This document shows positions 1-64,000 of a stretch of 64,000 nucleotides of DNA, one piece after another. The stretch is from Microbacterium sp. UFMG61. GTDB taxonomy: Bacteria > Actinomycetota > Actinomycetes > Actinomycetales > Microbacteriaceae. The position numbers were made by a program, and so were the translations under genes. How positions within the stretch are numbered: the first letter of the stretch is position 1; each line of letters starts with the position of its first letter. The notes beneath the pieces were generated by a model. The model had not been told where the DNA came from, made no database searches, and saw only the letters and a program-made list of their open reading frames with translations. Where the stretch lies: assembly GCF_015354505.1 (NCBI RefSeq), contig NZ_JACAFP010000004.1, positions 103,497 to 167,496 on the forward strand, in the 5' to 3' direction.

Positions 1-399
1 CTGCCGACGATCGCGCTGGTCCTCACCGGCTACGCGAACTACCACCTGCTGCAGCGGTCTCTGCTGCTCGACAACATCAAGGCCGACTACGTGCGCACCG
101 CCCGGGCGAAGGGCCTCACGAAGCAGCAGGCGATCCGCAAGCACGCACTGCGTCCGTCGCTCATCCCCGTGGCCACGCAGCTCGCGTTCACGATCCCGAC
201 GGTGTTCACCGGCGCCATCCTGACCGAGTCGATCTTCGGCTGGAACGGCATGGGCAAGTACTTCATCGACACGATCTCGAAGAACGACGTGCACGGCGTC
301 GTGGCGGTCGCCGCCTTCGGTGCGGTCCTGACCGCAATCGGCGCGATCCTCGCGGACATCGCCGTCGTCGCCCTCGACCCGCGAGTGAGAGTGAGCTGA
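1..399 (+). CDS. Dipeptide/oligopeptide ABC transporter permease (DppB-like), 3' part only
   Basis: The reading frame is open from base 1, so the gene begins upstream of the window; 132 C-terminal residues are seen. It forms half of the membrane channel of a peptide-type importer (BPD_transp_1 family). The cytoplasmic EAA loop that docks on the ATPase is clear at about codons 28-56 (ADYVRTARAKGLTKQQA, then HALRPSLIP), followed by membrane segments and a C-terminal segment ending in the LDPRVRVS tail usual for DppB. It is followed 1 nt later by the DppC-like partner and then by the ATPase and binding protein, so this is a complete import operon apart from the missing 5' end. Substrate cannot be told from sequence; peptides are the family default. 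Confidence 0.9.
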   Translation: MPTIALVLTGYANYHLLQRSLLLDNIKADYVRTARAKGLTKQQAIRKHALRPSLIPVATQLAFTIPTVFTGAILTESIFGWNGMGKYFIDTISKNDVHGVVAVAAFGAVLTAIGAILADIAVVALDPRVRVS

Positions 400-400
400 C

Positions 401-1327
401 ATGAGCTCGGAAATGATCGACCCCACGCTGCACACCGCCGAGCAGCCGGCCCCTGTGGCCGTGCAGCGCAAGCGGATGTCGACCTTCGCGCTGTACTACC
501 GGCGCTTCATGCGCAACAAGCCGGCGGTCTTCGGCGTCATCGTGTTCCTCGCGCTGGTGCTCTTCTCGATCGTCGGCCCGCTGGTGGCGCGCTACGACCA
601 CATCTACCTCGACTTCCTGAACCTCGGCACTCCCCCGTCCGGTGATCACTGGTTCGGCACGACCCCGGCAGGCAACGACCTGTTCGCACAGGTGTCGATC
701 GGTCTGCAGCGCTCGCTCATGATCGCCGTCACGGTCTCCGTCGGCACCACCGCGCTCTCCGCAGTGGTCGGCACGGCCGCGGCCTACTTCGGCGGACGCA
801 TCGAGCGCTTCACGCTGCTGCTCATCCACTTCCTGATGGTGATCCCGACCTTCCTGATCCTCGCCCTGGTGTCGAACACCGCCGGCGGCGACTGGCGGGT
901 CATCGCCCTGGCCCTGATCTTCATCGGCTGGTTCTTCCAGGCCAGGGTCATCTGGACCATGGCACTGTCACTGCGCGAGCGGGAGTACGTCGAGGCCGCC
1001 CGGTACATGGGCGTGCGGGGCATGACCATCGTCATGCGCCACCTGCTCCCGAACATCGGCTCGCTCCTCGTCATCAACTTCACGCTCGGTGTCGTCGCGG
1101 CGGTTATGACCGAGACCGGACTGTCGTTCATCGGCTTCGGAGTGAAGATCCCCGATGTGTCGCTCGGCTCGCTCATCGGCAGCGGCGCCAACAGCATCAC
1201 CAGCGCCCCGTGGCTGTTCTACTTCCCCGCCGCCGCACTGGTGCTGCTCACCGTCTCGATGGCACTCGTCGCCGACGGACTGCGCGATGCGCTCGATCCC
1301 ACCTCTGCGGCAGGAGGCCGCGCATGA
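401..1327 (+). CDS. Dipeptide/oligopeptide ABC transporter permease (DppC-like)
   Basis: A 308-residue inner-membrane permease, second half of the channel. An OppC_N-type N-terminus with one membrane segment (about residues 45-65) precedes a periplasmic-side loop and the BPD_transp_1 domain; the EAA loop reads EYVEAARYMGVRG near residue 200, followed by the HLLPN element and GLSFIGFG, typical of DppC. The ATG lies 1 nt after the stop of the preceding permease and its own stop overlaps the ATPase start by 4 nt (ATGA), which implies translational coupling of the whole importer. Family assignment is secure; substrate is not known. Confidence 0.93.
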   Translation: MSSEMIDPTLHTAEQPAPVAVQRKRMSTFALYYRRFMRNKPAVFGVIVFLALVLFSIVGPLVARYDHIYLDFLNLGTPPSGDHWFGTTPAGNDLFAQVSIGLQRSLMIAVTVSVGTTALSAVVGTAAAYFGGRIERFTLLLIHFLMVIPTFLILALVSNTAGGDWRVIALALIFIGWFFQARVIWTMALSLREREYVEAARYMGVRGMTIVMRHLLPNIGSLLVINFTLGVVAAVMTETGLSFIGFGVKIPDVSLGSLIGSGANSITSAPWLFYFPAAALVLLTVSMALVADGLRDALDPTSAAGGRA

Positions 1328-3267
1328 CCACCATCTCCTCATCCCCCGTGCTCTCCGTCCGCGACCTGCGGGTCAGCTTCCCCTCCGAGGCCGGACGCGT
1401 CGACGCCGTGCGCGGTGTCTCGTTCGACCTCGAAGCCGGCAAGACCCTCGGCATCGTGGGCGAGTCCGGATCGGGCAAGTCCGTCACGTCGCTCGCGATC
1501 ATCGGCCTGCTCGACGACAACGCCAAGGTCACCGGCTCGATCGTCTTCGACGGCGAAGAGCTGCTCGGCAAGACCGACAAGCAGATGTCGATGATCCGCG
1601 GCAACGGCATGACCATGGTCTTCCAGGACCCGCTGACCTCGCTGACGCCCGTGTTCACCATCGGGGATCAGCTCATCGAGGCACTGACCGTGCATCGGAA
1701 CCTGTCGAAGAAGGAGTCGTGGGACCGCTCGGTCGAACTGCTCTCGCTCGTCGGCATCCCCGAGCCCGAGAAGCGGATGAAGTCCTTCCCGCACGAGTTC
1801 TCCGGCGGTATGCGCCAGCGCGTCGTGATCGCGATCGCGATGGCCAACAACCCGAAGCTCATCATCTGCGATGAGCCGACCACCGCTCTCGACGTGACGA
1901 TCCAGGCGCAGATCCTCGACCTCATCGAGAAGGCGCAGGGCGAGACGGGCGCCGCGGTCATCATGATCACGCACGACATGGGCGTGGTCGCGCGCACAGC
2001 CGACGACGTCATCGTCATGTACGCGGGCAAGCCCGTCGAGCATGCCGAGGCGCGCGAGCTCTTCCACCGCACCCGGATGCCGTACTCGATCGGCCTGCTC
2101 GGTGCGATCCCTCGCGTCGACAAGGCCGAGAAGCAGCCGCTCGTGCCGATCAAGGGCAACCCGCCCCTGCTCATCGACCTGCCGCACGCCTGCCCGTTCG
2201 CGGATCGCTGCCCGATCGTCGTCGACGCCTGCCGGGCATCCGAGCCGGAGCTCCTCCCCGTCGCCACCGGAACCGATGCCGCGCACACCGCCGCCTGCTT
2301 CCGCTCGGGCGAGATCGAGGACGGCGGCCTGATCGGCGGTCTGCCGGTCTACCCCGTGACCGAGGTTCCCGAAAGCGCCCTGACGCTGACCCCTCGCGAG
2401 CAGCGGCCGGTCACGCTCGAAGTGCGTAACCTCACGAAGACCTTCCCTCTGATGAAGGGCGCGATCTTCAAGCGCAAGGTCGGCGAGGTGCAAGCGGTCA
2501 AGGGCATCAGCTTCGACGTCCGCGAGGGCGAGACCATGGCGATTGTCGGCGAATCCGGCTCGGGCAAGACGACCACCCTGCTGCAGATCATGGACTTCGC
2601 GAAGCAGGACGACGGCGACATCGTCGTCGCCGGCACGAGCGTGGGCGACATCACCAGCGGCGCGCAGGAGAGAGCGCTGCGGCGCGACATCCAGATCGTG
2701 TTCCAGGACCCGATGGGTGCGCTCGACCCCCGCATGACCGTGAGCGCGATCATCGCCGAGCCCATGATCGCGATCGGTGTCAGCCGCGCCGATGCCCACG
2801 TGCGCGTGCAGGAGTTGATGGATCTCGTGGGGCTCAACCCCGCGCACCTCGACCGATTCCCCGGCGCGTTCTCGGGCGGCCAGCGACAGCGCATCGGCAT
2901 CGCCCGCGCGTTGTCGACGAACCCGAAGATCGTGGTGCTCGATGAGCCCGTCTCGGCGCTCGACGTGTCGATTCAGGCCGGTGTCATCAACCTGCTCGAC
3001 GAACTGAAGGTCAAGCTCGGCCTGTCGTATCTGTTCGTGGCGCACGACCTGTCGGTCGTGCGCCACATCGCAGACCGCGTCGCCGTGATGTACCTGGGCG
3101 AGTTCGTGGAGCACGGTGACGTCGACGAAGTCTTCGACAATCCGCAGCACCCGTACACCAAGGCTCTGCTCTCGGCGATCCCCGTTCCGGACCCCGACAT
3201 CGAGCGCGGTCGCCAGCGGATCATCTTCGACGCCAAGACCATGACGACCCAGCCGCTGGCCTCCTGA
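1324..3267 (+). CDS. Fused double ATPase of a dipeptide-type ABC importer (DppD-DppF fusion)
   Basis: A 647-residue cytoplasmic protein carrying two complete nucleotide-binding domains that in many bacteria are separate genes. Domain 1 has Walker A GESGSGKS at residues 46-53, signature FSGGMRQRV, Walker B IICDEPT, then the oligopeptide C-terminal extension with its cysteine cluster (HACPFADRCP and VVDAC). Domain 2 repeats Walker A GESGSGKT, Q-loop FQDPMGALDP, signature FSGGQRQRI and VLDEPVSALD. An upstream in-frame extension to 1210 is open, but the ATG at 1324 overlaps the permease stop (ATGA) and starts the usual MTTISSSPVLSVRDL core, so it was chosen. Powers the two permeases before it. 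Confidence 0.94.
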   Translation: MTTISSSPVLSVRDLRVSFPSEAGRVDAVRGVSFDLEAGKTLGIVGESGSGKSVTSLAIIGLLDDNAKVTGSIVFDGEELLGKTDKQMSMIRGNGMTMVFQDPLTSLTPVFTIGDQLIEALTVHRNLSKKESWDRSVELLSLVGIPEPEKRMKSFPHEFSGGMRQRVVIAIAMANNPKLIICDEPTTALDVTIQAQILDLIEKAQGETGAAVIMITHDMGVVARTADDVIVMYAGKPVEHAEARELFHRTRMPYSIGLLGAIPRVDKAEKQPLVPIKGNPPLLIDLPHACPFADRCPIVVDACRASEPELLPVATGTDAAHTAACFRSGEIEDGGLIGGLPVYPVTEVPESALTLTPREQRPVTLEVRNLTKTFPLMKGAIFKRKVGEVQAVKGISFDVREGETMAIVGESGSGKTTTLLQIMDFAKQDDGDIVVAGTSVGDITSGAQERALRRDIQIVFQDPMGALDPRMTVSAIIAEPMIAIGVSRADAHVRVQELMDLVGLNPAHLDRFPGAFSGGQRQRIGIARALSTNPKIVVLDEPVSALDVSIQAGVINLLDELKVKLGLSYLFVAHDLSVVRHIADRVAVMYLGEFVEHGDVDEVFDNPQHPYTKALLSAIPVPDPDIERGRQRIIFDAKTMTTQPLAS

Positions 3268-3357
3268 CGGCGACCTCCGAGAATGCTCTCCGGTTAAGGT
3301 CGTGTAACAGTATTCCGATATTCACGTGCATCGCGAGTGTTTGGGACGACGGCGAAC

Positions 3358-3363
3358 TAACCT
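3358..3363 (+). promoter_or_regulatory. Possible -10 box (TAACCT) for the binding-protein gene
   Basis: The 132-nt gap between the ATPase and the binding-protein gene is more AT-rich than its surroundings and holds TAACCT 37 nt before the ATG, with GTGTTTGGG about 17 nt further up as a poor -35. An independent promoter would allow the binding protein to be made in excess over the membrane parts, as is common. Weak evidence; TATTCC/TATTCA at 3311-3322 are alternatives. Confidence 0.3.
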
Positions 3364-3399
3364 CCCCTTTATGACACGCCGAAAGGCGAAAGGAGCACC

Positions 3400-5112
3400 A
3401 TGAAAGGCACCACCAAGCTGACGGGCGTCATCGCCCTCAGTGGGGCCCTCGCACTCGCGATCAGCGGCTGTGCGTCGGGCACTGGAGACAGCGGCACCGA
3501 TGGCGGCAACGAGCCCCAGGAGACGAAGGCGTCGGACTACAACCCGCAGCCCCGCGAGAACCTGCAGGAAGGAGGCGAGGTCAACTTCGGTATCAACGAG
3601 GTCACGCCGCAGATGAACGCGTTCAACGGCAACGGCAGCGCGGACACCCAGCGACTCGCTTCCTGGTACACCCCTCAGGTCTTCCTCATGGACCCGGACG
3701 GCACCGTCTCGGCGAACCCCGCCTACCTCGACGCCTGGGACATCAGCGAGAAGGACGGCAAGACCGTCGTCACGATGAAGGTGAACGAGAAGGCGACCTG
3801 GAACGACGGGACCCCGATCGACTACACCGCGTTCGAGGCCACCTGGAAGGCGAACAGCGGCACGGACGAGGCCTACGAGGCCAACGCCACCGACGGCTAC
3901 AAGGAGATCGAGTCGGTCACGGCCGGCGAGACCGACAAGGACGTCATCGTCACCTTCAAGGGTGAGTTCGCCTGGCCGAAGATGCCGTTCCTCACGGGCA
4001 TCATGCACCCGGCCGTCAACACACCGGAGATCTTCAACACGGCGTTCATCGAGAACCCGCACCCCGAGTGGGGTGCAGGCCCGTACAAGCTGACGGACTA
4101 CGACGTGAACGGCCAGTCGGTCACGTTCGAGCCCAACGAGAAGTGGTGGGGCAACGCGCCGCTGCTCGACAAGGTCACCTTCACCGGTCTCGACGCCTCG
4201 GCTTCGATCAACGCCTTCAAGAACGGCGAGATCGACATGGTCGGCACGAACACCAAGGACCGCCTCGCGCAGGTCGCCGACATGGAAGATGTCACGACCT
4301 ACCGCTCGCAGCAGACCGCCAAGACCATCGTCATCCTCGACGGTGAGAAGCCGCAGCTGTCGGACCCGGCGGTTCGTGAGGCCTTCTTCATGGCGATCGA
4401 CATCGATCAGCAGAAGCAGATCGCCTGGAACGGACTGGACTACGAGGAGGCTCCGGCCGGCTCGCTGAACCTGTACGACTTCCAGGACGGCTACAAGGAC
4501 TCGTTCGCCGAAGCAGGTCTGAAGTTCGACGTCGACGCGGCCAAGAAGCTGCTCGACGACGCCGGCTGGACCGAGGGCGAAGACGGCATCCGCGAGAAGG
4601 ACGGCGAGAAGCTCTCGATCGTCTTCCCGGTGCACAGCGACGACCCGACGCAGGAGGCGCTCGCCAAGGCGCTGCAGCAGCAGCAGAAGGCGATCGGCAT
4701 CGACCTGACGATCGAGAAGCGCGCACCCGCGGACTTCTCGACCGACTTCAGCACGAAGAACTGGGATGCGTTCTCGCTGCGCTTCACCGACTCCGACCCG
4801 TTCGGCCCGCTGTGGTTCTGCCAGCTGTACTGCTCTGACAGCGGCCTGAACCTCTCGGGCACCGGAACTCCCGAGATCGACGAGAAGATCGCGGACCAGG
4901 TCGAGTCGCAGACGACGGCCGAGGACTGGACCGCCGCCACGATGAAGCTCGAGCCGGAGATCATCAAGGAGACCTGGGGCGTCATCCCGCTCTACAACGG
5001 TCCCTCGATCTACACGGTCAAGGACGGCCTGGCCAACCTGACGCCTGAGCCCTACGTGGGTCTCGACCTCTTCGGGGTCAGCCCCGTCGAGAACGTCGGC
5101 TGGGAGAAGTAA
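3400..5112 (+). CDS. Peptide-type ABC transporter substrate-binding lipoprotein (SBP family 5)
   Basis: A 570-residue extracytoplasmic solute-binding protein. The N-terminus is a lipoprotein signal: positively charged start, hydrophobic stretch 9-21, lipobox AISGC with the lipidated Cys24, then a Ser/Gly/Thr-rich linker. The mature part has SBP_bac_5 features: WDISEKDGKTVVTMKV, a WNDGTPIDYTAFEATW segment, GAGPYKLTDYD and VREAFFMAIDID. A good ribosome site (GAAAGGAGCACC) precedes the ATG. It is the last gene of the 1-5112 import operon and is followed by a strong terminator. It delivers substrate, probably oligopeptides, to the two upstream permeases. Confidence 0.93.
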   Translation: MKGTTKLTGVIALSGALALAISGCASGTGDSGTDGGNEPQETKASDYNPQPRENLQEGGEVNFGINEVTPQMNAFNGNGSADTQRLASWYTPQVFLMDPDGTVSANPAYLDAWDISEKDGKTVVTMKVNEKATWNDGTPIDYTAFEATWKANSGTDEAYEANATDGYKEIESVTAGETDKDVIVTFKGEFAWPKMPFLTGIMHPAVNTPEIFNTAFIENPHPEWGAGPYKLTDYDVNGQSVTFEPNEKWWGNAPLLDKVTFTGLDASASINAFKNGEIDMVGTNTKDRLAQVADMEDVTTYRSQQTAKTIVILDGEKPQLSDPAVREAFFMAIDIDQQKQIAWNGLDYEEAPAGSLNLYDFQDGYKDSFAEAGLKFDVDAAKKLLDDAGWTEGEDGIREKDGEKLSIVFPVHSDDPTQEALAKALQQQQKAIGIDLTIEKRAPADFSTDFSTKNWDAFSLRFTDSDPFGPLWFCQLYCSDSGLNLSGTGTPEIDEKIADQVESQTTAEDWTAATMKLEPEIIKETWGVIPLYNGPSIYTVKDGLANLTPEPYVGLDLFGVSPVENVGWEK

Positions 5113-5129
5113 GCACTTCTTCCTCCGAG

Positions 5130-5166
5130 AGCGGGGTCGGTGGTTCATCCACCGGCCCCGCTTTCG
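5130..5166 (+). terminator. Rho-independent-type hairpin after the ABC operon
   Basis: AGCGGGGTCGGTGG / CCACCGGCCCCGCT form a near-perfect 13-14 bp stem with a TTCAT loop, followed by TTTCGT. It sits just after the binding-protein stop and before the hydrolase start, so it ends the import operon. Confidence 0.8.
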
Positions 5167-5172
5167 TATGCT
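5167..5172 (+). promoter_or_regulatory. -10 box TATGCT of a leaderless hydrolase transcript
   Basis: TATGCT is followed by exactly 6 nt (GAACCC) and the GTG at 5179, placing the expected transcription start on the start codon itself. The hexamer overlaps the tail of the preceding terminator. Confidence 0.55.
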
Positions 5173-5178
5173 GAACCC

Positions 5179-5931
5179 GTGACCGTCCAGATCGTCCTCG
5201 TGCACGGCATCCGCACGTCCGCGACGATGTGGAGGTCTCAACTCGCGTTCCTGCAGGAGGCCGGCATCCCGGCCACCGCCGTCGACCTCCCGGGTCACGG
5301 CACCCGGATGCAGGAGGACTTCACCCTCCACGAGGCGCTGCACACGATCGACGCGGCGGTCCGCGACGCCGCGACGCGAGGACCGGTCCTCCTCGTCGGC
5401 CATTCGATGGGCGGGCTGCTGACCCTGGCATACACCGGAGGAGCGCAGAGACCACCGGTGGCCGGACTCATCGCCGCCTCGTGCACCTCGCTCCCCCGAG
5501 GCACCGGCCTCGCCGCCTATCGTGTGATCGCCCGGGCCGTCGACCGCCTGCCGGACAGAGGCATGTGGCTCACAGAGCGCATCCTCGAAGCGACGATTCC
5601 CGAGGAGACCCGATCGGACTTCGCCGCCGGCGGCTACGCGCTCGACACGCAGGACACCGCGCTGAGAAACCTGGCAACGCTCGATCTCGCCACCGCGGTG
5701 GCACGCATCGACGTGCCGCTCTGGTTCGTGAACGGCCAGTACGACCAGCTGCGTCTGAACGAAGCCCTGTTCCAGCGTCTTGCCCCACGAGCCGAGCTGA
5801 TCGTCGTGCCGCGCACGACACATCTCGTCACCGCGATGCGTCCGCACGTCTTCAATGCGGTTCTCCGCCTGGGGATCGCGACCATCGAGGCAGACGTGGT
5901 CAGCGAACGGGCTGACGCGCGCGAGCCGTGA
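5179..5931 (+). CDS. Alpha/beta-fold hydrolase
   Basis: A 250-residue cytoplasmic alpha/beta hydrolase. The oxyanion motif LVHG is at 7-10, the nucleophile elbow GHSMGG puts the catalytic serine at residue 76, the acid is likely the Asp in FVNGQYDQLR, and the histidine lies in RTTHLV near the C-terminus. Although the frame is open back to 5140 (through the terminator), the GTG at 5179 directly begins the conserved TVQIVLVHG strand and has a -10 box 6 nt before it, so it was chosen. The substrate is unknown; the family covers esterases, lipases and C-C hydrolases. Its end overlaps the convergent MFS gene by 32 nt. Confidence 0.88.
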   Translation: MTVQIVLVHGIRTSATMWRSQLAFLQEAGIPATAVDLPGHGTRMQEDFTLHEALHTIDAAVRDAATRGPVLLVGHSMGGLLTLAYTGGAQRPPVAGLIAASCTSLPRGTGLAAYRVIARAVDRLPDRGMWLTERILEATIPEETRSDFAAGGYALDTQDTALRNLATLDLATAVARIDVPLWFVNGQYDQLRLNEALFQRLAPRAELIVVPRTTHLVTAMRPHVFNAVLRLGIATIEADVVSERADAREP

Positions 5932-7186
5932 GCACCCCGCCGACGACCGACAGCGCTGCGGCCGTGGCGAACACCAGCCAGAAGCCGCCCACGAGGGCGA
6001 CCAGCCCGGCGCCGAGCACGGGTCCGATGAGCTGACCGAGCGCCGCGGTGACGTTCACCACACCGAGGTCGCGAGCGTGGTCCTGTTCGTCGGGGAGCAG
6101 ATCGGCGGCGAACGCCAGGCCCACCGTCGAGAACGCCCCATAGCCGAGCCCCATGAGCGCAGCGGCGACCATCGTCGCCTCCAACGTCGGCACGAGGGCG
6201 ATGACGACGCCCGAACACGCCTGCACCAGGGTCGCGGCGACCGCCAGTCCGCGGCGCCGACCCATGCGATCCGACAGGATCCCGGTGACCACCGACGCGA
6301 TCACGACGAACACCGTGTAGACGACGATCAGCAGCAGGAGGTTGTCCTGCGCCTCGACGGACCCTTGCTGCAGACCGTGAAGCAGGAAGAAGAGGAAGAG
6401 CGACGTGCCGAGCGCATTTCCGATGTTCGTCACGAGACGACCGGACAGCATCCAGGCGAAGTCTCTGTCGCGCAGTGACGCGAGCACGCGGCGTGCCGGC
6501 CGAGAAGGTCGCTGCGCATCGATGGCGGGCTCATCCGGAAGGAGGAGAGCTGCCCCGGATCCGACCACGGCGATCAGAGCGGCGAGCAGCAGGTAGCCGT
6601 CACGGATGCCGAGCCCGAGCAGCACGACGAGGCCGACTCCCAGGACGATCCCGACCGCCTGACTGGATCCGACGGCGGCCGAGGCCGCGCCGCGTTGGCG
6701 AGGGGGAAGCTGGTCGGCGATCAGTGCACCGAAGGCCGCAGAGGCGACGGCCACACCGATCGAGACCCCCACCCACGACACGCCCACGGCCCACGGCCCC
6801 TCGGCGAGACCGGTGACGACCAAGAACACGGCCGTGAACCACACCGCACCGAGCGCCCACGGGCGTCGCCGCCGGCGGCCGGCAGGAGTGCGGTCCGAGA
6901 GCGCTCCTACCACGGGGCCCGCGATGATGCCGGCGAGCCCGCCGATGCCGAGTACGAGGCCCGACGACACCACTCCCCTGATCCAATCGTCCTGAGGCGT
7001 GTCGAGCTGTAGAGGAAGAAGAAGCTGCGCGGGGGTGAGCTGCACCGTCCACACGGCGAGCCAGGCGAGGGTGAACAGGGTCATCCAGCGCGCGCCGACC
7101 GGGCCCCGCGCAGTCATCGGGGGCCTGCGGTGCCGGGACAGCGGATCATGGGACTCCTCGACGTCGTCGCTCACGGTGGGCCGCAC
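5900..7186 (-). CDS. MFS transporter
   Basis: A 428-residue major facilitator superfamily protein with about 12 predicted membrane helices and the inter-helix motif GALSDRTPAGRRRR after helix 2, repeated in the second half as GILSDRMGRRRG. The repeat of this motif and the long central loop (about residues 215-235) show the usual two-fold six-helix design. Its role is probably proton-driven export of a small molecule. Start is uncertain: GTG at 7186 is the longest, with GGAG 3 nt before it; GTG at 7174 and ATG at 7117 are alternatives closer to the first helix (MTLFTLAWLAVW). Divergent from rpsT. Confidence 0.88.
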   Translation of the reverse strand: MRPTVSDDVEESHDPLSRHRRPPMTARGPVGARWMTLFTLAWLAVWTVQLTPAQLLLPLQLDTPQDDWIRGVVSSGLVLGIGGLAGIIAGPVVGALSDRTPAGRRRRRPWALGAVWFTAVFLVVTGLAEGPWAVGVSWVGVSIGVAVASAAFGALIADQLPPRQRGAASAAVGSSQAVGIVLGVGLVVLLGLGIRDGYLLLAALIAVVGSGAALLLPDEPAIDAQRPSRPARRVLASLRDRDFAWMLSGRLVTNIGNALGTSLFLFFLLHGLQQGSVEAQDNLLLLIVVYTVFVVIASVVTGILSDRMGRRRGLAVAATLVQACSGVVIALVPTLEATMVAAALMGLGYGAFSTVGLAFAADLLPDEQDHARDLGVVNVTAALGQLIGPVLGAGLVALVGGFWLVFATAAALSVVGGVLTARARQPVR

Positions 7187-7249
7187 ACGCTCCGGCTGAG
7201 ACGATTGTGCACCTCTGAAGCCGTTTAGGGCGAACGACCCGAGTGCTGG

Positions 7250-7255
7250 TAGAGT
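7250..7255 (+). promoter_or_regulatory. Candidate rpsT -10 box (TAGAGT)
   Basis: TAGAGT lies 104 nt before the rpsT start and would give a leader of nearly 100 nt. No good -35 is visible at the right distance. A long leader would fit autogenous control of S20, but this is inference. Confidence 0.4.
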
Positions 7256-7358
7256 TGGTTCTTGGCTTGCGTGTGGGTTCTTCCCTCACGACCGCCGTGT
7301 GGAAGCCCTCTTCTTCTGCCGGCACTCCCATCAAATCCTGTACAGAAAGCGTCCACAC

Positions 7359-7619
7359 GTGGCAAACATCAAGTCGCAGATCAAGCGCAACAAGACCAAC
7401 GACAAGGCTCACGAGCGCAACAAGGCCGTGAAGAGCGAGCTGAAGACGCACATCCGCGCGACCCGCGCCGCTGTTGTCTCCGGCGACAAGGCTGCGGCTG
7501 AGGCCGCGCTGAAGACCGCCTCCCGCAAGCTCGACAAGGCCGTCAGCAAGGGTGTCATCCACCAGAACCAGGCTGCCAACAAGAAGTCGGCCATCGCCAA
7601 GCAGGTCGCCGCTCTCTGA
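7359..7619 (+). CDS. rpsT: 30S ribosomal protein S20
   Basis: An 86-residue, strongly basic, helical protein that binds 16S rRNA in the body of the small subunit. The N-terminus (M)[13 protein letters not shown] and the ending [13 protein letters not shown] are classic S20. The frame is open back to 7299, but the GTG at 7359 gives the conserved ANIKSQ N-terminus and family length, with AGAAAG about 9 nt upstream as ribosome site. Followed after 22 nt by a strong terminator; monocistronic. In many actinobacteria it lies beside holA, as here, where holA is convergent. Confidence 0.97.
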
Positions 7620-7640
7620 GCTCAGACCCGCATGGGTGTG

Positions 7641-7674
7641 AAGAGCCCGTCCCGTTCGCGGGACGGGCTCTTTC
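7641..7674 (+). terminator. rpsT terminator
   Basis: AAGAGCCCGTCCC / GGGACGGGCTCTT form a perfect 13-bp stem with loop GTTCGC, ending in a short T run. It also separates rpsT from convergent holA. Confidence 0.85.
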
Positions 7675-7748
7675 GTGTCTGCAAGAGTACCCACGTCAGT
7701 ACCAGTACGGTCACCCGCGACCGCAAGACCGGGATCGACGCGGCGTCG

Positions 7749-8786
7749 CTACTCGCCGAAAGGTCGGCGGGTCGCGATCACGGTCAGCATCCGCTCGAGC
7801 GCGAAGATCGGATCACGAGCCGCGCCCTTGACCTCGGCATCCGCTCGTGCGGTCGCCTGGATGGCCAGCCCCAGCGAGCGCTCGTTCCAGCCTGCGAGGT
7901 CGCGTCGCGCGCGATCGACCTGCCAGTCCTTCATGCCGAGCCGCTGCGCGAGCTGACGACTGGGTTCGCGGTTGCCGGCCACACGCGCCATCGTGCGCAG
8001 CTTCATCGCGAAGGCCGCGACCATCGGCACCGGATCGGCGCCCGACGCCAGCGCGTGGCGCAGAGCCACGAGCGCTTCGCCGTAACGACCCGCGATCGCC
8101 GTGTCGGCCACGACGAACGCCGAGACCTCGACGCGGCCGCCGTAGTACTTCGTGACGACCTCTTCGGTGATGTCGCCCTCGACATCGCCGATCAGCTGCT
8201 GACAGGCCGCGGCGAGTTCGGTCAGGTCGTCGGCGAACGCCGAGACGAGTGCCCGCAGCGCGGGTGGGGCGATGCGCTTCTTGGCCGCCTTGAACTCCCC
8301 TGCGGCGAAATCGACCCGGTCGCCGTCACGCTTGATCGCCGGCGTCGCGATCTCGATTCCTCCGCCGGTTCCCGCCCTCAGCGCATCGAGCAGCTTCTTT
8401 CCGCGGACGCTCGCCCCGGTGTGGCGCAGGATGACGGTCGCCCCGTCCTGCGGGTGGTCGAGGTACGACACGGCCTCCTGCAGGAATGCGTCGGAGCACT
8501 TCTCGACTCCGGACACGCGCAAGAGTCTCGGCTCGCCGAAGAGCGACGGCGACGTGAGCGCCAGAAGGGTGCCGGGGGCATAGTCGTCGGCACGGACATC
8601 GGTCACCTCGAGGGCGGGGTCCTCCGCGCGGAGATAGTCGCGCACCCCGGCGATGGCCCGCTCGGCGCAGACCTCCTCAGGGCCGAAGACGAGCACCAGG
8701 GGTGCCGGTCGGGGCTCGCGCCACGAGACCTGTGCGATCTTGGTCGCCTTCGCTCCACCACGGGACGGAGTACGCGAAGATGCCAT
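7749..8786 (-). CDS. holA: DNA polymerase III subunit delta
   Basis: A 345-residue clamp-loader subunit that opens the beta sliding clamp. The N-terminal AAA+-like domain is recognised by LVLVFGPEEVCAERAI near residue 30 and LTSPSLFGEPRLLRVSGVE near 82; the C-terminal collar domain includes FVVADTAIAGRYGEALVALRHAL and the end LQRLGMKDWQVDRARRDL-type helices. Start is ATG at 8786; TAGGCT ends 6 nt before it, and the 6-nt spacer GGAGGA itself looks like a ribosome site, so both leaderless and leadered reading are thinkable. It follows comEC at 85 nt in the same direction, the normal order in this family. Confidence 0.95.
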   Translation of the reverse strand: MASSRTPSRGGAKATKIAQVSWREPRPAPLVLVFGPEEVCAERAIAGVRDYLRAEDPALEVTDVRADDYAPGTLLALTSPSLFGEPRLLRVSGVEKCSDAFLQEAVSYLDHPQDGATVILRHTGASVRGKKLLDALRAGTGGGIEIATPAIKRDGDRVDFAAGEFKAAKKRIAPPALRALVSAFADDLTELAAACQQLIGDVEGDITEEVVTKYYGGRVEVSAFVVADTAIAGRYGEALVALRHALASGADPVPMVAAFAMKLRTMARVAGNREPSRQLAQRLGMKDWQVDRARRDLAGWNERSLGLAIQATARADAEVKGAARDPIFALERMLTVIATRRPFGE

Positions 8787-8792
8787 TCCTCC

Positions 8793-8798
8793 AGCCTA
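8793..8798 (-). promoter_or_regulatory. -10 box TAGGCT of holA
   Basis: On the minus strand TAGGCT, then GGAGGA, then the ATG of holA. The 6-nt spacing matches the leaderless pattern seen at eleven other starts in the window. Confidence 0.5.
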
Positions 8799-8871
8799 CC
8801 GGCGAGGTCGGACACCGCCCCGTACGTCGGGGGGTCCCGCTCGACTGAACGTGCATTCCGTCATTGCTCTC

Positions 8872-11160
8872 CTACTCCTCGGTCCAGACCTGCAACTCGC
8901 CCTCGCGTTCGGCGAGCAGGAGCCGACCCTGCAGGTCCGTCCGCAACACGTGGGCACCGACCGCATCGAGGATCGCGAGGATCTCGGTCCGCGGATGCCC
9001 GTAGTCGTTGCCCTCGCCGACGCTGATGAGCGCGGCGGCGGGACGCAGAGCCTCGTACAGCCCGGCATCCTGATCCGCGCTGCCGTGGTGCGCGACCTTG
9101 ACCACGTCGAACGCACCGCGTACGTGCGCGGTGCGCAGCAGCATCCGCTGGGCTTCGGCCGACAGATCTCCCAGGAAGACAGAGCGCGGCACCGCTCCCC
9201 CTCCGAACTCCACCACCACACTGAGGTCGTTGCCGGGCGGGAACGCCGCCACCGTGCGCTGCGGCCACAGCACCTTCCACTCCGCTCCTCCGACCTCGCC
9301 GCGCATACCCGCCACGGCGAGCGTGACCGTCGCGCCCCCGTCTGCCAGTCGATCCAGCGTCCTCTCATCGCCGTGCTCACCCGTCGGCCCGTGCACGACC
9401 TCGTCGACACGGCCCTGCAGCGCCTCGACGCCACCGGCGTGGTCGAGGTCGAAATGCGTGAGCACGAGAAGGTCGATCCTGTCGATGCCCAGCGACCGCA
9501 GGCACTCTGCCAGCGACTCGGGCTCCGGCCCTGTGTCGATCAACGCCACCTCCCCTGCGGAACGCACGAGCAGCGCATCACCCTGGCCCACATCGCACGC
9601 GGCGATCGACCAGCCGTCGGGGCTGGTCGAGCCGGCCAAGGGACCGTCGAGCAGCATGCGCGCACCGAACACGGCCACGACGACCGCGACGACCATCCCT
9701 GCGAGCGCCCGGAGGCCGCGACCCCCGACGCTCGAAGTACCACCGATAAGCACGACCGCGATCGCAGCGCTCACCGCACCGACCACCGCGGCACTGAGGA
9801 TGCCCGCCGGCATCGCGATCTGCGCGAGGGGGACAGCTGCGCTCACCTGCGCCGTCGCCGCGATCCACGCTGCCGGGAGCCACGCAGAGGCGGCAAGGAG
9901 GTCGGCCAGGGGTGGGATCGGGGCGGCGAGGCATGCCAGCATCCCGATCACGGTCGCGAGGGGCGCGGCCGGGGCGGCCAGCAGGTTCGCGGCAAGACCC
10001 ACCAACGACTGCTGATCGGCGAACAGGGCGATGATCGGGCCGCACACGAGCTGAGCCGCCAGGGGCACAGCGATCGCGAGGGCCAGCGGACCCGGCAGCC
10101 ACCGTTGCATCCCCCGCGCCAGATGCGGCGCGAGCAGGATCAATGCGCCGGACGCCGCGACCGAGAGCGCGAATCCGGCACTCGCCGCCAGCCACGGATC
10201 CACGAGCAGGATGCCCGTCGCGCTCAGCGCGAGCATCCCGGCACCGGCGCTCGGACGCCCGAGCAGCACGGCGAGCATCGCCACACCGGCCATCACGCCC
10301 GCACGGATGACGCTCGGCTCGGGAGTGACGAGAACGATGAAGCCACTCAGTCCGAGAGCGGCGACGACCACTCGGGTGCGCCGCCCCCCACTGCAGAGTG
10401 CGGTCAGCCAGAACAGGGCACCGACGACGATCGCGCAGTTCGCACCGGAGACCGCGGTGAGGTGGCTGAGGCCGCTGGCCTTCATCTGCTCGGTGAGTTC
10501 CTGGGACACCGCGCGCGTGTCGCCGACCGCCAGACCCGGCAGCAGACCCGCGCCGGGCTCGGGCAGCCGCCGCGCGCGATCGATGAAGACCCTGCGCAGT
10601 TCAGCTGCGGCAGCGAAGATCCCGGATGCCGGCCGCTCCACCGACGCGGCGCTCGCGAACACCACCAGCGCTGCGCGCTCCCCCGGCTCCGTCGCCGCCG
10701 CCTCGCCGATGACCCTGACTCTCGCACCGAGATCGAACCCGTCACCCGGATCGATCCCGATGCGCACCGGCGCGGAGGCGGCGCGGACCGCGCCGGGCGA
10801 TCCGATGCCCACGAGCTGGATCTCCATCCACAGCCGCCCGTCCCGACCGACCGACGCGGATGAGGTGACCTCGCCCGTGGCCTCGACCACACGCCCGTCC
10901 CACGAGGCCACGCCGTCGCGGGCCGGAAGTGCGGCGATCGTGGTGATCGAGACTGCGGCGATCCCCGCGAGCACGACGACGACGAGAGCAGCGGGCGTGG
11001 CCTCACGACCGGCGCGCCGCAGCAGGATCCCGCACACGACGATCGCGCCACCCACCCCCGCGAGTGCACACCATACGGCCGTCGCAGGCGCGAACACGCA
11101 GATCAGCGCCGCGATCCACGCCGCACCCGCGATGGGCAGCAGGCGGAGGTCGCGCCTCAC
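8872..11160 (-). CDS. comEC: ComEC/Rec2 family competence DNA channel
   Basis: A 762-residue integral membrane protein that carries single-stranded DNA through the membrane during natural transformation. Order: N-terminal helices and a DUF4131 soluble region (about 1-220), the Competence domain of hydrophobic helices containing TAVSGANCAIVVGALF (about 230-500), and a C-terminal metallo-beta-lactamase-like domain with LTHFDLDHAGG (about residue 570) and VAHHGSAD (about 680), the putative nuclease. The GTG at 11160 is the first base of a GTGA overlap with a small upstream ORF. comEA, normally directly upstream, is 4 kb away here. Whether the strain is transformable is unknown; comEC is kept widely in non-competent actinobacteria. 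Confidence 0.93.
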   Translation of the reverse strand: MRRDLRLLPIAGAAWIAALICVFAPATAVWCALAGVGGAIVVCGILLRRAGREATPAALVVVVLAGIAAVSITTIAALPARDGVASWDGRVVEATGEVTSSASVGRDGRLWMEIQLVGIGSPGAVRAASAPVRIGIDPGDGFDLGARVRVIGEAAATEPGERAALVVFASAASVERPASGIFAAAAELRRVFIDRARRLPEPGAGLLPGLAVGDTRAVSQELTEQMKASGLSHLTAVSGANCAIVVGALFWLTALCSGGRRTRVVVAALGLSGFIVLVTPEPSVIRAGVMAGVAMLAVLLGRPSAGAGMLALSATGILLVDPWLAASAGFALSVAASGALILLAPHLARGMQRWLPGPLALAIAVPLAAQLVCGPIIALFADQQSLVGLAANLLAAPAAPLATVIGMLACLAAPIPPLADLLAASAWLPAAWIAATAQVSAAVPLAQIAMPAGILSAAVVGAVSAAIAVVLIGGTSSVGGRGLRALAGMVVAVVVAVFGARMLLDGPLAGSTSPDGWSIAACDVGQGDALLVRSAGEVALIDTGPEPESLAECLRSLGIDRIDLLVLTHFDLDHAGGVEALQGRVDEVVHGPTGEHGDERTLDRLADGGATVTLAVAGMRGEVGGAEWKVLWPQRTVAAFPPGNDLSVVVEFGGGAVPRSVFLGDLSAEAQRMLLRTAHVRGAFDVVKVAHHGSADQDAGLYEALRPAAALISVGEGNDYGHPRTEILAILDAVGAHVLRTDLQGRLLLAEREGELQVWTEE

Positions 11161-11243
11161 ACGAGCGCCCCATTAGGAGCGGGGGCGGAGACCGAGGCGA
11201 CCACCGTGCCGCGCACCTCGGTCGTGGCTGTCGGTCTGCACAT
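11157..11243 (-). CDS. Possible 28-residue leaderless upstream ORF coupled to comEC
   Basis: An ATG at 11243 starts a 28-codon frame beginning MCRPTATTEVRG and ending in NGALV, whose stop overlaps the comEC GTG by 4 nt (GTGA). A -10 box TACGGT ends exactly 6 nt before the ATG, the same leaderless geometry as real genes here. No family recognised. Together these suggest the frame is translated to bring ribosomes to comEC, which lacks a ribosome site of its own. Chance is a real alternative for so short a frame. Confidence 0.4.
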   Translation of the reverse strand: MCRPTATTEVRGTVVASVSAPAPNGALV

Positions 11244-11249
11244 CCGGAC

Positions 11250-11255
11250 ACCGTA
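11250..11255 (-). promoter_or_regulatory. -10 box TACGGT upstream of the comEC leader ORF
   Basis: TACGGT, 6-nt spacer GTCCGG, then ATG on the minus strand. It would give comEC a promoter independent of comEA. The rest of 11256-11463 holds no gene that I can support. Confidence 0.4.
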
Positions 11256-11463
11256 GTGGCCGACCGCCGGCGCCGATGAGCAGCGTGATGATCCGCGTGG
11301 AGAACCGAGCGACGCGGTGGCTTGTGCAGAAACAGGACACGGACGTCTTCGACGGTCGAACGCCATCGATGACGCGTCACGAACCGAAGGAGATGCAATC
11401 ACCGCGGTGCGAGTGGCGGAGCGATCGCTCGCCGCGCGGTGCAGAGTTCTCAGGGCGACAAGG

Positions 11464-11610
11464 CTACGGACGCCGAGTCGGATCCGAGTCAGGGCTCGGA
11501 GAGGCGCGTCCCTCGATCTCGCGAAGTCGCTTCAGCTGCGACCATGGCCAGAAGGCGATCCACGCGATGGAGACGATCGAGGCGCCCATGATCATCGAAG
11601 CGATATCCAT
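11464..11610 (-). CDS. Small putative membrane protein (48 aa)
   Basis: Not a recognised family. The ATG at 11610 opens a 48-residue protein with one hydrophobic helix (MIMGASIVSIAWIAFWPW, about residues 6-23) followed by a basic stretch LKRLREIEGR and a polar Ser/Pro/Asp tail, the layout of a single-pass protein with its C-terminus inside. The frame is open much further upstream, but that part is arginine- and serine-rich, typical of non-coding frames in high-GC DNA. No good ribosome site. It lies between comEC and the DUF2256 gene, so it belongs to the inserted stretch. Existence is moderately likely only. Confidence 0.4.
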   Translation of the reverse strand: MDIASMIMGASIVSIAWIAFWPWSQLKRLREIEGRASPSPDSDPTRRP

Positions 11611-11749
11611 ACGATCCACACTACGGACTCGGCATCGTCCCGAGCATCCCCCGCGGGACGGACCTGGACACGGACCCCGATGACTGACGACGAGGGGTCG
11701 ATTCGATGAGACGGATCTCATGCGACGCTGACGCCGGCGACCGCATTCG

Positions 11750-12151
11750 TCACCCGGCGGGCAGGCGCCGACGGATTCGTATGTCCCCCTTCGCCGTGGA
11801 CGGATCCACGACACGTCCGTCCTGCACGATCTCGACGACACCCGCGGCCACCAGCCGCCGGGCGGCGCGACGCGCGGATTCCCGAAGCTCCCGCCAGTCT
11901 TCACCGCCAACGGCGCGCGCCGCGTCCGCGGGACCGATCGTGTCCTTCGCCGTGCGCGACACGAGCAGCGCGACGATCGCGTCCTCGAGTTCGCGGTCCT
12001 TCGCCGTCACCTTGCGGGCACGGCACGCTGCCGAGCAGTACTTCACCTCGTCCCAGACGGCCGACCATTCCGCCCGCCACGCCATCTCGCGACCGCAGGA
12101 GGCGCAGGTCTTCATCTCGCCCTGCGGGCGGGAAGTGCGCTGCCGACTCAT
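11750..12151 (-). CDS. DUF2256-DUF3253 fusion protein, photolyase-associated
   Basis: A 133-residue protein with two domains. Residues 14-48 are a small zinc-finger-like DUF2256 module with C16xxC19 and C39xxxC43 around a tryptophan-rich core (W25, W29, W33), the pattern normally found as a 40-60 residue stand-alone protein encoded beside photolyase/cryptochrome genes. Residues 50-133 match DUF3253, a winged-helix-like domain (ELEDAIVALLVSR, DAARAVGGEDWRELRESARRAARRL, VEIVQDGRVVDP). Start ATG at 12151 has GGAG four bases before it. It is divergent from the photolyase gene with 180 bp between, which must hold both promoters. The adjacency supports a shared role; the biochemical activity of both domains is unknown. 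Confidence 0.85.
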   Translation of the reverse strand: MSRQRTSRPQGEMKTCASCGREMAWRAEWSAVWDEVKYCSAACRARKVTAKDRELEDAIVALLVSRTAKDTIGPADAARAVGGEDWRELRESARRAARRLVAAGVVEIVQDGRVVDPSTAKGDIRIRRRLPAG

Positions 12152-12319
12152 AGCGCTCCGAGAATCGACAGCGTACGAATTCGGGGGTGGAAAGTGAGCC
12201 CGGCTGAACCCTCGACGACCAGAGGCGGTGACGGTGTCCGCATGGTCCTCAGCGTAACCCGGCGATGCCGCCGATACCCGCATCCGCCGTGCGGTCGCCC
12301 CCTCCCCCCTCTCCCGTCG

Positions 12320-12325
12320 TACGCT
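12320..12325 (+). promoter_or_regulatory. -10 box TACGCT of the photolyase gene
   Basis: TACGCT, 6-nt spacer GGTGCC, then the ATG at 12332: predicted leaderless start. A second TACGCT on the minus strand 18 nt before the DUF2256 start may serve the divergent gene. Confidence 0.5.
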
Positions 12326-12331
12326 GGTGCC

Positions 12332-13885
12332 ATGGAGCCGCTGCGCAATCTGGTGATCGTGCTCGGCGATCAGCTCGATCTCCAGGCCAGTGCGTTCGAC
12401 GGGTTCGATCCGCTTCAGGATGCGGTGTGGATGGCCGAGGTCATCGAAGAGTCGACTCACGTCTGGAGCAGCAAGCCGAGAACTGCCCTGTTCCTGTCGG
12501 CCATGCGGCATTGTGCAGCCGAGATGCGCGCCGCGGGACGAACGGTCCACTACACATCGCTCGATGACCCGAGCGTCGGCGGCTCTCTCGCCGATCAGCT
12601 CACCGCCGACATCGCACGACTGGCTCCGGCGTCGCTGCAGATGACCGCGCCCGGCGACTGGCGCGTCCTCGAGTCGATGCGAGAGACGGCGGCGGCAGCC
12701 GACATCCCTCTCGAGATCCATGAGGACCGCCATTTCTTCTGCACGGTGAAGGAGTTCGCCGCCCACATGACGGAGCGCCGCACCCTGCGGATGGAGTACT
12801 TCTACCGTGAGCAACGTCAGCGCTTCGGAATCCTGATGGCGCCGGATGGGAAGCCGGAGGGCGGTGCGTGGAACTTCGATGCCGAGAATCGCAAGGCGTT
12901 TCCCACACAGGGGCCGGGGCTCGTGCCACCGAGAGCCGTGTTCGAGCCGGATGAGATCACCCGAGACGTTCTCGCGCTCGTCACCGAACGCTTCTCCGAC
13001 CACCCCGGTCGTCTCGACACGTTCGCGTGGCCCGTGACGCGCTCGCAGGCACTCGAATCACTCGCTCTCTTCATCGAGGAGCGCCTGCCTCAGTTCGGCG
13101 ACTCGCAGGACGCCCTGTGGCCCGGTGAGCCCTGGCTGTGGCACGCTCACCTGTCTGCCGCGATGAATCTGAAGCTCCTCCACCCTCGTGAGGTCGTCGC
13201 GGCGGCTGAGACGGCATACCGCGACGGACGGGCGCCGCTGGCCTCCACCGAGGGCTTCATCCGGCAGATTCTCGGATGGCGCGAGTACGTCCGGGGAATC
13301 TACTGGACTCAGATGCCGGGGTACGCCCGCCGCAACGCGCTGGACGCGCACGAGCCGCTCCCTGACTGGTACTGGACGGGCGACACCTCGATGGCGTGCA
13401 TGGCCGACGCGATCGCCACCACGCTGGAGAACGGCTACGCGCACCACATCCAGCGACTGATGGTCACGGGTCTCTATGCTCTGCTTCTGGGGGTCGAGCC
13501 GACAGAAGTGCACGCCTGGTATCTCGCGGTCTACGTCGACGCGGTCGAATGGGTGGAGCTGCCCAACACCCTGGGAATGAGCCAGTTCGCCGACGGCGGG
13601 TTGATGGGGAGCAAGCCCTACGCGGCATCGGGCGCGTACATATCGCGTATGAGCCCGCACTGTCGCACCTGCCGCTTCGACCCGAAGAAGCGCGTGGGGT
13701 CGGACGCCTGCCCGATCACCACTCTCTATTGGGACTTTCTGATGCGCCACCATGAGACGCTCGCCGCGAACCCGCGAATGGCCCTGCAGGTGCGCAACAT
13801 CGATCGGATCGACGGCGACGAACGCGCGGCGATCGGCCTGCGTGCGGCGGCGATCCGCCGAGGAGAGGTGGTGTCGAATGCATGA
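12332..13885 (+). CDS. Iron-sulfur bacterial cryptochrome/photolyase (FeS-BCP, PhrB-like (6-4) photolyase)
   Basis: A 517-residue flavoprotein of the FeS-BCP class, whose studied members repair UV (6-4) photoproducts with blue light. The N-terminus LVIVLGDQLD starts the antenna-binding Rossmann-like domain; the C-terminal FAD domain includes GWREYVRGIYW and the late NTLGMSQFADGG and KPYAASGAYI motifs. Four cysteines at 356, 444, 447 and 460 (AC, HCRTC, DAC) have the same spacing (88, 3, 13) as the 4Fe-4S ligands of Agrobacterium PhrB as I remember them (350, 438, 441, 454). The frame is open upstream to 12194; ATG 12332 was chosen because the fold begins there. Its stop overlaps the next gene by 8 nt. 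Confidence 0.93.
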   Translation: MEPLRNLVIVLGDQLDLQASAFDGFDPLQDAVWMAEVIEESTHVWSSKPRTALFLSAMRHCAAEMRAAGRTVHYTSLDDPSVGGSLADQLTADIARLAPASLQMTAPGDWRVLESMRETAAAADIPLEIHEDRHFFCTVKEFAAHMTERRTLRMEYFYREQRQRFGILMAPDGKPEGGAWNFDAENRKAFPTQGPGLVPPRAVFEPDEITRDVLALVTERFSDHPGRLDTFAWPVTRSQALESLALFIEERLPQFGDSQDALWPGEPWLWHAHLSAAMNLKLLHPREVVAAAETAYRDGRAPLASTEGFIRQILGWREYVRGIYWTQMPGYARRNALDAHEPLPDWYWTGDTSMACMADAIATTLENGYAHHIQRLMVTGLYALLLGVEPTEVHAWYLAVYVDAVEWVELPNTLGMSQFADGGLMGSKPYAASGAYISRMSPHCRTCRFDPKKRVGSDACPITTLYWDFLMRHHETLAANPRMALQVRNIDRIDGDERAAIGLRAAAIRRGEVVSNA

Positions 13886-15140
13886 CGTCATCGTGGTCGG
13901 CGCCGGTCTCGCAGGCCTCCGCTGCGCCGGACTGCTCGCCGGACGCGGGCTCGATGTGGTCGTCCTCGAGGCCGCGGATGCCATCGGCGGACGTCAACGC
14001 ACCGACATCGTCGACGGCTTCCGGCTGGACCGCGGCTTCCAGGTGCTGAATCCCGCGTACCCGGCGCTCCGCCGCAGTGTCGAGCTCGACGCGCTCGCGC
14101 TGGGGAGCTTCCCGGTCGGTGTGCGAGTGCGCACGACGGACGGGACGGCCGAACTGCGGCATCCCGTGCGGCATCCGCTGTCGATCGCCACCTCCCTGCG
14201 CAGCGGTCTGGTGAGCGCTCGGGATGCCGTCGCACTGGCGCGCTGGGCAGCGCCGGCACTGATCCGTCCGCTCTCGCGTCTCGCCCGAAACGATGTCACC
14301 GTCGGCGAGGGATGGGAGGCCGCGGGGCTCCGCGGCCCATTGCGCACCGCCGTGCTCGAACCTTTCCTCGCCGGGGTCCTGGCCGAACGCGACGGTGAGA
14401 CGTCGAACGCGTTCACCCAGTCGCTCGTGCGGTATTTCGCCCTCGGTTGCCCGGGCCTGCCCGCTCAGGGGATCGCTGCGGTCCCGGAGCAGCTCGCCGC
14501 GCACGCACGCGCGGCGGGCGCAGACATCCGACTCGATGCCCGCGCCGAACGGATGTCTTCGCACGGAGAAGGCATCCGGATGGAGCTGACCGACGGCGAC
14601 TCCGTCGCTGCCTCTCGAGTGGTCGTCGCGGTGGGCCCCGACGCGGTCTCCGGCCTCACCGGGCTTGCCGCGCCGGCGACGAACGGCCTGCAGACATGGT
14701 GGTTCGCCGCTACCGAACCGCCCACCGGGTCTGCGCTGCTCACCGTCGACGGGCGCGTCGGACGCGGCCCCGTCGTGAACACCGTCGTGATGACGCACAC
14801 GGTGCCCTCGTATGCCCCGGCCGGACGCCACCTCATCGCCGCGACGTGCCTGTTGCCGCGTGGCAGCGATCCCGCCGACGAGAGAGATGTCCGTCGCCAC
14901 CTGGGTGAGATCTGGGGCACCGACATCAGCGCGTGGGAGCTCATCCGACGCGACGACATCGTCGACGCGCTCCCGGCCCAGCCTGCGCCCCTGAGCGCAC
15001 CGCGATCACCGCGCTACGCCGATCGGTCCTACATCGCCGGGGACCATCGCGACACCGCGTCGATTCAGGGTGCCCTCGCGTCCGGCGAACGTGCCGCGCG
15101 CGCGATCCTGAGAGATGTGGAACCCTCGAGCGGTCGCTGA
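13878..15140 (+). CDS. FAD-dependent amine-oxidase-like oxidoreductase
   Basis: A 420-residue flavoprotein. VIVVGAGLAGLRCA at residues 5-18 is the ADP-binding beta-alpha-beta fold, ending in VVVLEAADAIGGRQRTD, the motif of the amine oxidase/phytoene desaturase superfamily; the second FAD-binding stretch is near the C-terminus (YIAGDHRDTASIQGALASGERAA, split here: YIAGDH then ASIQGALASG). The start overlaps the photolyase stop, so both are made from one message. Similar oxidoreductases occur beside photolyases in other bacteria; the substrate is unknown. It could supply or recycle a cofactor, or make a pigment, but nothing in the sequence decides this. Confidence 0.88.
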   Translation: MHDVIVVGAGLAGLRCAGLLAGRGLDVVVLEAADAIGGRQRTDIVDGFRLDRGFQVLNPAYPALRRSVELDALALGSFPVGVRVRTTDGTAELRHPVRHPLSIATSLRSGLVSARDAVALARWAAPALIRPLSRLARNDVTVGEGWEAAGLRGPLRTAVLEPFLAGVLAERDGETSNAFTQSLVRYFALGCPGLPAQGIAAVPEQLAAHARAAGADIRLDARAERMSSHGEGIRMELTDGDSVAASRVVVAVGPDAVSGLTGLAAPATNGLQTWWFAATEPPTGSALLTVDGRVGRGPVVNTVVMTHTVPSYAPAGRHLIAATCLLPRGSDPADERDVRRHLGEIWGTDISAWELIRRDDIVDALPAQPAPLSAPRSPRYADRSYIAGDHRDTASIQGALASGERAARAILRDVEPSSGR

Positions 15141-15223
15141 ACCTTTCACCGCTGACGTCGTCTCGTGGCGGCGTGTCCGGTCGTGACGGAAGACCTGATC
15201 GACGGTGAGGCGCCGATCACGAG

Positions 15224-15826
15224 TCATACCCGCACCGCCTCACGAATGCCCGCAAGCAGCTTCTCGCCGATCCCGGGCACCGCGAGCAGGTCGTCGACCG
15301 ATTGGAAGCCGCCGTTCTCTTCGCGCCACGCGATGATCCGCTCGGCCAACGCAGGGCCGATGCGGGGCAGTGTCTCGAGGGCGGCCTGGTCGGCGGCGTT
15401 GAGGTCGACCCTGTCGTCCGCAGGCTGGGCCACCACCGCATCACCCCCGCCATCCACCACACCCGCGACAGGCACGATGATCTGCTCGCCGTCTTCGAGG
15501 GTCCGGGCGAGATTGATGCCTGCCAGGTCGGCGGAGTCGGTTGTGCCTCCGGCCGCTGCCACGGCATCGACCATGCGGGAGTCGAGGTCGAGAACGTAGA
15601 GTCCCGGGTGCTCGACTGCGCCGAGCACGTGGACATAGAGCTCTCCCGAAGCTCCCGACTCATCGGCATCCGCGTCGATGGACACGGATTCGGTCGGCGC
15701 CGCCTGACCCTTCAGCAGGCCGAGGCCTACTGCTCCCGACAGGACGACGAGCCCGACGATCACGGCCGCACCCAGGCTCAGCTGCAACCGGCGTGGTCGC
15801 GGCGGGGGCGGCAGCGTGTCGGACAT
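15224..15826 (-). CDS. comEA: ComEA family DNA-binding protein (competence)
   Basis: A 200-residue membrane-anchored DNA receptor. One hydrophobic segment at about 15-38, then a soluble-ligand-binding-beta-grasp (SLBB) domain (LYVHVLGAVEHPGLYVLDL, about 62-120) and a C-terminal helix-hairpin-helix DNA-binding domain (VDLNAADQAALETLPRIGP, and VPGIGEKLLAGIREAV). It should bind incoming duplex DNA outside the membrane and pass it to ComEC. Start ATG at 15826 with -10 box TAGCGT ending 6 nt before. It is downstream of leuS as in relatives, but comEC, normally next, is displaced by the photolyase island. Confidence 0.94.
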   Translation of the reverse strand: MSDTLPPPPRPRRLQLSLGAAVIVGLVVLSGAVGLGLLKGQAAPTESVSIDADADESGASGELYVHVLGAVEHPGLYVLDLDSRMVDAVAAAGGTTDSADLAGINLARTLEDGEQIIVPVAGVVDGGGDAVVAQPADDRVDLNAADQAALETLPRIGPALAERIIAWREENGGFQSVDDLLAVPGIGEKLLAGIREAVRV

Positions 15827-15832
15827 GCCGCC

Positions 15833-15838
15833 ACGCTA
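15833..15838 (-). promoter_or_regulatory. -10 box TAGCGT of comEA
   Basis: TAGCGT, spacer GGCGGC, ATG on the minus strand; leaderless geometry. It suggests comEA is transcribed on its own rather than only from leuS. Confidence 0.45.
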
Positions 15839-15918
15839 GAGGCGCTCGATGACCCGCAGAACGCCGCGTGCCGCTGTCCGTGGAGAATCATGGGCAGCGG
15901 CACGCTGTGCAGGACTGT

Positions 15919-18510
15919 TCAGTTCTTGACGACGATGCTGACGATCTTCGGCGCGCGCACCACGACCTTGACGATCTCGCGATCGCCGATCGATCGGATC
16001 ACCCGCTCGTCGGCACGGGCGAGCGCTTCGAGCTCGGCCTCTCCGATGCGGGCGGACACCTCGAGCTGCGCACGCACCTTGCCACCGACCTGAACGACCG
16101 CGGTGACGGTGTCTTCGACCAGCAGCACCGGGTCTGCAGACCGCCACGTGACCAGTCCGACCGACGGCTCGTGGCCGAGCGCCTCCCACATCTCCTCCGC
16201 GGTGTGCGGAGCGATGAGGTCGAGCATCACGGCGACCGTCTCGGCGGCTTCGCGAACAGCCGGGTCTCCGGCTCCCCCGGCGCCGTCGATGGTCTTGCGC
16301 GTGATGTTCACGAGCTCCATGAGGCGGGCGACGAGCACGTTGAACTTCGTCTGCTCCACGAGACCGGGCGCCTCGGACAGCAGCTTGTGCGTCGCGCGAC
16401 GCAGTGCCGCGTCGCCTCCCGCGAACACGACGTCGACAGGGCTGGAGACCTCGTGCGCGATGCGCACCGACCGGGAGAGGAACTTCTGAGCCCCGGTCGT
16501 CGAGACGTCGGCCCAGTCCTTGTCGTCTTCGACGGGGCCGGCGAACGCGAGACCCACTCGCAGCGCGTCGGCGCCGTGTGCGTCGAGCTCCTCCTGGAAG
16601 AGAACGAGGTTGCCCTTGCTCTTCGACATCTTCTGTCCGTCGAGCAGCACCATGCCCTGGTTGATCAGGTTCGAGAACGGCTCGGTGAAGTCGATCAGCC
16701 CCATGTCGAACAGCACCTTGGTGATGAAACGCGCATAGAGCAGGTGCAGGATCGCGTGCTCGACGCCGCCGATGTACGAGTCGACCGGCGCCCAACGAGC
16801 CGCCTGCGCGGGATCGAAAGCGACGGTGTCGCTGTTCGGCGACAGGAACCGCAGGAAGTACCACGAGCTGTCGACGAACGTGTCCATCGTGTCGGGGTCG
16901 CGCAGCACCGGTTCCCCGGACACGGGATCGACGGTGCGCACCCAGCTCTCCGCGCCGCCCAGCGGCGAGGTGCCCTTCGGCTTCAGGTCGAGGCCCTCGA
17001 CGCTCGGCAGCTTCACCGGCAGCTTGTCTTCGGGCACCGGCATGATGCTCCCGTCTTCGGCGTGCAGCATCGGGATCGGGGTTCCCCAGAAGCGCTGGCG
17101 CGAGATCAGCCAGTCACGCAGACGATAGTTCTTCGCTGCACGGCCGGTTCCCGACGCCTCGAGCTGCTCGATGGCGCGCGCGATCGCGTTGCGCTTCGAG
17201 AGGCCGTTGAGGGCGCCCGAGTTGATCATGCGACCCTCGCCGGTGAGCGCGATGCCGGTCGACGCAGGGTTCTGCTCCTCGATGGCGGCACCGGTGTCGA
17301 TCGGAACACCCTCGTCGTCGACCTCGATCACGGGCATGGCACCGGTGATCGGAGCGGTCGTGTCGACCACGACCTTGACGGGCAGGTCGAAGGCGCGGGC
17401 GAAGTCGAGGTCGCGCTGGTCGTGCGCGGGCACGGCCATGACCGCGCCGTGGCCGTAGTCGGCCAGCACGTAGTCGGCAGCCCAGATCGGCAGCTTCTCG
17501 CCGTTCACCGGGTTGATGGCGTAGCGCTCGAGGAAGACGCCCGTCTTCGGACGATCGGTCGACTGGCGATCGATGTCGGTGGTCTTCTGCACATCTCCCA
17601 GGTACTTCTCGAAGCGCTCGCGCACCTCGGCCGGAGCCTCGGCAGCCAGCTCGGCGGCGAGATCTCCGTCGGGAGCGACGACGAAGAACGTCGCGCCGTG
17701 CAGGGTGTCGGGGCGCGTCGAGAAGACCGTGACCGGCTCCTCGCGTCCCTCGATGCGGAAGTCGACGTCGGCACCGACCGAGCGGCCGATCCAGTTGCGC
17801 TGCATCTGCAGCACCTTGTGCGGCCAGCGCCCCTCGAGCTGGTTGAGGTCGTCGAGCAGACGGTCGGCGTAGTCGGTGATGCGGAAGTACCACTGGGTCA
17901 GCTTCTTCTTGACGACCTCGTAGCCGCACCGCTCACACCGGCCGTCGACGACCTGCTCGTTCGCCAGCACGGTCTGGTCGTTGGGGCACCAGTTGACCGG
18001 GCTCTTCTTGCGGTACGCCAGACCGCGCTCGGACATCTTGAGGAACAGCCACTGGTTCCAGCGGTAGTACTCGGGGTCGGAGGTGTGCAGCACCCGGCTC
18101 CAGTCGAACGAGACGCCGTAGGCCTCGAAGCCGACCTTCTGCTGTGCGATGTTCTGGTAGGTCCACTCGCGCGGGTCCGCCCCCTGACGGATGGCCGCGT
18201 TCTCGGCCGGCAGACCGAACGAGTCCCACCCGATCGGGTTCAGAACGTTGTGCCCACGGTGGCGCCAGAAACGGGCGACGATGTCGGAGTACAGGTAGTT
18301 CTCGGCGTGCCCCATGTGCAGGTCACCCGACGGGTACGGGAACATCGCGAGGACATACCGACGCGGCCGGGTGTCCTCATCGCCGCCGGTGAGGAACGTG
18401 CCGTTCTCCGCCCAGTACTTCTGCCACTTGGCCTGGATGGCGTGCGCCGAGGAGGACTCCTCGTCGACGGGAGAGGTGGACAGGTTCTCAGACAACGAAC
18501 GCACGACCAA
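15919..18510 (-). CDS. leuS: Leucyl-tRNA synthetase
   Basis: An 863-residue class I synthetase that charges tRNA-Leu. The HIGH motif is in [14 protein letters not shown] near residue 58, the CP1 editing domain contains [15 protein letters not shown] (about 270-290), the zinc-type insert has [14 protein letters not shown] and C..C pairs (CERCGYEV), and the KMSKS loop reads [10 protein letters not shown]. Length is usual for bacteria. The longest start is TTG at 18510; GTG at 18504 and TTG at 18495 are alternatives and no convincing ribosome site decides between them. It follows pabB by 18 nt on the same strand. Confidence 0.97.
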
Positions 18511-18528
18511 TCTGGAAGGAAAAGGGGA

Positions 18529-19842
18529 TCAGTTCAGGATATCGGAAGCCCAGGCGCCGGGCATTTCCGCCCCGAGAGCGGTCAGCGGCGCTCGCGCCTT
18601 CGTCGCCACCTCCGCCACCTCGAAGGCCGCGACCGACCGCCACGTGATCCCCCCACCCGCACCGACCCGCGCACCGGAGCGATCGAGCACGATGCTGCGG
18701 ATCACCATGGCCAGGTCGAGCGTCCCGTCGTCTCCGACGAAGCCGAAGCATCCGGAATACACCCCGCGCGCCCCGCCCTCGAGCAAATGCAGCTCGGTCA
18801 TGGCCGACAGCTTCGGTGCCCCGGTCATGCTCCCCGCGGGGAACGTCGCCGCGAGCAGAGCACCGACGGTCAACCCCTCAGCCGCTGTGCCGCTGACGGT
18901 GCTGACCAGCTGGTGCACTGCCGGGTAGGTCTCGACGGCCCAGAGCGCGTCGACACGAATCGACCCCGGCACGCACACCCGAGAGAGATCGTTGCGCATG
19001 AGATCGACGATCATGACGTTCTCGGCGCGCTCTTTCGGATCCGCCGCGAGCTCTGCGGCGAGCGCGACGTCTTCGGCAGTATCCCGCCCGCGCGGACGCG
19101 TGCCCTTGATGGGGCGGGTGCGGATCACACCGTCCTCGGCCTGCAGGAACTGCTCGGGACTCGCGCTGAGCAGCGATTCCCCTGCCATCCGGAGGAAGCC
19201 GCCATGGTGAGCCGGGGTGGCTGAGCGCAGACGCCGGTACACCGACACGCCGTCGTGGACGCCGGGAACGGTGAAGCGCGTGGTGAGGCAGAGCTGGTAC
19301 GCGGTCCCCGCTCGGATCAGCTCACGGCAGCGTTCGATGAGATGCGCGTACTCCTTCGGCGTATGGCGGGCGACGGCTGCAGCGCTCGACGGAGCGGAGG
19401 GCATGCCGGGTGCCGTGCCCACGGATGCGACATAACGTGCCCAGCCGTCCTGACTCTCTTCATCGGCCAGCACCCACACGCTTCCCGTCGCATGGTCGAA
19501 CGCGGCCATCCGGGTGATGCGCAGACCCGTGGTGACAGGCTCGTCAGGGGTACGCGCGACCGGTGCCCCCGCAGACTCCGCCCCGCTCTCGTAGTCGAAC
19601 CAGCCGACCCAGCCGCCGCGCAGAGGGGGGCCCGTCGGGTCCGCCGACGGCGCCGCGATGTCGAGCCGGATGTCATCGGGCACGGTGGCGATGTCGCCTG
19701 TGCCGATGTAACTCCATCCCTCGGACGCCCCGGCTCCGGCATCGAGCCAGAACAGGTCCTCGGCGTCGGCCTCCAGGGCGACGAAGAGGGCGTCGGGATC
19801 GACCGCGTGGGGCAGGACGCGAGCGGTCAGACGGTCGGGCAC
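18529..19842 (-). CDS. pabB: Aminodeoxychorismate synthase component I-like chorismate-binding enzyme
   Basis: A 437-residue chorismate-binding enzyme, most likely the subunit that aminates chorismate to 4-amino-4-deoxychorismate for folate synthesis. Signature stretches are PIKGTRPRG, ENVMIVDLMRNDLSRV, VHQLVSTVSGT and TFPAGSMTGAPKLSAM, then YSGCFGFVG and the ending RVGAGGGIT. The conserved PIKGT (rather than PIAGT) favours PabB over TrpE. Start is GTG at 19842 with a TAGGCT box 6 nt upstream. No glutaminase or lyase gene is next to it. Divergent from dedA across only 41 bp. Could also be an anthranilate synthase; PabB is preferred. Confidence 0.87.
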   Translation of the reverse strand: MPDRLTARVLPHAVDPDALFVALEADAEDLFWLDAGAGASEGWSYIGTGDIATVPDDIRLDIAAPSADPTGPPLRGGWVGWFDYESGAESAGAPVARTPDEPVTTGLRITRMAAFDHATGSVWVLADEESQDGWARYVASVGTAPGMPSAPSSAAAVARHTPKEYAHLIERCRELIRAGTAYQLCLTTRFTVPGVHDGVSVYRRLRSATPAHHGGFLRMAGESLLSASPEQFLQAEDGVIRTRPIKGTRPRGRDTAEDVALAAELAADPKERAENVMIVDLMRNDLSRVCVPGSIRVDALWAVETYPAVHQLVSTVSGTAAEGLTVGALLAATFPAGSMTGAPKLSAMTELHLLEGGARGVYSGCFGFVGDDGTLDLAMVIRSIVLDRSGARVGAGGGITWRSVAAFEVAEVATKARAPLTALGAEMPGAWASDILN

Positions 19843-19848
19843 GTTCTC

Positions 19849-19854
19849 AGCCTA
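19849..19854 (-). promoter_or_regulatory. -10 box TAGGCT of pabB
   Basis: TAGGCT, spacer GAGAAC, GTG on the minus strand. It lies back to back with the dedA promoter (19872-19877) in a 41-bp divergent gap. Confidence 0.5.
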
Positions 19855-19871
19855 GGCCTCTCCTGCTCCCG

Positions 19872-19877
19872 TATTCT
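19872..19877 (+). promoter_or_regulatory. -10 box TATTCT of dedA
   Basis: TATTCT, spacer CAAGGA, GTG at 19884. AAGGAG touches the start codon, too close for a ribosome site, which favours the leaderless reading. Confidence 0.5.
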
Positions 19878-19883
19878 CAAGGA

Positions 19884-20561
19884 GTGGATGACCTGCTGCT
19901 GTGGCTGTTCGACCTGATCCAGTCGATCGACCCGGTCGCGCGCACGCTCATCGCCGGTGTCGCGGTAATGCTCGAGACGAGCATCCTCATCGGACTCGTC
20001 GTCCCCGGCGACACGATCGTCATCATCGCCTCCATGGGTGTCTCCGGACTCGTGGAGGCGATCGCCATGGTCATCGCGGTCGTGATCGGCGCGCTGATCG
20101 GCGAGAGCATCGGATTCTGGCTCGGACGCTGGGTCGGTCCGCACATCCGACACTCCTGGATCGGTCGCCGAGTCGGTGAGGCGAACTGGGTTCGGGCGGA
20201 GAACTATCTCGCCCGCCGGGGCGGTATCGCGATCTTCCTCTCGCGCTTCCTGCCCGTGCTGCACTCCCTGGTACCGCTCACCGTGGGCATGAGCCACTAC
20301 TCCTACCGCCGCTTCATCGCGTGGACCACCCCCGCGTGCCTGCTCTGGGCCACCGCGTATGTGAGCATCACATCCCTCGCCGCAGGCAGCTTCCGCGAGC
20401 TCGTCGACCGGGTCCATTTCGCCGGGTATGTGTTCGTGGGCATCATCGCGCTGTTCCTCGTGCTCGCCTTCGTGGGCAAGAAGGTGCTCGCCCGCCTCGA
20501 AGCACGTCACCTCGAGACCGGAGACACCGACACGCAGAGCAGCGCGGACGTGAAAGACTGA
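19884..20561 (+). CDS. DedA family membrane protein
   Basis: A 225-residue membrane protein of the DedA/SNARE-associated superfamily. Members are proposed flippases for undecaprenyl phosphate or phospholipids and affect membrane charge and drug resistance. Diagnostic parts: LETSILIGLVVPGDTIVI near residue 35, GALIGESIGFWLGRWVG near 75, and RRGGIAIFLSRFLPVLHSLVPLTVGMS near 115-140, which holds the conserved arginine and proline. The frame is open upstream to 19563, but that part is arginine-rich shadow of pabB; GTG 19884 with its -10 box was chosen. Four nt separate it from the App1-like phosphatase gene. Confidence 0.92.
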   Translation: MDDLLLWLFDLIQSIDPVARTLIAGVAVMLETSILIGLVVPGDTIVIIASMGVSGLVEAIAMVIAVVIGALIGESIGFWLGRWVGPHIRHSWIGRRVGEANWVRAENYLARRGGIAIFLSRFLPVLHSLVPLTVGMSHYSYRRFIAWTTPACLLWATAYVSITSLAAGSFRELVDRVHFAGYVFVGIIALFLVLAFVGKKVLARLEARHLETGDTDTQSSADVKD

Positions 20562-20565
20562 AGCA

Positions 20566-21591
20566 ATGGCTTCCGCACCCCCGGCGCCCCGGATCCACTG
20601 GTTCGCGCGTCTCGAACACCGCTTCCACGTGTGGCGAGAGGGACGAGCGCGCCGCAACGGTCGCACGGCGACCATCCTCCCCTTCCCCGGATACGGCGGG
20701 CCCGGATGGGTTCGCGTCGTCGGACGTGTCCTGATCGTTCCTCCCCAACGCCGGACGAAGAACGGTGAGCCGGCGAGCGTGCGCGGCTGGCGGAGCTTCG
20801 TCGGGATCCCGGTGAGCTTCGCGAAGGTCACCGTGCGGATCGGCGACTCCGTGCACCACGTCATCGCCGACCGCGGCGGAGTGATCGACTCCGTGGTCGA
20901 GTCGACGCTCGAACCCGGATGGCAGACCTTCACGTTCTCCGTCGAGGGTCAGGAGCCCGTGGAGACGACGGCGTTCATCGTCTCGGAGTCCACCCGATTC
21001 GGCATCGTGTCCGACGTCGACGACACTGTGATGGTCACCGCGCTCCCCCGCCCCTTCATCGCGGCGTGGAACTCCTTCGTCGTCGACGAGCACGCCCGCC
21101 TCCCCGTGCCCGGCATGGCCGTTCTGCTCGATCAGGTGCTGCGCGAGCATCCCGGCGCCCCCATGATCTATCTGTCGACGGGTGCATGGAACGTGGCGCC
21201 GACGCTGACGCGCTTCCTCGGACGTCACCTCTTCCCCGCCGGCTCCATGCTGTTGACCGACTGGGGCCCGACCCACGACCGCTGGTTCCGCAGCGGCCGC
21301 GAGCACAAGCTGACGAACCTGCGGCGTCTGGCCACCGAGTTCCCCGACATGAAGTGGCTGCTCATCGGCGACGACGGTCAGCACGACGAGGCGATCTACT
21401 CCCAGTTCATGGACGAGCACCCCGACTCCGTGGCCGGCGTCGCCATCCGGCGTCTGCTTCCCGCCGAGGCCGTGCTCGCCGGTGGCCGTGCGGGACGCGA
21501 GCCGCACTCCGAGGACGTCGCCCCGTGGGTCAGCGCCGAAGACGGTGCGGGCCTGCGCGACCTGCTCGGCGAAGCCGGCATCCTGCGCTGA
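20566..21591 (+). CDS. App1-like phosphatase (DUF2183 catalytic domain)
   Basis: A 341-residue protein with a HAD-like DUF2183 domain, the catalytic part of yeast phosphatidate phosphatase App1. The HAD nucleophile loop is ISDVDDT-like (FGIVSDVDDTVMVT, near residue 150), motif II is MIYLSTGAWN, and the later acidic motif is WLLIGDDGQHDEAIY. The N-terminal 130 residues form a beta-rich region (GRVLIVPP, WQTFTFSVEG). No signal peptide. It is 4 nt after dedA and its stop is 1 nt before the next ATG, so the three genes form one unit. A lipid phosphatase next to a lipid flippase candidate suggests work on membrane lipids; this is inference. Confidence 0.88.
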   Translation: MASAPPAPRIHWFARLEHRFHVWREGRARRNGRTATILPFPGYGGPGWVRVVGRVLIVPPQRRTKNGEPASVRGWRSFVGIPVSFAKVTVRIGDSVHHVIADRGGVIDSVVESTLEPGWQTFTFSVEGQEPVETTAFIVSESTRFGIVSDVDDTVMVTALPRPFIAAWNSFVVDEHARLPVPGMAVLLDQVLREHPGAPMIYLSTGAWNVAPTLTRFLGRHLFPAGSMLLTDWGPTHDRWFRSGREHKLTNLRRLATEFPDMKWLLIGDDGQHDEAIYSQFMDEHPDSVAGVAIRRLLPAEAVLAGGRAGREPHSEDVAPWVSAEDGAGLRDLLGEAGILR

Positions 21592-21592
21592 G

Positions 21593-22468
21593 ATGATCCT
21601 CACCCGGTCCGAATGGCAGCGCCGCGAGGCCGCTCACCACGAACGGGCGGACGCGCTCACCGCCGCACATCGCGAACGAGCGGCACGCGGCGAGAAGCAT
21701 CCGGTCTGGGACTTCCTCTTCACCTACTACTCCTACAAGCCGTCGCAGCTGCGCCGGTGGCACCCCGGTGCAGGAGTCGAGCTCGAAGACGCGCCAGAGC
21801 GAGCGAGCTGGCGCTGGTATTCCCGAGGCACGACGCCCGATGGGGCGGTTCCGGATGCCGCCGCGTTCGCGCGCGAGAAGCCGGAGCTCGCGGGGCTGGT
21901 CGAGCGGATGCTGCGGCGCACCGCCTCTCGTCCCGGACAGTTCGGATGCTTCGGACTCCACGAGTGGGCCATGGTCTATCGCGCGGATGAGCACCGCCAC
22001 CCCGTGCCGCTGCGGCTCGGTCAGTCCGCCACGGACGCGGTCGTCGAGAGCCACGACCTGCGATGCACGCACTTCGACGCCTTCCGCTTCTTCACTCCCG
22101 AGGCGGTTCCCCTCAACCGCGCGGCCCTGACCCGCGACGAGCAGCCGCTGTTCGAACAGCCCGGTTGCCTGCACGCCGGGATGGATCTGTACAAGTGGGC
22201 TCTGAAGCTGGGGCCGCTCGTGCCGGGCGAGCTGCTGCTCGATGCCTTCGAGCACGCACGCGACATCCGTCTGCTCGACATGCAGGCAGCCCCCTACGAC
22301 CTCGCTGACTGGGGCATCGTTCCCGTGCGCATCGAGACCGCCGAGGGCAAGGCCGAGTACGTGCGCCGCCAGCGGGTGTTCGCCGACGGAGGCGCAGCGC
22401 TGCGAGCCGCATTACTGGGGTCCTGGCTCGGCGCCGATCGATCGATCGCTCTCCGCGTGACCGACTGA
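21593..22468 (+). CDS. Conserved actinobacterial protein, often named 3-methyladenine DNA glycosylase
   Basis: A 291-residue cytoplasmic protein. Its features (AHHERADALTAAHRERAARGEKHPVWDFLF, seen as ERAARGEKHPVWDFLF; then TYYSYKPSQLRRWHPG; FGCFGLHEWAMVYR; LRCTHFDAFRFFT; GCLHAGMDLYKWALKL) match a protein family widely kept in actinobacteria. Database entries commonly call it a 3-methyladenine DNA glycosylase, but I see no helix-hairpin-helix or alkyladenine-glycosylase motif that proves that reaction. The ATG at 21593 comes 1 nt after the preceding stop. Gene real; function doubtful. Confidence 0.82.
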   Translation: MILTRSEWQRREAAHHERADALTAAHRERAARGEKHPVWDFLFTYYSYKPSQLRRWHPGAGVELEDAPERASWRWYSRGTTPDGAVPDAAAFAREKPELAGLVERMLRRTASRPGQFGCFGLHEWAMVYRADEHRHPVPLRLGQSATDAVVESHDLRCTHFDAFRFFTPEAVPLNRAALTRDEQPLFEQPGCLHAGMDLYKWALKLGPLVPGELLLDAFEHARDIRLLDMQAAPYDLADWGIVPVRIETAEGKAEYVRRQRVFADGGAALRAALLGSWLGADRSIALRVTD

Positions 22469-22503
22469 CGCTTGCTCGCACTGCCCCGGTCCAATCGAGG
22501 CCG

Positions 22504-23706
22504 TCAGTCGACCGGAGCACAGTCGTCGCAGAGTGTCCAGTCCGCGCTCGATGCGCTGGATTGCAGCCGCAGCGCCATGACGCGTGTCGCGGCATCGGCG
22601 AGCCGTTCGGCCGGCAGAGCACCGGAGTCGACGGCCGCGGTCACCCCGCTGACGATCTGCCCGGCCGTCTGATCGGTCGAACCGGCGATCATGAGCACCA
22701 GGTCGGTGCCCGCCGCGAGGGCCGATACCGCGTTCTGCACCGGATCCGCGTAGTCCGCGACCCCCGAGGACTGGAGCATGCCGAGGTCGTCGCTCACGAT
22801 CACTCCGTCGAAACCGAGCTCATCTCGCGCGATCTCGTGCCAGCGCGGCGACAGCGATGCCGGCGCCGCATCTATCGCGGTGTAGGCGAGATGGCCGAAC
22901 ATGAGCACCGAGGCGCCCGCGTCGATGCCGGCGGCGAAGGGAATCGCATCGGATGCACGCCACTGCTCGAGCGTCTCCGTCGTGCGGGGGATGGCGTGGT
23001 GCGAGTCACCGGGGGCCGCGCCGTGGCCGGGAAAGTGCTTGAGGGTCGAGGCGAGGAAGTGCTCCTGCGCGTCAGTGGCAGCGGCGACGCGGTCGGCGGA
23101 CGATCGCGGATCCGTGCCCAGGGCTCGCCCGTGGATGAACGACGACGGGTCGGCCGTGACGTCCGCCACCGTCCCGAAGTTGACGGTGATGTCGGCCTGC
23201 GCGACGAGCGATGCGCGGGCAGAGAACGCCGCCGACGTCTGTTCGACGGGCAATGTCTTCAGCGTCGTCGATGACGGATATGCGTCGCCGGAGAGGCGGG
23301 AGACGATCCCTCCCTCCTGATCGATCGCGATGAGCGGCGGCAGGTCGGGATCGGGCGCCAGCGCGGCCGTGATCGTCTTCAACTCCGCACCGGTCGCCGG
23401 GATGTTCCCGCCCATCAGGATGAAGCCGCCCAGCCCCTGCGCCATGTAGGCGCGCAGCGCGCTCGGATCGGTGGTCGAGATGTGCCCCATCACGACGCTC
23501 GCGGCCTGCTCTGCGGTCGTCATGTCCGCCACCGTCTCGGCTGCCCGATCGCTCGGGCCGGATGCCGGGGCACTCGCGCGCTCGAGGCTCCCGCCTGTCG
23601 TCGCGCGGCTCAGGCCGGAACCTGCCGCCGCTGCCGCAGGAACCAGCGCCACCGAGAACACAACGAGCGCCACCGCTCCCGCAGTCCACGCGCGGCGACG
23701 CGACAT
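22504..23706 (-). CDS. Exported glycoside hydrolase family 3 (NagZ-type beta-N-acetylhexosaminidase)
   Basis: A 400-residue GH3 enzyme. N-terminal signal-like stretch MSRRRAWTAGAVALVVFSVA with Ala-rich end. The NagZ hallmark KHFPGHGAAPGDSHH (about residue 225) carries the His/Asp pair used for proton transfer, and VIVSDDLGM (about 315) holds the nucleophile Asp. Other NagZ blocks: LIAIDQEGGIVSRL and LMFGHLAYTAID. It should remove GlcNAc from peptidoglycan fragments outside the membrane. Oddity: the protein ends in LCDDCAPVD, a CxxC close to the terminus. ATG 23706 follows the NAD(P)-binding gene by 5 nt; the open frame further upstream is shadow. Confidence 0.92.
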   Translation of the reverse strand: MSRRRAWTAGAVALVVFSVALVPAAAAAGSGLSRATTGGSLERASAPASGPSDRAAETVADMTTAEQAASVVMGHISTTDPSALRAYMAQGLGGFILMGGNIPATGAELKTITAALAPDPDLPPLIAIDQEGGIVSRLSGDAYPSSTTLKTLPVEQTSAAFSARASLVAQADITVNFGTVADVTADPSSFIHGRALGTDPRSSADRVAAATDAQEHFLASTLKHFPGHGAAPGDSHHAIPRTTETLEQWRASDAIPFAAGIDAGASVLMFGHLAYTAIDAAPASLSPRWHEIARDELGFDGVIVSDDLGMLQSSGVADYADPVQNAVSALAAGTDLVLMIAGSTDQTAGQIVSGVTAAVDSGALPAERLADAATRVMALRLQSSASSADWTLCDDCAPVD

Positions 23707-23711
23707 GGAGC

Positions 23712-24365
23712 TCAGGCGCTGAGCGCGTCGGCGATCGGCGTCGAGTCGTCGCCGCCGTTGCCGAACCGGATCGTGCGGCCGAAGGTCGAGGGATTTCCGA
23801 GCGACTCGGCGATCACCGCGGCGACGTCGGCGCGAGACACCTCGGCCTTGCCCTCGGCGTCGAGCAGGATGCGGCCGGTCGGCTCGTCGAAGGTGAGCGT
23901 GCCCGGCCCGAGGATCGTGCCGTCGAGGTCGGTGCCGCGCAGGTGCTCGTCGGCGGCCCACTTGGCGTCGGCGTAGGGGAAGAAGTCGGCGTCCTCGGGG
24001 ACACCGTGGTCGGCCTTCGAACCGATCCAGGAGACCATGACGTACCGCGTGACGCCCGCGTCCGCCGCGGCATCCATCGTGCGAATGGCGGCGTCTCGGT
24101 CGACGGCGTACGTGCGCTCTGCCGAGCCGCCACCGGCTCCGGCCGACCAGACCACGGCGTCATGCCCGCGGATGATGTCGGCGAGCTCGTCCGTGCCGAG
24201 TTGTTCGATGTCGGCGACCAGCGCATGCGCGCCGCCTTGCTCGACCTCTGCGACATGATCGGGATTGCGGATGACCGCCGTGACCTCGTCGCCCCGGGCG
24301 ACGAGAATCGGAGCGAGCAGCAGTGCGATGCGGCCGTGGCCGCCGAAGACGATGATGCGCGACAT
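23712..24365 (-). CDS. NAD(P)-binding Rossmann protein (NmrA/SDR-a5-like)
   Basis: A 217-residue atypical short-chain dehydrogenase. The dinucleotide motif is VFGGHGRIALLLAPIL at residues 6-21; the strand ending VVWSAGAGGG and the YADAKWAADEHLRGTDLD segment with the Tyr/Lys-like positions fit the NAD(P)H-binding (PF13460) family. The end reads GRTIRFGNGGDDS. Such proteins are often sugar-nucleotide epimerase relatives or redox sensors; no substrate can be named. ATG 24365 has TAGGGT 7 nt before it, a nearly leaderless promoter. First gene of a pair with the GH3 hydrolase. Confidence 0.9.
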   Translation of the reverse strand: MSRIIVFGGHGRIALLLAPILVARGDEVTAVIRNPDHVAEVEQGGAHALVADIEQLGTDELADIIRGHDAVVWSAGAGGGSAERTYAVDRDAAIRTMDAAADAGVTRYVMVSWIGSKADHGVPEDADFFPYADAKWAADEHLRGTDLDGTILGPGTLTFDEPTGRILLDAEGKAEVSRADVAAVIAESLGNPSTFGRTIRFGNGGDDSTPIADALSA

Positions 24366-24480
24366 GTCATCCACCCTACGCGCCATCACCGACACCGGAT
24401 CCGGGGGTTGCGGTCGGACTCCGACCGTGCCATGCGCGGCGTCGTTCGACGTCGTCGCCATCCGAGCACCATCGCGATGC

Positions 24481-25590
24481 TCAGACGGACCGGCTGCGCG
24501 TGGATGCCTCGCGAAGTGCCCTCTGCACGCCCATCGCCGCCGAACGTCCGGCGCGGTTCGCGCCTATCGTGCTCGCGGAGGGCCCATAGCCGACGAGCTG
24601 GATGCGATGGTCCCTCACGGCCGTGGTTCCCCGCCCGACCCGATCGAGCTGGATCCCGCCCGACTTGTTTCGCAGGTGCAGCGGGGCGAGGTGTGCGATC
24701 GCGGGGCGGAACCCCGTCGCCCAGAGGATCACGTCCACCCGTTCGAAAGCGCCGTCCGCCCAGCGCACCCCGTCCGGTTCGATGCGGGCGAACATCGGTC
24801 GGCGAGCCGCGTAGGCGCCCAGTCGCTCGGCCTCGCGCTCCTGATCCCGCAGCATGAGGCCGGTGACACTGACCACGCTCTCGGGTGGAAGTCCACGGGC
24901 GACCCGCTGCTCGACGAGCGCGACGGCCGCAGCGCCGGCCTCCGGCGTGAAGTCGTCGGTGCGCCAGACCGCCTCTCGGCGAGTCGCCCAGAGAGTGTCG
25001 GTGATCGGCGCGAGGGCACCGAGGAACTGTACCGCCGAGGCGCCGCCGCCGACGACGAGCACGCGCTTGCCGCGGAAGTGCTCGGGCCCCGGGTAGTCGA
25101 CGGTGTGCAGCTGCTCGCCCAGGAACGTCTCCATGCCGGGATAGTGCGGCAGGAACGGATGCGTCCATGTGCCGGTCGCGTTGATCACGGTGCGCGCGTG
25201 CCACTGCCTCTCCCCCGCACGCACGACGAGGAGGCCCTCCTCGTCGTCGACACGGTCGACCCTGACCGGGCGGATGACCGGCAGCCGGTGCTCACGCTCA
25301 TACGCGGCGAAGTACTCGGGAACGGCCTCGTTCGCCCGCCGACCGTCGCGGGGCGGCGGGGTGGCTCCCGGCAGCTCCGCGACACCATGCACATCGCGCA
25401 TCGTGAGAGCATCCCAGCGATGCCGCCATGCCCCACCCGGCTCGCTGTCTCCGTCGAGCACGACGTGCGAGATGCCGAGGCGTGTCAGATGGAACGAGGC
25501 CGAGAGTCCGGCCTGCCCTGCACCGATGACGATGCTGTCGAGGAGGTTCACACTGGACTGAACGTGAGCGACAGCGCCGTTGTTCCGCAC
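24481..25590 (-). CDS. FAD/NAD(P)-dependent flavoprotein monooxygenase-like protein
   Basis: A 369-residue protein of the class B flavin monooxygenase/CzcO-like group. The FAD motif is VIGAGQAGLSASFHL at about 21-35, the second (NADPH) dinucleotide motif is VLVVGGGASAVQFL near 180, and ILWATGFRPAI near 300 is the conserved ATG motif after the NADPH domain. WRHRWDALTM matches the flavoprotein family. Probable role is oxygenation of a small organic molecule or disulfide/metal-stress redox. Start: GTG 25590, 22 nt after the GNAT gene; GTG 25551, nearer the FAD fold, is also possible. Confidence 0.87.
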   Translation of the reverse strand: MRNNGAVAHVQSSVNLLDSIVIGAGQAGLSASFHLTRLGISHVVLDGDSEPGGAWRHRWDALTMRDVHGVAELPGATPPPRDGRRANEAVPEYFAAYEREHRLPVIRPVRVDRVDDEEGLLVVRAGERQWHARTVINATGTWTHPFLPHYPGMETFLGEQLHTVDYPGPEHFRGKRVLVVGGGASAVQFLGALAPITDTLWATRREAVWRTDDFTPEAGAAAVALVEQRVARGLPPESVVSVTGLMLRDQEREAERLGAYAARRPMFARIEPDGVRWADGAFERVDVILWATGFRPAIAHLAPLHLRNKSGGIQLDRVGRGTTAVRDHRIQLVGYGPSASTIGANRAGRSAAMGVQRALREASTRSRSV

Positions 25591-25612
25591 GCCTCAGCCC
25601 GCTCGAGTCGCG

Positions 25613-26053
25613 TCAGAGGGCGATCTGATAGTGCGTGTATCCGGTGTGCGTCGCGACACGGTCGTACAGCGATCGGGCGGTCTCGTTTCCCTCTTGCGTC
25701 AGCCAGTACACCTTGGCGCATCCGCGCGCGGCCGCCCACTCGCGCACGTGTGCGATCAGCATCCGTCCTGCGCCCGCGCCCCGTGACTCGGGATCGACGA
25801 AGAGGTCCTCCAGATAGCAGTACTCGCCGCGACTCCAGGTCGCCGGATGCGTGAGCCAGTGCACGATTCCCACCGCTCGACCGTCATCATCGCGGGCGAT
25901 GGCGCCATGCAGCTCCTCATCCACGACGATCCGGGCGAAGGTCTCCGCAGTGACCTCACCATCGATCTCGGCCCCGTAGAACGTGAGGTAACCGGCCCAC
26001 AGGCCGGACCATTCATCGAAGTCGTTCTCAGTGATGGGGCTGATCGTGGTCAT
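25613..26053 (-). CDS. GNAT family N-acetyltransferase
   Basis: A 146-residue acetyltransferase using acetyl-CoA. The acetyl-CoA binding core is LEDLFVDPESRGAGAGRMLIAHVREWA (seen as LEDLFVDPESRGAGAGRML), with the following KVYWLTQEGNETARSLYDRVA typical of the GNAT beta5-alpha4 part. An ATG at 26071 gives six more residues, but the ATG at 26053 has TAGTGT 7 nt upstream and starts the conserved TTISPITENDFDEW fold, so it was chosen. The acetyl acceptor is unknown. Heads a pair with the flavoprotein gene. Confidence 0.9.
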   Translation of the reverse strand: MTTISPITENDFDEWSGLWAGYLTFYGAEIDGEVTAETFARIVVDEELHGAIARDDDGRAVGIVHWLTHPATWSRGEYCYLEDLFVDPESRGAGAGRMLIAHVREWAAARGCAKVYWLTQEGNETARSLYDRVATHTGYTHYQIAL

Positions 26054-26107
26054 GTCCTCCACACTATTCATCCGCTCATGACGACGCGCCCGGGAGACCA
26101 GCCCCGA

Positions 26108-26135
26108 TTGGTGCTGCGCGCGATCCGTGTAGTAC
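26108..26135 (+). promoter_or_regulatory. Candidate tRNA-Ala promoter
   Basis: TTGGTG at 26108-26113, 16 nt, TAGTAC at 26130-26135 (or TACTCT at 26133 with 19 nt), about 40 nt before the tRNA. Confidence 0.45.
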
Positions 26136-26173
26136 TCTGATCAGGTTGCTTCGGGAGTTCACGAAGCGATTCT

Positions 26174-26246
26174 GGGCCTGTGGCGCAGCTGGTAGCGCAC
26201 CTGCATGGCATGCAGGGGGTCAGGGGTTCGAGTCCCCTCAGGTCCA
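26174..26246 (+). tRNA. tRNA-Ala (anticodon GGC)
   Basis: A 73-nt cloverleaf: acceptor GGGCCTG pairs with CAGGTCC, D arm GCGC..GCGC, anticodon arm CCTGC-ATGGCAT-GCAGG with anticodon GGC, T arm AGGGG-TTCGAGT-CCCCT, discriminator A. CCA is not encoded. Reads alanine GCC codons, the main alanine codon in such GC-rich genomes. Confidence 0.97.
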
Positions 26247-26251
26247 CAACG

Positions 26252-26278
26252 AAACCCGCGAGAGATCGCGGGTTTTTT
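26252..26278 (+). terminator. Terminator after tRNA-Ala
   Basis: AACCCGCGA / TCGCGGGTT stem with a short GAGA-type loop and a six-T run at 26273-26278; a canonical rho-independent terminator just after the tRNA. Confidence 0.9.
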
Positions 26279-26463
26279 GTTGTCCTCGTGGCTTCTGAGC
26301 GCAGGATCCGCACGCGCACGCGACTGCGCAGCCGCGGCGCCCAGCAGCACTAGCTGAGCGTCTGACCGTCGTCAACCCAGCCACGTCGATCCCGCACGCT
26401 CCGTAGGGTGGGAGGAGAGCACCGACGAACGTCCGTGCAGGCGACGTCACGGGAGGCGCACGG

Positions 26464-27276
26464 ATGCCGGAGCTGTCGGTCGATGCGGGGCACCTCCGAA
26501 CCTCGGTGGTCATCCCGGTCAAGGACGACGCCCCGCTGCTCGCCCGCTGCCTCGACGCGCTCGCGGCGCAGACCGTTCCGCCCGATGAGGTGATCGTCGT
26601 CGACAACGGCTCGACCGACGACTCGGCGGCCATGGCGCTCGCCGCCGGCGCCCGTGTCATCCCGTGCCCCGTCCCGGGCATTCCTGCCGCAGCGGCGGCC
26701 GGATACGACGCCGCGCGAGGAGCGCTCGTACTGCGCCTCGACGCCGATTGCGTGCCGGCACCGACCTGGGTCGCGGAGGTGCGCGAAGCCTTCTCGAGCG
26801 CCGAGCAGGTCGCGGCGTTCACGGGACGCGCGCACTTCACCGACGGCCCGCGCGCTCTCCGCGCACCGCTCTCGCTGCTCTATCTCGGCGCGTACGCGGC
26901 GATGACCGGCGTGGCGCTCGGTCATCTGCCGCTCTTCGGGTCGAACCTCGCCTTCCGCCGTTCAGCCTGGGAACAGGTCAAGGGCGACGTGCACCGCGAA
27001 GACGCCGAGGTCCACGACGACCTCGACCTCGCGTTCCACCTCGGTGACGCGTTCACGATCGCTCGACTGCCCGGTTCATCGATGGGCATGTCGATGCGAC
27101 CGCTGACTCAGGGCGCGTTCGGCCGCCGCGTGCGTCGAGGGTTCCGGAGCGTGATGATGCACTGGCCAGAGGACTTCCCGCCCCGCCGCTGGCGTCGTCT
27201 CGTCGCACGCCGTCGTCTCGCCGCGCGACATCGCCGTGCGACGCCCGTTCGCGCATCGGCAGGGATCGCAGCATGA
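26464..27276 (+). CDS. Glycosyltransferase family 2
   Basis: A 270-residue GT-A fold enzyme. SVVIPVKDDAPLLARCLDAL at about 14-33 is the nucleotide-sugar-binding start, VIVVDNGSTDDS near 44-55 the conserved Asp region, LRLDADCVPAP near 92 the metal-binding DxD, and HREDAEVHDDLDLAFHL near 180 the catalytic acidic region. No membrane helices are obvious; the C-terminus is very arginine-rich (RRWRRLVARRRLAARHRR), which may bind the membrane. Ribosome site GGGAGG precedes the ATG. Its stop overlaps the next start (ATGA). It may decorate a lipid or cell-wall polymer; acceptor unknown. Confidence 0.92.
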   Translation: MPELSVDAGHLRTSVVIPVKDDAPLLARCLDALAAQTVPPDEVIVVDNGSTDDSAAMALAAGARVIPCPVPGIPAAAAAGYDAARGALVLRLDADCVPAPTWVAEVREAFSSAEQVAAFTGRAHFTDGPRALRAPLSLLYLGAYAAMTGVALGHLPLFGSNLAFRRSAWEQVKGDVHREDAEVHDDLDLAFHLGDAFTIARLPGSSMGMSMRPLTQGAFGRRVRRGFRSVMMHWPEDFPPRRWRRLVARRRLAARHRRATPVRASAGIAA

Positions 27277-28133
27277 CGGCATCCGACCCAGAGAGCCCCG
27301 CGAGGAGCGGCGAGACGCCCATGGGAGCGATCGACCCCGACGATCTGCACGTGATGACCTTCAATCTCCGTCGTCCGACAGACAGCGCCCTGCAGCGGCG
27401 AGCGGATCGGTGGAGCACCAGGGCTCCGGCGGTCTCGGCACTGCTGCGCACCAGCCGTCCCGCCGTGCTCGCGCTCCAGGAGGCGCTGCCGCACGCCATG
27501 CCGACCGTCCGCGATGCCCTGGGCGACGCCTACCGCAGCCTGGGGCGCGGTCGCGGACCCGAAGGGCGCGGCGAGGGCACTCCGCTGCTGTACGACAGCA
27601 CCCGACTGATCGTGCGGACGTGGAGGCAGGAAGCACTGTCCGACGAGCCTGACCGCGCGGGGTCCCGAGATCGGGGAACCCCGTTCCCGAGGATCCTCGT
27701 GTGGGCCGACTTCGAGGACCGACGCACGGGATCGGTGTTCCTCGTGGTCAACGCACACCTCGATCCGCTGTCCGCTCGCTCCCGCGACCGGTCGGTGTCC
27801 CGCACGCACGCTCTGCTCCGGGACCGGACGCTGCCGACGATCGTGCTCGGGGACTTCAACGCCAGTCCCCGTTCGAAGACCCTGCGACGGATGCTCGACG
27901 GTGGGCCCTTGGTCGATGCCTGGACGGCCGCGCGCACGCGGCACACTCCGGAGTGGGGCACCCACGCCAACTACCGGCGGCCGCGGACCGGCGCGAGACG
28001 GATCGACGGGATCCTCACCACGCCTGACATCGACGTCCGATCGGTGGCCATCGACGCGCGGCGCTTCGACGGAATCTCCCCGTCCGACCACCTGGCGGTG
28101 CACGGCATCCTGCGCATCGGAGGAACCACGTGA
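27273..28133 (+). CDS. Endonuclease/exonuclease/phosphatase (EEP) family protein
   Basis: A 286-residue metal-dependent EEP hydrolase. All catalytic blocks are visible: MTFNLRRP (Asn, about 29-36), ALQEALPHAM (metal-binding Glu, about 70), VVNAHLDPLS (about 163), VLGDFNASP (Asp/Asn, about 192) and SPSDHLAVHG (Asp/His, near the end). No signal peptide. The family includes nucleases, sphingomyelinases and inositol-phosphate phosphatases, and the mid-gene RRIDGILTTPDI also fits. Coupled by ATGA to the glycosyltransferase and by GTGA to the membrane protein that follows, so the three probably act together. Confidence 0.9.
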   Translation: MTASDPESPARSGETPMGAIDPDDLHVMTFNLRRPTDSALQRRADRWSTRAPAVSALLRTSRPAVLALQEALPHAMPTVRDALGDAYRSLGRGRGPEGRGEGTPLLYDSTRLIVRTWRQEALSDEPDRAGSRDRGTPFPRILVWADFEDRRTGSVFLVVNAHLDPLSARSRDRSVSRTHALLRDRTLPTIVLGDFNASPRSKTLRRMLDGGPLVDAWTAARTRHTPEWGTHANYRRPRTGARRIDGILTTPDIDVRSVAIDARRFDGISPSDHLAVHGILRIGGTT

Positions 28134-28717
28134 AAGACGACTTCCTGCGACCGCCGGCGACGCTGGGCGACTGGCTCGCCGATGGGCTGCGCCTGATCGG
28201 CGTGCTCGGGCTGATCGCCGCCGCGATCTGGCTGAAACCCACGGATGTCGGGATCGCCGCGCTCGCGCTGCCCGCGCTCATGCTCCCCCGGATGCTGGGC
28301 CTCGCAGCCTGGTTCGACGTCACCGCCTGTGCGACAGTGCTCGTCGCAGCGTGGAGCAACGTCTTCGACCTCTACCGCACCGTCACCGGCTGGGATCTCG
28401 TGCTGCACTTCCTCTGCACCGGAGTGCTGGCGGTCATCGCCGCCGTCATCCTCACCCGCACGGGCATCGTCCCCCTCGCCGCGGCAGTCGACGGGAGCGG
28501 GCCCTCGCTGCGGCGACGCACACCGGTCGTCCTCGTACCGCTGGTCGCGCTCGCGATCAGCGCGGTCTGGGAGATGATCGAGTGGCTCGGCTGGAGGTAT
28601 CTCAGCGACGACATCTTCGTCACATACCAGGACACGATCGGTGACATGGTGCTGGGCGGGCTCGGTGGTATCGCGGCCGGCATCCTCCTCGCTCTCGTCC
28701 CGGTGGGCCGGCGATAG
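28130..28717 (+). CDS. YjdF-like (DUF2238) integral membrane protein
   Basis: A 195-residue membrane protein with about six helices. The YjdF/DUF2238 pattern is seen in VTGWDLVLHFLCTG (about 87-100), ISAVWEMIEWLGWRY (about 143-157) and VTYQDTIGDMVLGGLGG (about 164-180): conserved Asp/His, Glu-x-x-Glu and Asp residues within membrane helices. Function of the family is unknown. GTG start with ribosome site GGAGGAACCAC, overlapping the EEP stop by 4 nt; last gene of the three-gene unit. Confidence 0.85.
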   Translation: MKDDFLRPPATLGDWLADGLRLIGVLGLIAAAIWLKPTDVGIAALALPALMLPRMLGLAAWFDVTACATVLVAAWSNVFDLYRTVTGWDLVLHFLCTGVLAVIAAVILTRTGIVPLAAAVDGSGPSLRRRTPVVLVPLVALAISAVWEMIEWLGWRYLSDDIFVTYQDTIGDMVLGGLGGIAAGILLALVPVGRR

Positions 28718-28758
28718 AGAGCTGCATCGCCGCCGGTTCGCCTGACCTGGAAAGCCGG

Positions 28759-28786
28759 GGCGCCGCGTACAGCAGCACGCGGCGCC
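28759..28786 (+). terminator. GC-rich hairpin after the GT2 operon
   Basis: GGCGCCGCGT / ACGCGGCGCC is a perfect 10-bp stem with an 8-nt loop but no T run. It lies 42 nt after the operon end and before the next promoter, so it may slow or stop transcription. Confidence 0.5.
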
Positions 28787-28798
28787 AGCGCCAGGGAC

Positions 28799-28827
28799 TT
28801 GCTATCGGAGTCGGGCCTGGATAGAAA
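28799..28827 (+). promoter_or_regulatory. Candidate promoter of the AI-2E family transporter gene
   Basis: TTGCTA at 28799-28804, 17 nt, TAGAAA at 28822-28827, about 55 nt before the start codon. Confidence 0.4.
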
Positions 28828-28880
28828 GACGGGGCGATCGTTCGTCATTCCGGCGTCGGCGCGTACAGCAGGAGGCGCAC

Positions 28881-30014
28881 GTGATGGGACTGTTCCGACG
28901 ACCGGAGCCGACGACAGCAGACTCGACGACCCCGGGCGCGAGCAGCCTCTGGGCCCGAGGGTGGGGACTCGCCGCCACACGCAGCCTGCAGACCCTCTCC
29001 GTCCTCGCCCTCGTGGCGGTGGGCGTCCTGGTGATCACGCAGCTGTCACTCGTGTTCATCCCGGTGACGATCGCGCTGATCCTTGCGTCCGCCATCCATC
29101 CGCTCGTGGCGTTCATGCGCCGACGCGGAGTGCCGTCGATCCTCGCGACCTGGATCGCGCTGATCGGGATCCTCGCCATCCTGGGCGGGGTCGTCTGGGT
29201 GATCGTGCTCACCGTGCGCTCGCAGTGGGACGACCTGGTCGAGTCCGCGACCGACGGCATCGCTCAGGTGACCGCCTGGCTCGACACACTGCCCTTCGAC
29301 ATCGCGGCGATCGACCTCGACGACCTGTGGGCCAGCGCCGGCGATTTCCTCACCAGCGCGTCGTTCGGTCGCGGTGCTCTCGCCGGCGTCTCGGCGACGG
29401 CGAGCTTCTTCACCGGACTCGCTCTGATGATCGTCGTGCTCTTCTTCTTCCTCAAGGACGGTCCTCGCATCTGGGAGTTCCTCCTGCGCCCGTTCACAGG
29501 GGCGAGCTACGAGCGCGCTCGGCGCATCGGCGACAAGACGGTCGACGTCTTCGGCGGGTACATCCGCGGAACATCGATCGTGGCCGCTGCGGACGCCGTC
29601 GGTATCGGCGTGGGTCTGGCGATCCTCCAGATCCCGCTCGCTCTCCCCCTCGCGGTCATCGTCTTCCTGACGGCGTTCATTCCGCTCGTCGGCGCGACGG
29701 CGGCCGGCATCCTCGCCGCTCTCGTCGCACTCGTGACCCACGGACCCCTCGCCGCTCTGATCGTCGTCGGAATCGTCGTGCTCGTCAACCAGCTCGAGGG
29801 CAACTTCCTGCAGCCGGTCGTCATGGCGCGGTCCCTCAAGCTGCACGCGCTCGTGATCCTGCTCGCCCTGACCACGGGCACCATCCTCGGTGGGATCGTC
29901 GGCGCTGTGCTGTCGGTGCCGATCGCCGCGGTGGCGTGGGGCATCATCACCGTCTGGGACGGTCCGCACACGGCTGCGCGCCCCTTCCGCAAGAAGCGAG
30001 AAGAGACCGTGTGA
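28881..30014 (+). CDS. AI-2E family transporter (PF01594)
   Basis: A 377-residue membrane protein with the fold of the AI-2E/TqsA/PerM family: N-terminal helix pair, the soluble helical insert (about 100-165), then a run of helices with DVFGGYIRGTSIVAAADAVG (about 220), FLTAFIPLVGATAAG (about 260) and the diagnostic NQLEGNFLQPVVMARSLKLH (about 315). Members include autoinducer-2 exporters and sodium/proton antiporters; which applies here cannot be said. AGGAGG precedes GTG 28881 by 5 nt and ATG 28884 by 8 nt, so either may start translation. Ends in a strong terminator. Confidence 0.92.
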   Translation: MMGLFRRPEPTTADSTTPGASSLWARGWGLAATRSLQTLSVLALVAVGVLVITQLSLVFIPVTIALILASAIHPLVAFMRRRGVPSILATWIALIGILAILGGVVWVIVLTVRSQWDDLVESATDGIAQVTAWLDTLPFDIAAIDLDDLWASAGDFLTSASFGRGALAGVSATASFFTGLALMIVVLFFFLKDGPRIWEFLLRPFTGASYERARRIGDKTVDVFGGYIRGTSIVAAADAVGIGVGLAILQIPLALPLAVIVFLTAFIPLVGATAAGILAALVALVTHGPLAALIVVGIVVLVNQLEGNFLQPVVMARSLKLHALVILLALTTGTILGGIVGAVLSVPIAAVAWGIITVWDGPHTAARPFRKKREETV

Positions 30015-30016
30015 GT

Positions 30017-30048
30017 CGAGCGGTCGCCCTTCCGGGGGCGACCGCTCG
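30017..30048 (+). terminator. Terminator after the AI-2E transporter gene
   Basis: CGAGCGGTCGCCC / GGGCGACCGCTCG is a perfect 13-bp stem with a 6-nt loop, beginning 3 nt after the stop codon. Little T run (ATACTCCTCTC). Confidence 0.7.
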
Positions 30049-30137
30049 ATACTCCTCTCGCTCTCTCCGGTCAAGCATCTGCCGCCCGAGACCGAAGCTA
30101 CCTATCGTGGGCGACACCGAAACGAGAGGAGACGACG

Positions 30138-30323
30138 ATGTCCACACCCATTCCCCCGCTGGTGCCGCTGCCCGACGACGGTGATCCGCACGACAGCATT
30201 CCCCGTCAGGAGGTCGACGGAGAACGAGTTCTCGACGCCGACGCCGACCCCGACCAGATCGACAGCGCCGCTGCCGATCGCATCGCCGCCGAGAACGGCG
30301 ACGCCGATCAGGACGACGCGTGA
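30138..30323 (+). CDS. Small acidic protein (61 aa), unknown function
   Basis: A 61-residue, very acidic and proline-rich protein with no membrane segment and about 18 Asp/Glu residues (PLPDDGDPHDS, VLDADADPDQIDSAAADRIA). It resembles short uncharacterised proteins of Microbacteriaceae. The ribosome site GAGAGGAG at the right spacing and isolation between two terminators support a real monocistronic gene; a -10-like TATCGT lies about 35 nt upstream. No function can be offered; likely intrinsically disordered. Confidence 0.7.
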   Translation: MSTPIPPLVPLPDDGDPHDSIPRQEVDGERVLDADADPDQIDSAAADRIAAENGDADQDDA

Positions 30324-30344
30324 ACGACCGCACGTGAACGACGA

Positions 30345-30373
30345 CGCGGCAGGCTCCGAGGGAGCCTGCCGCG
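30345..30373. terminator. Bidirectional terminator between convergent small genes
   Basis: CGCGGCAGGCTCC / GGAGCCTGCCGCG, perfect 13-bp stem with a GAG loop, located between the 61-aa gene (+) and the 94-aa gene (-). Confidence 0.75.
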
Positions 30374-30378
30374 ATTCG

Positions 30379-30663
30379 TCATGTCGCCAATAACGGCGGC
30401 AGATGCGGGATGACGATCGGCCGCGTGGCGCGGCTCGGATCCTGCACGCGAGCGACCTCGGACAACACCTCGTACGCGTTCGCGTAGCGGACTGCGAGAG
30501 GCAGATCGCGTAGCCACACCACCTCGACCTCGGTCTCGGCATACTCATAGACGCACGCGACGACGTGGCGAGGATCATCCGCCGCGTAGCGCAGGTCGTT
30601 GATGACCCACTCCGACGGCGTGATGCGTGTGAGCACGTATCTGGGCTCTGGATCTCCGGACAT
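30379..30663 (-). CDS. Conserved hypothetical protein (94 aa)
   Basis: A 94-residue soluble protein. Visible features: SEWVINDLRYAADDPRHVVACVYE and VEVVWLRDLPLAVRYANAYEVL (each shortened here: WVINDLRY, DDPRHVVACVYEY, VEVVWLRDLPL, RYANAYEVLSE), a pattern I have seen in short actinobacterial proteins of unknown role. The ATG at 30663 has a good ribosome site (GGAGG, 7 nt spacing); the longer open frame to 30747 is not supported. Single gene, ended by the shared terminator. Confidence 0.82.
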   Translation of the reverse strand: MSGDPEPRYVLTRITPSEWVINDLRYAADDPRHVVACVYEYAETEVEVVWLRDLPLAVRYANAYEVLSEVARVQDPSRATRPIVIPHLPPLLAT

Positions 30664-30740
30664 TCGTTGACCTCCACTGCTCTTTCCCCCACTCTGATCA
30701 TGGGTGAGAGCAGGGGATGCCGATAGGGCCTTGACAGGTC

Positions 30741-30761
30741 GCGGCACTCAGGCAGTGCCGC
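30741..30761 (-). terminator. Hairpin after the SDR gene
   Basis: GCGGCACT / AGTGCCGC, perfect 8-bp stem with a CAGGC-type loop, just 6 nt after the SDR stop. No T run; probably ends the long obg-to-SDR transcript. Confidence 0.5.
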
Positions 30762-30766
30762 AGTCG

Positions 30767-31456
30767 TCAGCCCCGTGGCCGGATAGTGAGGTCTGTGAGT
30801 GCCGCGTCATCCGGCAGATCGAGCGCGGTCAGGATCGTCGTCGCCACGGAGTCCGCCGTGATGAACCGGGACGCGTCGTAGTCGCGGCCCTCCTGCTGGT
30901 GGACGCGCTCCTGCATCGGGGTCGCTGTTCGACCCGGATAGATCGATGTGACCCGCACTCCGTGCTCCGCCTCTTCGGCGCGCAGAGAGTCGGCCAGCGC
31001 CTTCAGACCGTGCTTCGACGCCGCGTAGGCCGACCAGTCGGCATGCGCGTGCAGGCCTGCCCCCGAGTTCACGAACACGACCCGACCCTTCTGCATCCGC
31101 AGGAGCGGAAGCAGAAGCCGCGTGAGTTCGGCAGGACCGACGAGGTTCACGGCGAGCTGTCTCTCCCAGAGCGTCGCGGGCAGATCAGCCACGGGCCCGA
31201 GGTCGACGACACCCGCCGCGTGCACGATCGAGTCGATGCGCTCGGGCAGAGCCTGCTTCGACAGTGCCCAGGAGAGTCGCCCGGGCTGCGCCAGGTCGCC
31301 CACGATCGTGGAGGAACCGGGAAAGGTCCCTGCGATCTCTCGCGCCCGACCGGCATCACGCGCGAGGAGGACGATCTGATCACCGCGATCGAGCAGGCGT
31401 CGAGCCACAGCCGCACCGATGCCGGAGCCGGCGCCGGTGATCAGATGGACCGGCAC
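30767..31456 (-). CDS. Short-chain dehydrogenase/reductase (SDR)
   Basis: A 229-residue classical SDR. The cofactor motif TGAGSGIGAAVA is at residues 7-18, the NNAG-equivalent is HAAGVVD, the catalytic Ser lies in VVFVNSGAG and the YxxxK pair is YAASKHG (Tyr and Lys four apart). GYPGRT-like SIYPGRTATPM follows. An NAD(P)-dependent oxidoreductase of unknown substrate. GTG at 31456 begins (V)PVHLITGAG, 1 nt after the rsfS stop, so the gene is coupled to rsfS; the frame is open far upstream but only as rsfS shadow. Confidence 0.9.
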   Translation of the reverse strand: MPVHLITGAGSGIGAAVARRLLDRGDQIVLLARDAGRAREIAGTFPGSSTIVGDLAQPGRLSWALSKQALPERIDSIVHAAGVVDLGPVADLPATLWERQLAVNLVGPAELTRLLLPLLRMQKGRVVFVNSGAGLHAHADWSAYAASKHGLKALADSLRAEEAEHGVRVTSIYPGRTATPMQERVHQQEGRDYDASRFITADSVATTILTALDLPDDAALTDLTIRPRG

Positions 31457-31457
31457 G

Positions 31458-31841
31458 TCAGGAGTGATCCGCAGGGGCGGGGTCAGCGATCTCGAACGGA
31501 ACGACGGGGCAGTCCTTCCAGAGTCGCTCGAGACCGTAGTAGACCCGCTCCTCCTGGTGGAAGACGTGGACGATGAGGTCGCCGAAGTCGAGCAGCACCC
31601 ATCGTGCCTCCGCGCGGCCCTCGCGGCGCACGCGCTTGTGACCCGACTCGATGAGCTTGTCCTCGATCTCATCGGCGATCGCGGCGACGTTGCGCTCGCT
31701 GTTCCCGGTGACGAGCAGGAAGATGTCGACGAGCGGAAGAGGCTCCGACACGTTCAGCGCGACGAGGTCTTCACCGCCCTTCGAGACGGCTGCGTCGGCT
31801 GCGAGCTGCAGCATCTCTACGGCGGTTTCAGGTGACTGCAT
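31458..31841 (-). CDS. rsfS: Ribosome silencing factor RsfS
   Basis: A 127-residue member of the RsfS/Iojap family that binds L14 of the 50S subunit and blocks joining of subunits when nutrients are low. Family blocks: DLVALNVSEPLPLVDIFLLVTGNSERNVAAIADEI (here LVALNVSE, DIFLLVTGNSERNVAAIAD), then ARWVLLDFGDLIVHVFH and REERVYYGLERLW-like EERVYYGLERLW near the C-terminus. It lies 5 nt after the transmembrane protein gene and two genes after nadD, the standard nadD-rsfS neighbourhood. Confidence 0.96.
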   Translation of the reverse strand: MQSPETAVEMLQLAADAAVSKGGEDLVALNVSEPLPLVDIFLLVTGNSERNVAAIADEIEDKLIESGHKRVRREGRAEARWVLLDFGDLIVHVFHQEERVYYGLERLWKDCPVVPFEIADPAPADHS

Positions 31842-31846
31842 CAGAT

Positions 31847-32956
31847 TCAGAACACATTTCCGGTGAAGGCCACGATCAGGGCGACGCCCAGCGCGAGCGC
31901 GAGACCACCCGCCACGATCGCGAGGATGAGCATGAGTTTGTTGCCCTTTTCGGGGGCCGGAGGGCGGATGACCTCTCCGGCGGGCTTGATGGTGCTGACC
32001 GCGGCGCTCGCTGCGATCGGCGTCGGCGAGGATGCGGGCGGAAGCTCACCGTCGATGAGAACGGCGTCCACCTCCTTGCCGTCGGTCGTTCCATGAGCGT
32101 GTCCCTGCGAGCCGAGACCCTTGGGAAGCTCGTACGAGCCCGTGACGAGGATCTCACCCGTCGAGGCGACGGGTCCGGAGAGCGAACCGTCGCCGGGCGC
32201 GGGGTTGAAGATCAGTGTGTTGCCGCCGCGATGCTGCGACCCGGCGGAGTCGCCCACCGTGAGGAGTTCGTCGAACGACGGGGTGAACGGCTTCGCAGGC
32301 TCCGCCTGGTCTTCCAGCACGCCCTGCCCGAAGGTGGAGCTGACCACGGGACGCGCCTCTTCGGCGTCGTCCTCGGTGGCGGGCTCGGCGTCAGAGAGGG
32401 CTGCATCGGCCTCGTCCGAAACGGCGTTCTGCTCAGGGACCACGGAGACGTCCGAGGCCTGGTGGGCACGCGCTGCAGCGCTCACGGGAGCGGCGGCGAT
32501 CTCTTCGTCGATGTCGTCGTCGGAGTCGTCCACGTCATCCGCGGGCACCGAAGGCTCCTCCTGCTCGGCCGCCGATTCGTCGGCGTGAGCATCGGTCGAC
32601 GAGTCGTCCGCAGGAGACTCGTCGGAATGCGCACCGTCCACATCGTTCGACGAGCTCGGCTCCGCATACGCATCGGTGTCGGACTCTGTGTCCGAGCCGG
32701 ATCGCGAGCGCTCGAGTTCACGCACCTGGCGACGGGTCAGCCGAGTTGCGGCACCGGCATCGGCATCGGACGGGATGGGCGCGGGCGTCGGATCGACCGG
32801 CTCGGCGGCTCGCGGCTCGGGTGATGCCGGGGGCACCGATGCAGCCGCCGCGGCGGCCTCCTCGGGCGTGATCACCGGCGTGGAACCGGTCAGCCGGATC
32901 TCACGCAGCTGCTTTCGCGTCAGCGGACCCTGCTCATGCCGATCCGATGTACTCAT
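31847..32956 (-). CDS. Acidic low-complexity protein with a C-terminal membrane anchor
   Basis: A 369-residue protein without a recognised family. A Ser/Asp/Glu/Ala-rich, probably disordered region covers about residues 25-330; a single hydrophobic segment [21 protein letters not shown] (about 341-361, given in part) ends the chain, so it is tail-anchored. Two copies of a short basic motif stand out: [13 protein letters not shown] near residue 12 and [13 protein letters not shown] near 71. The ATG at 32956 overlaps the nadD stop by 4 nt (ATGA), which ties it firmly into the nadD-rsfS operon. The position suggests a conserved actinobacterial envelope or division-linked factor; this is only inference. 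Confidence 0.85.
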
Positions 32957-33555
32957 GCCTTGCTCCGATACAGATGATGCTTCGCGATGTATTGAACGAC
33001 TCCGTCGGGAACCAGGTACCAGACCGGCTCGTCCTCGCGAACCCGCGCGCGGCACGCCGTCGACGAGATCGACAGGGCCGGCACCTCCAACTGGCTGACG
33101 TTGTCGCTCGGGAGGCCGTCTGTGCTCAGGATGTGACCTGGACGTGAGACCGCGACGAAGTGGGCCAGTTCCCACAACTCATCATGGTCCCTCCAACTGA
33201 GAATTTGCGCTACGGCGTCCGCTCCCGTGATGAAGAACAGCTCCGCATCGGGCCGAGCCTTCTTGAGATCACGCAGCGTGTCGATCGTGTACGTCGGTCC
33301 CTCACGATCGACATCGACGCGGCTCACCGTGAACTGCGGGTTGGATGCGGTGGCGATGACCGTCATCAGGTAGCGGTGCTCGCTCGGCGTGACTTCGGCC
33401 TTCTGCCATGGCCGCCCGGTCGGCACGAACACGACCTCGTCGAGATCGAAGGAGTGCGCGACCTCGCTGGCGGCGACCAGGTGCCCGTGGTGGATGGGGT
33501 CGAAGGTGCCGCCCATCACTCCGATGCGCGCCGGACGCGAGGTCGTGTCGTTCAT
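32953..33555 (-). CDS. nadD: Nicotinate-nucleotide adenylyltransferase
   Basis: A 200-residue enzyme that joins nicotinate mononucleotide and ATP in NAD synthesis. The nucleotidyltransferase motif is [16 protein letters not shown] near residues 14-29, [10 protein letters not shown] follows, [13 protein letters not shown] sits mid-chain and the second nucleotide motif [10 protein letters not shown] near 170 is the ISSTxIR-type signature. ATG at 33555, 6 nt after the small membrane protein gene. Essential housekeeping enzyme. Confidence 0.96.
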
Positions 33556-33561
33556 AGGGGC

Positions 33562-33786
33562 CTAGTGGCCGTGCCCTGCCTCGTGACCGTCCTTGCCGTG
33601 CTGCGCGGCCCATGCCTCGGCCTTCGCGGAGCGGCGGTTGGCGACGTTCTTGTACGACAGCGTGACCAGACCGAGGAACGCGAACAGGATGATGGCGATC
33701 ACCCCGAAGATCAGCGTCTCTGCCTGGACGTTGCCGTGGTGTTCGGTCTCGGCGGCGACCATCGCGATCTGTGCGACGAGGTTCAT
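33562..33786 (-). CDS. Small membrane protein with histidine-rich tail (74 aa)
   Basis: A 74-residue protein: short N-terminus, one membrane helix (LIFGVIAIILFAFLGLVTLSY, about 25-45, given in part), a basic cytoplasmic part KNVANRRSAKAEAW and a tail rich in His and Gly (GKDGHEAGHGH). ATG at 33786 has GGAGTCAGG just before it. Position between proA and nadD is kept in the operon with short gaps. The tail could bind metal, but similar tails occur in small proteins without such a role. Function unknown. Confidence 0.8.
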   Translation of the reverse strand: MNLVAQIAMVAAETEHHGNVQAETLIFGVIAIILFAFLGLVTLSYKNVANRRSAKAEAWAAQHGKDGHEAGHGH

Positions 33787-33851
33787 CCTGACTCCGTTTC
33801 GTGGCTGGTGGGCGGGCGCGCATGACGCCTCAGCGCCACCTAGTCTAGCCC

Positions 33852-35105
33852 TCAGCCGCGGGTCTGCCCCGCTCCACGCGCCAGCCACTTCGTGCTGGTC
33901 AGCTCGGAAAGCCCCATCGGCCCCCGAGCGTGCAGCTTCTGGGTGGAGATGCCGACCTCAGCACCGAATCCGAACTCGCCGCCGTCGGTGAAGCGGGTCG
34001 ACGTGTTCGCCATCACCACGGCCGAGTCCACCTCTGCGAGGAATCGCTCCACGTTCCGCGCATCCGTCGTGATGATCGACTCCGTGTGCCCCGTGCTGTA
34101 GCGGCGGATGTGATCCAGCGCATCGTCGAGCGAATCGACGACCTTCATCGCGATGTCGAGGCTGAGGTACTCGGTGGCCCAATCGTCCTCGGTCGCGGGG
34201 ATCACGTTCGAGACGAGACCCGCGACGATGTCGTCGCCGTGGATCGCGACGCCTTCGCTCTGCAGTGCGCTCGCGACGAGCGGGATCAGACGCGGTGCGG
34301 CCTGGCGCAGCACCAGCACGGTCTCCACCGCGTTGCAGACGCTGGGGCGCTGGACTTTGGCGTTCACGACGATGTCTCGCGCCCACTCGTCGGGCGCACT
34401 CTCGTCGAGCACGATGTGGACGTTGCCCGCCCCGGTCTCGATCACGGGGACGGTCGATTCGGTGACGACCGTCTCGATGAGCCCGGCACTGCCGCGAGGC
34501 ACCAGCACGTCGATGAATCCGCGTCCGTGCATGAGCGCCTTCGCGCCGTCGCGGCCGAAGTCATCCACGGTCTGAACGGCCTCCGCTGTGACGCCCGCGC
34601 CCTCGAGTGCATTCCGCATCACCTCGACCAGTACGGTGTTCGACTCCTTCGCCGCGCTGCCCCCGCGAAGGACGACGGCGTTGCCGGATCGCAGAGCGAG
34701 AGCGGCGATGTCGACCGTGACATTGGGGCGTGCCTCGTAGATCGCGCCGACCACGCCGAACGGCACACGGACCTGTTCGAGCGCCACGCCGTTGGGCATG
34801 CGATGGCCGCCTACGACCCGCCCCACGGGATCGGCCAGTGTCGCGACCTGACGGACGGCCGAGGCGAGGGCGGCGACACGCTTCTCGTCGAGCCGCAGAC
34901 GGTCGATCAGCGACTCGCCGATCCCTTCGGCCCGCCCTCGATCGATGTCGAGTCCATTGGCCTGGATGATCGACTCGGCGTTCTGCTCCAGAGCCACGGC
35001 GATGGCCTCGAGTGCGCGTTCCTTGTCGTCGCTCGTGAGCGCGGCGATGGCGCGGGACGCCTCTTTCGCGCGCTCCAGGCGCACCTGCGGAGTCTGGTCG
35101 GTCAT
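33852..35105 (-). CDS. proA: Gamma-glutamyl phosphate reductase
   Basis: A 417-residue NADPH-dependent enzyme, second step of proline synthesis from glutamate. ALDH-superfamily blocks: VPFGVVGAIYEARPNVTVD (about 120), GNAVVLRGGSAAKESN (about 145), QRPSVCNAVETVLV with the catalytic cysteine (about 258) and the end FTDGGEFGFGAEVGISTQKLHARGP (shortened: GGEFGFGAEVGIST). The ATG at 35105 follows proB after 9 nt, and a TAGACT box, which begins with the proB stop codon, ends 6 nt before it. Works with ProB next door. Confidence 0.96.
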   Translation of the reverse strand: MTDQTPQVRLERAKEASRAIAALTSDDKERALEAIAVALEQNAESIIQANGLDIDRGRAEGIGESLIDRLRLDEKRVAALASAVRQVATLADPVGRVVGGHRMPNGVALEQVRVPFGVVGAIYEARPNVTVDIAALALRSGNAVVLRGGSAAKESNTVLVEVMRNALEGAGVTAEAVQTVDDFGRDGAKALMHGRGFIDVLVPRGSAGLIETVVTESTVPVIETGAGNVHIVLDESAPDEWARDIVVNAKVQRPSVCNAVETVLVLRQAAPRLIPLVASALQSEGVAIHGDDIVAGLVSNVIPATEDDWATEYLSLDIAMKVVDSLDDALDHIRRYSTGHTESIITTDARNVERFLAEVDSAVVMANTSTRFTDGGEFGFGAEVGISTQKLHARGPMGLSELTSTKWLARGAGQTRG

Positions 35106-35114
35106 CCGCCCAGT

Positions 35115-37492
<2,378 letters not shown>

Positions 37493-37509
37493 CTACTGTC
37501 GTGCTGTGA

Positions 37510-37767
37510 TCACTCAGCAGCGGCGACGATGTTGACGACCTTGCGGCCGCCCTTCGCGCCGAACTGGACCGCGCCGGCGGCCAGAGCGAAAAGCGTGTCG
37601 TCGCCTCCGCGGCCGACGTTCACGCCGGGGTGGAAGTGCGTGCCGCGCTGGCGGACGATGATCTCGCCGGCGAGAACCTGCTGTCCGCCGAAGCGCTTGA
37701 CGCCAAGTCGCTGAGCGTTGGAGTCACGACCGTTACGGGTGGAGCTTGCGCCCTTTTTATGTGCCAT
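37510..37767 (-). CDS. rpmA: 50S ribosomal protein L27
   Basis: An 85-residue basic protein near the peptidyl-transferase centre. The N-terminus [17 protein letters not shown], the block [24 protein letters not shown] (shortened: [15 protein letters not shown]) and [17 protein letters not shown] are textbook L27. The N-terminus has no cleavable extension as found in Firmicutes. It is 19 nt downstream of rplU. Confidence 0.98.
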
Positions 37768-37786
37768 GTCCTGGTCTCCTCGGTCT

Positions 37787-38095
37787 TTACTTGATGCCGG
37801 TGATCTTGACGCGCGTGAGCTCCTGGCGGTGGCCCTGACGCTTCTTGTAGCCGGTCTTGTTCTTGTACTTCTGGATGATGATCTTCGGGCCGCGCAGGTT
37901 GCCGATGACCTCTGCCGTGACCTTGACCTTCGCCAGCGAATCAGCGTCGGTGGTCACCGTGGCGCCGTCGACGAGCAGCACTGCGGCCAGCTCGATCTTC
38001 TCGCCCTGGGCAGCCTTGACACGGTCGAGCTGAACGATCGTGCCGACCTCGACCTTCTCCTGCCGCCCACCGGCGCGCACTACTGCGTAAACCAC
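37787..38095 (-). CDS. rplU: 50S ribosomal protein L21
   Basis: A 102-residue 50S protein binding 23S rRNA with L20. [19 protein letters not shown] at the start, then [14 protein letters not shown] and the C-terminal [24 protein letters not shown] are diagnostic (shortened: [16 protein letters not shown]). GTG at 38095 gives the conserved (M)VYAVVRAGG start; the frame open to 38269 contains the leader. First gene of the rplU-rpmA-obg unit with a clear promoter about 140 nt upstream. Confidence 0.97.
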
Positions 38096-38114
38096 TTCAT
38101 ACCTGTTTCGTTGG

Positions 38115-38129
38115 GGAGCTCGCAGCTCC
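38115..38129 (-). promoter_or_regulatory. Leader hairpin just before rplU
   Basis: GGAGCT / AGCTCC, a perfect 6-bp stem with a GCG loop, 20-34 nt before the rplU start inside its ~140-nt leader. Might be an autoregulatory protein-binding site or hold the ribosome site. Confidence 0.35.
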
Positions 38130-38240
38130 GAGATCTCACGGGAAGACTGTTGCTTGCATGCATCGCGGGGGCGACGGGCACGAACGCAAGACTCTCCGCT
38201 TCGACCGTCCAGGACGACGCGGCATACGCACCAAGGGACT

Positions 38241-38269
38241 ACTTTACCGGATGCAGGACACTCTGGCAA
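38241..38269 (-). promoter_or_regulatory. rplU promoter (TTGCCA-17-TAAAGT)
   Basis: On the minus strand TTGCCA (38269-38264), a 17-nt spacer and TAAAGT (38246-38241): the clearest vegetative sigma-70-type promoter in the window. Transcription should start near 38234, giving a leader of roughly 140 nt. It lies back to back with the DUF4031 promoter. Confidence 0.75.
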
Positions 38270-38295
38270 AACGTACCGGCCGGTGTGTCCGGCCG

Positions 38296-38301
38296 TAGGC
38301 T
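38296..38301 (+). promoter_or_regulatory. -10 box TAGGCT of the DUF4031 gene
   Basis: TAGGCT, spacer GACGTG, ATG at 38308; leaderless geometry. Confidence 0.5.
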
Positions 38302-38307
38302 GACGTG

Positions 38308-38574
38308 ATGACCGTTCTCGTGGATGACGCCCGCTGGCCCGCGCACGGGCGACTCTGGGCTCATCTCGTGAGCGACGACAACCTGGACGAGCTGCATGCC
38401 TTCGCGAGGTCGCACGATGTGCCTGCGCGCGCCTTCGACCTCGACCATTACGACGTCCCCGAAGAGCTCATCCCCCGGCTCATCGCCGCCGGCGCGGAAC
38501 ACGTCGACGGCAAGGAGCTGGTCCGGCGGCTCATCGCATCAGGACTGCGAATCCCCGCCCGCGACCGGCGCTGA
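38308..38574 (+). CDS. DUF4031 domain protein (88 aa)
   Basis: An 88-residue cytoplasmic protein matching DUF4031: [20 protein letters not shown] at the start (WPAHGR is the hallmark), [29 protein letters not shown] in the middle (shortened: [17 protein letters not shown]). The HAD-like Asp/His residues suggest a hydrolase or metal-binding role, but the family has no known function. ATG 38308 was preferred to GTG 38305 because the -10 box ends 6 nt before it. Its last 36 nt overlap the end of convergent rne. Confidence 0.9.
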
Positions 38575-41244
38575 CGGCTCGGAGTTGACGGAGACCGGAG
38601 TACCCGTCAGAGCCGCCGTGGAGACGCGGCGACGGCCACGCCCCTGACCCGGCGCCTTCGGCTCCGGGAGAGCGTCGAGAACCGAGTCGAGAAGTGCCTC
38701 TGCAGGCGACTTCGGAGAGTTCCGATCGGAGCCGCGCTTCTTGCGGGGCTTCTTCGGGCGCTCCTGAGCGATCGGCGCCTCGACGGGCTGCTCCGGCTCG
38801 ACGGCGTCGGACGCCGCATCGTCCGCGCTCGGTGCGCGCGTCGACGCAGCGATCTGGGCGAGCGCTGACTTGGCTCCCTCGGGGATGCTGTGGGTCGTCA
38901 CGGATGCAGGAGCCTGGTTCTGGCTCTGGTTGTTCCCGCCCCGCTGGCGACGGTTCGACGACGAGTTGCCGTTGCCGTTGCCGTTCCCGTTGTTGCTGGC
39001 ACGGTGCTTCATGACGGGGTCGTGGTGCACGATCACCCCACGTCCGGCGCACACGTCGCACGCCTCGCTGAACGTCTCGAGGAGTCCGAGGCCGAGCTTC
39101 TTGCGGGTCATCTGCACGAGGCCGAGCGAGGTGACCTCGGCGACCTGGTGCTTCGTGCGGTCGCGGCTGAGGCACTCGATGAGGCGACGCAGCACGAGAT
39201 CGCGATTGGACTCGAGCACCATGTCGATGAAGTCGACGACGATGATGCCGCCGATGTCGCGCAGACGCAGCTGGCGGACGATCTCCTCAGCAGCCTCGAG
39301 GTTGTTCTTGGTGACGGTCTCCTCGAGGTTTCCGCCGGAGCCGACGAACTTGCCGGTGTTGACGTCGACGACCGTCATGGCCTCGGTGCGGTCGATCACG
39401 AGCGAACCGCCCGATGGCAGCCAGACCTTGCGGTCGAGCGCCTTCTCGATCTGCTCGGTGATGCGGAACGCGTCGAAGGGGTCGGCCTCGTCCTCGTAGG
39501 ACTCGACGCGCTCGAGAAGATCGGGGGCGACGCTCTCGAGGTACGCGCGGATGGTCCGCTGCGATTCCTCACCCTGGATGAGCATCTTCGTGAAGTCCTC
39601 GTTGAAGACATCGCGGACGATCTTCACCAGAAGGTCGGGCTCTGCATGCAGGAGCGCGGGCGCCTGCTGGTTCTCGACCTGGGTGCGGATGTGCTCCCAC
39701 TGGGTCGTGAGACGCTGCACGTCGCGCGTGAGCTGGTCTTCCGTGGCGCCCTCCGCCGCGGTGCGGACGATCACGCCGGACGACTCCGGGAGGACCTCCT
39801 TGAGGATCCGCTTGAGGCGCGCGCGCTCGTTGTCGGGCAGCTTGCGGCTGATGCCGTTCATCGATCCGCCGGGCACGTACACGAGGTAGCGACCCGGGAG
39901 CGAGATCTGGCTGGTCAGACGAGCGCCCTTGTGGCCCACCGGGTCCTTCGTCACCTGCACGAGAACACGGTCGCCTGCCTTGAGCGCAAGCTCGATGCGA
40001 CGCGGCTGGTTGCCGGTCTCGACACCGTCCCAGTCGACCTCACCCGAGTACAGCACGGCGTTGCGTCCGCGACCGATGTCGACGAACGCGGCTTCCATGC
40101 TCGGCAGCACGTTCTGCACGCGACCGAGGTAGACGTTGCCGATCAGCGATGCATCCTGGTTGCGGGCGACGTAGTGCTCCACGAGCACGCCGTCTTCCAG
40201 GACGCCAATCTGGGTGCGGCCGTTCTTCGAGCGCACGACCATCTTGCGGTCGACGGATTCGCGGCGGGCGAGGAACTCGGCCTCCGTCACGACCGGACGG
40301 CGACGCCCTGCATCGCGACCGTCACGCCGACGCTGCTTCTTGGCCTCGAGTCTCGTCGATCCTTTGATCGCCTTCGGCTCGGTGATGTACTCGACGACGC
40401 GCTGACGCGGCTGGCGAGGTTCATCGCGCTGCTCGCGGTGCTCTCCCTCGTCGGATCCTCCGCGGCGGCGGCGGCCACGACGGCCGGACACCGGCTCGTC
40501 CTGCTGCTCGCGCTCGGCGATGCGATCGAACACGCGTTCGCGTCCGGGACGTGCCGGAAGCGGAACGATCTCGGGCGCGTAGAAGTGCAGCTGGGTCGAG
40601 ACCTGGGACACGAACACCTCAGGCAGCAGGCCGAGCGACACCGCGGTCAGCGGCTCCGGAGCGGACGGCATCTCGGTCTTCAGTTCCTCGACAGCGGGAG
40701 CCTCCTCCGCAGCGGGAGCTTCCTCGGCAGCGGGAGCCTCCTCAACTGCAGGAGCCTCCTCAACTGCAGGAGCCTCCTCAACTGCAGGAGCCTCCTCAAC
40801 TGCAGGAGCCTCCTCAACTGCAGGAGCCTCCTCAACTGCAGGAGCCTCCTCAACAGCAGGAGCCTCCTCAACAGCAGGAGCCTCCTCAACAGCAGGAGCC
40901 TCCTCAACAGCAGGAGCCTCCTCAACAGCAGGAGCCTCCTCGGCAGCAGGAGCCTCCTCAACAGCGGGAGCCTCCTCGACAGCAGGAGCCTCCTCAACAG
41001 CGGGAGCCTCCTCAACAGCAGGAGCCTCCTCAACTGCAGGAGCCTCCTCAACTGCAGGACCCTCCTCGGCAGCAGGAGCCTCCTCAACAGCGGGAGCCTC
41101 CTCGACAGCAGGAGCCTCCTGAGCAGGCGAATCCTCGACGGTGCCGGGCTCCTGCGGAGCGTCGGTCGTCACCTCTGCGGGCGCGTCAGCATCCGCAGGG
41201 AAGTCGAGGGTAGGGGCGTCGTAGTCATTGTTCTCATCGGCCAT
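38539..41244 (-). CDS. rne: Ribonuclease E/G with an N-terminal EEAPAV repeat tract
   Basis: A 901-residue Rne/Rng endoribonuclease, the main mRNA-decay and rRNA-processing nuclease. Residues 1-40 are acidic; 41-187 are about 24 six-residue repeats (EEAPAV or EEAPAA); then a basic spacer. The catalytic core starts near residue 340 with the S1 domain (SKNGRTQIGVLEDG, VYLGRVQNVLPSMEAAFVDIG), continues with the DNase-I-like site (VIDRTEAMTVVDVNTGKFVG) and the zinc-link CDVCAGRG near 730. An Asn/Gly- and Ala/Pro-rich tail follows. ATG at 41244 with GAGGAG about 10 nt upstream. Actinobacterial enzymes often carry such acidic N-terminal extensions; the repeat is unusually regular. Confidence 0.95.
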   Translation of the reverse strand: MADENNDYDAPTLDFPADADAPAEVTTDAPQEPGTVEDSPAQEAPAVEEAPAVEEAPAAEEGPAVEEAPAVEEAPAVEEAPAVEEAPAVEEAPAVEEAPAAEEAPAVEEAPAVEEAPAVEEAPAVEEAPAVEEAPAVEEAPAVEEAPAVEEAPAVEEAPAVEEAPAVEEAPAAEEAPAAEEAPAVEELKTEMPSAPEPLTAVSLGLLPEVFVSQVSTQLHFYAPEIVPLPARPGRERVFDRIAEREQQDEPVSGRRGRRRRGGSDEGEHREQRDEPRQPRQRVVEYITEPKAIKGSTRLEAKKQRRRDGRDAGRRRPVVTEAEFLARRESVDRKMVVRSKNGRTQIGVLEDGVLVEHYVARNQDASLIGNVYLGRVQNVLPSMEAAFVDIGRGRNAVLYSGEVDWDGVETGNQPRRIELALKAGDRVLVQVTKDPVGHKGARLTSQISLPGRYLVYVPGGSMNGISRKLPDNERARLKRILKEVLPESSGVIVRTAAEGATEDQLTRDVQRLTTQWEHIRTQVENQQAPALLHAEPDLLVKIVRDVFNEDFTKMLIQGEESQRTIRAYLESVAPDLLERVESYEDEADPFDAFRITEQIEKALDRKVWLPSGGSLVIDRTEAMTVVDVNTGKFVGSGGNLEETVTKNNLEAAEEIVRQLRLRDIGGIIVVDFIDMVLESNRDLVLRRLIECLSRDRTKHQVAEVTSLGLVQMTRKKLGLGLLETFSEACDVCAGRGVIVHHDPVMKHRASNNGNGNGNGNSSSNRRQRGGNNQSQNQAPASVTTHSIPEGAKSALAQIAASTRAPSADDAASDAVEPEQPVEAPIAQERPKKPRKKRGSDRNSPKSPAEALLDSVLDALPEPKAPGQGRGRRRVSTAALTGTPVSVNSEPSAPVAGGDSQS
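40686..41122 (-). repeat. 18-bp tandem repeat inside rne (about 24 copies, 126-bp higher order)
   Basis: The unit, read on the plus strand, is TCAACAGCAGGAGCCTCC or a one- to three-base variant and encodes EEAPAV on the minus strand. Runs of identical variants occur (about six TCAACTGCAGGAGCCTCC, then about five or six TCAACAGCAGGAGCCTCC). A block starting CGGCAGCAGG at 40941 recurs at 41067, 126 bp (7 units) later. This points to recent slippage and block duplication. Confidence 0.9.
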
Positions 41245-41293
41245 CTCTGGCTTACTCCTCGCGCGGTGCACCTGGTGCCCCGCGAATTCTCAT

Positions 41294-41313
41294 GCGGCAT
41301 CCGTGGATGCCGC
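41294..41313 (-). promoter_or_regulatory. rne leader hairpin
   Basis: GCGGCATC / GATGCCGC, perfect 8-bp stem with a tetraloop, 50 nt upstream of the rne start in its expected leader. RNase E of E. coli is autoregulated through leader hairpins; a similar role is a guess here. Confidence 0.4.
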
Positions 41314-41422
41314 GAACTCACTCGGTGTGCGACCGGCTCATGGCTCTGGTCGCGAGGGGCATACGGCCCCGAAGTCTGCGTCGATGCCGGCCTCGACAGG
41401 GTCGAGCGGTGCATCACAGGCC

Positions 41423-41428
41423 ATTATC
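41423..41428 (-). promoter_or_regulatory. Candidate rne -10 box (GATAAT)
   Basis: GATAAT on the minus strand, giving a leader of about 170 nt. No clear -35. The 283-bp gap 41245-41527 otherwise holds only the hairpin and the VKOR promoter. Confidence 0.4.
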
Positions 41429-41515
41429 GCACCAACTGGCCCGGTTCATGGCATCATCCCCGCCTCCGCTTCATTTTCGCCGGTGCGCTCTCGCCCGATC
41501 CATAGCGATCGCTGG

Positions 41516-41521
41516 GATAAT
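41516..41521 (+). promoter_or_regulatory. -10 box GATAAT of the VKOR gene
   Basis: GATAAT, spacer CCACAT, ATG at 41528; leaderless geometry. Confidence 0.5.
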
Positions 41522-41527
41522 CCACAT

Positions 41528-42145
41528 ATGAGCGAGCAGCGCACCCGCCCCGTCGTCTACGCCGTCTGGCTGATCATCGCCAGCGTGCTCGGGTGGTTCG
41601 CCGCCTTCCAGCTGACGATCGACAAGTTCATCCAGCTCGAGAACCCCGACGCCGATCTGAGCTGCAATGTCAGCGTGATGATCCAGTGCGGAAAGAACCT
41701 CGGCTCCTGGCAGGGCGAGATCTTCGGCTTCCCCAACCCGCTGATCGGGCTCACACTTTGGACGGCGCCGCTCGTCATCGGCGTCGCGATCCTGGCCGGT
41801 GCGCGATTCCCGCGCTGGTTCTGGGGTCTGTTCGGCGTCGGCGTCACGTTCGCCTTCGGCCTCGTGTGCTGGCTCATCTGGCAGAGCCTGTACGCCCCGA
41901 ACCTCGGCGTGCTGTGCCCCTGGTGCATGCTCACGTGGGCGGTGACCATCCCGACTTTCTTCGCCACGCTGGTGCATCTCGCGCGGAACGGGACATTCTC
42001 GCGCAACCCCAAGGTCATGGACGCGGGCGCGAAGCTGATGCCCTGGGTGCCGCTCGCGACGATCCTCGCCTATGCGCTCGTGATCCTGCTCGCGCAGCTG
42101 CGCGGGCTCGACCTGCTCGGCGAGGTCGTCGGGATGATCTTCTGA
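41528..42145 (+). CDS. Vitamin K epoxide reductase (VKOR) family protein
   Basis: A 205-residue membrane protein with about five helices, the partner that re-oxidises DsbA-like thiol oxidases using menaquinone. The active-site pair is VLCPWCMLTW (about residues 124-133) and the shuttle cysteines lie in the outside loop LSCNVSVMIQCGKNLGS (about 43-60), with the conserved Ser after. No fused thioredoxin domain. The open frame upstream to 41228 is not coding; ATG 41528 with a -10 box 6 nt upstream was chosen. Works in disulfide-bond formation of exported proteins. Confidence 0.94.
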   Translation: MSEQRTRPVVYAVWLIIASVLGWFAAFQLTIDKFIQLENPDADLSCNVSVMIQCGKNLGSWQGEIFGFPNPLIGLTLWTAPLVIGVAILAGARFPRWFWGLFGVGVTFAFGLVCWLIWQSLYAPNLGVLCPWCMLTWAVTIPTFFATLVHLARNGTFSRNPKVMDAGAKLMPWVPLATILAYALVILLAQLRGLDLLGEVVGMIF

Positions 42146-42160
42146 TCGCACCGTCGATCG

Positions 42161-42204
42161 ACGACGAAGCCCGCCCCACGAACCAGTGGGGCGGGCTTCG
42201 TCGT
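42161..42204. terminator. Bidirectional terminator between VKOR gene and ndk
   Basis: A perfect 19-bp inverted repeat (ACGACGAAGCCCGCCCCAC and its complement) around a 6-nt loop GAACCA, between the convergent VKOR and ndk genes. Confidence 0.85.
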
Positions 42205-42230
42205 CTGCGCGGTGCGCGGCGTTCTTCAGG

Positions 42231-42647
42231 TCAGTCGAACCAGATCGCCAGTTCACGCTCGGCCGACTCGACGCTGTCGGAGCCGTGCACGAGGTTCTGC
42301 TGCACCTTGAGACCCCAGTCACGGCCGAAGTCGCCGCGGATCGTGCCGGGCGCGGCGGTGGTCGGATCGGTCGTACCGGCGAGCGAGCGGAAGCCTTCGA
42401 TCACCCGGTTGCCGGCAAGTCGGATCGCGACCGAGGGGCCGGAGAGCATGAACTCGAGGAGCGGCTCGTAGAAGGGCTTGCCCTCGTGCTCGGCGTAGTG
42501 GGCGGCGAGCAGGTCACGGTCGGGCTCGACCAGGCGGATGTCGACGAGCGCATAGCCCTTCGACTCGATGCGCGCCAGGATCGCTCCGGTGAGGCCGCGG
42601 GCGACTCCATCGGGCTTGACGAGGACGAGGGTTTCTTCAGTGGCCAT
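42231..42647 (-). CDS. ndk: Nucleoside diphosphate kinase
   Basis: A 138-residue enzyme that balances nucleoside triphosphate pools by phosphohistidine transfer. TLVLVKPDGVARGLTG at the start and the NDK signature NLVHGSDSVESAERELAIWF at the end carry the active-site histidine (in VHGSDS). ATG 42647 starts 1 nt after the DUF4233 stop. Last gene of the ileS-folC-DUF4233-ndk unit and ended by a perfect hairpin. Confidence 0.98.
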   Translation of the reverse strand: MATEETLVLVKPDGVARGLTGAILARIESKGYALVDIRLVEPDRDLLAAHYAEHEGKPFYEPLLEFMLSGPSVAIRLAGNRVIEGFRSLAGTTDPTTAAPGTIRGDFGRDWGLKVQQNLVHGSDSVESAERELAIWFD

Positions 42648-42648
42648 G

Positions 42649-43080
42649 TCATTCACTCTCTGTCTGAGTCTCGGTGGCGGGCGCGGCGGGACGTCGTGCG
42701 TCCAATCGGGCCCCCATGATCGTCGCATACCCCCACATGCCGCCGAAAATCACGACGACCAGCAGGATCGCGGGAACGAGGATCGCGGAGAGGGCGATGA
42801 TCGCCTGGAGCACCCAGCCCGCAGTGATCGCCCAGGGCTTCGTGATCATGCCCGCGACCGCGATGCATGCGAGACCGACGATGCCACCGCCGACGATCCC
42901 CCACCACGGCGGGACTCCGGCAGGCAGCGCTTTCAGTCCGAAGACCGTCAGACCGGCGAGGAACACGACGATCGACTCGAAGCCGAGCACGATCGGGGCG
43001 AGTTTCTGCACCAGCGTGCGCGGAGGACGCTGTGGTCGAGGCGCCCGAGTGGGTGCGGATCCGTCCCTCACGCGCGCCAC
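42649..43080 (-). CDS. DUF4233 membrane protein
   Basis: A 143-residue protein with about four membrane helices (LAPIVLGFESIVVFLAGLTVFG near 28, then WWGIVGGGIVGLACIAVAG, WVLQAIIALSAILVPAILLVVV). DUF4233 proteins are kept between folC and ndk in actinobacteria, as here; role unknown. GTG 43080 has GGAAG five bases before it; GTG 43071, which forms a GTGA overlap with the folC stop, is the alternative. Confidence 0.9.
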   Translation of the reverse strand: MARVRDGSAPTRAPRPQRPPRTLVQKLAPIVLGFESIVVFLAGLTVFGLKALPAGVPPWWGIVGGGIVGLACIAVAGMITKPWAITAGWVLQAIIALSAILVPAILLVVVIFGGMWGYATIMGARLDARRPAAPATETQTESE

Positions 43081-44420
43081 CCGGACTTCCAGTCCTCGTC
43101 TTCCGAGAGCGCGATCGCTTCACCGGCCAGCACGACCGAACCGGCGATCACGACCGCCCGACGGTCTGTCGAGGCAGCCCATTCGCGTGCCGCATCCGCG
43201 GCATCCGCGAGCGTGGGGTGCACGGTCGCGCGGTGGCCGGCTGCCTCGACGAGGTCGGCGATGGCATCCGCATCGCTCGCGCGATCCGAATCCGGCGCGG
43301 TCGCGAACACGTGCGCAGCAGCCGGAGCGAGCTTCGCGACGATGCCTGCGGCATCCTTGTCGGCGAGGATGCCGAGCACGACCCCCCATTCGTCGAAGTC
43401 GAAGCTGTCGTCCATCGCCTGCGCGAGCGCCGCTGCACCGTGCGGATTGTGTGCCGCGTCGACGATTACCGTGGGCGAGATGCCGAGCAGTTGAAGTCTT
43501 CCCGGAGAGGTCGCGCCCTGCAGACCCTCGGAGATGATGTCATCGGCGATCCGCCGCTCCGCCCCGCCGATGAGCGACTCGACGGCCGCGACCGCGAGGG
43601 CCGCATTGTGCCCCTGGTGTGCGCCGTACTGCGGCAGGTACTCCTCGAGGTACTCGCCCGCGAGTCCGCGAATGGAGATGAGCTGGCCGCCCACCGCGAG
43701 CTTCTGATCGGTCAGACCGAACTCGTCGCCCTCGAAGACGATCGTCGCACTCTTCTCCGCGGTGACGCGGCGAAGCACCTCCGCCGCCTCGGCAGGCTGC
43801 TGCGCCGAGACTACGGCCGCACCCTGCTTGATGATCCCCGCTTTGACCGTCGCGATCTCGGTGATCGTGTTCCCCAGGCGGTCCGCGTGATCGATGTCGA
43901 TGGGCGCGAAGACCGCGACGTCGCCGTCAGCCGTGTTCGTCGAGTCCCACTCGCCCCCCATCCCGACCTCGAGCACGAGCACGTCGACGGGCGCGTCGGC
44001 CACCGCGACGAAGGCGAGCACCGTGAGCAGCTCGAAGAACGTGAGCGGCTCCTCTCCCGCGGCCTCGAGCTCGCCGTCGACGATCTCGACGAAGGGCTCG
44101 ATCTCGTCCCAGGCGTCAGCGACCGCGGCGTCCTCGATCGGCTCACCGTCGATCATGATGCGCTCGGTGAAGCGCTCGAGGTGCGGGCTGGTGAAGAGCC
44201 CCGTGCGCAGTCCGTGAGCCCGGAGCAGGCTCTCGATCATGCGCGCCGTCGACGTCTTGCCGTTGGTACCGGTGATGTGCACGACGCGATAGGTGCGCTG
44301 CGGATCGTCGAGGAATGCGAGGAGGCGCGCGGTGCGCTCCTTGCGGGGCTGCACCCAGCGCTCACCGGCGCGGCTCAGGAGGGTCTCATAGACGGCATCC
44401 GCCCTGTCCCGTGCGCTCAT
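43068..44420 (-). CDS. folC: Bifunctional folylpolyglutamate/dihydrofolate synthase
   Basis: A 450-residue Mur-ligase-fold enzyme that adds glutamate to folates. ATP loop HITGTNGKTSTARMIESLL (shortened: GTNGKTST, about 49-56), LFTSPHLERFTERI (about 75), LEVGMGGEWDSTN (about 148), the carbamoyl-lysine region AGIIKQG and VIVDAAHNPHG (about 313) are visible. ATG 44420 shares one base with the ileS stop (TGATG). It works with pabB in the folate route, though not linked to it. Confidence 0.95.
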   Translation of the reverse strand: MSARDRADAVYETLLSRAGERWVQPRKERTARLLAFLDDPQRTYRVVHITGTNGKTSTARMIESLLRAHGLRTGLFTSPHLERFTERIMIDGEPIEDAAVADAWDEIEPFVEIVDGELEAAGEEPLTFFELLTVLAFVAVADAPVDVLVLEVGMGGEWDSTNTADGDVAVFAPIDIDHADRLGNTITEIATVKAGIIKQGAAVVSAQQPAEAAEVLRRVTAEKSATIVFEGDEFGLTDQKLAVGGQLISIRGLAGEYLEEYLPQYGAHQGHNAALAVAAVESLIGGAERRIADDIISEGLQGATSPGRLQLLGISPTVIVDAAHNPHGAAALAQAMDDSFDFDEWGVVLGILADKDAAGIVAKLAPAAAHVFATAPDSDRASDADAIADLVEAAGHRATVHPTLADAADAAREWAASTDRRAVVIAGSVVLAGEAIALSEDEDWKSGWRA

Positions 44421-47400
44421 CAGGCCGCTCCCCCCTTCGTTGCTTCCCGCACCACGGCGGTGGCGTCGATCGTGACGATGACCGGTCCCTTCGCCGATCC
44501 GAGCGCGCGGGCTCCGGAGCGGAACACGCCGTCGCCCGGGCTCGCGACATCGTCGACGACCGCGTCCAGTCCGTCCGTCGGCTGCGCGGCGAAGGCGATC
44601 GCCAGGGTCTCACGAGAGATGAGCTCCGCGTGGGCCGTCAGCGCCGCAGCGTCCTCCGGGGTCGCGTTGAGGGCCAGCACGATGCGATCGCTGACGTCGA
44701 GACCGGCGTTCTTGCGCGCCTCCTGCACGACTCGGATCGCGTCACGGGCGAGTCCTTCAGCCTCGAGTTCGGGCGTCGTCTGCGTGTCGAGCAGCACGAA
44801 TCCACCCGTCGGCACCAGGGCGAGCGCCTCGCCCTCCGGCCGTCCGGTCGTCTCGAACGCGAGCTCGTACTCGGCAGGCTCGAGCGCGATCCCGCCGGCG
44901 GTCACGACCCCGTCGGACTCCGACCAGTCGCCCGCCTTCGCGGCCTTGATCACCGTCTGCACGTTCTTGCCGAGTCGCGGACCGGCAGCGCGGGCGTTGA
45001 CGCTCAGGCGGTGACTGATACCGTACTCCCCTGCCGTCGTCTCCGACTGCTGCACGAGCTCCACGGACTTGACGTTGAGCTCCTCGCGCAGGATGTCCTC
45101 GAACTGGCCCAGCGTCGCCGCCAGCGGCGACACGACCGTGAGACGCGCGAGCGGCAGACGCACGCGCAGCTTCTCCTTCTTACGCAGGGCGTTGCCGACG
45201 CTCGAGAGCTCGCGCACGGCATCCATCGCATCGCGGATCTCGTCCGCCGCGGGGAATGCCGAGGCATCAGGCCAGTCCTGCAGGTGCACGCTGCGTCCAC
45301 CCGTGAGCCCCTGCCACACGCGCTCGCTGATGAGCGGCACGAGCGGAGCAGCGACGCGAGTCAGCGTCTCGAGCACGGTGTAGAGCGTGTCGAACGCGTC
45401 GGTGCTGGATCCTTCCCAGAACCGATCGCGCGAGCGGCGGATGTACCAGTTGGTGAGCACCTCGGCGAAGTCGCGCAGCCGCGCGGAGGCCGTGGTGGAG
45501 TCGAGTCCCTCGAGGTCGGCGCGCACCTCGCGCACGAGGTCGCCGAGACGGGCCAGGATGTAGCGGTCGAGAACGTCGGTCGAGTCCGTGCGCCAGGTCG
45601 CCTCGTATCCGCCGGGCTTCGCCGCGTTCGCATACGTGGCGAAGAAGTACCACGAGTTCCACAGCGGAAGCAGGAATTCGCGCACGCCCGAGCGGATGCC
45701 CTCCTCGGTCACCGCGAGGTTGCCTCCGCGGAGCACGGAGCTCGACATGAGGAACCAGCGCATCGCGTCGGAACCGTCCCGGTCGAGCACCTCGGAGACG
45801 TCCGGGTAGTTGCGCAGCGACTTCGACATCTTGTAGCCGTCGTTGCCGAGGACGATGCCGTGGCAGCTCACACCGGTGAACGCCGGGCGGTCGAACAGTG
45901 CGGTCGACAGCACGTGCATGACGTAGAACCATCCGCGGGTCTGCCCGATGTACTCGACGATGAAGTCGGCGGGCGCGTGCGTGTCGAACCACTCCTGGTT
46001 CTCGAACGGGTAGTGCACCTGCGCGTACGGCATCGACCCTGAGTCGAACCACACGTCGAAGACGTCTTCGATGCGGCGCATGGTGCTCGTGCCGGTCGGG
46101 TCGTCGGGGTTCGGACGGGTGAGGTCGTCGATGTACGGACGGTGCAGGTCGATCTCGCCCTCGGGGTTGCGCGGCAGCGTGCCGAAGTCGCGCTCGAGCT
46201 CCTCGAGCGAACCGTACGCGTCGACGCGCGGGTACTCGGGGTCATCGCTCTTCCAGATCGGGATCGGCGAGCCCCAGTAGCGGTTGCGGCTGATCGACCA
46301 ATCACGTGCGCCCTCGAGCCACTTGCCGAACTGGCCGTGCTTGACGTTGTCGGGCACCCAGGTGATCTGCTCGTTGTTCGCGAGCAGGTCGTCCTTGATG
46401 TCGGTGACGCGGATGAACCAGCTCGACACGGCCTTGTAGATCAGGGGGTTCCGGCACCGCCAGCAGTGCGGGTACGAGTGCACGTAGCTCTGCTCGCGCA
46501 GCAGGCGGCCCTCGGAGCGCAGCACGCGGATGAGAGGCGTGTTGGCGTCCATCCAGAGCTGGCCGGCGACGTCGGTGACGTTCGGGAGGAACTTTCCACC
46601 GTCGTCGAGAGACAGGATCGTCGGGATGCCGGCGGCCCCTGCCACTCGCTGGTCGTCCTCACCATACGCCGGAGCCTGGTGGACGATGCCGGTGCCGTCG
46701 CTGACGGTGACGTAGTCGTCGACGAGGATCCGCCAGGCGTTCTCGGTGCCGTAGGTCTCGGTGTCGGCGTAGTAGTCGAAGAGCCGGTCGTACGTGACGT
46801 CCTGCAGGTCGGCACCGCGCACGGTGGCGTCGACCGCGGCGAGCGCGTCATCGACGCTCTCGTAGCCGAGGTCCTTGACATAGCCGCCGAGCAGTTCGCG
46901 GGCGAGGAGGTAGCGGTGCGCCGACGCCTCGATCGCGGCATCGGTGGTCCCTGCCGCCGCGTGCACATCGGCGGCTCCGTTCGGGCCGGCAGGGAGGACG
47001 ACGTACTCGATGTCGGGTCCGACGGCGAGCGCGAGGTTGGTCGGCAGGGTCCAGGGCGTGGTCGTCCAGGCGAGCGCGCGCACAGCGGTGAGCCCGAGGG
47101 CTTCGGCCTTGGCACCGGTCAGCGGGAACGTGACGGTGACCGACGGGTCCTGACGGTTCTGATAGACGTCGTCGTCCATGCGCAGCTCGTGCGCCGACAG
47201 CGGCGTCTCGTCACGCCAGCAGTAGGGCAGCACGCGGTAGCCCTCGTAGGCGAGACCCTTGTCGTACAGGGTCTTGAACGCCCAGAGCACGCTCTCCATG
47301 TACCCGAGGTCGAGGGTCTTGTAGCCGCGCTCGAAGTCGACCCAGCGAGCCTGACGCGTGACGTAGTCCTGCCACTCGTGCGTGTACTTGAGAACCGAGT

Positions 47401-47818
47401 CCTTCGCCTTCGCGTTGAAGACGTCGATGCCCATGGACTCGATCTGGCTCTTCTCGGTGATGCCGAGCTGCTTCATCGCCTCGAGCTCGGCGGGCAGACC
47501 GTGCGTGTCCCACCCGAACACCCGGTCGACCTTCTTGCCGATCATGGTCTGGAAGCGCGGGAAGACATCCTTCGCGTAACCGGTCAGCAGGTGCCCGTAG
47601 TGCGGCAGGCCGTTGGCGAACGGCGGTCCGTCGTAGAACACCCACTCGTCGTTGCCCTCACGCTGCTCGATCGAGGCGCGGAAGGTCTGGTCGGTCTCCC
47701 AGAAGTCGAGCACGTCGCGCTCGATCTCGGGGAACCGAGGGCTCGGGGCGACGCTCTGGGATGCTGAGCTCGTCGAAGCGTCGGCGGCGGGGCCGAAGGA
47801 GGAACGCGGGTAGGTCAT
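44420..47818 (-). CDS. ileS: Isoleucyl-tRNA synthetase
   Basis: A 1132-residue class I synthetase charging tRNA-Ile. HIGH motif in [16 protein letters not shown] (about 65), W-rich catalytic blocks, CP1 editing domain ([17 protein letters not shown], about 270), KMSKS loop [11 protein letters not shown] (about 660) and a C-terminal domain with an Ala/Val-rich DUF5915-type end (the long form of actinobacteria, archaea and eukaryotes, usually mupirocin-tolerant). ATG 47818 follows a T-box leader. Heads the ileS-folC-DUF4233-ndk unit. Confidence 0.97.
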
Positions 47819-48041
47819 GTCGTCTCGCAGGAGTCGTGGCGGATGCTGCTGCGAGGACGATCCGTCCGGCTTGTCGTTCCGGGGACCGCGGTACCACCTC
47901 GCGTGCCGCGCCTCACGGCGGGACCACTCTCACTGCGGCTGTGACGGGCCTGCCCCGCTCGGTTCTACTTACCCCCGCCTGCACTGAGCCTGCCGAAGTG
48001 TTCTTCCGAGAGCTCCCCGGTGATATCGGATCACAGCTCGT
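47819..48041 (-). promoter_or_regulatory. ileS T-box leader (ultrashort stem I type)
   Basis: The core GGTGGTACCGCGG lies at 47898-47886 on the minus strand, the T-box bulge that pairs with the uncharged tRNA acceptor end. Near the 5' end GAGCT (48039-48035) and AGCTC (48014-48010) enclose a GTGAT/ATCAC hairpin, a very short stem I; an ATC isoleucine specifier is available at 48024-48022. AAGTAGAACCGAGCGGG follows at about 47970-47954. Actinobacterial ileS T-boxes of this kind control translation rather than termination, and I see no T run before the start codon. High free tRNA-Ile should raise expression. Confidence 0.85.
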
Positions 48042-48047
48042 ACGTCC

Positions 48048-48053
48048 ATTGTA
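48048..48053 (-). promoter_or_regulatory. -10 box TACAAT of the ileS T-box transcript
   Basis: TACAAT preceded by GCG; transcription would start near 48041, right before stem I. TTGACG sits only 2 nt upstream of it, so it is not its -35. Confidence 0.5.
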
Positions 48054-48098
48054 CGCGTCAACCGGAAACACCGTAGGCGGTTCGCCCGCGCCGCACCC

Positions 48099-48980
48099 TC
48101 ACTCCACGAGGAAGTGCACGGCTGCGGCCGCCATCGCGACCTGATCGTGATCGACGCCGTCGACCTCGTGCATCTCCCACCGGAGAGCCACGTCCTCGCG
48201 AGCCGACGCGCGCAGCGCCCGATCGAAGAACTCCCTGCCGCGTTCGAGACGTGTGTCCCCCTGTGCCCGCGCCTCATCGTCCCGCCGCAGGTTCTTGGTC
48301 CCGACGTCATCGGTTCCGAGCAGGATGACCAGGTGCCGACCGAAGGCCGCGGAGGCATCGAACTGAGGGGCGTCGCCGCCGAGACCGAAGGGGAATCGTG
48401 CCGACTCGTCCGGCATGGTGTACCACCCCGCGTTGGCGGCCACGGCGACATTCACGGGAGCGTGCGGCACGAACTCCACGTATCGATGCACGAACTGCGC
48501 ACCCGCAGAGTGCCCGAAGATCGAGAATCCTGCCTGCTCGCCACCGATCCTCGCGCGTACGCTCTCGAAGAGCGGCTCGATGTATCCGTACGCCCCGTCG
48601 AGCACGCGCGAGTCGTCGTCGTTGTCGCCATCGGTGTCGGCGAGACCGCCGAGGTTGTACCCCTCGGCATCGGGGAAGTCGTCATCGCTGAACCGCGGCG
48701 CCACCACCACCACATCGCGGTCCCGCACGAGTTCGGTCCAGGTGTTCCGGTACTCGGCGGCATTGCGCTCGACCCCGTGCATCACGACGATGATCGTCGC
48801 CTCCTCGGTCGCACGGGCTCCCGTGACGTAATACACCGGGATCGACTCCCGCCCCTCGATGCGGAGCTCGAACTTGCCGCTGCCGAGCAGCCCGGAAGCC
48901 GGCGGCGACGGAGAACAGGCGGCGAGCGCGCCGGACAGCACGAGTGCCATGATGATCAGGATCCCCCACCGTCGGCGCAT
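48099..48980 (-). CDS. Exported alpha/beta-hydrolase lipoprotein
   Basis: A 293-residue lipoprotein: MRRRW start, hydrophobic run, lipobox LSGALAAC with Cys22. The mature part is an alpha/beta hydrolase of the poly(3-hydroxybutyrate)-depolymerase/PET-hydrolase-like type: IIVVMHGVERNAAEYRNTW (oxyanion HG, about 64-82), nucleophile in FSIFGHSAGAQFVHRY (Ser about residue 157), acid in ILLGTDDVG and histidine in VDGVDHDQV. An aspartate-rich insert DTDGDNDDDSR (about 115) may bind calcium. ATG 48980 shares one base with the CapA stop (TGATG); last gene of the four-gene unit. Substrate unknown; a polymer, ester or lipid outside the cell is possible. Confidence 0.88.
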   Translation of the reverse strand: MRRRWGILIIMALVLSGALAACSPSPPASGLLGSGKFELRIEGRESIPVYYVTGARATEEATIIVVMHGVERNAAEYRNTWTELVRDRDVVVVAPRFSDDDFPDAEGYNLGGLADTDGDNDDDSRVLDGAYGYIEPLFESVRARIGGEQAGFSIFGHSAGAQFVHRYVEFVPHAPVNVAVAANAGWYTMPDESARFPFGLGGDAPQFDASAAFGRHLVILLGTDDVGTKNLRRDDEARAQGDTRLERGREFFDRALRASAREDVALRWEMHEVDGVDHDQVAMAAAAVHFLVE

Positions 48981-50134
48981 CAGAAGCGCAGCACCGCGTG
49001 ATCCGCGCGCCAGGTCACGGAATCGCCGATGATGGCTTTCGCCGTCGCAAGCTCGCCTTCCGGCAGCGGGCGAGCGACGTAGTCGACGATCTTGTTGTCC
49101 GTCTCGATCACGCGGAGAGTGATCGAGCCGACCCCGCTCTGGTTCCAGCGCAGGCCGACGATCGCCCCGAGACCCGGTTTGCCGTAGCTCGCGAAGCGCC
49201 CCGGAGCTCCGAACACGAAGTTGCCGATCCCGTAGACCACCGGAACACCGCCGACCATCTCGACCGCCTGCAGGGTATGCGATCCACTGCCTATCACGGC
49301 GTCATAGCCGGCGTCGGCGAAGACCCCTGCCCAGTAGCGCTGCTGCGCGTTGACGTCTTCGTAGTTGTTCCCCCAGTGCACGAAGGCCACCACCTTGTCG
49401 GCGCCGTTGTCCCGCGCCGCGCGCAGCACCTGCTCGACGCGATCCAGACGGAGAGGAACCATACCGGGCGTCGTCTCGGTGCTGCGATGGAGCGCGCCGA
49501 AGTCCTCGCCGAACGACACCACGGCCACATTGAGCTGCTCAGAACGCACGAGCAGCGGCATCGACGCCTCGGCTCTGGTCGCACCGGCTCCGAACGCGGC
49601 GAGTCCGCCCTCGCCCGCATGGCGGATCGTGTCGTCGAGTCCCGCTCCGCCTCGGTCCATCGCGTGGTTGTTGCCGAGGTTCACAGCGTCCACTCCGATC
49701 TCGCGCAGTGCGGAGAGATGGGCGGGATCGCTGGCGTAGGTGTACTTCGCTCCCGGGTTGGCCGGCGTCTGGATCGTCGTGAACGGAACCTCCGCGTTGA
49801 CGATCGTGTAGTCGAAGCCGTCCAACAGCGGTGCGACCCCCGCCAGCAGCGGTGCCGCGCCGGATGCCGCGAGCTTCTCTTCGGAGCCGTCGCCGAACAT
49901 CGTGTCCCCGGCGAACCCGAGATCGAGGACACCGTCGTCGAGCGCCGGCGCCTCTGCCGCGACGACCGGCGGGGGTTCCGGAGTGGCGAACGCCAGCTGG
50001 CTGCCGAGCAGCCCCGCAGAGCCGACCGCGAGCACGAGGCTCCCCCCGATCAGACGGCGGTCTCGCCGGAGGTTGCGTCCTGCACGGCGCCTTCGCGTCC
50101 TGCGACGGGTCGTCATCATGCGCTCGCCGTCCAT
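48980..50134 (-). CDS. CapA-like metallophosphoesterase-fold protein (poly-gamma-glutamate synthesis family)
   Basis: A 384-residue exported protein: very basic N-terminus ([18 protein letters not shown]) then one hydrophobic segment LIGGSLVLAVGSAGLLGS (about 29-46), anchor or signal. The CapA/PGA_cap (PF09587) domain shows LDLGFAGDTMFGDG (about 72), TIVNAEVPFT (about 115), VNLGNNHAMDRGG (about 150), FVHWGNNYED (about 245) and DAVIGSGSHTLQ (about 275), including the Asp/Asn/His metal ligands. CapA family members act in poly-gamma-glutamate capsules or as phosphodiesterases. No pgsB/pgsC genes are near, so a capsule role is unproven. The start at 50134 has GAGGAG at ideal spacing and overlaps the ABC gene by 19 nt. 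Confidence 0.9.
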   Translation of the reverse strand: MDGERMMTTRRRTRRRRAGRNLRRDRRLIGGSLVLAVGSAGLLGSQLAFATPEPPPVVAAEAPALDDGVLDLGFAGDTMFGDGSEEKLAASGAAPLLAGVAPLLDGFDYTIVNAEVPFTTIQTPANPGAKYTYASDPAHLSALREIGVDAVNLGNNHAMDRGGAGLDDTIRHAGEGGLAAFGAGATRAEASMPLLVRSEQLNVAVVSFGEDFGALHRSTETTPGMVPLRLDRVEQVLRAARDNGADKVVAFVHWGNNYEDVNAQQRYWAGVFADAGYDAVIGSGSHTLQAVEMVGGVPVVYGIGNFVFGAPGRFASYGKPGLGAIVGLRWNQSGVGSITLRVIETDNKIVDYVARPLPEGELATAKAIIGDSVTWRADHAVLRF

Positions 50135-51891
50135 CTCTTGCTCCTCGCGTTTCGGTTGCGCCAGAGGTGATCTCGATACTCCTCGCCGGTGAGCGTCGTC
50201 GCCGTGCCGTCCTCCTCCATCACCCAGATGGTGTCGGCCAGCGAGAGCGCATCGGGGTCTTGCGTGACCATCAGCACGGTTCCCCGGTGACGCAGGATGG
50301 CTTCGCGCGCGAGAGACCGCGCCTCGGCGCCCATTCCGGCCAGTGGTTCGTCCAGAAGCAGGATGCGGGGCGTCCCCATCATGGCCCGGGCGAGCGCTAC
50401 CAGCTGGCGATCGCCGGCGGGGAGATTCGCTCCGCCCTCCATGACCCAGCCCATGACCCCCTGGTCATCGTGGCGCCTGAGCGCGTCGTCGAGCCCGAGC
50501 GTCTTCACGATCCTCTGAACCTCACCAGGGGCGACCCCGCGATCGGCATACGTCAGATTGCGCAGCACGGTTCCGCGCAGCAGAGGAAGATCCGGCCCCG
50601 CGACGCCCATCATCGACCCGATCGACGACGGTGCCGTGTCCGACAGTGGCTGTCCGTCGATCACGACGCCACCCGAGGTCGGCTCCACCATTCGGGTGAG
50701 CACGTCGAGCACGGCCGACTTGCCTGCGCCGGACGGACCGGTGATGGCGATGAACTCCCCACGGTCGGCCACGGCAGCGAACCCGGCCAGGGCGCCGGGA
50801 ACCGTGACGTCGACGAACTCGATGCGCCCGCCCCTGACCACCAACGGCGGCTTCGACTCCTCCTCGATACCACGACTGGAGCTGGTCAGGAAGTCCACGA
50901 CCTTCTGCCGTGAGATCAATCCCCGATGCCAGTAGTCGTGAGCGAGACCCAGTGTGCGCACGGGACGTGCGAGATAGCGGGCGAGCAGGACTCCGACGAC
51001 GACGCCGCCCACGGTCGTCGCCCCGCGCTGGACCTGAATGACACCGATGGCGAGGACGGCCACCACGCTCATCAGCGACGTGGCCGCAGATATGCCCCGC
51101 AGGCGGCCTCTCAGTCCGGCGACCCGGGAGAGCGAGACCGTGAGCGCGTCGTTCTGGCGGGACAGTCGACGGAACTCGCCGCGCACACGACCTGATACCT
51201 GACTGACACGGATGGCATTGATCTGCTCGTCGACCGTGCTCATGAGCGACGACCTGCGCCGCCGCATCGATCGAGTCGCATCGCGCATCGACCGTCCGAG
51301 ACTGAGCGACAGAGCCGCGCCCGACGCGAGCACGCTGACGACCGCGAGCGCGAGCCACAGGTCCAGCACGACGAGCACACCGAGTGCAGCGATGAGCACG
51401 ATGGCGGCCGAGAGCCCCTCGAGGAGTCCGCGGCTCATCCACATGCGCAGCATCGACAGATCTCCGGTGAGACGCAGCAGGAGTCCCCCGCGAGCTCGAT
51501 GCCGCAGATGCTCGGGTCGCATGCGCTGGAGGTGCGCATACATCTCCATCCGCAACCTCCGCACGACGTCGTAACCTGCGCGCTCCGCCCAGGTGAACTC
51601 CCAGGACCGAGCCAGGCCCAACAGGATGGCGGCCCCGGCGAGCGCCGCGCAGAACCAGAGCGACTGCTGATACGTCGCCTCGGCGGCGTCGCCGACGCCC
51701 GCGGGAACGAGCTGATCGACCACGAGCCGGGTGATCAGGATGAAGTCGACCAGCAGAGCAGCCTGCAGGAAGCCCAGCAGACCGACCACGAGGAAGTCTC
51801 GGCGGCGCAGTCGGAACAGGGGTCGGAGACGCCGCGGGGCCGATCCACCCGCGGCATCCATCTCATCGATGTCATCGATCTCCATCGTCAT
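50116..51891 (-). CDS. ABC exporter (fused permease-ATPase) with degenerate ATP-site motifs
   Basis: A 591-residue half-transporter of the type I exporter (MsbA-like) group. Six membrane helices fill about 25-320; the ATPase follows with Walker A GPSGAGKS (Lys391) and Walker B ILLLDEPLAGMG. Several catalytic motifs differ: the signature is LPAGDRQLVAL instead of LSGGQ, and the H-loop position reads VTQDPDA with Gln for His. Such sites are usually poor ATPases, so it might work as a heterodimer or as a slow transporter. No peptidase C39 domain. ATG 51891 overlaps the NTPase stop (ATGA). Substrate likely made or handled by the neighbours; unknown. Confidence 0.9.
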   Translation of the reverse strand: MTMEIDDIDEMDAAGGSAPRRLRPLFRLRRRDFLVVGLLGFLQAALLVDFILITRLVVDQLVPAGVGDAAEATYQQSLWFCAALAGAAILLGLARSWEFTWAERAGYDVVRRLRMEMYAHLQRMRPEHLRHRARGGLLLRLTGDLSMLRMWMSRGLLEGLSAAIVLIAALGVLVVLDLWLALAVVSVLASGAALSLSLGRSMRDATRSMRRRRSSLMSTVDEQINAIRVSQVSGRVRGEFRRLSRQNDALTVSLSRVAGLRGRLRGISAATSLMSVVAVLAIGVIQVQRGATTVGGVVVGVLLARYLARPVRTLGLAHDYWHRGLISRQKVVDFLTSSSRGIEEESKPPLVVRGGRIEFVDVTVPGALAGFAAVADRGEFIAITGPSGAGKSAVLDVLTRMVEPTSGGVVIDGQPLSDTAPSSIGSMMGVAGPDLPLLRGTVLRNLTYADRGVAPGEVQRIVKTLGLDDALRRHDDQGVMGWVMEGGANLPAGDRQLVALARAMMGTPRILLLDEPLAGMGAEARSLAREAILRHRGTVLMVTQDPDALSLADTIWVMEEDGTATTLTGEEYRDHLWRNRNARSKRWTASA

Positions 51892-53123
51892 GAGAGCACC
51901 ATCGACGATGCGCGAACATGCTCGATAAGTTCGCGCGAATCGACGAACCCGCCCCGACGACCTCCCAGTTCGGTGGCCTGGGCGCTCCGCGTCATCTCCG
52001 ACACGTTCGCGAGGCCGTCGAGGTCGATCGGCCATGCGGGCTGCGGCAGCGGCATCGGCGGGCTCATCAGGGCGGGATCGATGCCCAGCACCGGTGCGAC
52101 GAGATCGGGATTCTCGAGCTCCGGAATCCCCCAGATCGGGAGGCCGAGTTCCTCAGCGGCCTCCTGCATGGCGAGCGGCGATTTCGTCAGAGTGCCCGAC
52201 AACGCGACGACGTCGAAGCCGTGCTCCGTCAGCGATCGAAGGCCCTGCGCCGCTCCCATCGCATCGGATGCCGCCAGCACGACGCCGTCTATGAGTTCGT
52301 GCACGACCGCCGATTCCAGCAGGCTCTTGTTGTCGCGTTGGAAGACCCCGTCGGCGATCTCGACGAAGTTCACCCGACTTCCGCCGAGGGAGAGGTTGGC
52401 CACCAGCTGCGTCATCACCTCTTCGAGCACGGACGTGGGCTGTCGGAAGGATGACGCGAGTCCTGCGTCCGTGAAGTCGAGCATCATGTGCGCTCCGGCG
52501 TCGAGCATGACCCAGTAATCGTTGCCCGATCCGGTGCCCGTCACCTTCGTGACCCCCGGTCGCATCCCGACCTTCGACAGCCCGTGCGCCATGTAGTGGA
52601 TCGTCGTCGTCTTGCCCGCATTCATCGAGGTGCCCAGCACGCCGATCGTGCGCGGTCTCTCGGCGGGTGGCGTCAACGTCGGCAATCGGAAGTCGGCGAC
52701 GTTGAGCGGTCGACCTGCCTCATCGCCGATGAGCCCGATCGGCACGATGTCCGTGGCCGCCCGCACCGATCTGCTCCGAGAGATCGCCGCAGACGCGATA
52801 CCTCCGCTCGCGACGAGGTTGACCGGCCCCAGGTGCCTGGGCACGTAGGACTCGAACTGATCCGTCGCGTAGCGGTCCGCGTAGGCGACGATGATCAGAT
52901 CGCCGACGTGCAGCAGGCTGCGACGACCGTGCGGCTGCTCGACGTGGCGATGGTGGCCGAGCCTCTCGATGCGGGCGACGACCACATCGCCCGAACGCGG
53001 ACGGATCGCACCCCCGACGAGCGTCCGCATCGACTCGAGCGGAACGCGTCGAGTCGCGAACGACTGCTTCGCGGTGATGCGCATCTCGTGCGGCAGAATC
53101 CGCACCCAGGTCTCGCGCCTCAT
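51888..53123 (-). CDS. P-loop NTPase, DUF1611-like
   Basis: A 411-residue cytoplasmic protein. Residues 1-140 form a beta-rich N-terminal domain (GDVVVARIERLGHHRHVE, GDLIIVAYADRYATDQFE); from about 158 a Rossmann/P-loop domain begins with Walker A VLGTSMNAGKTTT (Lys171), then GVTKVTGTGSGNDYW, NFVEIADGVFQRDN and VVLAASDAMGAA. The shape is that of dethiobiotin-synthetase-like NTPases and DUF1611; one DUF1611 family, DgcN, is a D-glutamate N-acetyltransferase in Pseudoalteromonas, but I cannot tell whether this protein does that. ATG 53123 has ribosome site AGGGGAG and lies in an ATGA overlap with an upstream frame. First clear gene of the 48.1-53.1 kb unit. Confidence 0.85.
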   Translation of the reverse strand: MRRETWVRILPHEMRITAKQSFATRRVPLESMRTLVGGAIRPRSGDVVVARIERLGHHRHVEQPHGRRSLLHVGDLIIVAYADRYATDQFESYVPRHLGPVNLVASGGIASAAISRSRSVRAATDIVPIGLIGDEAGRPLNVADFRLPTLTPPAERPRTIGVLGTSMNAGKTTTIHYMAHGLSKVGMRPGVTKVTGTGSGNDYWVMLDAGAHMMLDFTDAGLASSFRQPTSVLEEVMTQLVANLSLGGSRVNFVEIADGVFQRDNKSLLESAVVHELIDGVVLAASDAMGAAQGLRSLTEHGFDVVALSGTLTKSPLAMQEAAEELGLPIWGIPELENPDLVAPVLGIDPALMSPPMPLPQPAWPIDLDGLANVSEMTRSAQATELGGRRGGFVDSRELIEHVRASSMVLS

Positions 53124-53133
53124 GGTCTCCCCT

Positions 53134-53208
53134 TCAGAATTTCGAGGAGATGGGCCGTTCGCCACCGGGCGCGATCGATGCACCCGTCCTGCTGTCGTGT
53201 CGAGTCAT
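53134..53208 (-). CDS. Possible 24-residue peptide ORF before the NTPase operon
   Basis: ATG 53208 opens a 24-codon frame (MTRHDSRTGASIAPGGERP, then ISSKF) that ends 10 nt before the NTPase start, with the NTPase ribosome site directly after its stop. It could be a leader peptide or the precursor of a modified peptide. Its own ribosome site is poor (GGAG touching the ATG). The rest of 53209-53384 holds no supported gene. Confidence 0.25.
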   Translation of the reverse strand: MTRHDSRTGASIAPGGERPISSKF

Positions 53209-53384
53209 CTCCGTACCCACAGGCGATACTCACGAACGACGTCGAGGTGACATGCCCCAGCCGCCACTTCCCCAAATCCCCAGATTGGTCAGCAACGTTA
53301 CTCCCCACTCGGGCCCCCGATTCGACGAAAGCGCCGAAACCGGAGCGCGCATTCCGGCATTCCGTTCCTGTGCCCGGAAAACGG

Positions 53385-53390
53385 TAGCCT
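53385..53390 (+). promoter_or_regulatory. -10 box TAGCCT of the beta-helix protein gene
   Basis: TAGCCT, spacer CCGAGC, ATG at 53397; leaderless geometry. Confidence 0.5.
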
Positions 53391-53396
53391 CCGAGC

Positions 53397-54047
53397 ATGG
53401 CCCGCACCACGCGATCCCCCGCCGCGCCCCGCGTCTCCCCTCCCGATCTGCCACCGCAGCTGGACCCGGCCTCGCCCGCCCGCGGGGCGGATCTGCTCGC
53501 CGCACGACTCGATCTCACGGGCACGGTCGATCTCGCCTACGCCTCGCTCGAGCAGTGCACGATCTCCGCAGACGCGGAGTCCGTCGACCTCCAGGGCGCG
53601 ACGATCATCGATGCCGAGATCGTCGGAGCGCGCATCGCATCGCTGCGCCTTCGGGATGCGAGCATCCGCCGCCTGCGGGTCGTCGGAGGGCGCATCGGCA
53701 CGCTGGACCTGAGCGGCGCGCGCATCGACGAGCTCGAGATCGATGACGTGCGCATCGACTACCTGAACCTGGGCGGCGCGCGCGGAGTCGACCTCGAGAT
53801 CTCGAACTGCGGCATCCGCACCCTCGACATGCCGCAGGCCGAACTCACGCGCGTGCGCTTCTCCGAGAGCATCTCGGACGAGGTGGATCCCCGTGGACTG
53901 CGCGCGAAGGACGTCGATCTCCGCGGCCTCGACGCGAGATCGTTCCTCGACGCCAACAGTCTGCGCGGCACGACCCTCAGCAGCTTCCAGGTGCAGCAGC
54001 TCGCTCCACTCTTCGCGGCAGGCCTCGGCATCCAGGTCAGGGACTGA
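53397..54047 (+). CDS. Pentapeptide-like right-handed beta-helix protein
   Basis: A 216-residue soluble protein. After a Pro-rich start (about 1-30) comes a long run of short repeats in which a hydrophobic residue returns every five positions (DLQGATIIDAEIVGARI, LRLRDASIRRLRVVGGRI, LDLSGARIDELEIDDVRI), typical of a four-sided beta-helix like pentapeptide-repeat proteins. Such helices can mimic DNA (Qnr, MfpA) but many have no known role, and this one has fewer strict A(D/N)LXX units. ATG 53397 with a 6-nt-spaced -10 box. Its end overlaps the convergent ATPase gene by 11 nt. Confidence 0.85.
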   Translation: MARTTRSPAAPRVSPPDLPPQLDPASPARGADLLAARLDLTGTVDLAYASLEQCTISADAESVDLQGATIIDAEIVGARIASLRLRDASIRRLRVVGGRIGTLDLSGARIDELEIDDVRIDYLNLGGARGVDLEISNCGIRTLDMPQAELTRVRFSESISDEVDPRGLRAKDVDLRGLDARSFLDANSLRGTTLSSFQVQQLAPLFAAGLGIQVRD

Positions 54048-55545
54048 CGGGACGGTTCGCCTCCAGCAGCTCCCGAGTGAACGGATGCTGCGGGGCCGCG
54101 AACACGTCCGCGACCGCCCCCTGCTCGACGATCACGCCGTCCTGCATCACGAGCACCTCGTCTGCGATCGCACCCACCACATCGAGATCGTGCGACACGA
54201 ACACCATCGTGAGGTGTCGCTCGCGTTGCAGGCGGAGCAGCAGCTGCAGCACGCGTTCGCGCACCGAGGGGTCCAGCGCCGAGACGGGCTCGTCGAGTAC
54301 CAGGACCTCGGGCTCGGCCGCCAGAGCTCGTGCGATCGCCGCACGCTGACGCTGCCCACCCGAGAGCGCGAGAGGCCGCCGGGCGGCCAGCGCCGAGTCG
54401 AGGTCGACCTCGGCGAGGAGTTCCGCGACCCGCGCGGCTCGCCGGTCGCGGGGAACGCCCCCTGCGGCGAGTGCCTCTCGCAGCGATCGTCCGATCGTCC
54501 ACCTCGGGTCGAACGCGCCGAGGGGATTCTGGTGCACGAGCTGCACCCGGTGCCCCCCGATCCAGCGCAGGTCACCGGCGTCCGGCGGTTCGACCCCGAC
54601 GATCATCCGAGCGACAGTGGTCTTACCGGATCCCGACTCCCCCACGATGCCGAGCGTGCGCCCCCGCGGGAGGGCGAACGATGCGTCCTGCACGGCCACG
54701 AGCTCGCCGAATCGCTTGGTCGCCCCCGTTGCGACGAGCACAGGTTCGGCGGAGTCCTCGGTTCCCTCGCGCGGCTCGTGCATGGTCGCGGCGATCAGCT
54801 GACGGGTGTACGCGTGCGCCGGCGCTTCGAGCACCTCGGCGACAGAGCCGGACTCGATCACCGCACCATGGCGCATCACGAGCACGCGATCGGCGATTCG
54901 GCGCACGGCGGCGAAATCGTGGCTGATGAAGACGACCGCGGTCCCCGCATCCGCGATGTCTCGCAGCAGGGTCAGGATGCGCGCCTGCACGGTCGCGTCG
55001 AGCGCCGTGGTCGGCTCATCCGCGACGAGGATGGCCGGATCGGCGGCGATGGCCGAGGCGATCAGCGCCCGCTGCCGGAGCCCGCCGGAGAGCTGATGCG
55101 GGTACTGCCGCGCTCTGCGCTCCGGGTCCGGCATCCAGACACGGCGGAGAAGACCCTGCACGCGCGCACGCACAGCCCCTCGACCCGATGCGAGTCCGTG
55201 GATCCGCAGCGGCTCGGCGATCTCCGATCCCACCCGCTGCAGGGGATCGAGAGAGACGAGAGCATCCTGAGACACCAGTGCGATGCCGGTGCCCCGCACC
55301 GAGCGCCACCGCCGCTCACCGAATCCTTCCACGTCCGTTCCGTCGACGATCAAGCGGTCGAACCGCACCCGTGCCGTCTCGGGGGTCAGGCCCAGCAGCG
55401 CCCGCGCGGTGAGCGATTTCCCCGCCCCGGACTCGCCGACGATCGCGACGCACTCGCCAGGAGACACCGTCATCGAGACTCCGTCGACGACGGGGGCTCC
55501 CCCGAAGTCGATTCGCAGACCGCTCAGCTCCAGCGCCGCGCTCAT
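54037..55545 (-). CDS. Fused double ATPase of a second peptide-type ABC importer
   Basis: A 502-residue DppD-DppF-like fusion. Domain 1: Walker A GESGAGKS (about 36-43), LSGGLRQRA, LVADEPTTALD; domain 2: Walker A GESGSGKT (about 305), HQNPLGAFDP, LSGGQRQRA, VLDEPVSALDP. Unlike the fusion at 1324-3267, it has no cysteine-bearing oligopeptide extension after domain 1; the first domain runs into the second at THEPREGTEDSAEP-like linker (about 265-280). This makes it 145 residues shorter. ATG 55545 overlaps the preceding permease stop (ATGA). Drives the permeases at 55542-57292. Confidence 0.93.
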   Translation of the reverse strand: MSAALELSGLRIDFGGAPVVDGVSMTVSPGECVAIVGESGAGKSLTARALLGLTPETARVRFDRLIVDGTDVEGFGERRWRSVRGTGIALVSQDALVSLDPLQRVGSEIAEPLRIHGLASGRGAVRARVQGLLRRVWMPDPERRARQYPHQLSGGLRQRALIASAIAADPAILVADEPTTALDATVQARILTLLRDIADAGTAVVFISHDFAAVRRIADRVLVMRHGAVIESGSVAEVLEAPAHAYTRQLIAATMHEPREGTEDSAEPVLVATGATKRFGELVAVQDASFALPRGRTLGIVGESGSGKTTVARMIVGVEPPDAGDLRWIGGHRVQLVHQNPLGAFDPRWTIGRSLREALAAGGVPRDRRAARVAELLAEVDLDSALAARRPLALSGGQRQRAAIARALAAEPEVLVLDEPVSALDPSVRERVLQLLLRLQRERHLTMVFVSHDLDVVGAIADEVLVMQDGVIVEQGAVADVFAAPQHPFTRELLEANRPVSP

Positions 55546-56354
55546 GACCGCCGCCCCTCTGCTCTGGCTCGCAGGATACGTCCGACGATCGTGGCGGAGA
55601 TGACCGTGAGGGTGATCGCCAAACCGGGGAACACGGCGATCCACCAGGCCTGACCGAGCACGTTCCGCCCACCCGAGAGCATCAGCCCCCACTCGGGAGT
55701 CGGCTCCGACGGGCCGAGCCCGAGGAAGCTGAGGCCGGCGGCGGCGAGGATGCTGGAGCCGATCCCGATCGTCGCGATCACGCTCAGAGAGCCGATCACC
55801 CCTGGCACCACGTGCCGGACGAATGCCTGTGCCGGACGGACTCCGAGGATGTGCGCGGCTTCGACGTGCTCGGCGCGACGCAGCGTGCGCGTCTGCACCC
55901 GCGCGAGACGGATGTAGACGGGCACAGCCGCAAGAGTCACGGCGATCGCGATGTTCACCGGGCCCGGCCCGAGAACCGCCACCACGACGAGTGCGACGAG
56001 GAACTCCGGAAACGCCATCAGCACGTCGTTCACGCGCATGATCGCCGCGTCGACGCCGCGCGGTGCCAGACCCGCCAGCGCGCCGACGACGAGCCCGGCG
56101 ACGAGCGCGACCCCCGTGGCCAGCAGACCGATGCCGATCGAGCGTCCCGCCCCGTGGACCACCCGTGAGTACACGTCGCGACCACTCTGATCGGTACCGA
56201 ACAGGTGATCGGCACTCGGCGGCAGCAGCGCGGCCCGCACATCGGTCTGGAGGGGGTCATGCGTGGCCAGCAGGCCGGGGAAGACGGCGGCGACAGCGAA
56301 CACCAGCAGCACTGCGGCCGCACACCAGAGCAACACGACCTGAGCGCGCCTCAT
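55542..56354 (-). CDS. ABC transporter permease (DppC-like), second importer
   Basis: A 270-residue permease with N-terminal helix LLWCAAAVLLVFAVAAVFPG, the HLFGTDQSGRDVYSRVVHGA block (about 50-70) and EAAHILGVRPAQAFVRHVVPGV as EAA loop (about 165), then GLSFLGLGPSEPTPEWG, typical DppC. ATG 56354 overlaps the DppB-like stop by 4 nt; its own stop overlaps the ATPase ATG. Partner of the gene at 56351. Confidence 0.94.
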   Translation of the reverse strand: MRRAQVVLLWCAAAVLLVFAVAAVFPGLLATHDPLQTDVRAALLPPSADHLFGTDQSGRDVYSRVVHGAGRSIGIGLLATGVALVAGLVVGALAGLAPRGVDAAIMRVNDVLMAFPEFLVALVVVAVLGPGPVNIAIAVTLAAVPVYIRLARVQTRTLRRAEHVEAAHILGVRPAQAFVRHVVPGVIGSLSVIATIGIGSSILAAAGLSFLGLGPSEPTPEWGLMLSGGRNVLGQAWWIAVFPGLAITLTVISATIVGRILRARAEGRRS

Positions 56355-57292
56355 CGGACGCCCTCGCCGTCGCGTCGCAGACGGGGATCGATGATGGGAT
56401 GCAGCAGCTCGACGACGAGGTTGACGATGACGAACACGATCGCGCTGAGCAGGATGATGCCCGTGATCACGGGCAGGTCGCGATTGGTGATGGCGGCGAG
56501 CGTGACCCGGCCGAGCCCGGCCCGCGCGAAGACCGTCTCGACGAGCACCGCTCCCCCGAGCACCGATCCGGTGAGGTAGGCGGCGAGCGTGATCGCGTTC
56601 GCCCCGCCGTGCCTCAGGCCGTGTCGGAGCGTGAACCACGACGGACCTGCTCCGCGCGCACGCACGGTCTCGGCGAACGGCATCCGCTCGGCCTGCACGA
56701 GTCCGTCGCGCAGCACCTGGCTCAGGAGCGCCGCGACGGGCAGGGCGAGAGTGATCGCCGGAAGGACGATCGTCGCGGGGTTGCGGGCCCCGGAGACGGG
56801 GAACCACCCGAGTCCGAAGGCGAAGACGCTGAGCAGGATCAGCCCGATCCAGAACACCGGAGACGACAGGATGACGAGCTCGACGCCCGCAGCGACCGCA
56901 CGCCCGGCCTGACCGCGGACGAGCAGCGCGACGGCCACTGCCAGCAGCACGGCGATCACGAGGGCGAGGGCGGAGAGCTGCAGCGTCGAACCGAGTTGAC
57001 GGCCGATGACCTCGGTCACCGGCATCCGCAGCTGGTAGGACTCGCCCAGGTCCCCACGAGCGAGCTGCCCGATGAAGGCGATGTACTGTTCGAGCGGCGG
57101 GCGATCGAGTCCCAGCTCGGCGCGGATGCCGTCCTTGACGGCATCTGAGACCTGAGCCTGGGGGCCGAGCATCACCGATACCGGATCGCCGGGTATCACG
57201 CGGAACGCGAGGAACACCAGCGTCGCCGCTCCCCACAGCACGACCACGACCGACGCCACGAGACCGGCGATGCGGAGGAGCGCTGCCTTCAC
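56351..57292 (-). CDS. ABC transporter permease (DppB-like), second importer
   Basis: A 313-residue permease. Start VLWGAATLVFLAFRVIPGDP (about 18-37) and GDLGESYQLRMPVTEVI (about 85-101) are the DppB N-terminal marks; EAA loop about 205-235 (FAETVRARGAGPSWFTLRHGL); end HPIIDPRLR. GTG 57292 is the longest start and begins at the first helix. It comes 100 nt after the binding-protein gene; that gap holds no hairpin that I could support. Confidence 0.93.
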   Translation of the reverse strand: MKAALLRIAGLVASVVVVLWGAATLVFLAFRVIPGDPVSVMLGPQAQVSDAVKDGIRAELGLDRPPLEQYIAFIGQLARGDLGESYQLRMPVTEVIGRQLGSTLQLSALALVIAVLLAVAVALLVRGQAGRAVAAGVELVILSSPVFWIGLILLSVFAFGLGWFPVSGARNPATIVLPAITLALPVAALLSQVLRDGLVQAERMPFAETVRARGAGPSWFTLRHGLRHGGANAITLAAYLTGSVLGGAVLVETVFARAGLGRVTLAAITNRDLPVITGIILLSAIVFVIVNLVVELLHPIIDPRLRRDGEGVR

Positions 57293-57392
57293 CGTTCTCG
57301 CCCTCTCGAAGACTCCTGGGCGCCCCTCGGCTCGCGGCGCTCGCTCAGGAACGATATCGCGCGGCAGCGAAGGGCGCTCGACGGCGCAGGCG

Positions 57393-59003
57393 TCAGCCGA
57401 CGCTCACGTCGTAGAACAGGGGGCGCCCGTACAGGTCGTAGTCGAGACCGCTGACGCGCTCACCCACGGCGGTGATGGCCGACGGGCTGTAGAGCGGCAC
57501 GATGGCCGTGTACCGGGCGTTCCACTCCTGGAGCTGCGTGTAGATCTCATCACGCTGGGCCTGATCGCTCGACGCGACGGCCTGATCGAGCAGCGTGTCG
57601 ATCTCGGGGTCCGTGACCTGCGAGGCGTTCTGGAATCCGTCGGTGTGCAGGTGTGCGCGCAGGAAGTCGGGGTCGACACCCGAGAAGCCCCAGTCCGTGA
57701 GGTCGAAGGTCTTCGGACCGTACTGCTCGTTGTACGCCCCGGGCTCGAGCACCTCGCGGACGACTTCGAAGCCGATCCCCTTCAGGTCCGACTGGATGGC
57801 GTTCGCGAGAGCCGCCTTGTCGTCGGGAACCGGCGTCCAGGCGATCCAACGCGCGGAGAGGCGCTGCCCGTCCTTCATGCGGATGCCGTCGCTGTCGCGC
57901 TGCGTCCAGCCCGCCTCGTCGAGCAGTGCGCTCGCCGCGTCCTGATCGAAGGCCCACGTGCCTTCGAGCGATGCGTCGTATCCGGGAGTGGTCGACCCGA
58001 GCACGCTCCACGCACGGGGGAACTGGTCGAAGAAGATCTCCTCGACCGCCGCATCGATGTCGATCCCGCGCGCGAACGCCTGACGCACCTTCTCGTCGGC
58101 GAAGACGCCGTACTTCTCGTTGAGGTACAGCGAGTACGGCAGCCCCGGGTACTCGATCGAATCGACCGTGATGCCGTCGCCGAGGTCTCCCGCGAGGTTC
58201 GGCGGGATGTTGCTCGCGAGATCCGCCTCACCGCTCTGCACGACGCCGGTGCGCACGGAGGCCTCCGGCTGGATCTCGACGCGCAGCGTCTCGACCTTCG
58301 GCGCGTCCTCGCCGTGCGGGCCCCAGGCGTAGTCGTCGTTTCGGGCGTAGACGAGCTCCTGATCCGGCGTGTACTCGGTCAGCTCGTACGGACCCGTGCC
58401 GACGGTGACGCCGGGGCCCCCGGCCTTCAGCTGATCGGCAGACTCGGCGAGCACCGCAGGCGAGTAGAAGCCGAGCTGCGGTGTGCTGGCCGCCTGCAGG
58501 AACGGCGCGTAGGGCTGTGTGAAGCTCACCTTCACGGTGTGCTCATCGACGACCTCGGTGCCCTCGTAGAAGTCAGCGCCGAGCATCGCCGCGGCCTGGG
58601 CCGACTCCGTCTCGGGGTCCACGATGCGATCGAAGTTGGCCTTGACCGCCTCGGCATCGAACGGCTCGCCGTCGGTGAACGTGACGTCGTCACGGAGCAC
58701 GAAGGTGTACTCGGTGCTGTCGTCCGACACGGTCCATTCCTTCGCCAGCCACGGAGTGAACGAGCCGTCGTCCTCCTGGAACACCAGCGAGTCCAGTACT
58801 GCGCGCTGCACCATGCCCGAGACGTCGAGCTGGCTCACCTGCGGATCCATGTGCCCCGCCGACAGGTTCGCACCCTCGATCGACCAGACGAGCTCGCCGC
58901 CGTCGGAATCGGATGCGGGAGCGGCGCAGGAGCTGAGCAGAAGTGCGGACGCGGCGACGACGGCGCTGATCGGCAGAGCGCGGCGCAGGAGGGAGGCAGG
59001 CAT
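57393..59003 (-). CDS. ABC transporter substrate-binding lipoprotein (SBP family 5), second importer
   Basis: A 536-residue lipoprotein with lipobox LLLSSC at Cys26. Family-5 marks: LAKEWTVSDDSTEYTF, VTFTDGEPFDAEAVKANFDRI, GTGPYELTEY and VRQAFARGIDIDAAVEEIFF. The PGLPYSLYLNEKYGVFADE stretch recalls the TIGR04028 (KPN_01854) group of uncharacterised actinobacterial and enterobacterial binding proteins. ATG 59003 with GAGG 7 nt upstream; the frame open to 59390 is not coding. First gene of the import operon running down to 54037. Its promoter region holds an inverted repeat. Ligand unknown. Confidence 0.93.
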   Translation of the reverse strand: MPASLLRRALPISAVVAASALLLSSCAAPASDSDGGELVWSIEGANLSAGHMDPQVSQLDVSGMVQRAVLDSLVFQEDDGSFTPWLAKEWTVSDDSTEYTFVLRDDVTFTDGEPFDAEAVKANFDRIVDPETESAQAAAMLGADFYEGTEVVDEHTVKVSFTQPYAPFLQAASTPQLGFYSPAVLAESADQLKAGGPGVTVGTGPYELTEYTPDQELVYARNDDYAWGPHGEDAPKVETLRVEIQPEASVRTGVVQSGEADLASNIPPNLAGDLGDGITVDSIEYPGLPYSLYLNEKYGVFADEKVRQAFARGIDIDAAVEEIFFDQFPRAWSVLGSTTPGYDASLEGTWAFDQDAASALLDEAGWTQRDSDGIRMKDGQRLSARWIAWTPVPDDKAALANAIQSDLKGIGFEVVREVLEPGAYNEQYGPKTFDLTDWGFSGVDPDFLRAHLHTDGFQNASQVTDPEIDTLLDQAVASSDQAQRDEIYTQLQEWNARYTAIVPLYSPSAITAVGERVSGLDYDLYGRPLFYDVSVG

Positions 59004-59054
59004 GGGGATCCTCGAGAGGGAAGGAGGGGGACGACGCAGAAGCGCGTCGATTTC

Positions 59055-59074
59055 TTGGACTCGATCCAATTCTA
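59055..59074 (-). promoter_or_regulatory. Putative promoter -10 and operator of the second importer
   Basis: TAGAAT (59074-59069, minus strand) is a good -10 box, and right behind it TTGGA-5 nt-TCCAA (59069-59055) is a perfect inverted repeat over the expected transcription start. This looks like a repressor site. No regulator gene is adjacent. Confidence 0.45.
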
Positions 59075-59123
59075 CGTCCTGGTCGCGCGTACAGGCGCGA
59101 TACGACATATCGCAGGGCCCTCC

Positions 59124-59129
59124 TATACT
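59124..59129 (+). promoter_or_regulatory. -10 box TATACT of the small lipoprotein gene
   Basis: TATACT about 30 nt before the GGAGGGG ribosome site of the next gene; close to consensus. Confidence 0.5.
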
Positions 59130-59157
59130 GCGAAGACACCGGCGGAGGGGGAACAGT

Positions 59158-59697
59158 GTGCGAGGGGCTTTCCGAGCAGGTTCGTCTGCACTCGAAGATC
59201 GCACGGGTCGAGCGTTGATGGGCTCACACCGCGATGGTCGGCGCACCATCCCGGGAGTCGGGGCGGGATTCACCGCCGTCGCGCTCGCGCTGACGCTGAG
59301 CGGGTGCGGAGTGGTGCTCAAGGAGGTGTCGGACGGAGAGTTCGCGGAGACCGTTCCCGCAGCGCTCGCCGAGTCCGATCGAGGTGTCACAGACTCTTAT
59401 GCGGCGAAGGGCCTCGACGGCTTCACTTTCTATCTGAGTGTCGGGATCGATGTGGATCGGGAGACCGTCGACGCGGATGACCTCGCGGGCTTCCTTCGAG
59501 CGATCCTGGAGAGCAACGATCTGCCGACAGACGAAGTTCGTCTGAGAGTGCAGAATGCGGAGGGAGATTTCCTCGATCTCGAAGCGATCGCTCTGGAGGC
59601 AGCGCCGGATGTCGAGCTGTTCGGCTCCTCCGACACGACACTGCTGGTCGACAACGAGCAGGCCATCGAGATCGTCAAGGCGGTCTGGGGCGATTAG
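59158..59697 (+). CDS. Hypothetical lipoprotein
   Basis: Not a recognised family. A lipobox LTLSGC closes a hydrophobic run (FTAVALALTLSGC), then a 130-residue acidic domain with alternating strands (GLDGFTFYLSVGIDVDRE, LRVQNAEGDFLDLEAIALEAAP, SSDTTLLVDNEQAIEIVKAVW), rather like small surface domains. Start: GTG 59158 has a strong ribosome site (GGAGGGG) and gives 179 residues; ATG 59218 gives a more normal signal peptide (159 residues, Cys30) but no ribosome site. It precedes valS in the same direction; its TAG stop forms the start of the likely valS -10 box. Confidence 0.72.
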   Translation: MRGAFRAGSSALEDRTGRALMGSHRDGRRTIPGVGAGFTAVALALTLSGCGVVLKEVSDGEFAETVPAALAESDRGVTDSYAAKGLDGFTFYLSVGIDVDRETVDADDLAGFLRAILESNDLPTDEVRLRVQNAEGDFLDLEAIALEAAPDVELFGSSDTTLLVDNEQAIEIVKAVWGD

Positions 59698-59700
59698 ACT
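59695..59700 (+). promoter_or_regulatory. Candidate valS -10 box TAGACT
   Basis: TAGACT whose first three bases are the stop codon of the lipoprotein gene; about 65 nt before the valS ATG. Same hexamer and same stop-codon overlap as at proB/proA. Confidence 0.4.
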
Positions 59701-59765
59701 GAGGGGCACAACCCACACTCAGGCACGCTCACACAGTGCCGCATACATCGCTCGAGGAGACCTCC

Positions 59766-62360
59766 ATGTCTGTGATTCCCGACAAGCCCGTGCTCGAAGG
59801 CCTCGAAGCGAAGTGGGGTGAGTCGTGGTCCGAGCAGGGCACCTACCTGTTCGACCGACTCCGCGCCGCACAGTTCGGCCGTGAGGGTGTGTACTCGATC
59901 GACACTCCCCCGCCCACGGCATCCGGCAGCCTGCACATCGGCCACGTGTTCTCGTACACCCACACCGACGTCAAGGCGCGCTTCGAGCGCATGCGCGGCA
60001 AGAACGTGTTCTACCCGATGGGCTGGGACGACAACGGCCTGCCCACCGAGCGCCGGGTGCAGAACTACTACGGCGTGCGCTGCGATCCGACCCTCCCGTA
60101 CCAGACCGACTTCACGCCGCCCTTCGAGGGTGGGGACAACAAGTCGAGCCGCGCTGCCGACCAGGTGCCGATCAGCCGTCGCAACTTCATCGAGCTGTGC
60201 GAGCGTCTGACCATCGAGGATGAGAAGCAGTTCGAAGCCCTGTTCCGCCAGCTCGGCCTCTCGGTCGACTGGACCCAGACGTACCGCACGATCTCCGACG
60301 ACACTATCCGTCAGAGCCAGCTCGCGTTCCTGCGCAACCTCGAGCGCGGCGAGGCCTATCAGTCGCTCGCACCCACCCTGTGGGACATCGACTTCCGCTC
60401 GGCGATCGCTCAGGCGGAACTCGAGGATCGCGACCAGCAGGCCGCCTATCACACGATCGATTTCCCCTTCTCCGACGGCTCCGGCTCGATCACGATCGAG
60501 ACGACCCGCCCCGAGCTTCTGCCCGCGTGCATCGCGATCGTGACGCACCCCGAGGGGCCGCACAAGCACCTCATCGGCACGAAGGTGCGCACGCCGTTCT
60601 TCGGCGCCGAGATCGAGATCCACGGACACCACCTCGCCCAGCCCGACAAGGGTACGGGCGCGGCCATGGTCTGCACCTTCGGCGACGTGACCGACATCAT
60701 CTGGTGGCGCGAGCTGCGCACGACGACCGGCGCCGACCTGCCGAACATGACCACGATCGGCCTCGACGGGCGCTTCCTGCCCACCGCTCCGTCGATCGTC
60801 GCGAACGCCGAGGCCATCGACTGGTACGCGTCCGAGCTCGCCGGCAAGACCGTGTTCTCGGCCCGCAAGGCGATCGTCGAGAAGCTGCAGGAGACCGGCG
60901 ACATGACCGCGGTCGGCAAGCCGTTCAACCACGCGGTGAAGTTCTTCGAGAAGGGCGACCGTCCTCTCGAGATCGTTTCGACGCGCCAGTGGTACATCCG
61001 CAACGGCGCCCGCGACGCGAAGCTCCGCGACGAGCTGCTCGCCCACGGCACCGAGCTGGCCTGGCACCCGGAGTTCATGCGTGTACGGTACGAGAACTGG
61101 GTCGGCGGCCTCACCGGTGACTGGCTGGTGTCGCGTCAGCGCTTCTTCGGCGTGCCGATCCCCCTCTGGTACGGACTCGACGAGAACGGCGAGCGCGACT
61201 ACGACCGCGTCCTCTCCCCCGACCACGCATCTCTGCCCATCGATCCGACCACCGATGTGCCGGCGGGGTACACCGAGGATCAGCGTGGTGTGGCCGGCGG
61301 ATTCGAGGCCGAAGCAGACATCCTCGACACGTGGGCGACCTCCTCGCTGACTCCGCAGCTCGCCGGCGGCTGGCAGCGCGACGAGGAGCTCTGGCAGCTC
61401 ACGGCTCCGTTCGACCTGCGCCCGCAGGGACAGGACATCATCCGCACCTGGCTCTTCTCGACCATGCTGCGCTCGACTCTCGAAGACGGTCGTTCGCCGT
61501 GGCGCAACGCCGCGATCTCCGGCTTCATCGTCGACCCGGACCGCAAGAAGATGTCGAAGTCGAAGGGCAACGTCGTGACCCCGGCGGACATCCTCGACAC
61601 CCATGGATCGGATGCGGTGCGCTACTGGGCCGCCTCCAGCCGGCTCGGCATGGACGCCGCCTTCGATCCGCAGAACCCGACGCAGGTGAAGATCGGTCGC
61701 CGTCTGGCGATCAAGGTGCTCAACGCCGCGAAGTTCGTGCTGTCGTTCCCGGTCCCCGAGGGCGCTCAGGTCACGCACGCGCTCGATGCATCGATGCTGA
61801 CGGCTCTCGACGCCGTGGTCGTCGAGGCGACGAAGGCCTTCGAGAACTACGACCAGGCCAAGGCACTCGAGGTCACCGAGGCGTTCTTCTGGACCTTCTG
61901 CGACGACTACCTCGAGCTCGTCAAGGAGCGCGCGTACAACCAGAACGACACAGGCCAGGCATCCGCCGCGCTCGCGTTGCGCCTGGCACTGTCGACGCTG
62001 CTGCGACTGCTCGCCCCGATCATCTCGTTCGCGACCGAAGAGGTCTGGTCGTGGTTCGAAGAGGGCTCCGTGCACACCGCCGCCTGGCCCGAGCCCCTCG
62101 GGATCGAGGGCGATACCGCTGTGCTGTCGGCAGCGAGCGAGGCGCTGATCGGCATCCGCCGCGCCAAGACCGAGGCGAAGGCGTCCCAGAAGACGCCGGT
62201 CTCGCGCGCGGCCATCGCAGCGCCGGCTGCCAAGCTCGAGTCGCTGCAGGCGGCAGCAGACGATCTCCGCGCCGTGGGCCGGATCGCCGAGCTCGAGTTC
62301 ACCGAGGCCGAGGCGTTCGCGGTCACCGCGATCGAGCTCGCGCCCGTCGAGGGCGCCTGA
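59766..62360 (+). CDS. valS: Valyl-tRNA synthetase
   Basis: An 864-residue class I synthetase charging tRNA-Val. HIGH motif PTASGSLHIGHVFSYTHTD near 55-73 (shortened: SGSLHIGHVFSY), GWDDNGLPTERRVQN following, CP1 editing (TTRPELLPACIAIV, about 255) and [16 protein letters not shown] near 595. Shorter than the E. coli enzyme (951 aa), with a reduced C-terminal coiled coil. ATG 59766 has GAGGAGACCTCC before it; the upstream ATG at 59736 is less likely. Its stop shares one base with the next start (TGATG). Confidence 0.97.
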   Translation: MSVIPDKPVLEGLEAKWGESWSEQGTYLFDRLRAAQFGREGVYSIDTPPPTASGSLHIGHVFSYTHTDVKARFERMRGKNVFYPMGWDDNGLPTERRVQNYYGVRCDPTLPYQTDFTPPFEGGDNKSSRAADQVPISRRNFIELCERLTIEDEKQFEALFRQLGLSVDWTQTYRTISDDTIRQSQLAFLRNLERGEAYQSLAPTLWDIDFRSAIAQAELEDRDQQAAYHTIDFPFSDGSGSITIETTRPELLPACIAIVTHPEGPHKHLIGTKVRTPFFGAEIEIHGHHLAQPDKGTGAAMVCTFGDVTDIIWWRELRTTTGADLPNMTTIGLDGRFLPTAPSIVANAEAIDWYASELAGKTVFSARKAIVEKLQETGDMTAVGKPFNHAVKFFEKGDRPLEIVSTRQWYIRNGARDAKLRDELLAHGTELAWHPEFMRVRYENWVGGLTGDWLVSRQRFFGVPIPLWYGLDENGERDYDRVLSPDHASLPIDPTTDVPAGYTEDQRGVAGGFEAEADILDTWATSSLTPQLAGGWQRDEELWQLTAPFDLRPQGQDIIRTWLFSTMLRSTLEDGRSPWRNAAISGFIVDPDRKKMSKSKGNVVTPADILDTHGSDAVRYWAASSRLGMDAAFDPQNPTQVKIGRRLAIKVLNAAKFVLSFPVPEGAQVTHALDASMLTALDAVVVEATKAFENYDQAKALEVTEAFFWTFCDDYLELVKERAYNQNDTGQASAALALRLALSTLLRLLAPIISFATEEVWSWFEEGSVHTAAWPEPLGIEGDTAVLSAASEALIGIRRAKTEAKASQKTPVSRAAIAAPAAKLESLQAAADDLRAVGRIAELEFTEAEAFAVTAIELAPVEGA

Positions 62361-62575
62361 TGCAGCTGGGCACGCGGTGGGCTACCGGGTCCGAGCCGCC
62401 GGCATCCGTACCCGCAGCCTTGCGACCATCGATCGCCGAAGTGGAATCCCATGGCCTTGACGGCCATTGGACTCTGACCTGGCTCGAGGGTCGCGCGATC
62501 GCCGAACTCGACGCCGGCTGGGAGGTCGTGCAGACCTCGACGGGTGACGTGATCGCCCGTCCGTTTGAGGACTGA
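62360..62575 (+). CDS. Small conserved protein coupled to valS (71 aa)
   Basis: No recognised domain. A 71-residue soluble protein: MQLGTRWATGSEPPASVPAAL, then IAEVESHGLDGHWTLTWLEGRAIAELDAGWEV (given in part: HWTLTWLEGRAIAELDAG), VVQTSTGDVIARPFED, suggesting a compact beta-rich fold. The ATG shares its A with the valS stop, so the protein must be made with valS. Followed by a strong terminator. Function unknown. Confidence 0.8.
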   Translation: MQLGTRWATGSEPPASVPAALRPSIAEVESHGLDGHWTLTWLEGRAIAELDAGWEVVQTSTGDVIARPFED

Positions 62576-62591
62576 TCGACCCGTTGCGGTC

Positions 62592-62638
62592 ATGATCGAG
62601 ACCCTCCGCTGCCCTGGGCGACGGAGGGTCTCGATCAT
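62592..62638 (+). terminator. Terminator after the valS unit
   Basis: ATGATCGAGACCCTCCG / CGGAGGGTCTCGATCAT, a perfect 17-bp stem with a 13-nt loop; no clear T run. Confidence 0.7.
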
Positions 62639-62655
62639 CGTGGACTGCTGATCAT

Positions 62656-62661
62656 TAGGCT
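62656..62661 (+). promoter_or_regulatory. -10 box TAGGCT of the M3 peptidase gene
   Basis: TAGGCT, spacer CGACCC, ATG at 62668; leaderless geometry. Confidence 0.5.
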
Positions 62662-62667
62662 CGACCC

Positions 62668-64000
62668 ATGACCGACGCCTCGAATCCGCTGCTCCAGCCG
62701 TCAGAACTCCCGTACGGGCTCCCCGACTATCGCGCGATCAGGCCCGAGCACTATCTGCCCGCCTTCGAGGCGGCGTTCGCGGAGCACCTGCACGAGATCT
62801 CGCGGATCACGATGGTGCGTTCGATGCCGACCTTCGAGAACACGATCGAGGCGATCGAACGGTCGGGAGAGCTTCTCGACCGTGTGGCCCACGCATTCTA
62901 CACGGTGAGCTCCGCTGACGCGACGCCCGAGATCCAGGCGGTCGACGAGCAGCTCGCACCGTTGATGGCCGCTCACAACGACGCGGTCACTCTCGACGGC
63001 ACGCTGTACTGGCGGGTGCAGCAGGTGCACGCGCACCTCGCGGAACTCGATCTCGACGACGAGCAACGGTACCTCGTCGAACGACACCACCGCGAGATGA
63101 CGCACGCCGGAGCCGCCCTCGACGACGACGCGAAGGCGCGGCTCACTGCGCTGAACCAGCAGCTGTCGACACTCGGCACCACGTTCGAACGCAATCTGCT
63201 GAACGACACGAACGACCTCGCGGTCGTGTTCGAGTCCGCAGACGAGCTCGCGGGACTCAGCGCGGGCGAGCTCTCGGCAGCGTCGCGCGCTGCCGCGGAG
63301 CGCGGCCTCGACGGGAAGTTCGTCGTCTCGCTGCCGCTGTTCACCGGGCACCCGTACCTGGCTCAACTCCGTGATCGCGACGCGCGCCGGCGGATCATGG
63401 CCGCCTCTCGAGCCAGAGGATCACGAGACAACGCGAACGACAACCGCCCGGTGCTGCGCGAGATCGTGCGACTCCGCGCAGAGCGCGCTGAGCTGCTCGG
63501 CTACACCTCGCACGCGGCCTACGTCACGGCCGACGAGACGGCGGGGACTCCCGAGGCGGTCGAGCGGATGCTGCGCGAACTCGCCGCTCCCTCGGCGCGC
63601 AACGCCCGCGCTGAGCGGGAAGCCCTGCAGGCCATCGTCGACGAGACCGAGAGCGCTCCCTTCCCGGTCGAGGCGCACGACTGGGCCTACTTCACCGAGA
63701 AGGTGCGCACCGCACGATACGACGTCGACACGAGCGCTCTGCGCCCCTGGTTCGAAGCCGAGCGAGTGCTGCAAGACGGCGTCTTCTTCGCCGCCACACA
63801 GCTCTACGGCATCACCTTCAGCGAACGGCACGACCTGGTGGCCTATCACCCGGGCGCTCGCGTGTTCGAGGTGCACAACACTGACGGCACCGAGCTCGGG
63901 CTGTACGTGCTCGACCTCTACACGCGCGATTCGAAGCGGGGAGGTGCCTGGATGAACCCGATCGTCAGCCAGTCACGGCTGCGCGGCACACTACCGGTCG
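62668..64000 (+). CDS. M3 family oligopeptidase (Dcp/OpdA-like), 5' part only
   Basis: The first 444 residues of a thimet-oligopeptidase-family metallopeptidase; the frame runs off the window end, so the zinc site HExxH is not reached. Family features: LPDYRAIRPEHYLPAFEAAF at the start (shortened: IRPEHYLPAF), PTFENTIEAIERSGELLDRV (about 50), LNQQLSTLGTTFERNLL (about 155) and LRAERAELLGYTSHAAYVT (about 267). It probably degrades imported or signal-derived oligopeptides in the cytoplasm and would fit with the two peptide importers. ATG 62668 is 6 nt after TAGGCT. Cut by the window edge. Confidence 0.92.
   Translation, partial: MTDASNPLLQPSELPYGLPDYRAIRPEHYLPAFEAAFAEHLHEISRITMVRSMPTFENTIEAIERSGELLDRVAHAFYTVSSADATPEIQAVDEQLAPLMAAHNDAVTLDGTLYWRVQQVHAHLAELDLDDEQRYLVERHHREMTHAGAALDDDAKARLTALNQQLSTLGTTFERNLLNDTNDLAVVFESADELAGLSAGELSAASRAAAERGLDGKFVVSLPLFTGHPYLAQLRDRDARRRIMAASRARGSRDNANDNRPVLREIVRLRAERAELLGYTSHAAYVTADETAGTPEAVERMLRELAAPSARNARAEREALQAIVDETESAPFPVEAHDWAYFTEKVRTARYDVDTSALRPWFEAERVLQDGVFFAATQLYGITFSERHDLVAYHPGARVFEVHNTDGTELGLYVLDLYTRDSKRGGAWMNPIVSQSRLRGTLPV

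Follow-up and report, generated by a model that had tools for sequence, protein, structure and literature searches.

Related systems

Several known systems contain counterparts of the genes described here. PahZ1 of Pedobacter cleaves beta-aspartyl amide bonds in an endo fashion and is a biodegradation enzyme studied on man-made, thermally synthesised poly(aspartate) (PMC4456602). The CphA2 type of cyanophycin synthetase is without the Mur P-loop (PMC9427784). The PgsBCA/CapBCA systems include a CapA-like extracellular protein, MslH is a lasso-peptide epimerase of the CapA-like metallo-enzyme type, and BioD and the DUF1611 proteins, including DgcN, have a P-loop fold. The Lys of BioD has a substrate-side role. 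We know of no natural substrate of PahZ1.

The locus compared here is a four-gene unit in a 64,000-nucleotide stretch of DNA from Microbacterium sp. UFMG61 (the window), encoding a P-loop NTPase, an ABC transporter, a CapA-like protein and a hydrolase lipoprotein. It has in common with PgsBCA/CapBCA the CapA-like extracellular protein and the idea of a polymer that is made and exported, but a search of its genome for PgsC/CapC (PF14102) gave no match, with a positive control in Bacillus subtilis, and what the unit encodes instead is an ABC exporter together with a hydrolase of the PahZ1 type. In comparison with CphA1 and CphA2, the unit of the window has no CphA-like gene, and no protein of the window's genome exceeded the CphA cut-off (best 91 bits vs. 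850), whereas some variants of the operon in other genomes carry a CphA-like protein that lacks the Mur P-loop, as CphA2 does. A description of the operon was not found in the literature covered, mostly listings of open-access papers on DUF1611, DgcN (PMC12363236), CapA with lasso peptides, PahZ1, cyanophycin synthetase and the biosynthesis of polyaspartate; no paper linking LpqC to polyaspartic acid turned up.

Organization of the four-gene unit

The four open reading frames are all on the minus strand (Table 1). Calculated from the coordinates, the NTPase and ABC genes overlap by 4 nt (ATGA), the ABC and CapA-like genes by 19 nt and the CapA-like and hydrolase genes by 1 nt (TGATG), which confirms the co-oriented, overlapping arrangement described in the first-pass annotation. 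The 19-nt overlap is uncertain, since a later pair of ATG codons offers an alternative start for the CapA-like protein. A scan of positions 47700-53500 gave no promoter-like site and one terminator-like site, the latter at chance level.

Table 1. Features of the four-gene unit (positions within the window)
Feature	Positions	Strand	Basis
P-loop NTPase, 411 aa, gene 1 of the unit	51888..53123	-	ORF and Pfam search
NTPase, N-terminal beta-rich domain, residues 1-152	52668..53123	-	predicted structure
NTPase, C-terminal SIMIBI-type P-loop domain, residues 153-356	52056..52667	-	VIA structure matches
NTPase, Walker A, residues 164-172 (GTSMNAGKT)	52608..52634	-	alignment
ABC, exporter-type half-transporter (TMD+NBD)	50116..51891	-	PF00664, PF00005
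CapA/PGA_cap metallophosphatase-like protein, putative membrane anchor or signal at the N-terminus (by eye)	48980..50134	-	PF09587
Alpha/beta-hydrolase lipoprotein, PahZ1/LpqC family	48099..48980	-	PDB profile matches
Hydrolase, codon of nucleophile Ser158 (GHSAG)	48507..48509	-	position from sequence
Hydrolase, codon of lipobox Cys22	48915..48917	-	sequence, by eye

The extracellular candidates: hydrolase and CapA-like protein

The catalytic domain of the hydrolase is homologous to the PahZ1/LpqC family: the PDB matches were PahZ1 6ve6 (E 8.9e-46, residues 33-287), LpqC 3d0k (3.4e-40) and PahZ1 9o7u (3.1e-35). The signatures GHSAGxQFVHR, GWYTMP and QGxxRxxRG are found both in 6ve6 and in the hydrolase of the window, and the Ser-Asp-His triad is intact across the 45 best-scoring hydrolases of the operons (Ser 45/45, Asp 44/45, His 45/45). 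The NCBIfam matches were PHB depolymerases, below the cut-off, and other amides, or esters, may be substrates of PahZ1-like enzymes. A lipobox, LAAC, was seen by eye at Cys22, in agreement with the earlier description as a hydrolase lipoprotein. PahZ1 is known as a degrader of synthetic poly(aspartate), whereas its relative in the window is a predicted lipoprotein whose gene is coupled to those of an NTPase and an ABC exporter.

The name CapA-like was likewise borne out, as the protein exceeded the PF09587 (CapA/PGA_cap) cut-off by a wide margin (188.9 bits vs. 27, E 1.5e-55). The motifs GD, N.E, NNH, HWG and H are kept in 12/12 sequences. The protein is distantly related (E 6.5e-8) to structures labelled as poly-gamma-glutamate synthesis protein, 8gq9 and others, which we take to be MslH. 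We note that it is a distant homologue; its score with the lasso-peptide epimerase model NF038314 is 45.8 bits, far under the family cut-off of 700.

The NTPase

Relatives of the NTPase are encoded in at least 500 of 592 candidate stretches. The AlphaFold2 model of the protein (mean pLDDT 88.4, pTM 0.84) has two domains, and residues 1-154 predicted alone reached a pLDDT of 96. The N-terminal domain had no usable match in the PDB (Foldseek best E 0.77; VIA best Z 2.6); in 40 sequences it has invariant residues, R67, D75, Y85, D88, Q89 and E91 among others; the lack of a match for this predicted domain is no proof of a new fold. The C-terminal domain resembles BioD 3fgn (VIA Z 16.4, 184 aligned residues, 2.9 A), the DUF1611 protein 2g0t (Z 16.1, 177 aligned, 3.2 A) and CTP synthetase 1s1m (Z 15.9, 192 aligned, 3.7 A), and also DUF1611 2obn (Z 14.7); BioD heads the list, with a Z tied with the others.

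The Walker A residues K171 and T172 are each conserved in 41/42 sequences, and K193, T195, G196, T197, D202, E255 and D258 in 42/42. Besides the Walker A motif, the NTPase carries the substrate-side Lys and the TGT of BioD, aligned with 3fgn and 6nka at weak E-values (0.007 and 0.02, respectively). The name DUF1611-like proposed in the first-pass annotation holds in terms of the fold, as the P-loop domain matches 2g0t, 2obn and DgcN 7xrj, the last at a moderate Foldseek E of 1.1e-4. In terms of the sequence the support for it is weak: the PF07755 score is 15.9 bits, below the Pfam gathering cut-off of 25, and a search of the whole genome with this family gave no match. No DUF1611-type N-terminal domain was among the matches listed for the NTPase, and 2g0t aligns from model residue 65. 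The NTPase has in common with BioD and DUF1611 proteins the C-terminal P-loop fold, the Walker A motif and a BioD-like Lys and TGT; it is set apart by an N-terminal domain that lacks a usable PDB match and by a score below the DUF1611 cut-off.

The ABC transporter

The transporter matched PF00664 (ABC_membrane, 4.6e-26) and PF00005 (ABC_tran, 5.4e-21) and is a half-transporter of the exporter type (type IV), i.e. its TMD and NBD are fused and the Walker A and B motifs are present in the sequence. Its signature is LPAGDRQ and the H-loop His is replaced by Gln, so the exporter that had been called odd is mildly so. Among 80 aligned ABC proteins encoded next to the NTPase, the H-loop position is His in 46, Gln in 8 and a gap in 11, and other residues make up the rest. 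In three loci tested (L132, L128 and L089), the ABC proteins were closest to PrtD of type I secretion (443, 422 and 414 bits, respectively; cut-off 510) and a gene of the HlyD cluster comes next, a pairing that favours export.

Distribution and mobility

The 94 loci (the window included) were picked for their resemblance to the NTPase and are therefore no random sample. Counts are from profile searches of six-frame open reading frames, used because the gene caller was crude and picked some antisense frames; loci on contigs that end early stayed in the denominators. In 80/94 loci, including proteobacteria and cyanobacteria, the NTPase gene is followed at a distance of no more than 1.3 kb by a same-strand ABC homologue, and either the ABC or the hydrolase gene is linked to the NTPase gene in 86/94. 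The hydrolase is near the NTPase in only 50/94, with some contigs ending early, the CapA-like gene is present in 11/94, and all four genes occur together in 9/94, again counting the window. The neighbourhood search suggested at the outset thus shows genes that stay together in other genomes.

In three congeners, picked from genomes with strong matches to the neighbouring peptide importer, the block is absent from the site and the flanking genes are retained. This absence, together with the recurrence in other genomes, argues that the linkage of the four genes is not due to chance. Strong matches to the hydrolase in the sampled Actinobacteria number five, all beside parts of this operon: the window's own genome, G006 and G089 among 199 family genomes, and its own, G274 and G588 among 396 phylum genomes. 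The G588 contig begins within the ABC gene, and its NTPase is out of view. The family search also gave weak matches in G085, G121 and G185.

The distribution of the unit is patchy (3/149 and 6/199). Six plasmid copies were found; the three examined all have the hydrolase immediately before the NTPase and ABC genes, and one of them has a hydroxylase gene ahead of the hydrolase. A viral origin was rejected as no relative is encoded in viral contigs, and a tRNA-based integration site as no tRNA lies within 44000-60000. The unit is best read as an accessory operon that has moved horizontally and is scattered across several phyla.

Variant partners

Variants of the operon have extra genes, for an aspartyl beta-hydroxylase, for a porin, or for HlyD together with a cyanophycin-synthetase-like protein. 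Genes of the aspartyl beta-hydroxylase family are near the NTPase in 7/94 loci, two of these links being weak (the L096 gene is on the other strand and the L076 frame is partial), and a Porin_O_P-type gene follows in 16/94. CphA-like genes are found in 5/94 loci only. In L108, L128 and L132 they come after the NTPase, ABC and HlyD genes, and in L128 and L132 the hydrolase follows, which in L132 makes a five-gene operon of the Geminicoccaceae type; the L108 copy is a fragment. In L098 and L120 they lie within 9 kb. The Mur P-loop is absent from 6/6 CphA-like proteins checked, those of the variant operons score 229-474 bits, where the cut-offs are 850 and 877, and for the copy inside the L132 operon there was no match to the Pfam ATP-grasp families. 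Some loci have genes for sigma factors, two-component systems and S8 peptidases in the vicinity, and four have an HTTM gene with a short YPMF protein.

Proposed function and alternatives

Given the observed gene linkage, families and intact catalytic residues, we propose, with a probability of roughly 0.4, that the operon makes, exports and trims an aspartate-type oligomer or polymer of amino acids, acidic and possibly beta-linked; we infer both the identity of this product and the reaction of the NTPase. In the cytoplasm, the NTPase, with its BioD/DUF1611 fold, would use ATP to activate or join a carboxylate, and the ABC half-transporter, as a homodimer, would carry the product across the membrane. 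Outside, the anchored PahZ1-like lipoprotein would cut or transfer beta-aspartyl-type amide bonds, and the CapA-like metallo-enzyme would modify the product by an MslH-like epimerase or a phosphatase-like step. The predicted placement of the parts inside or outside the cell is read from sequence features.

The make-export-process layout seen by the first-pass annotation is supported by the genes being kept together elsewhere and by the PrtD-like ABC proteins with HlyD. Its idea of an amino-acid polymer is strengthened by the partners, although in another form: the PahZ1-family hydrolase, the aspartyl beta-hydroxylase near the NTPase and the CphA-like gene together point to aspartate rather than glutamate. 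The route through glutamate, DgcN and CapA is weak because the DUF1611 cut-off is not reached, the fold match to DgcN is moderate and the genome lacks PgsC. The remark that no polymer synthase is present holds for the unit of the window, unless the NTPase is a ligase, which it may be.

It is rather unlikely that the operon serves scavenging, i.e. that the hydrolase breaks beta-aspartyl or poly-amide material outside, the peptides enter and the NTPase acts on the acidic amino acids taken up, like DgcN on D-Glu. PahZ1 is known for biodegradation (PMC4456602), and the porins noted above would suit uptake. In eight loci of distant NTPases (L045-L052, outside the 94), an M20 peptidase gene lies directly upstream in 8/8, the one tested being carboxypeptidase-G2-like, so breakdown also fits, with a hint of glutamate; in L041, an M55 D-aminopeptidase is upstream. 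A peptide importer also adjoins the unit in the window, but it was rejected as a member: orthologues of its binding protein (>800 bits) occur in 20/39 genomes of the genus, and it stays at the site in the three unit-less genomes. In L037, the importer is directly upstream of the NTPase, and there may thus be some functional link. The exporter type of the transporter, PrtD-like with HlyD in three loci, and the CphA-like gene within the operons of L128 and L132 speak against scavenging.

Peptide tailoring and efflux, where the NTPase would modify, the ABC transporter export and the hydrolase and CapA-like protein process outside a secreted signal, a toxin or a siderophore-like peptide, or would serve in the detoxification of an amino-acid analogue, is unlikely. 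It agrees with the patchy, mobile distribution, with the regulatory, S8 peptidase and HTTM-YPMF neighbours and with the weak NF038314 match of the CapA-like protein. However, the tight overlaps in the window leave no space for an intergenic precursor gene, and the aspartate-linked partners are left without explanation.

We regard it as improbable that the NTPase acts as a GTPase of the MeaB/HypB/MobB kind, in the maturation or regulation of the CapA-like metallo-enzyme or the transporter, and not as a ligase. In structure searches its P-loop fold also resembles HypB, MeaB and SRP GTPases, and its best NCBIfam and PDB profile matches are MobB, all weak; on the other hand, the NTPase is mostly found without the CapA-like gene, the invariant Lys and TGT align with BioD, and BioD is first in the VIA list, within its tied Z. 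That the unit is an unusually composed poly-gamma-glutamate (Pgs/Cap) system is very improbable, since the CapA-like protein and the glutamate hint from the CPG2-like partner are outweighed by the absence of PgsC/CapC, by the CapA-like gene being limited to 11/94 loci and by a hydrolase related to that of poly(aspartate), not poly(glutamate).

Under the preferred reading of an aspartate-type product, the operon may be the natural home of the poly-aspartate-cutting enzyme family. It is doubtful, and would go further, that there is a whole undescribed class of secreted poly- or oligo-amino acids, for which the NTPase, with its unmatched N-terminal domain, would be a new ATP-dependent aspartyl ligase (or a primer or capping enzyme), where PahZ1-type enzymes would have their natural substrate, instead of in synthetic poly(aspartate), and to which CphA2-like enzymes, aspartyl hydroxylases and CapA-like epimerases would be lineage-specific additions that vary the polymer. 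In the operon, PahZ1 relatives are combined with an exporter, an enzyme that uses ATP and sometimes a CphA-like ligase, which suggests an overlooked aspartate-based oligomer secreted in several phyla, and PahZ1-type enzymes could be used as probes for this product.

Distribution of the four-gene unit

Relatives of NTP, the P-loop NTPase of the window, were collected with a profile of 13 sequences, run against one genome for each species, and the best 80 of at least 500 relatives were kept. With the window and 13 actinobacterial loci they make up the 94 loci compared here. The 80 loci were picked by NTP similarity, and the gene counts, taken from profile searches of six-frame ORFs, describe the closest relatives of NTP rather than all bacteria. 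The NTP core is widespread, i.e. the best 80 of at least 500 relatives include actinobacteria, proteobacteria, cyanobacteria and acidobacteria. The half-transporter gene ABC follows NTP on the same strand within 1.3 kb in 80 of the 94 loci, and in 86 either ABC or, within 0.6 kb, the hydrolase lipoprotein gene HYD is found near NTP. HYD lies within 6 kb downstream of NTP in 48 loci and, when both sides are counted up to 6.5 kb, in 50. Other genes are less frequent: a Porin_O_P-type profile gene (one member Pfam-tested) is seen in 16/94 loci, the CapA-like gene CAP in 11/94, and an HTTM gene and a short YPMF-motif protein in 4/94 each.

The first-pass annotation regarded the four genes as one unit, which is borne out by its recurrence in other genomes: NTP stands with ABC, CAP and HYD in 9 of the 94 loci, the window among them. 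The window-like order is seen in L037, L007, L008, L053, L055 and L056, and in L054 and L057 HYD is present on both flanks of CAP. In alphaproteobacterial loci, some of them plasmid-borne (L142, L144, L095, L110), the surroundings of the core repeatedly hold a sigma-factor gene, an adjoining short protein and an S8 peptidase; the short protein is perhaps, at a guess, an anti-sigma factor.

Features of the window and of compared loci
Feature	Position	Strand	Remarks
Four-gene unit NTP-ABC-CAP-HYD	48099-53123	minus	successive overlaps 4, 19 and 1 nt
NTP			P-loop NTPase (family searches and sequence)
ABC			half-transporter (family searches and sequence)
CAP			CapA-like protein, PF09587, E 1.5e-55
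HYD			alpha/beta-hydrolase lipoprotein (family searches and sequence)
ileS-type tRNA synthetase gene	44420-47818		flanks the unit on one side
Pentapeptide-repeat-like gene	53397-54047		other flank; weak Pfam match, below cut-off
Peptide (opp/dpp-type) ABC importer	54037-59390		same flank as the pentapeptide-like gene, beside valS
ORF of ~279 aa	L165:9308-10803		occupies the gap where the unit would sit
Two convergent, adjoining NTP-ABC pairs	L055:10001-16500		Arthrobacter sp. AL12; one pair with CAP and HYD
YPMF short protein (no Pfam match) and HTTM pair	L040:10642-12146, L044:3989-5373, L010:11346-11891, L141:459-1837		actinobacterial operon variant; HTTM is PF05090 in the two tested

Genomic setting and mobility

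NTP is rare in related genomes, being found in 3/149 genus genomes, 6/199 family genomes and 22/396 phylum genomes (E<=0.001; 7 of the 22 stronger than E 1e-40), the own genome being counted each time. The sole other sampled genus genome with the four-gene unit (L037) has proteins 75, 69, 64 and 63% identical to the four of the window, whereas those of Knoellia koreensis are 79, 70, 67 and 66% identical. All four are thus nearer to Knoellia koreensis than to L037, which fits transfer of the whole block. Three genomes of the genus (L165-L167) keep the order valS, importer, pentapeptide gene, ileS and folC with the four genes absent, and an orthologue of the importer binding protein (>800 bits) is present in 20 of 39 genus genomes. 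The stretch from the pentapeptide gene to ileS may serve exchangeable genes as a slot, since another ORF fills the gap in L165. In L037 the importer lies directly upstream of NTP on the same strand, and the pentapeptide-like gene sits elsewhere. Six plasmid records carry related cores; the order HYD - NTP - ABC is seen on all 3 plasmids examined (Paracoccus albus, Paracoccus liaowanqingii, Sulfitobacter), directly preceded in Sulfitobacter by an aspartyl hydroxylase gene. The four genes fit a discrete, movable block.

The hydrolase and the NTPase

HYD is a relative of PahZ1: matches of the window protein among solved structures include poly(aspartic acid) hydrolase-1 (6ve6, E 8.9e-46; 9o7u, E 3.1e-35) and LpqC (3d0k, E 3.4e-40). 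The PahZ1 of Pedobacter is an endo-acting enzyme on beta-Asp amide bonds (PMC4456602). A gammaproteobacterial HYD (L117) matches the same three at 1e-19 to 1e-22, whereas that of Novosphingobium (L124) matched none of them at E 1e-20, so diverse hydrolases occur in the operon. Of the 45 best-scoring HYDs, 44 carry the GxSxGxQFxHR signature and 40 have all three signatures; their triad is conserved (Ser 45/45, Asp 44/45, His 45/45).

HYD and the operon are linked in Actinobacteria. The search of 199 family genomes gave 6 matches, 3 weak and 3 strong (E<1e-50), and each strong one (own, G006, G089) stands with NTP, ABC and CAP. With the own genome excluded, both strong HYD genomes among 198 fall within the 5 NTP genomes, for which we calculate a chance of ~5e-4. 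The search of 396 phylum genomes gave 3 matches: own, G274 (in the operon) and G588, a short contig with the order end of ABC - YPMF - HTTM - HYD, on which any NTP would fall beyond the contig end.

The AlphaFold2 model of NTP is confident (pLDDT 88.4). Residues 153-356 match BioD 3fgn (Z 16.4, 184 aligned, 2.9 A), DUF1611 2g0t (Z 16.1), CTP synthetase 1s1m (Z 15.9) and SRP GTPases (7o9g, Z 15.6), all tied within 1 Z; by sequence NTP falls below the DUF1611 cut-off. The Lys and TGT of BioD align with K193-TGT of NTP, the matches being weak, and this motif is invariant in 42/42 NTP relatives. Because the P-loop domain matches these proteins and the Lys-TGT is kept, we infer that NTP could plausibly use ATP in a ligase-like reaction on a carboxylate. 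The N-terminal 152 residues are modelled as a confident beta-rich domain (pLDDT 96), with no usable match among PDB structures.

Partner genes, product and direction of transport

Several partners point to aspartate. A PF05118 aspartyl/asparaginyl beta-hydroxylase gene is near NTP in 7/94 loci (four Pfam-tested, the rest by profile; on the opposite strand in L096, a partial ORF in L076). L128 and L132 have the order NTP-ABC-HlyD-CphA-like-HYD, with genes that overlap or nearly touch in L132, and L108 follows this order until its contig ends inside the CphA-like gene. In Bdellovibrionales (L098, L120) CphA-like genes lie up to ~9 kb from NTP; several such ATP-grasp proteins surround NTP-HYD there, interspersed with small proteins of unknown family. 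The six longer CphA-like copies score 229-474 bits against two cyanophycin synthetase models (cut-offs 850, 877). Pfam finds ATP-grasp in 5/6, no Pfam family matched the in-operon copy of L132, and the Mur-type P-loop is absent in 6/6. According to PMC9427784, CphA1 elongates the Asp backbone with its ATP-grasp domain and adds Arg with its Mur-like domain; CphA2, described there as without Mur P-loop and lid, resembles the copies of the variant loci in lacking the P-loop. Behind NTP, L102 has a gene for an ArgZ-like arginine dihydrolase, and L130 has a mate from its cluster.

Against an aspartate-type oligomer being made and exported stand the finding of CphA-like genes in only 5/94 loci, the absence of a CphA over cut-off from the window's genome, the 44/94 loci in which HYD was not found within 6.5 kb of NTP on either side, and the NCBIfam matches of HYD, sub-threshold hits to models of PHB depolymerase. 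Peptidase genes at some loci would also fit a role in breaking down acidic amino acids or peptides, and glutamate. An M20 peptidase gene lies directly upstream of NTP, on the same strand, in 8/8 loci of a distant NTP branch (L045-L052); that of L049 is nearest to carboxypeptidase G2 among solved structures and the other seven are 57-71% identical to it, and L041 has an M55 D-aminopeptidase gene. This M20-paired branch may be a separate two-gene system. The transporters favour export: family searches assign the window ABC to the exporter type, and in L132, L128 and L089 the nearest relative of ABC is the type I secretion protein PrtD (443, 422 and 414 bits, short of the 510 cut-off), with the next gene belonging to one HlyD cluster (member L108 Pfam-tested). 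The make-export-process layout proposed at first is a sensible one. The ABC of L098 is MsbA-like, and Gram-negative loci carry outer-membrane proteins of unrelated families, Porin_O_P, OprB and Porin_4 (single tested members).

The first-pass annotation had suggested a glutamate- or amino-acid-based polymer, citing DgcN, which PMC12363236 places in a D-Glu racemisation pathway, and CapA. We retain an amino-acid product and infer that its chemistry likely shifts from glutamate towards aspartate, given the PahZ1-like HYD, the hydroxylase and the CphA-like partners. In our view the operon is a variant of the systems that make, export and process an amino-acid polymer or peptide.
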